Source: an uncultured Desulfovibrionaceae bacterium | Lineage (GTDB): Bacteria > Desulfobacterota > Desulfovibrionia > Desulfovibrionales > Desulfovibrionaceae | DNA length: 33,616 nucleotides | Direction: 5' to 3' | Assembly: GCA_944324045.1 (NCBI GenBank) | Contig: CALUUT010000104.1 | Location: 1 to 33,616, forward strand | Shown here: piece by piece, positions 1 to 33,616 of the stretch | Layout of the letters: each line of letters begins with the position of its first letter | Position numbering within the stretch: position 1 is the stretch's first letter | The notes under the pieces: model-generated | Databases searched by the model: none | Seen by the model: only the letters and a program-made list of their open reading frames with translations | Told to the model about the DNA's origin: nothing | Made by a program: the position numbers and the translations under genes

Positions 1-823
1 GAAAGCCAAACACCATGATAATGCCGCTGGCCGCCGACAACAAAGGAAAGATGACGCCGCGCACCGTGCGCAAGAAAAACGCCAGAATAGCGACGGACAA
101 GACAAGCGACACCCCAACCAGTTTTGGGGTTTACTTGGCCATGTACACCCGCTTTTCCAAATTGATGACCGGCAGCCCCGTGGTCCTGGGGTTTAAGGAC
201 GCATATTTTTCCCGCGCCGCGATTTCATTGACCTTGCGTCCGATTGCAATGTCGATGCCTTCCCCGTCCGGTCCGGTCGCATGGGCAGGCAACCGTTTCA
301 GGCGGAGCATAATCCAAGCCTGCCTGCCGTCATCGGACACGATGCGGTTTTTAAGCGAGGGTTTGCTCATGGCTTTTTCCCGTATCGCCTGCAAGGACGC
401 CGCATCCTCAGGAATGGGCTCAGGCACAAGATCGGCAATATCAATGCCGTATTCGTTGCCCTGGGAAAATTCCATATCGGTCAGTGAAAGCACATCGTCG
501 GCATACGGAACTTCTTTTTTCAGCTCTTGGCCCATTTCCCGGATAAGCCGCAAGGCATTCGCATCAAAAATATTGTCGCTTTCCACCAGTACCGCGCAAA
601 AATCATCATTTCCGAAAATGGATTCAAAATATTCTTTGGCGACAAGCAATGCGTCGCCTTCCAGAAAATAGTTTTCCTGGTTTGTGTCGGACTTGACCAG
701 TCGAAGACCGGATATGGCCACTGCCAGCAAAAGGACAAACACGATCAGGTTGACAACGCGGAATCTGAGAATCTGTCTTCCCGCGCGCCTGAACCGTTCA
801 TTCATTTTTTCAACATCCAGCAT
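1..823 (-). pseudogene. RND/MMPL-family transporter, 5' part, interrupted by in-frame TAA
   Basis: The N-terminal part of an RND-superfamily (MMPL-type) inner-membrane exporter. A cytoplasmic start is followed by TM1 at about residues 22-41 (VVNLIVFVLLLAVAISGL) and then a periplasmic domain. The ATG at 823-821 is preceded by GGAG at a normal distance. After 230 codons the frame meets TAA at 133-131. Reading on in the same frame to the window edge gives more than 40 uninterrupted residues with the second membrane segment expected of the family (GVSLVLSVAILAFFL, then RGVIFPLL). The break is therefore a nonsense codon where a family member would read through, not the natural end of the gene. One base change (for example GAA or CAA to TAA) explains it; sequencing error or readthrough are alternatives. 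It is the last visible gene of the biosynthetic operon, behind LolA-like and DUF1302 genes, so it is the likely exporter component. Confidence 0.8.
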
Positions 824-881
824 GCCTATTTCTCCGACGAAGCATCATAGCCGCGTCTATCATGAGCGACATTCGCGCCCG

Positions 882-2147
882 TTAAAAACTGTATCTCACC
901 CGGCCCCAGACCTGGGCATTTTGTCTGTACATGCCATAGGAGCCGTCATCGCCATGAATATGATCCCATCCCAGCGCAACGCTTAACCCATCCATGACCT
1001 CATATTCCGCCATAAGCCTGTTGACGAATTCTCCGTCATTCAAATAAAAAAACGTCATATTTGAAATTGTAAGCGTTTGGCTCAAAAACTGCTTGGACAC
1101 ATTAAGCGTGACCTGCGGCGTATGTTCCTTGGCCGAAAGCGCAGACTCATAGTCCTGTATCCAGTCATCCGTAATTTGCGCCGTCACGGTCCAGTCGTTG
1201 CCCGGCGTCCAGTCCACGCCCAGCAGATACTTGACCAGGTTTTTCTTGCGCGGCTCGCCGTCCGTCGCCGCCAAATAGCGTCCGCGAAAAAAAGCGGCCT
1301 CTCCACGGAATACAAAATCCGTCCATGGAAAGGAGAAATCCAGTCCAAATATGGTCAGGCGTCGATGATCCGGGGTGTAATCAACAAATATCCCCTCTTC
1401 ATCCAACCCGGGCGCGTACCACATGGCGGGATTGTCGTCCCAGGTATAAAATACAGAGACCGACACATCGAAGCCCGCGGTATAGGTTTCAAGCTTCATC
1501 GCAAATTCGCTGTTTTTAAGAGAAAAGCCATGCGGTTTGTCCGCCTTGTGCCGTATCAAACGCACGGAATCAGGAAAGGGCTCCACAGACCACAGACTGC
1601 CTTTCTCCGGCTGCGTGGCGGCGCGAAATACAGGAATCCAGATGAATTCCGCGGTCAGGCTGTCTCCAAGAATGCGGAATTTGGCGGCATCCACGGGCAG
1701 ACGCATATTGTCAAGATCCCATGTGAGCGGCTCCGTGTAGTCCGTTGGAGAGATGTTGTCCGTGATGCGCAGGCCGTCCGCCTTGCCCCAGATGATGACC
1801 TGACGCCCCACGCGCAAATCCCACATATCGCCTGTATGCTCCAGCCAGGCTTCATGAATTGCGGCGCCTGTCTGATCGTCGATAACCCAGTTTTTTTCCG
1901 CATCCAGAGACAAAAAACCGTAAAGCCAGTCAAAGTCAGCCCTCAGCTCCATCCTCATGCGGGCGCGGGACGTAACCTTGTCGTGAGGGGATTGCGTGCG
2001 CATGGACTGGGTCAATTCAGCCCATCCGGAAACGTCAAAGGCATCGGCCCATTCATCCGCTTTCCCCCAACTCCCGCCGGCCGCCTGAGCTATTCCCGCG
2101 CTCGTCAAACAAAACGTCAGCGCCAGCGCGACAACCAGACGAACCAT
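882..2147 (-). CDS. DUF1302-like outer-membrane beta-barrel protein
   Basis: A 421-residue exported protein. I chose the ATG at 2147, because the residues after it form a clean signal peptide (MVRLVVALALTFCLTSAG, cleavage near AQA-AG) and GGGGAAGG lies upstream. A longer frame from 2183 would place twelve unlikely residues before it. The body has alternating aromatic/hydrophobic strands, and the protein ends in RYSF, a terminal Phe typical of outer-membrane barrels. It resembles the DUF1302/alginate-export-like porins that are encoded beside RND/MMPL transporters. It starts 4 bp after the stop of the LolA-like gene and precedes the RND gene by 58 bp, so the three are almost certainly one transcript. 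The likely role is the outer-membrane part of an export route. The family assignment is from sequence character and context. Confidence 0.7.
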   Translation of the reverse strand: MVRLVVALALTFCLTSAGIAQAAGGSWGKADEWADAFDVSGWAELTQSMRTQSPHDKVTSRARMRMELRADFDWLYGFLSLDAEKNWVIDDQTGAAIHEAWLEHTGDMWDLRVGRQVIIWGKADGLRITDNISPTDYTEPLTWDLDNMRLPVDAAKFRILGDSLTAEFIWIPVFRAATQPEKGSLWSVEPFPDSVRLIRHKADKPHGFSLKNSEFAMKLETYTAGFDVSVSVFYTWDDNPAMWYAPGLDEEGIFVDYTPDHRRLTIFGLDFSFPWTDFVFRGEAAFFRGRYLAATDGEPRKKNLVKYLLGVDWTPGNDWTVTAQITDDWIQDYESALSAKEHTPQVTLNVSKQFLSQTLTISNMTFFYLNDGEFVNRLMAEYEVMDGLSVALGWDHIHGDDGSYGMYRQNAQVWGRVRYSF

Positions 2148-2151
2148 GGAA

Positions 2152-2937
2152 CTAGAGCCTTCCCCGCTGAAGGGTAGCCACACGGAACAGCTCGTCCCCG
2201 ACTCCCGTGTCGTAATCGATGGAATCTATTTGCAAAACCGTCTTATGACTTCTGGAGACATTGTCCATCTCGGAAAGAAACACGGTCCAGAATTCCCCCA
2301 CCTTGCGCAAATCCTTTATGGTCAAAATTTTGATCAAACCGTCCTTGTCGTAATACTCCACTCGAACGGCGACATGCGATATCTTGTCCACAAAACTCAC
2401 TTTACGGGCATACGCATCGTCAGGGTCCACAGGAATGGACTCAAGCTTCCAGCAGTCATAGCCTTCCCAGGTTTCCTCTCCCAAAAGCGTATGCGTATCC
2501 TTATCCACACTGCGCTTGCCGATATCGTCATAGGTGAAATCCGTACCCATGAAGTACTCGTTTTTACTGGCGCCGCTGATGCGGCGCACGCTCTTCATGG
2601 CCGGCATATACAGCCAGCGGTCATCTTCATGAGTCACATCGTCATAGGACCAGGACAGGAACATGGTGTCTTTCACGTCCGCCGGCTCGCGAAACAGCAT
2701 AATCGACTTCTGGTCCCGGCCGTAATCCTTGGAGCGCATCTCCACCTTCCGAACGCGCGTCGCGCCGCGGCGGTTGATGAGGGTCATGGTGCACACCTGC
2801 GCCCTGTCTTCGCCGTCTGGCCGATCATGAACCAGCATAGCGACGGCCCGGCCGTCAAGTTCGGCGCAGACGGCCGCCGTGCACGATGCAAACAGCATAA
2901 AAACAAGAAAAAAAAACATATTTCGCATAATAGACAT
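2152..2937 (-). CDS. LolA-like outer-membrane lipoprotein-sorting protein
   Basis: A 261-residue periplasmic protein with an N-terminal signal peptide (hydrophobic MFFFLVFMLFASC, cleavage around AVCA-E). Motifs such as RDQKSIMLFREPADVKDT, DRWLYMPAMKSVRRI and GTDFTYDDI are characteristic of the LolA-like family (PF17131 type) that accompanies MMPL transporters, not of the housekeeping LolA chaperone. The ATG at 2937 has AAGGAG six bases upstream. It sits between ccr and the DUF1302 gene. Similar LolA-like/MMPL pairs are known from aryl-polyene and other lipid-like product clusters, where they move hydrophobic products through the periplasm. I infer the same for the product made here, which fits a product carrying an alkyl chain. 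Confidence 0.8.
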   Translation of the reverse strand: MSIMRNMFFFLVFMLFASCTAAVCAELDGRAVAMLVHDRPDGEDRAQVCTMTLINRRGATRVRKVEMRSKDYGRDQKSIMLFREPADVKDTMFLSWSYDDVTHEDDRWLYMPAMKSVRRISGASKNEYFMGTDFTYDDIGKRSVDKDTHTLLGEETWEGYDCWKLESIPVDPDDAYARKVSFVDKISHVAVRVEYYDKDGLIKILTIKDLRKVGEFWTVFLSEMDNVSRSHKTVLQIDSIDYDTGVGDELFRVATLQRGRL

Positions 2938-2991
2938 AACATCTCCTTGACAGAACCGGACCGCTTTGATCCGGAACAGAGACTAGAGCCG

Positions 2992-4371
2992 TCATCGCGC
3001 CGAAGAATCAAAACACGGCGTCCGGAACCTGTTTAAAACCGCTTCTCCAATATGCTCGCGCCGTTCCCTGTCGGTAATGCCCATGCCTTCACGCGGAACA
3101 ATATTCAGCACCCCAAGCTTGCCTACATGTTGCCCCTTATGCATGAGGGAGACGGCCTCGCTTACCTTTTCCAAAGGAAAGACGCGCGAAAGCACCGGAT
3201 GAAGGCGTCCTCTGCAGATAAGTCGCGCAGTCTGCATGGCTTCAAAGTAATTGGCTCCGTGCGAGCCGATGATGGTTTTCACCGTCTGCCACAGGTAACG
3301 ATTATCGAAAACATGGTCATAACCGGAGGTGGAGCCGCAGGTGACCACGCGGCCGCCTGTTTTGGCGACGCCGACGCTGGCGGCAAAGGTGGAACGTCCT
3401 GTATGCTCAAAAACGATATCGCAATCCTCGCCCCCCGTGTATTTACGGATGCGCGCCTTAAGTCTGAGTATTTGACGGGCCCTGGTATGGCCGTATTCGT
3501 CCAAAAACAGGTCTTCGCCCGGCTTGCGCTCAAGGACAATGACGTCGCGGCAGCCCAACTTCCGCACGACTTCCGCTTTTTTCTCGCTGGAAACAATTCC
3601 TATCGGGAATCCGCCGCCATTGAGCACCAGTTGAATGGCGAACGCGCCAAGACCGCCGGATGCTCCCCAAATAAGCACATTTTCGCCCTGCTTCATTCGG
3701 GCGCCGTTTTTGGAAACAAGCATCCGATAGGCTGTAGTCGCGACCAGGGGCATGGATGCGGCTTCCTCCCAGGAAAGGTGTTCCGGCTTTGGCAGCAGCT
3801 GGTTTTGCCGCACCACCGTGAAATGGGCAAATGAACCGAAGTTCGTTTCAAAACCCCAGGCCCGGCCATAGGGGTCGCGCACTTCGTCGTCATAGACTTC
3901 CGGCGAAGCCAAATCCACCACAGCGCCGAAAACAGTCACCCTGTCGCCCGGTTTCCATCGCGTGACCGCCTTGCCCACGCGGACCACCACGCCTGCGGCG
4001 TCTCCGCCTGGAATATGATAATCCTGGTTGTGTTTCGCATTAAATTCGCTGAACTTGGCGAACTCTCCAAGAAAATGGAATCCTGGCGCAGGCTCGAAAA
4101 TCGCTGTCCAGACATTATTGAAATTGACCGCTGAAGCCATGACCGCGACCAGCGCTTCATCCGGCGCAAGTTCAGGCAAGGGAACTTCGTCCACATGCAG
4201 CGAACGGCGCGGGTCTTTTTCCTGAAAAGCCTGCCCGCGAAACATATCCATCTCGTCGCGATGCACGGTGACCGCCGTCATGGTTTCAGGCAAAGGAGCA
4301 TGGGCGAAGTCCTCTGAGGTCGCCTTGCCGTCTTCCGTCATATCCACAAGTTGTCGCAACTCAGAACGCAT
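2992..4371 (-). CDS. ccr: Crotonyl-CoA carboxylase/reductase-type enoyl-CoA reductase
   Basis: A 459-residue MDR-superfamily protein matching crotonyl-CoA carboxylase/reductases along its length. The family reductively carboxylates 2-enoyl-CoA with NADPH and CO2 to alkylmalonyl-CoA. The nucleotide-binding loop is at about 234-242 (IWGASGGLG). Residues that form the CO2 pocket in the Kitasatospora enzyme (N81, F170, E171, H365) map to N85 in VNFNNVW, F174-E175 in WGFETNFGS and H371 in GSHGANY, so carboxylase activity is expected rather than simple reduction. Two substrate-pocket positions that are bulky in crotonyl-specific enzymes (Ile and Phe) are A171 and G372 here, the pair I recall from the octenoyl-CoA enzyme CinF. 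A purine-rich SD, GGGGAGGGGGG, precedes the ATG. Lying 3' of the PKS genes, it most likely supplies an unusual extender unit. Confidence 0.88.
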   Translation of the reverse strand: MRSELRQLVDMTEDGKATSEDFAHAPLPETMTAVTVHRDEMDMFRGQAFQEKDPRRSLHVDEVPLPELAPDEALVAVMASAVNFNNVWTAIFEPAPGFHFLGEFAKFSEFNAKHNQDYHIPGGDAAGVVVRVGKAVTRWKPGDRVTVFGAVVDLASPEVYDDEVRDPYGRAWGFETNFGSFAHFTVVRQNQLLPKPEHLSWEEAASMPLVATTAYRMLVSKNGARMKQGENVLIWGASGGLGAFAIQLVLNGGGFPIGIVSSEKKAEVVRKLGCRDVIVLERKPGEDLFLDEYGHTRARQILRLKARIRKYTGGEDCDIVFEHTGRSTFAASVGVAKTGGRVVTCGSTSGYDHVFDNRYLWQTVKTIIGSHGANYFEAMQTARLICRGRLHPVLSRVFPLEKVSEAVSLMHKGQHVGKLGVLNIVPREGMGITDRERREHIGEAVLNRFRTPCFDSSAR

Positions 4372-4570
4372 TATTATCTACCCCCCTCCCCTTTCCGGCG
4401 CAGCCCAATATCCATCCCACGCCGGGAACCAATATCGACACATCATTGTTCAAAAACGCCGGCCTCTGCGACGGCTCCAGACTCGCCGCCATGCAGGACG
4501 CTCCCGCAGCGGCCTTTTCATCCGGAAGCAACCTGGCCGCACCCGCCGGAATTCTGGCAAAACACGTCAT
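4361..4570 (-). CDS. Possible small peptide (69 aa) overlapping the ccr start
   Basis: An open frame of 69 codons begins with ATG at 4570, preceded by GAAGGGGA at ideal spacing. It ends with TGA at 4363-4361, overlapping the first codons of ccr by 11 bp, an arrangement typical of translational coupling. The peptide begins MTCFARIPAGAARLLPDE and has an Ala-rich middle, then a Val/Ile/Gly stretch (VSILVPGVGWILGCAGKG). I recognise no family. Three Cys residues and the hydrophobic C-terminal half are its only marks. It could be a real coupled peptide, a leader that sets ccr translation, or a chance frame within the ccr leader. The strong ribosome-binding site and the overlap are the only support. 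Confidence 0.35.
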   Translation of the reverse strand: MTCFARIPAGAARLLPDEKAAAGASCMAASLEPSQRPAFLNNDVSILVPGVGWILGCAGKGRGVDNNAF

Positions 4571-4739
4571 ATATAATCCCCTTCATATCTGGTCATAACA
4601 TCCCCTAATACCTGTCATTGCAATCTCCCGCATCATTGCCGCCTTGAAATGAACGGCGCGGACAGTATCCGGCATGGCGTCCGTCCACGCCACTCAGCAT
4701 TCCAACGACGTCACATCATGAGAAAATCATGCCGTGATA
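4372..4739 (-). other. Leader between the last NRPS gene and ccr
   Basis: 368 bp separate the NRPS stop from the ccr start, much more than any other gap among the assembly-line genes. The ccr-proximal half is covered by the possible 69-codon frame. In the other half (4571-4739) I see no good terminator, only short weak inverted repeats (GGCGT/ACGCC around 4685-4700). A promoter for the ccr-export genes could lie here, but no convincing -35/-10 pair was found. Confidence 0.4.
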
Positions 4740-7700
4740 TCAGGCGTCCGCCCGAATGGCGTCCATGATCATGCGCAGGGAATCCCCACTCATGACGGTC
4801 AGATGATTACCGGGAACCTCAATCACTTTCATATCCGCCGCCTGCGACCAATAGGCCATGGAATCGGGTCCATCCTGCGGATTGCCCGTGCCGCGGAAAA
4901 AGGTGATGCGGCCCTGCCAGTGCGCAGGTTTGTACTTGTGCATGGCGTCAAGATTGCTTCTCAGCACGGCATATCCATCCCTGAACCTCTTTTCCGACAT
5001 GCTTTCAAAAAAGCCCTGTCCGCGCGCTCTTTCATACAAAACCGAAAGCCGCCGCTCCTGCGTCATGTCCGCAAGTTCAGACAAACCGACAATCGGTTCA
5101 CGTTTTACGTCCGTCTCCCTGACCATGGCGTTCAAGGCGCTTAAATGCGCATCATCGTTCACCCCGCGCACAAGGCTCATGGGCATGCCAAGCATCCCGG
5201 CATATACGCACAGGGAACGGATATCATCCGCATAAACCTCGCGCGGCAACAGATAGGAATCTATCAGCGTCACCTTTTCAATGGGAATTCCGCGACCTTT
5301 CAGCTGAGCCGCCATTTCATACGCCACAAAGCCGCCCATACTGAAACCAATCAGCCGGTGGGGTCCTTCGGGCTGTATCTTCAGCATGGCCTCAATGTAT
5401 ACGGCGGCCATTTCTTCAATATTGGCCAGAGGCTCTTTCCGGCCATCCATGCCTGCGGGCTGAAAACCGTAAAGCGGCGTATCCGGCTTCAGGCGATGCG
5501 CCATTTCCGCGAACATCAGCAAGGAACCCTCAGCGCCTGGGACGCAGAACCATGGAGTTTCGCGGCCGCTTGGCTGAAGCGCCGTTACCGCGCCATGCCC
5601 GCTCGCTGCCGGGGCGTCAATGCGCCGCGCCATATCTTCAAGGGTTGCAATCATGTAGATATCAAGAACAGAGAGCTCGACCCCAAACGTTTCATGCACC
5701 TTGCCGATTAAAACAGTGGAAAGAAGCGAATCCCCGCCCAGCTCAAAAAAGTTGTCCTTTAAACCGGGCGAATCCACATGAAGCGTCTCCGCCCAAATCG
5801 CGGCCAGCTTTTTTTCTGTTTCACTGCGCGGAGCGACATACGGCCTGCGTTCCTGCAAAGACTCCATTCCGGGATGGGGCAACGCCCTTCTGTCCACCTT
5901 TCCGGAACGGTTCAAAGGCAACGCATCCATAAAAATATACTTTGAAGGCAACATATAGGCGGGCAGCCGGCTCTCAAGAACCTGCTCCAGTTTGGAAGAT
6001 TCAAATATCTTCAGGATATCCGCGGCGCGAGCGCAGATCACGTCTATTCCCATGCTGGCGAAATTGGCGTTCAGTTTGGGAAAGACATGAACATCGGCAA
6101 ATCCCGCGCAACGCAGACATTCTTCCCATTGTTCAACGGAAAGAAGCGGATGCAAAGGACGCAGGTCCGTATCTTCAAACACGTCAAATCCCTGCTGAAG
6201 CCCCATCCCAAGGTCGAAACACTTCAAAAAAGAGGTTTGTTCCACAAGGAACAATATCCCCCCAGGCTTCAACAGGGAGAGAAGAGAGCGCAAAGTATGG
6301 GCGATGATGCGCGTATCGTGAACAACGCTGCTTGCCACAATGGCGTCATAGGAATGCAGCTCCAGACCCTGCGCTTCTGGCGGATTGTTCAGGTCATAAA
6401 ACTGATAGGACACGAAATCGTACGCTGCGAAGTTCGTTTCCGCGTTTTGCAGAAAATACTTGGAGATATCTGTAAAAAGATAGTCCGTTCTGGCGCCGTC
6501 CAGCGCTGCAAGTATGCCCTGCGTCGTGCCGCCATGCCCGGCGCCGACTTCCAAAACCGTCATTTTTCCCTGCCGGCGTTCCCCTTCCATAAGTTTCAGG
6601 GCATTGCCGATTAACCGGCAGGAACTTTTAAACATGACCGGATAGAGATCCTTAGCCTCCGGCGAGGCGTACAATTCCGCGGAATGGATGCGTTCGCGCA
6701 AAAGATCGGCAAGGTGCAAAGCGGTATTGTACATAAACTCGTCCATCTTCCGCCCTGCGAACATGGCTTTTAGCGCCTCAACAGAGCCGACTTCAAGGGG
6801 GCGCACGCTGCGGAATCGTTCGCCCGCCTGAACAAGAACGCCCTTTTCGCACAGATTGAGCAGCGCGCGCCGCAACCATTTTCCATACCGGGAACTGATG
6901 CGGGTATGACGGATGATCTCTTCAATGGAATAGGCGTCGCCAATCCGGGCAAACAGCCCCAGTTCGGAAAACGCCGCCTGCACCCCGGCTTCATACAGCT
7001 CTTCTCCCAATGCATAGGCAGCCAAACTCTGGGCGTCCGCCTCGGCCCCTTTGCCGAATTCACGATCGAAATCAAGAATGCGCCGCCATGACTGCTCGCG
7101 CTCTTCGGAATGAGCCTCCAAAGTCGTGCAAAGCGCTTCGGGACTCGTTTCATCAGGCACGACATAGGCCGCAAGATATTCGGATTCCCCCTGCTTCACC
7201 GGATTGACCACAGCGTCCTTAACCCCTTCGCATGAGCGCAGGACATGCTCTATTTCTCCAAGCTCCACACGAAAGCCATGAATCTTAAGCTGGGTATCCT
7301 CGCGCCCCATAAGCACAATATAACCGTCCGGATGAAAATAGCCCACGTCGCCTGTCCGATACAGCCGTTCTCCTGTGACCGGATGCATAATAAAGGCCTG
7401 CTTTGTTTTTTCGGGATCATTCCAATACCCTCTGGCAAGTCCTGCGCCGCCGATATACAGGGAGCCCGGAACCCAGTCCGGACATTGCTGCAAAAACTGA
7501 TTGAGCACATAAAAACGCTGATTGCGCATAGGCGCGCCATAGGGAATGCTTTTCCACTGCGGGTCTATCTCGCCTACGGGATAAATAATGGACCAGATGG
7601 ACGCCTCCGTAGCGCCGCCAAGGCTGACCACCTGGGCGTCGTATTGTTCCCGAATGCGCTCCGGAAGAGACAGCGGCAACCAGTCCCCAGACAGCATAAC

Positions 7701-10037
7701 CAGTCTAAGCCCCCCTTTTCCGGCGTTTTTGCGCGTGGCGGAACGGTATTCAACAAGCATCTGCATCATTGCGGGCACTGTATCCCATATCGTGACCCCT
7801 TCCCGCTCCACCATCTCAAGCCAATGGGACGGCTCCTTTTCCTTGGCCGGATCGGGAAAAACAAGTGCCCCGCCCGCAGCCAGCATTCCGAACACGTCCC
7901 ATACGGACAAATCAAAACTCAGGCTGGCCAAGGCGAAAACCCTGTCCACCTGATTGATCTGAAACCGGCTATTAATATCAATTATGGTATTAAGCGCGGC
8001 CTGGTGTTCAATCATGACGCCCTTGGGCGCGCCGGTTGAGCCGGAAGTATAGACGACATAAGCCAGATCGTCGGGCGACTGTATCGGAGAGCGTTGCAGG
8101 AGCGGCGCGGGCTCTCTTTCCTCAAGCGCATCGACAAAAACCGTCGCAAGGTCTTTGGGCCACTCCACGGATGCCGCAAAACACGATTGGGTCAATACTA
8201 TGCGGACATTGCCGTCCCTCAAAATGAAAGCAAGGCGTTCGGCGGGCTGCGCCGGATCCACGGGAAGGTACGCCGCGCCGGCCCAAAGAATTCCCAGGAC
8301 CGCGACAACCTGCTCCCAGCCCTTGGCCATGGAAACGGCGACAAGTTCTCCGGGGCGAACCTTTCCATCCAGTTCGCAGGCCACAGCCGCGGCGCGGCGC
8401 AGCACTTCGCCATAGGTCAGTTTTCTTTCAGGAGTAATGACTGCGACAGCGTCGGGACATGTCGCGGCCCGCTTTAAAAAGGGCGCATGCAAAAGCCCCT
8501 CCGGGATAGGCGCATCGGTTGCGTTGTACTTTCGGCGCTGAGCAAGCTGGGTTTCAGGAAGCTCCACGACGGTCTTTTCCCGCCAAAGCGCGGGCTCTCT
8601 GGCCAATCGTTCAAGCAAGCCGGTGTAAGCATCAAAAAGCGCATCCAGATAGCCGGGCGGAAAATATTCGGAACGGACATCCCAATGAATGCCAAGACGT
8701 CCCCAATCCTCAAAAACCTGATGATCGATAAGCAGTTGCGGAGTCTGACTGGCGGAAAAGACAACCTTCGCCGGGTTGCCGTCAAGGGTCACAGTCGTCA
8801 ACGCGGCGCTGTATTCGCCCATAAGAAACGCGCTGGTGAAGACCACCGGCATATATTGCTGTTCCTTTTCCGACCGGTATCGATTGAGTTCGCGCAGTAC
8901 GTCCATCCCGCTGAATTGCCGGTTGTCAAGATCATTCCACAGACTGTCGCGCAACGCTCCGGCCCGTTCCTCGAATGTCATGTCTGGATTGGCCTTGACC
9001 TCAAGCAGCAGCGTGTCCGTGAAATCTCCTATGAGCTTATCAATCTGCGGATGCAGCGGAAGCCGGTTGAACAAAGTCAGATTCAGACAGAAATCCGGCT
9101 CGCGATTCCACAACCGCAACACTTCGGAAAAGGCGGCCGCCAGAATGCTTGTGGGCGACAGTCCTCTTTTTCTGCCCATATCTTTAAGGCGGCTCCAATC
9201 CTCTTTGGAAAGCCCGCCGGCATATCGCTTGACTTTGGGGCGTTCCCTAATATCCTGTTCCGTGAACACAGGCATGTCCGGAGCCGGCGCAAGCGTGGGG
9301 ATGCGTTTTTTCCAATAGTCGCGCGCCGCCCTGTATGAATCCATGTTTCTGCGGTTTTCCAAGGACAGCACATAGTCGCGGAACGTAAGCTCCATGGGCT
9401 CAAGCAGGCAGTCCGGGTTTTCATAAAACTGCTTGATCTCATCCAGCATGGTGCTCAGACTCAACACGTCTCCGAACAGCCCTTCAAGACTCAGATGGAT
9501 ATGGTATGTCTTCTCATCAAGACGACTGACATAGATATCAAACATGGGCCAGATATCCGCGGGCTTGATGATCTGCCCGAGCTCGTCGCGAATGGCGTCG
9601 AGTTTGGCGGATTTTTCCTCTTCGGAAAGCCCCCGCAGGTCAAAATACCGGATATCATAGGGCGGAACGGTTTCCAGGACGCGCTGCCGGCCGTTCGGCA
9701 AAATAATGCAGCGCATCATATCGTGACGCTCAATAAGTTTTCGCCATGCGGCCTGATAGCGTTCCACGTCAAGATGACGGGTTTCCAGCTCAAAATAGAC
9801 ATGACTTGACACGTCGCTCATGCCAAGCGCCGCGTTTTCCCGCCCAATCACATAGGCAAGCTGTATGTCGGTCAGGGGAAAAGGCTTGTACCGGTCCTCT
9901 GGCCTTACAACAATGATCGGCTTGCGCTCGACTTCCGCGGCATCCTCAACTCCTTCCTTTTCCAGAAACATGGCCAGAAGGGATTCCTGTTCCTCTGTAA
10001 GCCGGTTTCCCCCTGGAAGCGTGGATTCACAACTCAT
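4740..10037 (-). CDS. NRPS: Cy-A[stuffed methyltransferase]-PCP-TE, terminal module
   Basis: A 1765-residue terminal NRPS. I chose the ATG at 10037 with GGAGGG five bases upstream; the frame also opens at a TTG at 10097 that overlaps the PKS stop. Cyclization domain about 50-495: E185-x4-D190-xx-S193 (first Asp of the usual motif is Glu), with Thr401 and Asp438 of the proposed cyclodehydration dyad. Adenylation domain about 515-1390: P-loop YTSGSTGAPKG, pocket residues D-L-W-D-M-S-L-I-W plus Lys1380, Cys-like but not canonical. A methyltransferase-like domain is inserted at about 970-1340 with an intact SAM motif (E1163-V-G-A-G-H-G-G). Carrier Ser1437. Thioesterase with Ser1566 (GFSMG), Asp1593 and His1745. 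In yersiniabactin HMWP1 the equivalent region is Cy-MT-PCP-TE without an A domain. The predicted job is addition and cyclization of the last Cys-like unit, its methylation, and release. Confidence 0.92.
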   Translation of the reverse strand: MSCESTLPGGNRLTEEQESLLAMFLEKEGVEDAAEVERKPIIVVRPEDRYKPFPLTDIQLAYVIGRENAALGMSDVSSHVYFELETRHLDVERYQAAWRKLIERHDMMRCIILPNGRQRVLETVPPYDIRYFDLRGLSEEEKSAKLDAIRDELGQIIKPADIWPMFDIYVSRLDEKTYHIHLSLEGLFGDVLSLSTMLDEIKQFYENPDCLLEPMELTFRDYVLSLENRRNMDSYRAARDYWKKRIPTLAPAPDMPVFTEQDIRERPKVKRYAGGLSKEDWSRLKDMGRKRGLSPTSILAAAFSEVLRLWNREPDFCLNLTLFNRLPLHPQIDKLIGDFTDTLLLEVKANPDMTFEERAGALRDSLWNDLDNRQFSGMDVLRELNRYRSEKEQQYMPVVFTSAFLMGEYSAALTTVTLDGNPAKVVFSASQTPQLLIDHQVFEDWGRLGIHWDVRSEYFPPGYLDALFDAYTGLLERLAREPALWREKTVVELPETQLAQRRKYNATDAPIPEGLLHAPFLKRAATCPDAVAVITPERKLTYGEVLRRAAAVACELDGKVRPGELVAVSMAKGWEQVVAVLGILWAGAAYLPVDPAQPAERLAFILRDGNVRIVLTQSCFAASVEWPKDLATVFVDALEEREPAPLLQRSPIQSPDDLAYVVYTSGSTGAPKGVMIEHQAALNTIIDINSRFQINQVDRVFALASLSFDLSVWDVFGMLAAGGALVFPDPAKEKEPSHWLEMVEREGVTIWDTVPAMMQMLVEYRSATRKNAGKGGLRLVMLSGDWLPLSLPERIREQYDAQVVSLGGATEASIWSIIYPVGEIDPQWKSIPYGAPMRNQRFYVLNQFLQQCPDWVPGSLYIGGAGLARGYWNDPEKTKQAFIMHPVTGERLYRTGDVGYFHPDGYIVLMGREDTQLKIHGFRVELGEIEHVLRSCEGVKDAVVNPVKQGESEYLAAYVVPDETSPEALCTTLEAHSEEREQSWRRILDFDREFGKGAEADAQSLAAYALGEELYEAGVQAAFSELGLFARIGDAYSIEEIIRHTRISSRYGKWLRRALLNLCEKGVLVQAGERFRSVRPLEVGSVEALKAMFAGRKMDEFMYNTALHLADLLRERIHSAELYASPEAKDLYPVMFKSSCRLIGNALKLMEGERRQGKMTVLEVGAGHGGTTQGILAALDGARTDYLFTDISKYFLQNAETNFAAYDFVSYQFYDLNNPPEAQGLELHSYDAIVASSVVHDTRIIAHTLRSLLSLLKPGGILFLVEQTSFLKCFDLGMGLQQGFDVFEDTDLRPLHPLLSVEQWEECLRCAGFADVHVFPKLNANFASMGIDVICARAADILKIFESSKLEQVLESRLPAYMLPSKYIFMDALPLNRSGKVDRRALPHPGMESLQERRPYVAPRSETEKKLAAIWAETLHVDSPGLKDNFFELGGDSLLSTVLIGKVHETFGVELSVLDIYMIATLEDMARRIDAPAASGHGAVTALQPSGRETPWFCVPGAEGSLLMFAEMAHRLKPDTPLYGFQPAGMDGRKEPLANIEEMAAVYIEAMLKIQPEGPHRLIGFSMGGFVAYEMAAQLKGRGIPIEKVTLIDSYLLPREVYADDIRSLCVYAGMLGMPMSLVRGVNDDAHLSALNAMVRETDVKREPIVGLSELADMTQERRLSVLYERARGQGFFESMSEKRFRDGYAVLRSNLDAMHKYKPAHWQGRITFFRGTGNPQDGPDSMAYWSQAADMKVIEVPGNHLTVMSGDSLRMIMDAIRADA

Positions 10038-10093
10038 CAAACCCTCCAATGTAAACGTTGCGGCCCGGACTACCCTCTCCCGGCCTTTTTCAC

Positions 10094-13000
10094 TCAACCC
10101 CGCTTTTTTTCCGCGAGCATCCTTTGCACTTCCTCAGGCGACATGTTTCGCACCTTCATATACATTTGCGCGATTTTACGCGTCTGGCCTTCCCGCCTTT
10201 CATGACGCGCAAGAAACGCCGCGAGCTTCGCCACGGTGTTTTCTTCAAGCAGTCCGCGAATCGGGATTTTTATGCGGAAAATTTCTTCCAGCCTGGAAAC
10301 CATGGGCAAGGCGTGCAAGGAGTCGCCGCCCAGTTCAATGAACGTATCGTGGACTCCTATATTCTCGATTCCAAACAATTCCTGCCACACCTCCGCCACG
10401 ACACGCTCCACATCATCAGCGGGCGCGACATAGGGCGTCGCCAGACGCGGGCGTTTGGCGGCAACGGTTTTGACGTTAAAGGACTTATAATCGATCAACG
10501 TCTTCTTGATATTGTTCAGAAACGTTTCCATGAGCGCGCCATAATCGGATGTGGACACAATCAATTGCTCAACAGGGGCGGCAAGGGCGCGCTCAATGCA
10601 TTTCATGCCTTCAGCGGGCAGAATTCCGCGCACCGGAACATCGCCCATAAGTTCAATAAGTTTGGGCAAAAGCTGCACGCCGATTCCCACGCCGTCCCAG
10701 TACCCCCAGTTCACGGCGACGACGCGGGTTTTTGTGGATTCGCGATTCTTCTTTTGGGCAAAGGCATCCATGAACAGACATGCCGCCGTATAATCGGTAT
10801 GCCCAAGGGCGCCGACATGCGACGAAATTGAGGAAAAGAGCATGAGAAAATCAAGACTGTCCCGTCCAAGCTCATCCAATACAAACGTGCCATGCACCTT
10901 CGGGGCAATGACGGAAAAACTCCGTTCCGCGGTCTGCGCCTGAATCATGCTGCTGGCGGCCGTGGACGCGGCATGAAAGACGCCATTGATTCCGCCGAAA
11001 ACGCGCGCCGCCTCATTCCATACGCGCAGCATGGAGTTTCTGTCCGCGACATCCGCCTGCATGGGCAACGCATGCGCGCCCATGCCCTCCAGAACGCGCA
11101 CCTGAAGGATGCGCCGTGAAACGGCATCATCCTCTCCATGCAAATGCAGCCACGCGTCCCACTCCTCACGCGGCGGCAAGGCTGTCCGTCCGGTCAGAAC
11201 CAATCGGGCATGATACTTTGCCGCCAGATATTTGGACAGTTCAAACGCCACGCCGCCGAAACCGCCGGTAATCAGATAAACGCCGTTCTCTTTAAGTGGA
11301 ATCCGTTCCGGAACGGAAGGCGGAAGGCATATATTGTCAAAAAACTGTTCCCAGCGGTGGCGGCCGCGATAGGCCGCAATGCCGCGAAAGGCTTTCGCAT
11401 CCTGTTTTTCCTCTACCGCATGAGAAATGGCCGCGACGTCGCGAATGACCGCATCCACAACTTCATGGCGCGGCGCGCCCGGAACGGGTGTTTCAATATC
11501 GATGTTCATGGTCTGGACATGCAGAAATTCACTGGGAATCACCTTGCAGGGTCCAAGAACCATGACCTTTTCGGGAGACAGAATTTCATCGCCGGTAACG
11601 GAATGAAGATGGTTTGACACAACGCCGAGACTGACCGGAAGTTTTTCCATGCCTGCGGCAAAAAGGGCCCGCGCTATGGCAATGAGACTGTGGTATCCTG
11701 TAGGAAGGCACGCCTCATAAAACGCGGGACCGCTTTCCAGTGAAGCATCGGATGTGACGGACCAGGCGTGAATGATGCGTCCCGGTTTCATTCCCTGATC
11801 AAGAAGCGCTTTGAACAGAGAAACATACTCCGCTTCTTCAGACGGATTGATTTCAAAGGCGAGTCCGCTCTGAACAAAACCGGCTCCCGGCCTGACGCGG
11901 ACCACGCGTTTTCCCGCCGCTTCAAGACGGTCCGCCGCAGCGTCGCCAAAACCAAGATTGTCCGCAAACACAAGCCAATCTTGATCAAGCTTTTCAAGTT
12001 CGCCAAGCGACAGCTCAGTCAAAAGAAGTCCGCGTTCCCATACAGGAAGGAAATACCATGTCTCGCTGTCTTCCCGCTTATCCATCAGCCTGCGCATAAG
12101 CTCTTTGCCGCCGTGTTCCTTGGAAGCGCGGCCGCCCGGCGCGTTGTCGCTCCAGTAGCGTTCCCGTTCAAACGGGTAGGTCGGCAAGGAAATCCGTCCG
12201 GGATGGGCCTGCGCATACTCATCGCAAAACCAGTCAAGATGGATTCCGGCGACAAAAAGCCGTCCAAGCGCCTGAAGAAGAAAGCATACGTCTCCGTTGT
12301 CCGGCTCGTCCGCGCCGCGCATTGACGGAATGGCCGCATGACTATCAAGGAATGCTCCATGCCGGCGGGCGAACGCAGTCAGACCTTTGCCCGGACCGGC
12401 TTCAAGCAGCACGGCGTTGGGATCTTTTAACATCTCCGCCAGATTATCTGAAAAACGCACGGGTTGTCTGATATGTGCGGTCCAGTAATCGGCGCTTTGC
12501 GCCTCTTCATGGGACAGCCATGTCCCCGACACATTGGAGAGCATCGGCAAGGAGGGCTCGCGCATGGGAATGGTCTTCATGAACGCGCGAAATTCTTCAA
12601 GGATGGGGTCCATCAAAGCGCTATGCCCGGCGCGAGATACAGGCAGACGCTTAAAACGGATTTTCGCATCCGCAAGTTTTGGCTCAAGGGCCTCAATGTC
12701 TTCAGTGCTCCCGGCCACGGTGCATAAAAGCCCGGTATTGACCGCGGCGATGGACAGGGTTCCCGTCAGAAGAGGACGGACCAACTTTTCCGGGGCAAAC
12801 AGCATGAGCATTCCGCCAGGGGCGCATTGCTCCATAAGCTGACCGCGCTTTACGACCACGCGCAAAGCGTCTTCCAAAGAAAAGATGCCGCACAACACAG
12901 CGGCCGCATATTGCCCAAAGCTGTGTCCAGCGCATCCTGATGGTTTGACGCCCAGGCTCATCAGCAAACGGGACAGCGCATATTCCGTGACAAACAAGGC

Positions 13001-14782
13001 GGCAAGAGCAAACGGCGGCTTTTGCAGCAACGCCTTTGCTTCACAGTCCGACTCATCGGAATACAGAACCGTCCGGATATCGACGCCAAGAGCCGGCCGC
13101 AAAAGCGTCGCGCACTCGTCCACGACTGCGCGAAAACAGGCTTCCTCCCTGTACAGCTCCTGTCCCATGCCCGGATACATAGAGCCCGCGCCCGGAAACA
13201 GGAAAAAAATGTTCTTGTCCGCCTGCGCGGCTGGGGCATGGGCCGGCGCTTGCGCAACCCATTTTTTTTCTTCAAGGGAAACTTTAAGTTCCTGCACATC
13301 CCGGCACACCACGGCAAGACGATACAAAAACGCCTTGCGTCCATGCTGAAGCGTATACGCCACATCCCCCAGCTCAACCCCTTCATGCTCGCAAAGGAAT
13401 TCATGCAGCCGGTTGCTTTGCATCGCTAACGCTTCCGGCGAGTTGGCTGAAAGGGGGATAATATTCCAGGCGCGCGGCGATGCCTTTTTCCGAATATTTG
13501 GCGCTTCTTCCACAAGAAGATGCGCATTTGTTCCGCCAAGCCCAAAGGAACTCACGCCCGCCCGCAATGGGGAAGCGAGCCATGGCGTCAACTCCGTGCA
13601 GGGAACAAAGCGCGTCGCCGCAAAATCAATTTCAGGATTGGGCGCTTCAAAATTGCAAAGCGGCGTCAGTGTTCTGTGCTCCAAAGAAAGCATGACGCGT
13701 ATAAGCCCCGCAACGCCGGCGGCGCAGTTGAGATGACCGATATTTGTTTTAACGGACGCTATGGCGCAAGGCGGTCCGCTTTTTCCGTAAACTTCGGAAA
13801 GGGCGCGAATTTCAATGGGGTCGCCCAGGGGCGTGCCCGTGCCGTGCGCCTCAATGTACGAAACGCTTTCCGGATTGAATCCGGAGAGCTGTAAGGCTTC
13901 GGCAATGACGGCTTTTTGCCCGCTTACGCTTGGCGCGACAAATCCCACCTTGTCCGCCCCGTCATTATTCACCGCGAACCCGCGGATCACTCCATAAATA
14001 TGGTCTCCATCCGCCACAGCGTCTTCAAGGCGCTTTAAGAGCACGACCGCTGCGCCATTGCCCGAATTCATGCCCGACGCCCGATGATCAAAGGCATGAC
14101 AACGCCCGTCGCGCGAGAGACCGCCCTCTTCGGACGTAAGGTAGCCCGTGCGTTCGGGCAACGCGACCGACGCCCCGCCGGCCAGAGCCATCTCGCATTG
14201 AAAATCCAGCAAGGCATGACATGCCGCGCATACGCTCACCAGAGAACTTGAACACGCGCTTTGCACGGAAAAAGCCGGTCCTTTCAGGTTCAGCTTGTAG
14301 GCCACGCGCGCCGCCGCGTAATCCTTGTCGTTTCCAAGAAGGATTTCAAAAAAACGCCCCGGCTCGCCTGGAAAGCGCGACGTATCAAAGGGCAGATAAC
14401 TGCTTGGCGCCACGCTGGCGAACACGCCTGCGGAGCGGATCTTTCCGGGAATATATCCGGCGTCTTCAAACGCCTCCCACGCGCATTCAAGAAAAAGACG
14501 CTGCTGCGGATCAATGGTTTCCGCTTCTCTTGGCGTGTAGCCAAAAAAGGCCGCATCAAATTCGTCAACATTGTTCAATACGTAACCGGACTTGACGAAT
14601 CCTTCCTTTTTAAACAGTTCCGCCGGAATATATTCCTGCAACTCCTCGTCGCTGAACGCCGTCAGCACATCCGCTCCGCTTTTCAGATTTTCCCAAAAGG
14701 TTTTGATATCCTTCGCGCCTGGAAACCGCCCCGCCATCCCAATCACGGCGATGCCCATCCCTGGCGGCAATGTATTTTCCAT
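10094..14782 (-). CDS. Type I PKS module KS-AT-KR-carrier
   Basis: A 1562-residue single-module PKS. KS about 8-428: Cys177 (SACSSS), His313 (EAHGTGTP), His350 (KTNIGHL). AT about 525-870: Ser621 in GHSFGQ; the specificity motif at 717-720 reads RAGH, unlike HAFH (malonyl) or YASH (methylmalonyl). KR about 905-1420: NADPH loop GGFGG at 1173, Ser/Tyr (Y1331), with the usual YxAAN reading YTAAC; no LDD motif. Carrier protein Ser1488 (ELGGDSL), then a short C-terminal helix suited to docking. There is no methyltransferase between AT and KR; that stretch is the KR structural half. It corresponds to the PKS part of yersiniabactin HMWP1 minus its MT, separated from the following NRPS into its own gene. 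It would extend the aryl-bis-thiazoline by one ketide and reduce the beta-keto group. Confidence 0.93.
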   Translation of the reverse strand: MENTLPPGMGIAVIGMAGRFPGAKDIKTFWENLKSGADVLTAFSDEELQEYIPAELFKKEGFVKSGYVLNNVDEFDAAFFGYTPREAETIDPQQRLFLECAWEAFEDAGYIPGKIRSAGVFASVAPSSYLPFDTSRFPGEPGRFFEILLGNDKDYAAARVAYKLNLKGPAFSVQSACSSSLVSVCAACHALLDFQCEMALAGGASVALPERTGYLTSEEGGLSRDGRCHAFDHRASGMNSGNGAAVVLLKRLEDAVADGDHIYGVIRGFAVNNDGADKVGFVAPSVSGQKAVIAEALQLSGFNPESVSYIEAHGTGTPLGDPIEIRALSEVYGKSGPPCAIASVKTNIGHLNCAAGVAGLIRVMLSLEHRTLTPLCNFEAPNPEIDFAATRFVPCTELTPWLASPLRAGVSSFGLGGTNAHLLVEEAPNIRKKASPRAWNIIPLSANSPEALAMQSNRLHEFLCEHEGVELGDVAYTLQHGRKAFLYRLAVVCRDVQELKVSLEEKKWVAQAPAHAPAAQADKNIFFLFPGAGSMYPGMGQELYREEACFRAVVDECATLLRPALGVDIRTVLYSDESDCEAKALLQKPPFALAALFVTEYALSRLLMSLGVKPSGCAGHSFGQYAAAVLCGIFSLEDALRVVVKRGQLMEQCAPGGMLMLFAPEKLVRPLLTGTLSIAAVNTGLLCTVAGSTEDIEALEPKLADAKIRFKRLPVSRAGHSALMDPILEEFRAFMKTIPMREPSLPMLSNVSGTWLSHEEAQSADYWTAHIRQPVRFSDNLAEMLKDPNAVLLEAGPGKGLTAFARRHGAFLDSHAAIPSMRGADEPDNGDVCFLLQALGRLFVAGIHLDWFCDEYAQAHPGRISLPTYPFERERYWSDNAPGGRASKEHGGKELMRRLMDKREDSETWYFLPVWERGLLLTELSLGELEKLDQDWLVFADNLGFGDAAADRLEAAGKRVVRVRPGAGFVQSGLAFEINPSEEAEYVSLFKALLDQGMKPGRIIHAWSVTSDASLESGPAFYEACLPTGYHSLIAIARALFAAGMEKLPVSLGVVSNHLHSVTGDEILSPEKVMVLGPCKVIPSEFLHVQTMNIDIETPVPGAPRHEVVDAVIRDVAAISHAVEEKQDAKAFRGIAAYRGRHRWEQFFDNICLPPSVPERIPLKENGVYLITGGFGGVAFELSKYLAAKYHARLVLTGRTALPPREEWDAWLHLHGEDDAVSRRILQVRVLEGMGAHALPMQADVADRNSMLRVWNEAARVFGGINGVFHAASTAASSMIQAQTAERSFSVIAPKVHGTFVLDELGRDSLDFLMLFSSISSHVGALGHTDYTAACLFMDAFAQKKNRESTKTRVVAVNWGYWDGVGIGVQLLPKLIELMGDVPVRGILPAEGMKCIERALAAPVEQLIVSTSDYGALMETFLNNIKKTLIDYKSFNVKTVAAKRPRLATPYVAPADDVERVVAEVWQELFGIENIGVHDTFIELGGDSLHALPMVSRLEEIFRIKIPIRGLLEENTVAKLAAFLARHERREGQTRKIAQMYMKVRNMSPEEVQRMLAEKKRG

Positions 14783-14799
14783 TGTCCAGAACCCTTATG

Positions 14800-17700
14800 T
14801 TAAACGTTGCCTCTTTTTGTCTTCCGATGCTGGAAAAACGCGCCATGGCGCGCGCGACGCCGCGCGATTCTGGCCTGTTCCGCCTCATTTTTTTCCGGCT
14901 CTTCCTCTGCCTCGACAAACCGGGCAAAGGCGCGAACCGTCGGATATTCAAAAACGCTCACCAGCGGGAAGGAACGCCCAAAAGCCGCTGCAAGCCTTTG
15001 ATGCAGGCGCACCGCCAGAACGGAAGTTCCACCCAGGTCAAAGAAATTATCGTCAGCCCCAATGTCGCGCCGTTCAAGGAGTTCTTCCCACACAAGCGCC
15101 GTGCGCCGTTCCGCCGGGGATTCGGGACGCGCCGCCGCAACGCGCTCAAATCCGTCCTGTTCCGCACGCCGCGCAAGCTCGCCTCTGTCCACCTTGCCGT
15201 TTGCGGAAAGCGGCATGGCGTCAAGAAAAAACACCTGAGCCGGAACCATATAGCCAGGCAGAAATTCGCTCGCGAACGCGCGCAGGGCTTCTCCGTCGGT
15301 TGTTTCGCAAACAGTTGCGAACGCGACGATTCGACGCTGTGCGCTCTCTTTTCCGGCGACTACCGCCACAACATCCTCAACCGCTTCATGCCGCCTGAGC
15401 GTGGCCTCGATTTCGCCAAGTTCAATACGATATCCGCGCACCTTGACCTGAAAGTCCTCGCGGCCAAGAAATTCAATCAGACCATTGGGCAAAAAACGCC
15501 CCATATCGCCGGTGCGGTACAACCGCTCTCCTGTCTTGGGATGCGTAATAAAGCTTGCGGCCGTCCGCTCGTCATCCTTCCAGTATCCTTGCGCAAGGCC
15601 TATGCCGCCGATGTACAGTTCGCCGGGAACCCAGTCAGGGCGTTCATTAAAAAAGGCGTCAAGGACATGAATGCTCTGATTGCGCATGGGACGGCCGTAG
15701 GGAATGCTCTTCCATTCCGGCTCAACCATCTCAATGGGATATACAATGGACCAGATCGAAGCCTCTGTCGCGCCGCCAAGACTGACGACCTTAATTCCAG
15801 GCCACGCTTTTTTAACGGCGTCCGGCAGGCCAAGAGGAATCCAGTCTCCAGAAAGAAGCGCAAGCCGCAAACGCAAAGGAACCTTTTCGGGAACAGCGGC
15901 GGCGTAATCCGCAAGCATCTGCATGAGCGCCGGTACGGAATTCCAGATCGTCACGCCGGTTTTCCGCATAAGCGGCAGCCAGTGCGACGGGTCTTTAAGA
16001 CGCCGCGCGTCAGGAAGCACGACGGCTGCTCCGGCGGACAGCGCGCCCCAAATGTCATAGGCTGAAAGATCGAAATGCAGCCCGGATAACCCGAACAGCC
16101 GGTCTTCTGGCCCCACATTGAAGCGCTCATTCATATCAAGCGTCGTATTCACGACGCCGCGATGGTCGATAACCACGCCTTTGGGTTGCCCGGTGGAGCC
16201 TGATGTATAGATAACGTAGGCAATGTCGCGGGAATTGATCGAGGCGGGCTGGAGCTTCGTTTCCGCATCCGCCGGCGTTTTCAGGGCATCCACCGCAATG
16301 GGACGCACGCCCGTTTCAGGCCATAGCGGCGCATCCATAAGTCCGGAACAGGTCAGCGCCACTTTCACTTCGCCCGAACGCAGAAGAAACTTTTGCCGTT
16401 CGGCAGGAAGCGTGGGATCGATGGGCAGATACGCGGCGCCGGCCCGAATGACGCCCACGACAGCCGCAATCTGTTCCCAGCTTTTTTCAAGGACAATGCC
16501 CACCAACCGGTTCGGAGCGGCTCCGTTTTCGCGCAACGCTCTGGCCACGGCTTCGGCGCGCGCTTCCAGTTCCGCATAGGAATAGGATGCATGCGGCGTT
16601 ATCACCGCTATGCGTTCAGGGTGTTTTTTTGCCTGTTTGCGAAACAGGGAATCCAGGGTTTCAGGCGACAAAGGCCCCGCAGTGTCATTGAAGGCCGCCC
16701 GGGCGACACGTTGTTTTTGCGGAAGAGGCGGCAGCGCCTTCTCTTCCCAACCTGCGCCGCGCGCAAGACGCGACAGCAGTTCTGTATATGCGTAAAACAT
16801 GGCGTCCAGCATGCCGTCGGGAAACAGCTCCTCGACCGCATCCCAGTTCAGCACCAGCGCGCCGTTTTGTTCATACGCCTGATGATCAAGACAGACTTGG
16901 GGCGTTTGCGTGACGCTTGCGACCAGCGTGCCCAATTTGGAAAGAGAGGATGCGTCGCGAGCCGCCCCCAGGCTTACCGCCCCGGTAAACACCACGGCCG
17001 GCGCGGGAAGCCGTCCACGCTTGCGAAGCTCGCGCAAGACGCGCACGCCGCCGACCATGCGGTGATTCATGTCCGCCCAAAGCTGATGCTGCAACGCTTT
17101 GGCCTTTTCAAGAAAAGAGCCTGTTCCGCCTTCCACCGCAAGAAGGTCAAGAGAGGTGAAATCGCCCACGAGCTCATGCGCCTGAGGATGCAAATCCAGC
17201 CGGTTGAACAAGGTCAGGTTGAGCGTAAAGCGCTGGTTGCGGCTCCACATGCCGATGATTTCGGCATACGCCGCGATAAGAAACCCGGAAGCGCTCAATC
17301 CGGCTTTACGGATGCGGTTTTTCAGCGCGCTCCAGATATCCCTGTCCAAAACCATGCTGCGCCGCGTTGTCCGCGTGCATTCAAGACCGGCCGGGTTTTT
17401 CGCCATCGGCAGTTCCGGCGGCATGGGAATATCATCCAGTCTGGAGTTCCAGTACGCCCAGTCGCAAAGCCATGCTTCCGATTTCTGCAACGCTTCCTCG
17501 GCCATGACGTAATCGCGAAAGGACAGAGCCAGTTCCGGAAGGGACGCGGCAGGATTATGATAGAGTTTAAGCCACTCATCCAGCAGCAGAAACAGACTCC
17601 AGGCGTCGGCGATGAGCGCGTCGAAATCAAGGAATAAACGAATGCGCTCGCCATCCGAAGCGTCATAGCGCACGGCTCTGATTTCAAAAAGCGGACCTGT

Positions 17701-20700
17701 TTCCACGGGCAGCGTCTGCGAGGACATGCGGATGCGCAGAGACTCCAGGGCGGATTTGAGCGCTTCCGGCGAACAACCGCGCATATCATCCACAGCAAAG
17801 ACATAAGGCGGAACTGTTTCCAGAATCTTCTGGGTTCCGTCAGGAAGGAACACCGCGCGCAGCATGTCGTGACGTTCGACCAGCCGTTGCCAGGCCGCAT
17901 TGAGCATATCCAGGTCCAGACGCAAATCATCGAACTCGAAATAAACATGAGTGGCCACGTTTCCCAATTCATACGCGCCAGTACGCCCTATCCAGTAGGC
18001 ATGCTGAATATCGGTCAGGGGAAAGGGAAGGTATCGTTTCTCAGGCGCCGGTTTCAATATGGGGAGCGCCCGTCTTGTTTCAGAAAGCGTTTCCGGTTTG
18101 TTCTGAGCCTGCAGACAAGCCGCCAGTCCGGCTATTGTCGGGTTTCTGAAAAGCTGATCCAGCCCGAAATCGACATGAAGCTCAGAGCGTACCCTGGACG
18201 TCAGCCGCGTAGCCAGCAGGGAATCGCCGCCCAGTTCGAAAAAGCTGTCGTGAACACCTATGCCGTCCTGGGAAAGAATTTCGGACCAGATTGCAGCCAG
18301 CGCCTTTTCCATCGGTGTGCCGGGAAGGGCCCGCGATTGCGTGACGGCGTCCGCATGCCAGCGCAAAGAAGCCAGCGCCTTGCGATCCAGTTTTCCGTTG
18401 GCTGTTGCCGGCAGCCTCTCAAGACGCCTGAAACTTTTGGGAATCATGTATTCCGGAAGTTCCTGCCGAAGAAAATCCGCCAGAATCTGCTCGTTCAGCT
18501 GTTCCGCCGCATCAGGACCCTGAACAACGGCAACGCGGAAACCAAGAAATTCTGAAAGCGCGTCGGATGCCGGAAGCAAGACGAATCGGGCAAAGCCCCG
18601 CGACATAAACTGCCGCTCCCATTCCTCGATGGACAAAAGAGGATGATCCTGACGCAATGCCGCATCTTCGTACCCGTCCCATCCCTGCTGCAGCCCCATG
18701 CTGAGATCAAACGGCTTGTGAAATTTGGTTTCCTCAAGCAGGATGACCACGCCGCCCGGCGCGAGCAAAGAAAGAATAAAATCCAGGGATTCGCCGATGT
18801 TCTTGACGTCGTGCAGCATGCTGGCCGCCAAAATCACATCAAAGGAATGCGGCGGATATCCCTGAATGTCAGGCCGTTTGTCCAGATTAAGCAACCCGTA
18901 TGTGACGCGGGGAAATTCCCTAAACCGCTCTTTGGCCGCATCCAAAAACCATGTTGATATGTCCGTAAAATGGTATTCCGCAACGTTGCGCGTCAGTTCA
19001 GGCAAAAGATGAAGCGTCATGGACGCGATGCCCGCTCCTGTTTCCAGCGCTTTCAAATTTCCGGCGCTGTTCCCATCCGCAATGATGTGGCGCAAAAGAC
19101 GGCGCATATCTTCATAGCAGGGAGCAAAGAGCTTTTGATATACGCGCGGAATGCGTTCATCCACGTATATTTCCGCTGAATGAAACGTGCCTTTCAGTAT
19201 TTCCGTCAGCCGCCGGGCCGGCATCAGCGCAAAAAGCTCCAGCTCGCTTTCCGTGAAGCCGGCGATATATGCCGCTTCACGACGTATTTCCTCTGACAGC
19301 GCATCCAGCGGCTCAACCGGAAGAGGAGCGTCATTAATGAATGCCGCGTCCTGTTCACGAAGCAATCCCATGGATGAAAGAGCGCGCATGGCTCGCCGCA
19401 GCCAGCGGGCATACCGCGGCAAAACGCCTTTGTCCCGGATAAGGGATTCCGGAGAATGCCGCTCCCCGGCTGACGCGTACGCGCCAAGCTCGCGCAAGGC
19501 GTTGCACGCCGCAAGACAATACAGGCGTTCAAGACGCTCCCAAGCGCGCAGGAATTCAGGCGTAAGATTTTGCTTTGCGTCTCTTCCGATATGAGCGGCG
19601 TTCGTATCTGCAAAATCGAGCCATGCCGCACGCAATTTTTGATCGGGGCTTTGACGCGATTCGAGCAAAGAACAGTCTTTTCCCGCCTGAACGACGACAA
19701 ACGCGTCAAGTCTTTTCCCGCCCTGAGCCTGTTCGGATGCGACCACCACGGCATCGCGCACGTCCGGATGACTGCGCAGAGCCGATTCTATTTCACCAAG
19801 TTCGATACGGTGCCCTCTGACCTTGACCTGCTGATCTTTCCGGCCCAGAAATTCGATGGTTCCATCAGGCCAAAACCGGCCAAGGTCTCCTGTACGATAC
19901 CAGCGCGTTGCGCCGTCATGGACAAAACTGCGGGCTGTAAGCGCCGGGTCGCCGCGATATTCCAGGGCAACGCCGCGTCCGCCGATCCAGAGTTCTCCAG
20001 GCGTCCAATCCGGACAATCCCGCCCCAGTCCGTCAACCACGCGATACGCCTGCCCCGGAAGGGCTCGTCCATATGGAATGGACGTCCAGTTTTCCGGCAA
20101 CGGCAGATGCACGTCCTGCACATTGGACCAAATGGCGGCCTCGGTCGCGCCGCCAAGCGCCGCAAAACGGCATTGCGGCGCGGCCTGCGCCAATCGTTCG
20201 GGAAGGTCAAGCCCTATCCAGTCTCCCGACAGAAGCGCCAAACGCATTGATGCCAGCGAGCCGGGCCATTCCTGCGCATCCACAAGCAGCATATCCAAAA
20301 GGATGGGAACGGAATTCCAGACGCTGACCTCATGCCGCGCCGCGCATTCGCGCCAAACCGCGGCATTGCGGCGGTCGGCCTCATCCAATATGACCAGCGA
20401 GCCCCCAATTCCAAGCATTCCGAAGACGTCAAAAACAGACAGATCAAAATCCATGGCCGAAACAGCAAGGACTCTGTCGTTTTCAGAAAGACCATACCGC
20501 TGAACCACGGCATGTATGGTATTCAGCGCGGCCTCGTGCGTGATTGCAACGCCTTTGGGCTCTCCTGTGGAACCTGATGTAAAGATGACGTACGCTAAAG
20601 CGTCCGCGGGAGAAAATTCCGGAGTCGCGACAGGCGCATCCCGCGCTGTCGCAATATCCAATACAATGGCGTCATCAGGCCAGCCCAGCGATTCCGCCAA

Positions 20701-22677
20701 CGCGGCATCGCTGAGAACAAACCGAATGCCCGCTTTGCGATGGATGCGCTCCCGACGCGACAAAGGCTGTTCCGGACTTACAGGCACATAGGCGGCGCCG
20801 GCGGCAAGAATCCCAAGCGTCGCGGCGATCTGAGCCGCTCCGCGCGGCAGCGTGACGGCAACCGGCTCGCTTTTGCCAACGCCCGCCGCTCTAAGACAGC
20901 TTGCTGCGCGCAACGCCCATTCCGCCAGACGTCCGTAGGAAACAGGCTCGCCATGAACCGGAATCAAAGCCGTACGCTCAGGATGGATTCGCGCTCTTTC
21001 AAAAAACGACTCGTGCAACGCGCCGTACGGCGCTCCCGCCTCTTCCCCAGGCGACGCGCGCCGCAAGTCCGGCAAGACGTCAAAGCAGACGGACCAGTCC
21101 GCATCCGAAACGGAAAGAGCGTCAATCAGTCGGCCATACGCCGCGAACATCTGATCAAGCATCCCGTCCGGAAACAACTCCTCGACCGCATCCCACGCCA
21201 GAAGCGTCCCTTCGCCTGTCTCATATATCTGGAAATCAAGCCAAATTTGCGGAGTCTGGGAAATCATATACCCCGGTATGCCCAAAGGGCTCCCGGCGCC
21301 GTCCAGCAGCCGCGTTCCGACATTTCCAGCAAACACCACAGGCGCGCACACGCTTTCGCCGGGATGCAACCGGGAAAGATCCCGCAAGACGCGCACGCCG
21401 GAATATCCGGCATGGACGACATCAGCATACAGTCGCGTCTGAAGCGCCTGAAGCCGCTCCAAAAATGCGGCGGATTTTGAGCAATCCACCTCCAGAAGAA
21501 TGCTATTGGTAAAATCCGCAACAACGTCTTCAATCCCCGCATCTTCCGTCTGACGATTGAAAAGAGGCATGTTGATCAAAAAATGCGGCGAAGCGCTCCA
21601 CCTGGACAGGACTTCAACGTATGCCGTAAGCAAAACCATTGCCGGCGTCACGCCGTACGAGGCGGCTTTTTCCTGAAGTTTCTTCCATTGGGCGCGAGAA
21701 AGATGACGCTTCCTGCGCCGAAAGCGGGGACAGGCCACGTCCTCCGGCTTTTTTGCAAGCGGCAAGGCCGGCGCGCCCGGCAATGAAGACAGTCGCGCCA
21801 TCCAGTATGCGCGGTCCCGCTCCTCTGTTTCCGCCCGTATAGCGGCCTCGCGCTCCAGATACGCCGCAAAATTCCAGTCGCGCGGCGCGGAAGAAATCTC
21901 GCCGTGCATATAGGCCGCGCCCAAATCCCGTAAAAGAATCGTAAGGCTTTGCGCGTCGGCGACCAGCAAATCCACGTCGAAATGCACTCGCGTGCGTCCT
22001 TCCGGAAGCAGGCTGAGTTCAAGCCCAATGACTTCTCCACGCTCCACCGCCAAACAGCGATGCGACAGAGCTTCGCGAATTTCTTCCAGAGCGGAGTCCG
22101 CCTCATTTTGAGACGCCGCGCGCAAGTCGCGCACGGGCAACGCCGTAAGAAGAGGCTCCGCCATGATTTCCTGGCGTCCATCTTCAAGAAAACGAGCCCG
22201 CAGCATGGGATGGCTTCGAAGCAGAATATGCCATGCCCGTTCCAGACGCTCCGGCTCCAGATCTCTGCCGTCCAACTCAATGTAGGCGTGACACCCCACT
22301 CCGCCCAGAGGCTGGTCATTGCGCCTGCCAATCCAATAGGCATGTTGCATGTCGGTGAGCGCAAACGGTCCGGAACAGACGGGTTGCGCCTTTCGCACAG
22401 ACGATTTCACGCCTTTTTCCCGCAACAAATACGACCATTCCCGCAGGGTTGGATTCTCCAGAAGCTCCGCGAACGTGACGTTCGCCCCGGCCTTGCGCCA
22501 CTGATTCAGCAAGCGCATGATCCGAAGCGAATCAAGGCCGCATTCAATCAGATTCGCTTCTTCCCCAAATTCAAACGGTTCCGGCAAAAGGGCCATTATG
22601 GCGCTCCGCACGGCCCCAGCCTCAAAAAGAGTCCTTCCTTGCTCTTCCCCTATGACATTCCCCCCATTGTCCTCCAT
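14800..22677 (-). CDS. NRPS: ArCP-Cy-A(Cys)[stuffed]-PCP-Cy-A(Cys)-PCP, HMWP2-like
   Basis: A 2625-residue loading and two-module NRPS like HMWP2/PchE. Aryl carrier Ser50 (GLDS). Cy1 about 104-530: D236-x4-D241-xx-S244 intact, Asp481 present, but Ala450 (PVVFAGN) where Thr is expected. A1 about 560-1435: pocket D-L-F-N-L-S-L-I-W, Cys type, with an inserted methyltransferase-fold domain at about 1010-1390 whose SAM loop is degenerate (E1212-T-G-A-G-I-A-S), suiting an epimerase. PCP1 Ser1486. Cy2 about 1550-1985: D1686/D1691/S1694, Thr1898, Asp1931. A2 about 2005-2515: complete, pocket D-L-Y-N-L-S-L-I-W, exactly the Cys code. PCP2 Ser2552 (GGTS). The basic tail 2590-2625 may dock to the PKS. 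HMWP2 lacks the second A domain. GAGGAGGA lies directly before the ATG, and an upstream in-frame stop rules out a longer start. Confidence 0.93.
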   Translation of the reverse strand: MEDNGGNVIGEEQGRTLFEAGAVRSAIMALLPEPFEFGEEANLIECGLDSLRIMRLLNQWRKAGANVTFAELLENPTLREWSYLLREKGVKSSVRKAQPVCSGPFALTDMQHAYWIGRRNDQPLGGVGCHAYIELDGRDLEPERLERAWHILLRSHPMLRARFLEDGRQEIMAEPLLTALPVRDLRAASQNEADSALEEIREALSHRCLAVERGEVIGLELSLLPEGRTRVHFDVDLLVADAQSLTILLRDLGAAYMHGEISSAPRDWNFAAYLEREAAIRAETEERDRAYWMARLSSLPGAPALPLAKKPEDVACPRFRRRKRHLSRAQWKKLQEKAASYGVTPAMVLLTAYVEVLSRWSASPHFLINMPLFNRQTEDAGIEDVVADFTNSILLEVDCSKSAAFLERLQALQTRLYADVVHAGYSGVRVLRDLSRLHPGESVCAPVVFAGNVGTRLLDGAGSPLGIPGYMISQTPQIWLDFQIYETGEGTLLAWDAVEELFPDGMLDQMFAAYGRLIDALSVSDADWSVCFDVLPDLRRASPGEEAGAPYGALHESFFERARIHPERTALIPVHGEPVSYGRLAEWALRAASCLRAAGVGKSEPVAVTLPRGAAQIAATLGILAAGAAYVPVSPEQPLSRRERIHRKAGIRFVLSDAALAESLGWPDDAIVLDIATARDAPVATPEFSPADALAYVIFTSGSTGEPKGVAITHEAALNTIHAVVQRYGLSENDRVLAVSAMDFDLSVFDVFGMLGIGGSLVILDEADRRNAAVWRECAARHEVSVWNSVPILLDMLLVDAQEWPGSLASMRLALLSGDWIGLDLPERLAQAAPQCRFAALGGATEAAIWSNVQDVHLPLPENWTSIPYGRALPGQAYRVVDGLGRDCPDWTPGELWIGGRGVALEYRGDPALTARSFVHDGATRWYRTGDLGRFWPDGTIEFLGRKDQQVKVRGHRIELGEIESALRSHPDVRDAVVVASEQAQGGKRLDAFVVVQAGKDCSLLESRQSPDQKLRAAWLDFADTNAAHIGRDAKQNLTPEFLRAWERLERLYCLAACNALRELGAYASAGERHSPESLIRDKGVLPRYARWLRRAMRALSSMGLLREQDAAFINDAPLPVEPLDALSEEIRREAAYIAGFTESELELFALMPARRLTEILKGTFHSAEIYVDERIPRVYQKLFAPCYEDMRRLLRHIIADGNSAGNLKALETGAGIASMTLHLLPELTRNVAEYHFTDISTWFLDAAKERFREFPRVTYGLLNLDKRPDIQGYPPHSFDVILAASMLHDVKNIGESLDFILSLLAPGGVVILLEETKFHKPFDLSMGLQQGWDGYEDAALRQDHPLLSIEEWERQFMSRGFARFVLLPASDALSEFLGFRVAVVQGPDAAEQLNEQILADFLRQELPEYMIPKSFRRLERLPATANGKLDRKALASLRWHADAVTQSRALPGTPMEKALAAIWSEILSQDGIGVHDSFFELGGDSLLATRLTSRVRSELHVDFGLDQLFRNPTIAGLAACLQAQNKPETLSETRRALPILKPAPEKRYLPFPLTDIQHAYWIGRTGAYELGNVATHVYFEFDDLRLDLDMLNAAWQRLVERHDMLRAVFLPDGTQKILETVPPYVFAVDDMRGCSPEALKSALESLRIRMSSQTLPVETGPLFEIRAVRYDASDGERIRLFLDFDALIADAWSLFLLLDEWLKLYHNPAASLPELALSFRDYVMAEEALQKSEAWLCDWAYWNSRLDDIPMPPELPMAKNPAGLECTRTTRRSMVLDRDIWSALKNRIRKAGLSASGFLIAAYAEIIGMWSRNQRFTLNLTLFNRLDLHPQAHELVGDFTSLDLLAVEGGTGSFLEKAKALQHQLWADMNHRMVGGVRVLRELRKRGRLPAPAVVFTGAVSLGAARDASSLSKLGTLVASVTQTPQVCLDHQAYEQNGALVLNWDAVEELFPDGMLDAMFYAYTELLSRLARGAGWEEKALPPLPQKQRVARAAFNDTAGPLSPETLDSLFRKQAKKHPERIAVITPHASYSYAELEARAEAVARALRENGAAPNRLVGIVLEKSWEQIAAVVGVIRAGAAYLPIDPTLPAERQKFLLRSGEVKVALTCSGLMDAPLWPETGVRPIAVDALKTPADAETKLQPASINSRDIAYVIYTSGSTGQPKGVVIDHRGVVNTTLDMNERFNVGPEDRLFGLSGLHFDLSAYDIWGALSAGAAVVLPDARRLKDPSHWLPLMRKTGVTIWNSVPALMQMLADYAAAVPEKVPLRLRLALLSGDWIPLGLPDAVKKAWPGIKVVSLGGATEASIWSIVYPIEMVEPEWKSIPYGRPMRNQSIHVLDAFFNERPDWVPGELYIGGIGLAQGYWKDDERTAASFITHPKTGERLYRTGDMGRFLPNGLIEFLGREDFQVKVRGYRIELGEIEATLRRHEAVEDVVAVVAGKESAQRRIVAFATVCETTDGEALRAFASEFLPGYMVPAQVFFLDAMPLSANGKVDRGELARRAEQDGFERVAAARPESPAERRTALVWEELLERRDIGADDNFFDLGGTSVLAVRLHQRLAAAFGRSFPLVSVFEYPTVRAFARFVEAEEEPEKNEAEQARIARRRARHGAFFQHRKTKRGNV

Positions 22678-22718
22678 TCCTCCTCAATCGAACGCGCCAA
22701 GCCGCTTCCATCAACCCG

Positions 22719-24326
22719 TCAGCCCCGCCGTTCCTCCGCCATGCGCGCCAACTGCCGTTTGTTGATCTTTCCCACGGCCGTCACCGGCCAGCGCTCCACA
22801 TATTCAAGCTGGTCGGGCAACTTGAACGGCGCAACCCCCTGCTTGCGCAAAAACGCATGCAGCTCGGAAAGAACAGGCATTTTCGCCGCTTCTTCCAAAC
22901 GCACCCAAGCGCATGTGCGTTCGCCAAGCGTTTTGTCAGGAACGCCCACGACAGCGGCATCTGCAACTCCTGGATAAAAACGAATTTGATTTTCAATTTC
23001 AGTAGAAGAAAATTTTTCACCGGCCCGATTGATCTGATCCCTCAAGCGTCCGCGAATCTGGAGCCGCCCGGAAGCCGTCCATGCCGCAATATCGCCGGAG
23101 CGACAGTATCCTTCGGCCGTGATGTTCCGCCGGCTCAAGTCTTCCGAACAAAAATAGGATGCAAGAGTGCAGGGGCCTCGAACAATTAATTCCCCTTCTT
23201 CGCCGGACGGAACGTCTTTGCCGTTTTCATCGACAATGCGCAGATCGTCTTCCTCAAAAAGCGGCGGTCCCTGAACTCGCGTATCCTCAAGATAGGAAGG
23301 ATCATCCGGATCGGTATAACAAACCAGCCCTTCAGAAAAACCATATGCCTGCTGAATGCGGCAGCCGAGCGCCTTCATTGCGGCGACCGCAATGCCCGGA
23401 TCAAGCGGCGAGCCGCCTACCTGCACCAAGTTCAGGCTGGACAGATCGCTGTCATCCCATGCGCGCGCTTCAGTCCAGGCCCGCAGCAAAGGCGGAACCG
23501 CTGCCGTCAACGTCACCTTTTCCCGCTCAATAAGCGGAAAAACTTCATCAAAACTTGGCGTTCCGGCGAGCACAACCTTTGCGCCTTGCGAAAATGCGCC
23601 GATGATTCCAGGGCATCCCATGCAAAAATGGTGTCCAACCGGAAGCGCCGCCAGATAAACGCTCTCTCCTACAAGGCCGCAGCGTTTGGCGGAAGCCATG
23701 GCGTTGCATACATATTGGGCATGCGTTTTTGGAATCATTTTCGGCGCGCTCGTCGTGCCGCCCGAAAGAAGGATAAACGCCGTATCCATCGCATCCGGAA
23801 AAAATATTTCCGTTGGGTCTCCGTCCAGACTCTCCAGTGCGACGCTGCCCGGCGCCTTTCCGTCATCGCTGACAAAAAGGCGCAAAGAGGCATGACGCCG
23901 GCGCATTTGCGCCACAAGCGGCGCATAGTCATAGCCCATGAAGCGGCTTGGTGCGAAATACACGGCTGGCTTGACGATTTCGCACAAAATATTGATATCC
24001 GCTTCACGGTAGGCTGGAAGCGTCAGAATGGGAATCACGCCAAGGCGAAAACACGCAAAGGCTGCAAGAACATATTCGACGGCATTGGAAAACTGAAGAA
24101 TGGCGCACATGCCGGGCATTACTCCATTGTCGCGCAATCCCGCCGCAATCCGTTCCGAACGTCGATGCAGCTCCGCATACGACAAGCGCCGGGAATGAGC
24201 GACAAGCGCGATTTTTTCCGGATAGGCGCTTGCCCAGAGCGCCAATTCTTCCCCTAATGAATATGGACGCCAATGCTCCCTCTTCCAATAACCGGCGTCC
24301 ATGCTCCGATGAGCCTGCAAGTTCAT
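22719..24326 (-). CDS. Aryl-acid AMP ligase (salicylate/dihydroxybenzoate-type)
   Basis: A 535-residue stand-alone adenylating enzyme that activates an aryl acid and loads it on the ArCP of the next gene, as YbtE, PchD, MbtA and DhbE do. P-loop LLSGGTTSAPK at about 187-197; A5-type motif YGFSEGLVCYT; catalytic Lys520 in VGKINK. Relative to DhbE, the aryl pocket has His233 for Asn235, Cys238 for Ser240 and Val335 for Val337. Cys is the salicylate-type residue and Val the dihydroxybenzoate-type residue, while His at the Asn position is unusual, so the substrate is uncertain. I chose the ATG at 24326 (GAAGGGGA upstream); a longer frame to 24449 would run through the promoter and into the transferase gene. 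It is first after the Fur-like element and 41 bp ahead of the large NRPS. Confidence 0.9.
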   Translation of the reverse strand: MNLQAHRSMDAGYWKREHWRPYSLGEELALWASAYPEKIALVAHSRRLSYAELHRRSERIAAGLRDNGVMPGMCAILQFSNAVEYVLAAFACFRLGVIPILTLPAYREADINILCEIVKPAVYFAPSRFMGYDYAPLVAQMRRRHASLRLFVSDDGKAPGSVALESLDGDPTEIFFPDAMDTAFILLSGGTTSAPKMIPKTHAQYVCNAMASAKRCGLVGESVYLAALPVGHHFCMGCPGIIGAFSQGAKVVLAGTPSFDEVFPLIEREKVTLTAAVPPLLRAWTEARAWDDSDLSSLNLVQVGGSPLDPGIAVAAMKALGCRIQQAYGFSEGLVCYTDPDDPSYLEDTRVQGPPLFEEDDLRIVDENGKDVPSGEEGELIVRGPCTLASYFCSEDLSRRNITAEGYCRSGDIAAWTASGRLQIRGRLRDQINRAGEKFSSTEIENQIRFYPGVADAAVVGVPDKTLGERTCAWVRLEEAAKMPVLSELHAFLRKQGVAPFKLPDQLEYVERWPVTAVGKINKRQLARMAEERRG

Positions 24327-24367
24327 ATTTCCCCTTCTTTTTTCCACATATTCCTCATTATGTATAA

Positions 24368-24394
24368 TAAAATTGAATTTCATTTTCATTAAAT
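24368..24394 (-). promoter_or_regulatory. Fur-like operator upstream of the AMP ligase gene
   Basis: The minus strand reads GAAAATGAAATTCAATTTT at 24387-24369, matching 13 of 19 positions of the Fur box GATAATGATAATCATTATC. Its core TGAAATT-C-AATTTTA (24382-24368) is a 7-1-7 inverted repeat with one mismatch. It lies about 40 bp before the ATG at 24326, beside TATTAT/TATACA-like -10 sequences. A 27-bp stretch covering it recurs at 26369-26395 with 24 identities. I infer iron (Fur-family) control of the assembly-line genes; AT-richness makes a chance match possible for either site alone. Confidence 0.55.
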
Positions 24395-24396
24395 GA

Positions 24397-25107
24397 TTAA
24401 AAAAAAGAAAAGCCCGTATTACATAAGGCCGCAGACATGACCGCTTCACCAGGAAACAGCCATTGAGCCAGACGTGTGTGCCGCGCTGCCGCGTGTCCGG
24501 TCACGAAGGGAAACCCCGCCATGTCCGGCGGCGAAACGCCAAATTCATTCAGCGGCATATGCAACCCCACGCCGAGCGCTTTAAGGAACGCTTCGCGCAA
24601 AGTCCAGCAGCGCAAAAAGCGTCTGTCAGGATTCTTTTCTATCCATCTCCGCTCTTCTGGCGAAAACCATCGTCGCGCTATGTCCAATGCGTCAGGAACA
24701 GGCTGCAGCCGTTCGATATCCACGCCGATGGCGTGATTGCCGCGCACAACGCCGATCACCGCAACGTCCCCGCTATGAGAAAGATTAAAATGCACGTTTC
24801 CCGGCAAAAAAGGCTTGCCGGTTTTATTAAACGAAAAATGCACGTCAGCCGGACGGCATCCAACATATGCGCCCACTATGCGCCGAAGCGCGCCATGAGC
24901 CGCGACAAACCGTTCCGCCAGTTTTGGCGCGACAAAGCGCCGCGCACGCGCCTTTTCTTCGCTGGAAAGAAAAAGCCAGGCACCCTCCGCGCCCTCATGC
25001 AACGGGACATGCCATAAATGGACGTCTCCCCCTGTCCCGATTTCTTCCACACGTCCATTGTAACGATGCCAAACGACCTCAGGAAACCCGGGAGCGGCAT
25101 GAACCAT
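24397..25107 (-). CDS. Sfp-type 4'-phosphopantetheinyl transferase
   Basis: A 236-residue Sfp/AcpS-superfamily enzyme that transfers phosphopantetheine from CoA to carrier-protein serines, here the aryl, peptidyl and polyketide carriers of the same operon. The family marks are FNLSHSGD at 107-114, the metal-binding GVDIER (D130, E132) and WTLREAFLKALG at 168-179 (E172, K176; Arg replaces the first Lys of the common WxxKEA form). The first ATG of the frame, at 25107 with GGAAA upstream, was chosen; the frame is open to a TTG at 25146 inside the thioesterase gene. It follows the thioesterase by 14 bp and ends just before the Fur-like element. Confidence 0.92.
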   Translation of the reverse strand: MVHAAPGFPEVVWHRYNGRVEEIGTGGDVHLWHVPLHEGAEGAWLFLSSEEKARARRFVAPKLAERFVAAHGALRRIVGAYVGCRPADVHFSFNKTGKPFLPGNVHFNLSHSGDVAVIGVVRGNHAIGVDIERLQPVPDALDIARRWFSPEERRWIEKNPDRRFLRCWTLREAFLKALGVGLHMPLNEFGVSPPDMAGFPFVTGHAAARHTRLAQWLFPGEAVMSAALCNTGFSFF

Positions 25108-25121
25108 CGCTGTTTCCAGGT

Positions 25122-25868
25122 TCAAACCGCACCTGCGCGGGCGCAATCGGATGCAAGAATCTCATGCACCATATCCAGCAGACAATTATCCGGCTCATTC
25201 AGGAAAAAATGTCCTCCCCGCATGAGACGAAGATCAAACTCCGCTGTTGTATGCCGTTTCCAGCCTTCCATTTCCCCGGGCGTCGCTTCCGGGTCCTCCG
25301 TGCCGCAAAAGGCGGTAATAGGCACAGGCAAAGGCTGGCCGGGCCGATATTCATATGTTTCGTCAACCGTGAAATCAGCTCGAAGTATGGGAAGAAAAAA
25401 AGACATGATCTCTTTGTTTTCAAGAATATCAGAAGGCGTTCCACTAAACCGCCGCAATTCAACGATAAAGGCGTCGTCATCAAGCACATGCAAAGGGCGC
25501 GGCTCACGATGTTCCGGAGTCGGACTCCCGGAAACAAACAGACGCAAGGGCATTCGACAGTTTCGACGCCTAAGAGCGCGCGCCGCCTCAAACGCCACCC
25601 GCGCCCCAAGACTGTGCCCAAATAATGCATAAGGCCGTACCGTATATGGGAGAATGGCTTCCACAACCTCGGCGACGATATCCTCCAGCGCATACAGCAA
25701 CGGTTCATGCAGCCTGTTTTCACGTCCGGGCGGCTGAACAGCGAAAACGCCGCCGCGCGAATCTTTTATCCAACTGCGAAAAGCAGAAGCGCCGCCCCCA
25801 GCGTATGGAAAACAAAATAACCGCACCGGCGCATGCGCCGTGTTTTGCGGCAAAATCCAGCGAGACAT
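25122..25868 (-). CDS. Type II thioesterase (YbtT/GrsT-like)
   Basis: A 248-residue alpha/beta-hydrolase of the external thioesterase family, which removes misloaded acyl groups from NRPS/PKS carriers. It has the N-terminal LFCFPYAGGGASAF signature, nucleophile Ser86 in FGHSLGAR, Asp192 in CGTEDP and His220 in RGGHFF. I chose the ATG at 25868 with AAGGAAG upstream; an in-frame ATG at 25907 would add thirteen residues before the conserved start. It is the first gene of the minus-strand cluster. The promoter should lie in the intergenic region to its right. Confidence 0.93.
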   Translation of the reverse strand: MSRWILPQNTAHAPVRLFCFPYAGGGASAFRSWIKDSRGGVFAVQPPGRENRLHEPLLYALEDIVAEVVEAILPYTVRPYALFGHSLGARVAFEAARALRRRNCRMPLRLFVSGSPTPEHREPRPLHVLDDDAFIVELRRFSGTPSDILENKEIMSFFLPILRADFTVDETYEYRPGQPLPVPITAFCGTEDPEATPGEMEGWKRHTTAEFDLRLMRGGHFFLNEPDNCLLDMVHEILASDCARAGAV

Positions 25869-25891
25869 GCTTTCTTCCTTAACAATACATG

Positions 25892-25912
25892 TTGCAATCA
25901 AAATCAATGCAA
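25892..25912. promoter_or_regulatory. Inverted repeat upstream of the thioesterase gene
   Basis: TTGCA and TGCAA arms flank an 11-bp AT-rich spacer, 24-44 bp upstream of the thioesterase ATG. The position suits an operator in the promoter of the cluster. The protein that would bind is unknown, and five-base arms are weak evidence. Confidence 0.25.
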
Positions 25913-25946
25913 ACCTGCGTTCGCACTTTCCGCGTCAAGTCCCCTA

Positions 25947-25969
25947 TATGAAACTATCGGCCTTTCATA
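25947..25969. promoter_or_regulatory. TATGAAA/TTTCATA inverted repeat, possible operator
   Basis: Perfect 7-bp arms TATGAAA and TTTCATA are separated by 9 bp (CTATCGGCC), about 80-100 bp upstream of the thioesterase start. The ATGAAA half-site also occurs in the two Fur-like elements. A regulator site for the cluster is plausible but unproven. Confidence 0.35.
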
Positions 25970-26368
25970 ACTCATGCGTCAAATCTGGCCTCATATAAAG
26001 AGTGCTCTCTAAGGAAACAATTGATCAAATCACTCGTTTGCACCAGAATTTAAAAAATACGCCAACAAAATGAAATGCGTATAATTAATATTTTATATCC
26101 ATCAATAAAAAATATGAACATTACATAAATAAAAATTCAATAATATAAAACATAACAGGTATTTATAATAAGAATTAATAATATAAATAAACTTTACAAC
26201 ATGAACTTACTATATTAAATAGTATGTATTATAAAATATAATACATAAATATTGCTATTAATAATTAATTTTATAAATAGCCATATTAAATAAGAGCGAC
26301 AAATTTTTTATAAGTGTAGTAATTTTTCGTGCAGAGAAAAAGTACGCTTCATGACAACAAATGTCAAT

Positions 26369-26396
26369 ATTTAATGAAAATGAATTTCAAATTCAT
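26369..26396 (+). promoter_or_regulatory. Perfect 17-bp Fur-like palindrome in the intergenic region
   Basis: Positions 26380-26396 read ATGAATTTCAAATTCAT, a perfect 8-1-8 inverted repeat. The 19-mer at 26376 (GAAAATGAATTTCAAATTC) matches the Fur box at 12 of 19 positions. The stretch 26369-26395 shares 24 of 27 bases with the element before the AMP ligase gene, in the opposite orientation. It lies about 340 bp before the hydrolase ATG and about 510 bp from the thioesterase ATG, so which gene it serves is not settled. Confidence 0.5.
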
Positions 26397-26539
26397 AAAA
26401 TATTGCCATACCGGCCAGACAAAGACCCATCCGAAAACGCCGCCAGCACGTGTAAACGCCTTGCCGCCTCATTCTCTTTTGTTTCTCTTCGCTCTTTCAT
26501 CAAAACCAGACTGGCACTGAATCACGCAAGGTCCGCACG

Positions 26540-26559
26540 GCGCCTTGCCACAAAGGCGC
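26540..26559. repeat. GC-rich hairpin GCGCCTT/AAGGCGC
   Basis: Perfect 7-bp arms with a 6-base loop (GCCACA) stand in otherwise AT-leaning sequence. No T-run follows on either strand, so it is not a standard terminator. It could be part of a structured leader RNA or a remnant of coding sequence. Confidence 0.3.
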
Positions 26560-26666
26560 GATGCACGCTCTTCCAAAAATTTTATCAATATCTTTTCTAT
26601 AGTTATGAAGTATGCGAAACCCTTCCGGAAAAAATGAAGCCGTATTTGCGGTATACAGCGGCAAGT

Positions 26667-26698
26667 TTTTTCGATAGGAACGTTTTTGTGTCGAAAAA
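26667..26698. promoter_or_regulatory. TTTTTCGA/TCGAAAAA inverted repeat before the hydrolase
   Basis: Perfect 8-bp arms flank a 16-bp spacer and end 33 bp before the ATG at 26732. It may be an operator or a hairpin in the leader of the hydrolase mRNA. No regulator can be named from sequence. Confidence 0.35.
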
Positions 26699-26731
26699 CA
26701 ACGTACATTTTCAGCAAAGAAGAGGAGAACC

Positions 26732-27682
26732 ATGCTAAAACGCAGCTTTGTATCCTGTATTGTCGCTCTGCAACTCTTCCTTTTGGCATTGCATGTCCCT
26801 GCAGTACATGCCGAAGAACCTGCATCCGAAATTATTGCTGAAACCTTCCCCCTTGAACGCAACGGCATCCAGCTTCACCTGGAACGCATGACAGTCAAAG
26901 GAGAAAAGCCGCAAAAGCAGATTCTGCTGGTGCATGGCCTTACGTATTCTTCGCATGAATTTGATGTGGACTATGCAGACTATAGCCTGGCCCGCTATCT
27001 GGCGAAGCAGGGCTATGCCGTTTGGCGCGTCGATATCGCCGGTTACGGCGAATCGGAAGAAGTCGCGGACGGCTTTCTTCCGGATTCCGATTATGCCGCC
27101 CAGGATGTGGCCGCGGCCGCCCGGAAAATTCTGGATGTCTCCGGACAAAAGACCCTTGATGTGCTTGGCTGGAGCTGGGGGACAGTGACAAGCGGCCGAT
27201 TTGTCGCGCAGCATCCGGAAATGGTGCGCAAATTGGTTCTGTATGCGCCGATTCTGGTCGGACTGGGCGAAGCGAAGGTGGATAAACCTTTCAACCACAA
27301 CACGTGGGTTCATGCCGCCGGCGATTTTCAGGTGACGCCGTCTGGCGAAATCGACTACGCGATTGTGGAACCGGCCGTGGTCTCCACCTTTCAATCCAAC
27401 AGTTGGCGTTATGACAAGGACTCAAGCCCCAACGGCGGCCGCAGGGATCTGCTCGTAAAAAATTCCGTGCGTCTTATCCCGGTTGACAAAATCACGGTTC
27501 CCACCCTGGTTCTCTGCGGCGACAAGGATCCATATCTGAACCTTGCGCGCATCCGTGAAGCCATGCCGGAACTCCCCAAAGGCTCCAAACTGGAAATCAT
27601 TCCGGGTGCAGCCCATGCCATGATGATGGAAAAACCCTACTACCGTCAATTCCGTCAACAAGTCGTCGACTTTTTAAAATAA
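26732..27682 (+). CDS. Secreted alpha/beta-hydrolase
   Basis: A 316-residue hydrolase with an N-terminal signal peptide (LKRSFVSCIVALQLFLLALHV, cleavage near VHA-EE), so it acts in the periplasm or outside the cell. The fold is shown by ILLVHGLTYSSHEFD (oxyanion region), nucleophile Ser in LGWSWGT, acid Asp in CGDKDPY and His in GAAHAMM, in the right order. GAGGAG precedes the ATG. It is transcribed away from the assembly line and has its own terminator. The substrate is unknown. Proximity to a metallophore cluster allows a role in releasing metal from an ester-linked product, but nothing in the protein shows that. Confidence 0.85.
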   Translation: MLKRSFVSCIVALQLFLLALHVPAVHAEEPASEIIAETFPLERNGIQLHLERMTVKGEKPQKQILLVHGLTYSSHEFDVDYADYSLARYLAKQGYAVWRVDIAGYGESEEVADGFLPDSDYAAQDVAAAARKILDVSGQKTLDVLGWSWGTVTSGRFVAQHPEMVRKLVLYAPILVGLGEAKVDKPFNHNTWVHAAGDFQVTPSGEIDYAIVEPAVVSTFQSNSWRYDKDSSPNGGRRDLLVKNSVRLIPVDKITVPTLVLCGDKDPYLNLARIREAMPELPKGSKLEIIPGAAHAMMMEKPYYRQFRQQVVDFLK

Positions 27683-27709
27683 TAACTAGCGCTTCCGGTT
27701 TGAAATTTG

Positions 27710-27741
27710 GGGCCCCGCGATACGGGGCCCTTTCTTTTTTT
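27710..27741 (+). terminator. Rho-independent terminator after the hydrolase
   Basis: Perfect 8-bp stem GGGCCCCG (27710-27717) and CGGGGCCC (27723-27730) with loop CGATA, followed by TTTCTTTTTTT. It lies 28 bp after the hydrolase stop and ends that one-gene transcript. Confidence 0.95.
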
Positions 27742-27940
27742 GCCGGTCGCGGTCTTTGTTGCACGAATATTTTTCTTTTCCGGCGATGCAGGATCATGTA
27801 CAATCCATATGATTTCACGCCGGCGCGCTGTAAGAGCGCCGCATGCCGAAAATGGCTTTATAGACTCTTCTCCAACTTTTCTCGCGGATTACGGCAAGAT
27901 TCCAAACGCTCTGAAAGCAAACGCCGCAAAGGAAGCAGCC

Positions 27941-28483
27941 ATGCGATATTTTTCAGCATATTATGATTCCCCGGTGGGCAGAATCATGCTGGGCGCGGAC
28001 GAAAGCGCCCTAGCCGGCCTTTGGATTGAAGGACAGAAATACTTTGGCGGCGCTCCTGAAAATGCGTTTATGCACCAGCCGGATTTATTGATCTTCGACC
28101 GCGTCCGAAAATGGCTGGACGCCTATTTCGGGGGGGAAAAACCGGAAATTTCCGATTTACCGCTCGCTCCCAGAGGCAGCGCTTTCAGGCAGAAAGTCTG
28201 GCGCATTTTACGCGACATTCCCTATGGATGCTGGACGACATATGGCAAGATAGCCAAGCAAACAGCCGTTGAACTGACCAGAAAAACCATGTCCAGTCAG
28301 GCAATCGGCGGCGCTGTCGGCCATAATCCCATCTCCATCATCATCCCCTGTCACAGAGTCGTGGGAAGCAACGGAAGTCTGACCGGCTATGCCGGCGGCA
28401 TCCATATAAAAATGAAGCTTCTTGAACTTGAAGGCGTTGACCTGTCGCATTTTTTTGTGCCCAAAAAAGGAACAGCCCTGTAG
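27941..28483 (+). CDS. ogt: Methylated-DNA--protein-cysteine methyltransferase
   Basis: A 180-residue suicide DNA-repair protein that takes alkyl groups from O6-alkylguanine. The acceptor Cys is in IIPCHRVV, preceded by the GSAFRQKVWRILRDIPYG helix and TTYGKIA recognition segment and followed by GYAGG, all as in Ogt/MGMT. The start is set by AAAGGAAG before the ATG at 27941. The frame is open upstream, but those residues are unlike the family and overlap the terminator. It has no adenosine-methylating AdaA domain. It stands alone between two terminator or promoter regions and shows no link to the biosynthetic operon. Confidence 0.95.
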   Translation: MRYFSAYYDSPVGRIMLGADESALAGLWIEGQKYFGGAPENAFMHQPDLLIFDRVRKWLDAYFGGEKPEISDLPLAPRGSAFRQKVWRILRDIPYGCWTTYGKIAKQTAVELTRKTMSSQAIGGAVGHNPISIIIPCHRVVGSNGSLTGYAGGIHIKMKLLELEGVDLSHFFVPKKGTAL

Positions 28484-28575
28484 CGCCTCCCTGCGCGCCC
28501 CCATTCTGAAAACGCCCTTCGCCTGCTTTTAAAACTTCCCCTTGCCGCATGGTCATTTGAGAGAATCAGGCAAGA

Positions 28576-28597
28576 AATAGAGAGAAATAGCTCTATT
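28576..28597. promoter_or_regulatory. Inverted repeat upstream of the DUF362 gene
   Basis: Perfect 7-bp arms AATAGAG and CTCTATT surround an 8-bp spacer; GAAATAG also occurs twice as a direct repeat here. The right arm runs into TTGCTT, a possible -35, about 120 bp before the ATG at 28718. An operator is plausible. The whole space 28484-28717 holds no gene. Confidence 0.4.
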
Positions 28598-28717
28598 GCT
28601 TATAAAAAGACGCAGGTAGGATAAAATCCAAACAGGTTGATTATAGAATCCCGATATGCGGCAAAGGCGCTCATCGATTTTCCAGATGCAGCATGAATTT
28701 AGACAAGGAGCAAAAGC

Positions 28718-29686
28718 ATGACTGGTCACATGTCCCGACGGCGTTTTTTACAAAGCAGCGCTTTTGTCATGGGAGCGCTTGCAGCAGGAATGCTTCCCAA
28801 AAGCGGTCTGGCCGCTGAAGGGGCGCTCCAGAAACCCAAAGTTTTTTTTACACGGGATATCAGCGCTGAAGGGTTGCTGAACGTCTATAAACGCATCAAC
28901 CGGGAGATATACGGCAAAACAGCCATAAAGCTCCATACCGGCGAGCCGCACGGCCCCAATATTCTCCCAAGGGAAATGGTCAAAGCATTTCAGCAAAACA
29001 TTCCGAACAGCGCCATTGTCGAGTGCAATGTTCTCTATTCAAGTCCGCGCCAAACAACGGATGGTCATCGAAAAACCCTGAAAGCAAACGGCTGGACCTT
29101 CTGTCCCGTCGATATTATGGATGAGGATGGCGACGTCAATCTCCCCATTCCGGGCGGGAAATGGCTCAAAGAGGTGGCTGTGGGCAAGCACATTTTAAAC
29201 TACGACTCCATGGTGGTGCTGACCCATTTCAAGGGACACACTATGGGCGGTTTCGGCGGCTCGCTTAAAAACATTTCCATCGGCTGCGCTTCCGGCAAGG
29301 TCGGCAAAGCCCAAATACACAGCGACGGCACAAATCTCTGGGCCGGCGGTCCGCTTTTTATGGAACGCATGGTGGAAGGCGGCAAGGCCATAACCAATCA
29401 TTTCGGCCCGCATATCACATATATCAATGTCCTTAGAAATATGTCCGTGGACTGCGACTGCGCCGGAACCAGCGCCGAAGCGCCCACGACGCCGGACCTG
29501 GGAATTCTTGCCTCAACAGATATTCTTGCCGTGGATCAGGCTTCCGTGGATATGGTATACGCCTTGCCCGAAACACAACGACGCGCTCTTGTGGAACGCA
29601 TTGAAAGCCGCAGCGGCCTGCGCCAGCTTGAATATATGAAAATTCAGGGCATGGGCTCCAATCATTATGAGCTGGTCGCCCTCTGA
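28718..29686 (+). CDS. Tat-exported DUF362-domain protein
   Basis: A 322-residue protein with a twin-arginine signal (SRRRFLQSS, hydrophobic FVMGALAAGMLP, cleavage near GLAA-E), so it is folded, probably with a cofactor, before export. The mature part carries DUF362 features: VLTHFKGHTMGGFGGSLKNIS, GCASGKVGKAQIH and the late TDILAVDQASVDM. No CxxCxxC ferredoxin motif is present, although related proteins often carry one; CDCAG near 247-251 is the only Cys cluster. AAGGAG stands before the ATG at 28718; an ATG four codons on (MSRRR) is an alternative start. It is followed 80 bp later by the LarC-domain gene and is probably co-transcribed with it. Its function is unknown. Confidence 0.85.
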   Translation: MTGHMSRRRFLQSSAFVMGALAAGMLPKSGLAAEGALQKPKVFFTRDISAEGLLNVYKRINREIYGKTAIKLHTGEPHGPNILPREMVKAFQQNIPNSAIVECNVLYSSPRQTTDGHRKTLKANGWTFCPVDIMDEDGDVNLPIPGGKWLKEVAVGKHILNYDSMVVLTHFKGHTMGGFGGSLKNISIGCASGKVGKAQIHSDGTNLWAGGPLFMERMVEGGKAITNHFGPHITYINVLRNMSVDCDCAGTSAEAPTTPDLGILASTDILAVDQASVDMVYALPETQRRALVERIESRSGLRQLEYMKIQGMGSNHYELVAL

Positions 29687-29765
29687 TGTTCTTCCATGCG
29701 CCAGGCAACGCAAGCGTGCGGATGTTCATGCAATCCCGGATGCTGTCGAAGGAGTGTAATACTTT

Positions 29766-30578
29766 ATGAATGAAACAAGCGCGCATCATGAGCATGAAGC
29801 GCCCAAACCTTCATGCTCATGCGCCGATAAAAAAAGCCGGGGCAGTCATATTTTAACCGTCAGAGCCCATTCCGGTTTGTCCGGCGACATGTTTCTTGCC
29901 GGGCTTTTGCGCATGGCGGACATTGATGAAAAAGAAACAGACGCCCTGCTTTCCGCAATCCTTCCCCAACTTTCCGGCTCTGTACGCCTTGTCAGGCGGC
30001 ATGTGCATCACATTGGCGGCTGGCATGCGGAAATTTCTCTCCCGCACGAACATGAGCACCGCACATTGCGGGACATTCTCACGATTATTTCCCAAAGCGC
30101 CATGAGCGAACCAGCCAAACAGTTTGCCGTGGATACGTTCACGCTGCTGGCAAAGGCTGAAAGCACGGTTCATGGGAAAACGCCGGAAGAAATCCACTTT
30201 CATGAAGTCGGCGCGCTCGACAGCATCCTGGATATCTGCATGTCCTGCGAATTGTTCGCCCGGCTTGCGCCATCCCGATTTGTGGTCAGCCCGTTGCCGA
30301 TTGCGGATGGCGCTGCGCACTGCGCCCATGGCATTATTCCGGTCCCGGCGCCGGCTGTCCTGGAACTTCTTGAAGGGGTTCCAGTCCGTCCCTTTCCTGG
30401 CGAGGGAGAAACCGTCACGCCTACGGCAATCGCGCTGCTTCATGGGTTTAAAGCGACATACGGACCTTGGCCCTGCATGCAGATGCAAAAGCAGGCTCTG
30501 GTATATGGAACGCGCATTTTCACCGATGCCCCCAATGGGGCGGTTTTTGCCTATGGCGCGGAGCAAGCGGCTTTTTAA
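29766..30578 (+). CDS. larC: LarC N-terminal-domain (DUF111) protein
   Basis: A 270-residue homologue of the first domain of LarC, the CTP-dependent nickel insertase that completes the nickel-pincer cofactor of lactate racemase. Signatures are SGLSGDMFLAGLL, HFHEVGALDSILDI, PVPAPAVLELLEG and EGETVTPTAIALL. The N-terminus is metal-ligand rich (HHEHEAPKPSCSC). The protein stops at the domain boundary. In known LarC a second, CTP-binding domain (LarC2) follows, in Lactiplantibacillus by ribosomal frameshift. Only about 200 bp remain before the convergent regulator gene, with no matching frame, so LarC2 is absent here. GAAGGAG lies before the ATG. The DUF362 gene lies just upstream. larB and larE are not in the window. 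Confidence 0.82.
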   Translation: MNETSAHHEHEAPKPSCSCADKKSRGSHILTVRAHSGLSGDMFLAGLLRMADIDEKETDALLSAILPQLSGSVRLVRRHVHHIGGWHAEISLPHEHEHRTLRDILTIISQSAMSEPAKQFAVDTFTLLAKAESTVHGKTPEEIHFHEVGALDSILDICMSCELFARLAPSRFVVSPLPIADGAAHCAHGIIPVPAPAVLELLEGVPVRPFPGEGETVTPTAIALLHGFKATYGPWPCMQMQKQALVYGTRIFTDAPNGAVFAYGAEQAAF

Positions 30579-30728
30579 CCGTGCGTTTCGTTCCCCTTTC
30601 TGCATAATGCCGGACAAACGTCTATAGGCTTTGCCGGAAAAGGCAGAGGCCGGTCAGACGGACCGGAAACGCAGGCGCAAATACAGCGAAACTCCGGGCC
30701 TAAAAGACGTTCTCTGTTTTGCGCGTTC

Positions 30729-30757
30729 TGAAAAGAGGCCGCCAGAGGGCGGCTCCA
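30729..30757 (-). terminator. Probable terminator of the two-component operon
   Basis: Read on the minus strand, GCCGCC (30753-30748), loop CTCT and GGCGGC (30743-30738) form a stem followed by CTCTTTTC. It lies about 35 bp after the regulator stop. The T-run is short, so the call is moderate. Confidence 0.6.
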
Positions 30758-30787
30758 CACAAGCGGGCCGCCAGATTTGGCATGCCG

Positions 30788-32209
30788 TCACCGCCGGGTC
30801 AGATTGAATTTTTTCAGTTTGTACTGAAGGGTTCTTCTTGATATCCCAAGCGCTTCCGCCGTCTTTTCGCGATGCCCGTCAAACGCCTTAAGGGCGCGGA
30901 TAAGCGTGTCTTTTTCCGCTTCGTCAAGGGACGCAGGCGTGACGTCGCCATTTTGCTGGCCGTCAAAACGCCCTGATTCAGGCCGCGAAGACGGCATTGG
31001 TTGCGCCTGCGACGCCGGCGGCCTGTCAGCGGACGCCGTTTCGCGCATAAGATACGGCGGAAGAACCTCAAGACCAAGCGTATCCGACCGGCACAGGATC
31101 AGGGCTCTTTCCAGCACGTTTTCAAGCTCGCGGACGTTTCCGGGCCAATGGTATTGCGCCAGCGCGGCAAGAAACGCCGGGCTCACGGAACGCACGTTTT
31201 TCCGGTTTTTCCGGGACAACTTATCCAGAAGCCTGCTGACCAGCAAGGGCAAATCTTCCAGGTGTTCACGCAGCGGCGGCGCCAGAATTTCAAGCACATT
31301 CAGACGAAAGTACAGATCTTCCCGAAATGTTCCTTTTTGCACAGCCTGTTTGAGATTTCTGTTGGTCGCCGCAATGATGCGGACATCCACAGCGACGGGC
31401 TGCACGCTGCCTAAAGGCTCGACGACTCTTTCCTGCAGGGCCCGCAACAGTTTCGCCTGCAAAGGAAGCGGCAACTCCCCTACTTCATCAAGAAAAAGCG
31501 TTCCGCCTCTTGCAAGAAGAAAGCGTCCGGGTTTGTCTTTCAGCGCGCCGGTGAACGCGCCCTTTACAAAACCGAACAGCTCGCTTTCCAGAAGTTCGCC
31601 GGGCAAGGCCGCGCAGTTGACTTTAACCAAAGGAGCGCCGGCCCTGTTTGACGCCTCATGCAGGGCCTGAGCAATCAATTCTTTTCCTGTGCCGGATTCG
31701 CCCAGAATGAGAACCGTGGCTTCGCTTGGCCCGGTCTGCCGGATTAATTCCACAAGATCCGTGATTTTCTTGCTTTCGCCCACAATGTATGTGGCCGGAT
31801 CGCCATCGTGAAGCTGACGGCGCAGGTTTTCATTTTCCTGCAGCAACCTTGCGTACTCATAGGCTTTTTCAAGCACAGCTATCAATTCTTCATTATCCGC
31901 CGGCTTTGTCAGATAATCAAACGCCCCGCGTTTCATGGCTTCAACGGCGGATCCCACGGTCCCATACGCTGTGAGCAGGATAACGGGCAGTCCAGGGTAC
32001 ATATCCAGAATACGCGCCAGGGTTTCATGCCCATCCATTCCGGGCATGCGCATATCAAGCAGCACGGCTGTGGGCTTGCTTCGCTCAAGTTCAACAAGGC
32101 ATTCTTCGCCGCTTCCAACTTCTTCCACGTACCAACCCGCATCTTCCATGACGGCTCTGACCATGAGTCTGTGCGAGGCTTCATCATCCACAACCAACAG
32201 TCTTTTCAT
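30788..32209 (-). CDS. Sigma54-dependent NtrC-family response regulator
   Basis: A 473-residue activator. The receiver domain occupies 1-120 with the acidic pair D8-D9, phospho-acceptor Asp52 (LLDMRMPG) and Lys102 (YLTKP). The AAA+ domain spans about 140-375 with Walker A GESGTGKE at 170-177, the sigma54-contacting GAFTGA at 217-222 and Walker B TLFLDEVGEL. A Fis-type helix-turn-helix ends the protein (TAEALGISRRTLQYKLKKF). It overlaps the sensor gene stop by ATGA and is translationally coupled to it. The layout is that of ZraR/HydG-like systems. Targets are sigma54 promoters; I found no clear GG-N10-GC site upstream of genes in this window, so a link to the biosynthetic operon is not shown. 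Confidence 0.95.
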   Translation of the reverse strand: MKRLLVVDDEASHRLMVRAVMEDAGWYVEEVGSGEECLVELERSKPTAVLLDMRMPGMDGHETLARILDMYPGLPVILLTAYGTVGSAVEAMKRGAFDYLTKPADNEELIAVLEKAYEYARLLQENENLRRQLHDGDPATYIVGESKKITDLVELIRQTGPSEATVLILGESGTGKELIAQALHEASNRAGAPLVKVNCAALPGELLESELFGFVKGAFTGALKDKPGRFLLARGGTLFLDEVGELPLPLQAKLLRALQERVVEPLGSVQPVAVDVRIIAATNRNLKQAVQKGTFREDLYFRLNVLEILAPPLREHLEDLPLLVSRLLDKLSRKNRKNVRSVSPAFLAALAQYHWPGNVRELENVLERALILCRSDTLGLEVLPPYLMRETASADRPPASQAQPMPSSRPESGRFDGQQNGDVTPASLDEAEKDTLIRALKAFDGHREKTAEALGISRRTLQYKLKKFNLTRR

Positions 32210-33616
32210 GCTGCCTCCGTGGGAGATTCAACTCCGCCGGGCTGATCCGGCAGAAAGAGAGATACCGTTGTGCCTTCGTTGGGAGCGCTTTCCAGATTGA
32301 TGCGCCCATTATGCTCCTTAATGGTGCGCAACACGAGGGCGAGACCAAGTCCCGTTCCTTTTTTGCGCGTTGTAAAAAAGGGCTCAAAGGCTTGCCCTTT
32401 TACGGTTTGCGACATGCCGCAGCCATTGTCCGACACCATAATCCAAACGCCTTTGGCATCCTCATCCCGCCGGGACGTCAAAGCAATGTTGCGCTCTTCT
32501 TCGGGCAAATCAGCGACAGCCTCAAGGCTGTTCAAAATGAGATTCAGCAACGCCTGTTTGAGCGCATCTTCATCTGCCGTCACCGTAGGGCATTCCAGCA
32601 TGATGCGAAAACGCACCTTCCCGTTTTCCACCTCAAGACGCAACATGTGCTCAAGATCCGCCACAAGACCGGACAATTCCAGAGGACGCGGCGCAATGGG
32701 ACGCGGCCGCGCAAGATATAAAAGATCCGTCACGACCCTGTTGAGACGATCCGCCTCTCGGACCATGGTCTGGGCATAGGTTTCGTCCGGCTGCCGTCCG
32801 ACGAATTTCTTTGCAAAATATTGAGCAAACCCCCTCAACGCGCTTAGCGGATTGCGAATTTCATGCGCCACGCCGGCCGCCAGGGTTCCAACCGCCGCCA
32901 GTTTTTCCACTTCGGAAAGACTTTTTTCCAATTGATGAATTTCCGTGCGATCCCGGATAATGCACAGTCCCTCGTCTTCCTGCTGTTCATCTTCGCGAAA
33001 AGGAAGGCTCAAAATCTCAAGATGCAATCCCCCCTCGTCAAGATGACGCCAACGACCGGAACTGCCTTTCACCTCAAGGCTTGAGGCCACCTGTTTGGGC
33101 AGATCCGAAAGTTTCTGCCCGACCAAAGGCCCGTTTTGCACCCCAAGGATGCGATGGGCCGCAGGATTGGCGCCGCTGATTGTGTTGTCGCGACTGATGA
33201 TGACAAGCCCATCCGGAAGATTGTCCAAGAGCCGCGCCTGAAACCGTTCCAGTTCCACCGCCCGCCCGGCCAGCTTCCTGCGCTTCAAAAAACTCATCCC
33301 CAGAACCCAGGCGACAACCGCCGCGGCAAGCACATACACGGTCTGAAAAAAAGCGCTCTTGCGAAAATCTTCATACACCTTTTCATAGCGGGCGACATCC
33401 ATGGCCACAACGAGAAAAACCGGCGCGCCCGGTTTTACCAGTTGAAGACCATCCTCAAGAAAATCATTGTCATTCCTTCCCGACATGGGAGCGCGCCCAC
33501 CGTCTCTCGCTTCTGGAGAAACAGGCAGATATCCCTGCTGCCTGACCGCCTTGTCTCTGCTGTATGGCCGGCCCCAGCTGCCCCGGTGATCGTCGCGAAG
33601 AGGCTTCACCCGTTTT
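32206..33616 (-). CDS. Sensor histidine kinase, partial (5' end outside window)
   Basis: The C-terminal 470 or so residues of a membrane sensor kinase; the frame is open to the window edge, so the true start and the first membrane segment are missing. Visible in order: the end of a periplasmic sensor region, a membrane segment (VYVLAAAVVAWVLGMSFL), a PAS domain (LLDNLPDGLVIISRD), the HisKA H-box GVAHEIRNPL with the phosphorylated His, and the ATPase domain with NLILNSLEA, DNGCGM and GTGLGL. The visible sensor part has no metal-binding His/Cys cluster. It is coupled to the NtrC-type regulator gene and resembles ZraS/AtoS-type kinases. The stimulus cannot be told from this fragment. Confidence 0.93.
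   Translation of the reverse strand, partial: KRVKPLRDDHRGSWGRPYSRDKAVRQQGYLPVSPEARDGGRAPMSGRNDNDFLEDGLQLVKPGAPVFLVVAMDVARYEKVYEDFRKSAFFQTVYVLAAAVVAWVLGMSFLKRRKLAGRAVELERFQARLLDNLPDGLVIISRDNTISGANPAAHRILGVQNGPLVGQKLSDLPKQVASSLEVKGSSGRWRHLDEGGLHLEILSLPFREDEQQEDEGLCIIRDRTEIHQLEKSLSEVEKLAAVGTLAAGVAHEIRNPLSALRGFAQYFAKKFVGRQPDETYAQTMVREADRLNRVVTDLLYLARPRPIAPRPLELSGLVADLEHMLRLEVENGKVRFRIMLECPTVTADEDALKQALLNLILNSLEAVADLPEEERNIALTSRRDEDAKGVWIMVSDNGCGMSQTVKGQAFEPFFTTRKKGTGLGLALVLRTIKEHNGRINLESAPNEGTTVSLFLPDQPGGVESPTEAA

Follow-up and report, generated by a model that had tools for sequence, protein, structure and literature searches.

Organization of the gene cluster

The window, i.e., the whole stretch of DNA analyzed here (33,616 nucleotides, from an uncultured Desulfovibrionaceae bacterium), harbors an NRPS-PKS gene cluster on its minus strand. 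In minus-strand order, it encodes a type II thioesterase (25122–25907), a 4'-phosphopantetheinyl transferase (PPTase; 24397–25146), a stand-alone AMP-ligase that probably activates an aryl acid (salicylate or DHB; 22719–24449), NRPS1 (14800–22677), a PKS (10094–14782), NRPS2 (4740–10097), and the carboxylase that is the subject of this study (2992–4371). These are followed by a LolA-like periplasmic protein (PF17131; 2152–2937), a DUF1302 putative outer-membrane protein (882–2183), and the N-terminal part of a probable RND/MMPL-type exporter (131–823), which was named by eye from a fragment lacking a Pfam hit. NRPS1 is composed of ArCP, Cy, A with an inserted MT-like domain, PCP, Cy, A and PCP, and NRPS2 of a Cy-like domain (E....D..S), A, MT, PCP and TE. 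Inspected by eye, the A-domain signatures look cysteine-like, most clearly in the second. The PKS is a single KS-AT-KR-ACP module, the AT of which carries the GHSFG active-site motif at 12914–12928 and a RAGHS specificity motif at 12620–12634.

The domain order (ArCP, two Cy-A-PCP, KS-AT-KR-ACP, Cy-A-MT-PCP-TE) is the topology of yersiniabactin. The cluster shares with the yersiniabactin line (HMWP2/HMWP1, YbtE, YbtT, YbtD) the aryl-AMP ligase, the ArCP, Cy-A-PCP thiazoline modules, a single PKS module with KR, the final Cy-A-MT-PCP-TE with a terminal TE, the type II thioesterase and the PPTase, the third Cy domain having its motif in the form E....D..S. It differs in its extra A domains, in its division over three separate proteins, in a carboxylase that yersiniabactin lacks, and in that no YbtU-like thiazolinyl reductase was recognized within the window. 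No YbtS salicylate synthase was recognized there. A further difference lies in the PKS. The yersiniabactin PKS module contains a C-methyltransferase that produces a gem-dimethyl carbon with two SAM-derived methyls, whereas no methyltransferase match was obtained in the window PKS, which thus departs from the yersiniabactin type in this respect; the PKS proteins of four carboxylase-bearing relatives likewise lack one. Judged by the resemblance to yersiniabactin, the product of the cluster is probably metal-binding.

Some further features of the locus were observed. Most relatives encode a stand-alone thioesterase directly upstream of the carboxylase gene (4781–5539 in L087, 7070–7837 in L115, and also in G160) that the window does not have, and no remnant of it was found in the 368-bp gap (4372–4739) upstream of the carboxylase gene. 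The exporter frame (5–823, minus strand) is interrupted after 230 codons by an in-frame TAA at 131–133. Beyond this stop, the frame stays homologous, as far as the end of the contig, to the uninterrupted relative in L087 (748 aa read), indicating either a nonsense mutation or a sequence error. Directly upstream of the operon, the GC content is 45% (26001–28000) vs about 55% elsewhere, and palindromes near 26370 weakly resembled Fur boxes, with 6 of 19 mismatches, which we judged uninformative.

Identity of the carboxylase and its active-site residues

The ORF at 2992–4371 is a real gene that starts with ATG and encodes 459 aa. An earlier reading of the sequence only had taken it for a Ccr, which is borne out by a score of 483.4 bits against the NCBIfam equivalog for crotonyl-CoA carboxylase/reductase (TIGR01751; cut-off 378.55 bits), the gene lying on the minus strand. 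Its nearest solved structures are the Ccr of K. setae, S. collinus and S. coelicolor, and CinF, the 2-octenoyl-CoA carboxylase/reductase of cinnabaramide (PDB 4a0s, 4a10). With 52% identity to the crotonyl-specific Ccr 6owe and 50% to CinF, it is marginally nearer to Ccr. The AlphaFold model (mean pLDDT 87, pTM 0.90; low confidence at residues 159–165 and 347–357) matched the solved Ccr and CinF structures over nearly the full length, with best TM values of about 0.90 to 0.93. Based on the profile score, the solved relatives and the structure model, we assign the protein to the enoyl-CoA carboxylase/reductase (Ccr/ECR) family.

The CO2 pocket is complete. The residues with published roles in CO2 binding in K. 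setae Ccr, N81, F170, E171 and H365 (PMC10966969; the 6na4 chain numbering has an offset of 4), correspond to N85 (codon at 4117–4119, minus strand, as are all codons given here), F174 and E175 (3847–3852), and H371 (3259–3261), exactly the four residues that the sequence-only reading had named. That reading had also equated A171 and G372 with Ala163 and Gly362 of CinF, and the alignment to CinF (4a0s), which contains no gap, places R162-A163 opposite R170-A171 (A171 codon, 3859–3861) and position 362 opposite G372 (3256–3258). The CinF numbering of that reading is correct, since the letters of the CinF sequence read A163 and G362 by count. Opposite A171 and G372, the crotonyl enzymes (6na4, 6owe, 3hzz and 3krt) carry Ile and Phe, also as claimed, and the window enzyme thus has the small residues of CinF at both positions. 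The other specificity positions are a mixture that tracks phylogeny. V350 of AntE was considered as a further gatekeeper but allows no inference, since AntE is only a distant relative and the residue falls in another loop (near D352).

The Ala/Gly pair is predicted to enlarge the substrate pocket, yet the step from this pair to a medium-chain substrate, as originally proposed, is too strong, since C4 and C5 enoyl-CoAs are also carboxylated by CinF (PMC8252502). The residues themselves stand, and the RAGHS motif of the partner AT agrees with the prediction.

Distribution and phylogeny of the carboxylase

Among 83 fetched relatives readable at both sites, the residue pairs at positions 171 and 372 were A/G in 73, I/F in 5, A/A in 3, A/C in 1 and I/C in 1, counts to be read with the fetch pattern AWGFETNF in mind, which favored A171, residue 372 lying outside every pattern. 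Because A/G was found in 73/83 and I/F in 5/83, the A/G pair is the usual state among the secondary-metabolism homologues retrieved and is not rare. The motif SHFANY, described before as the usual one, is usual for the Ccr of primary metabolism but not beyond it.

In the phylogenetic tree, the carboxylase falls in a clade of seven Desulfovibrionales sequences (support 100/99), in which all seven have Ala at position 171 and position 372 is split between Gly (four) and Ala (three). This clade joins enzymes of Rhodospirillales and divergent, type-B carboxylases of Desulfovibrionales (G067, G207, G239), which have an I/C pocket pair and a Tyr replacing F174. It is separate from the actinobacterial A/G clade that contains CinF, and the window enzyme does not group with the latter. 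The second Desulfovibrionales carboxylase type (loci L085, L111 and L112; 46–47% identical), with Ile/Cys at the pocket positions and Tyr for Phe in the CO2 pocket, nonetheless has an AGHS acyltransferase as partner. In addition, a conserved A/G-type carboxylase occurs in dozens of Actinomadura species (L019, L027, L030 and many further loci). Within the order, a Ccr-family carboxylase is present in 10 of 348 genomes.

Pairing of the carboxylase with the acyltransferase

The specificity motif of the window AT, RAGHS, is neither that of malonyl (HAFH) nor that of methylmalonyl (YASH) ATs, having instead the xAGHS form of alkylmalonyl-selective ATs. CinAT1, which is selective for hexylmalonyl-CoA (PMC8044089), has Arg744 and Gly746 at this site, and the double mutation Y744R/S746G in EryAT6 made the butyl-type (larger-extender) product dominant (PMC13351777). 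AGHS is also common to three hexylmalonyl ATs (PMC10888640). The motif therefore provides support for a large extender that is independent of the pocket residues. Consistently, locus L029, encoding a protein that matches CinF at every residue aligned, has a nearby AT that reads RVERAGHS; the second AT of this locus reads SSAAHS. The support is limited by the occurrence of GAGHS and AAGHS in ATs adjoining other carboxylases.

Wherever the AT of a carboxylase-bearing cluster could be read (10 clusters), it carries [RK]AGHS or RPGHS: RAGHS in the window, G160, G301, G312, G207 and Insolitispirillum (L022); KAGHS in G198 (the same genome as G220), G067 and G239; and RPGHS in G227, where the carboxylase and the PKS lie on different contigs. 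G202 has a KAGHS AT and no carboxylase detected in a genome that is 63% complete. Three related lines in the carboxylase-free genomes G218, G274 and G206, on the other hand, have HAFHS. At the specificity site, FH[ST] is found in 30 other type I ATs from the order, and one hgl-type AT reads YPFHS. The cluster is syntenic in G160, G301 and G312, and the syntenic run spans several genera. In Insolitispirillum peregrinum (L022, 740–14864), a related cluster of the NRPS-PKS type contains an A/G carboxylase, a RAGHS AT and a thioesterase, and two more large ORFs, of 674 and 603 aa, follow the carboxylase.

In the AT tree (rooted for drawing only), the carboxylase-linked ATs cluster together (support 92/91), apart from CinAT, and the AGHS motif therefore looks independently derived in the two lineages. 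Since AGHS ATs are also paired with the I/C carboxylases in the clusters of G067, G207 and G239, AGHS alone does not settle the chain length.

Supply of the enoyl thioester

In the source genome, a draft rated 100% complete, crotonase, acyl-CoA dehydrogenase, thiolase and an over-threshold MaoC hydratase were all not detected, and neither the window nor the genome yielded a dedicated enoyl-CoA supply gene. Six further genomes with the carboxylase also yielded neither thiolase nor over-threshold MaoC hydratase, which makes seven with the source genome. Crotonase was missing from seven of nine genomes, with one match each in G301 and G312, and acyl-CoA dehydrogenase from the four genomes searched. 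Control searches for these supply genes were positive in most known genomes. The source genome encodes one FabH and AMP-binding-family acyl-CoA ligases, and no enzyme that would desaturate acyl-CoA was detected. Because beta-oxidation-type CoA genes were not found, the enoyl thioester presumably derives from the trans-2-enoyl-ACP of fatty acid synthesis.

Proposed role of the carboxylase

A PKS without a methyltransferase, the RAGHS motif of its AT, and HAFHS in the related carboxylase-free lines together argue that the carboxylase very probably supplies the yersiniabactin-like line with an alkylmalonyl extender that replaces the gem-dimethyl carbon. We consider likely an explanation in which this enoyl-CoA carboxylase/reductase, a member of the Ccr family, is dedicated to the pathway. 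Based on its family membership and intact CO2 pocket, it would use NADPH and CO2 to convert a trans-2-enoyl thioester, presumably fed from fatty acid synthesis, into a 2-alkylmalonyl thioester. The RAGHS AT of the adjacent single PKS module would then load this unit, and the aryl-thiazoline chain would gain one alkyl branch at the carbon that bears two methyls in yersiniabactin. Both the carboxylase and the extender-loading AT bear the sequence marks of longer-side-chain enzymes, and the favored reading of A171/G372 with RAGHS is a side chain most likely of C4 to C6. Relative to yersiniabactin, the predicted product would have the same mass with an ethyl branch, +28 with butyl and +56 with hexyl, minus 2 H for every ring left unreduced. 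The claim of the sequence-only reading that the side chain is longer than ethyl is somewhat the better bet, given the pocket and RAGHS, but is not a result, given the pairing of I/C carboxylases with AGHS ATs and the relatives with Ala372.

The most serious alternative, which we nevertheless regard as unlikely, is that crotonyl thioester is the substrate in vivo, the open pocket being permissive only. Ethylmalonyl-CoA would then be the extender, and the product an ethyl isomer of a yersiniabactin-type compound. All nine ECRs in one screen, CinF included, carboxylated C4 and C5 enoyl-CoAs (PMC8252502), and the Ala at position 372 in three of the seven clade members and the AGHS ATs of the I/C type-B enzymes would also fit this alternative. 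However, both small pocket residues would be unneeded for crotonyl, because crotonyl-specific enzymes keep Ile and Phe, and the window motif RAGHS is that of the hexylmalonyl-selective CinAT1. It is far less probable that the enzyme turns acryloyl-CoA into methylmalonyl-CoA, or that simple enoyl reduction is its main activity: although Ccr tolerates acryloyl-CoA (PMC8252502) and plain reductases have the same fold, the four CO2-pocket residues are all intact, YASH, the motif of methylmalonyl ATs, is absent from the AT, and an open pocket is superfluous for a small substrate. A role in primary metabolism (the ethylmalonyl-CoA pathway), with the carboxylase beside the cluster by chance, would agree with the shared family but is the least probable of all, given its place within a syntenic run in several genera, its rarity in the order, the missing thiolase and MaoC hydratase and, in the source genome, crotonase, and pocket residues unlike those of primary Ccr.

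Comparison with known systems

The alkylmalonyl extender role favored here has a precedent in the antimycin family, where the gem-dimethyl made by a methyltransferase in JBIR-06 and neoantimycin is traded for an alkyl branch supplied by a CCR in antimycin (AntD/AntE; PMC6117356). Antimycin differs in its depsipeptide scaffold and actinobacterial origin, and AntE is distant, with 33–34% identity to the window enzyme. CinF is similar in family, CO2-pocket residues, the Ala/Gly pair and a partner AT with RAGHS. In contrast to CinF with its actinobacterial A/G clade and CinAT, the window enzyme lies outside that clade, would serve a thiazoline NRPS-PKS line in a bacterium of the Desulfovibrio family, and is accompanied by an AT of a separate lineage. 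The bilothiazole (bil) cluster of Bilophila likewise encodes an arylthiazole NRPS-PKS from Desulfovibrionia, but the main text of its description (PMC11934131) does not mention crotonyl, carboxylase, extender or ethylmalonyl. In the open-access literature searched, which takes in few subscription journals, we found no description of a carboxylase in a cluster for a thiazoline or yersiniabactin-like siderophore, and on that basis the combination of a carboxylase with a yersiniabactin-like line is provisionally new.

Implications for Desulfovibrionales

The Desulfovibrionales include sulfate reducers of the gut and the mouth, about whose natural products little has been learned (PMC11934131). 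These results raise the question of how a cell without detected CoA-based beta-oxidation feeds an enoyl-CoA carboxylase. We consider it a rather doubtful but conceivable answer that enoyl-ACP is taken straight from the fatty acid synthase (or through a dedicated ACP-to-CoA step), which would give anaerobes without beta-oxidation a lipid-tailed arylthiazoline metallophore; an ACP-dependent reductive carboxylase would, to our knowledge, be new. The recurrent pairing of a carboxylase with an AGHS AT is usable as a genome-mining signature, though not as a ruler of chain length. Overall, the cluster points to an added route for varying yersiniabactin-type compounds, in which a CO2-fixing enzyme would be used instead of methylation. 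If the chain is longer, the product would be an amphiphilic metallophore, which could alter where it is retained and which organisms can use it.
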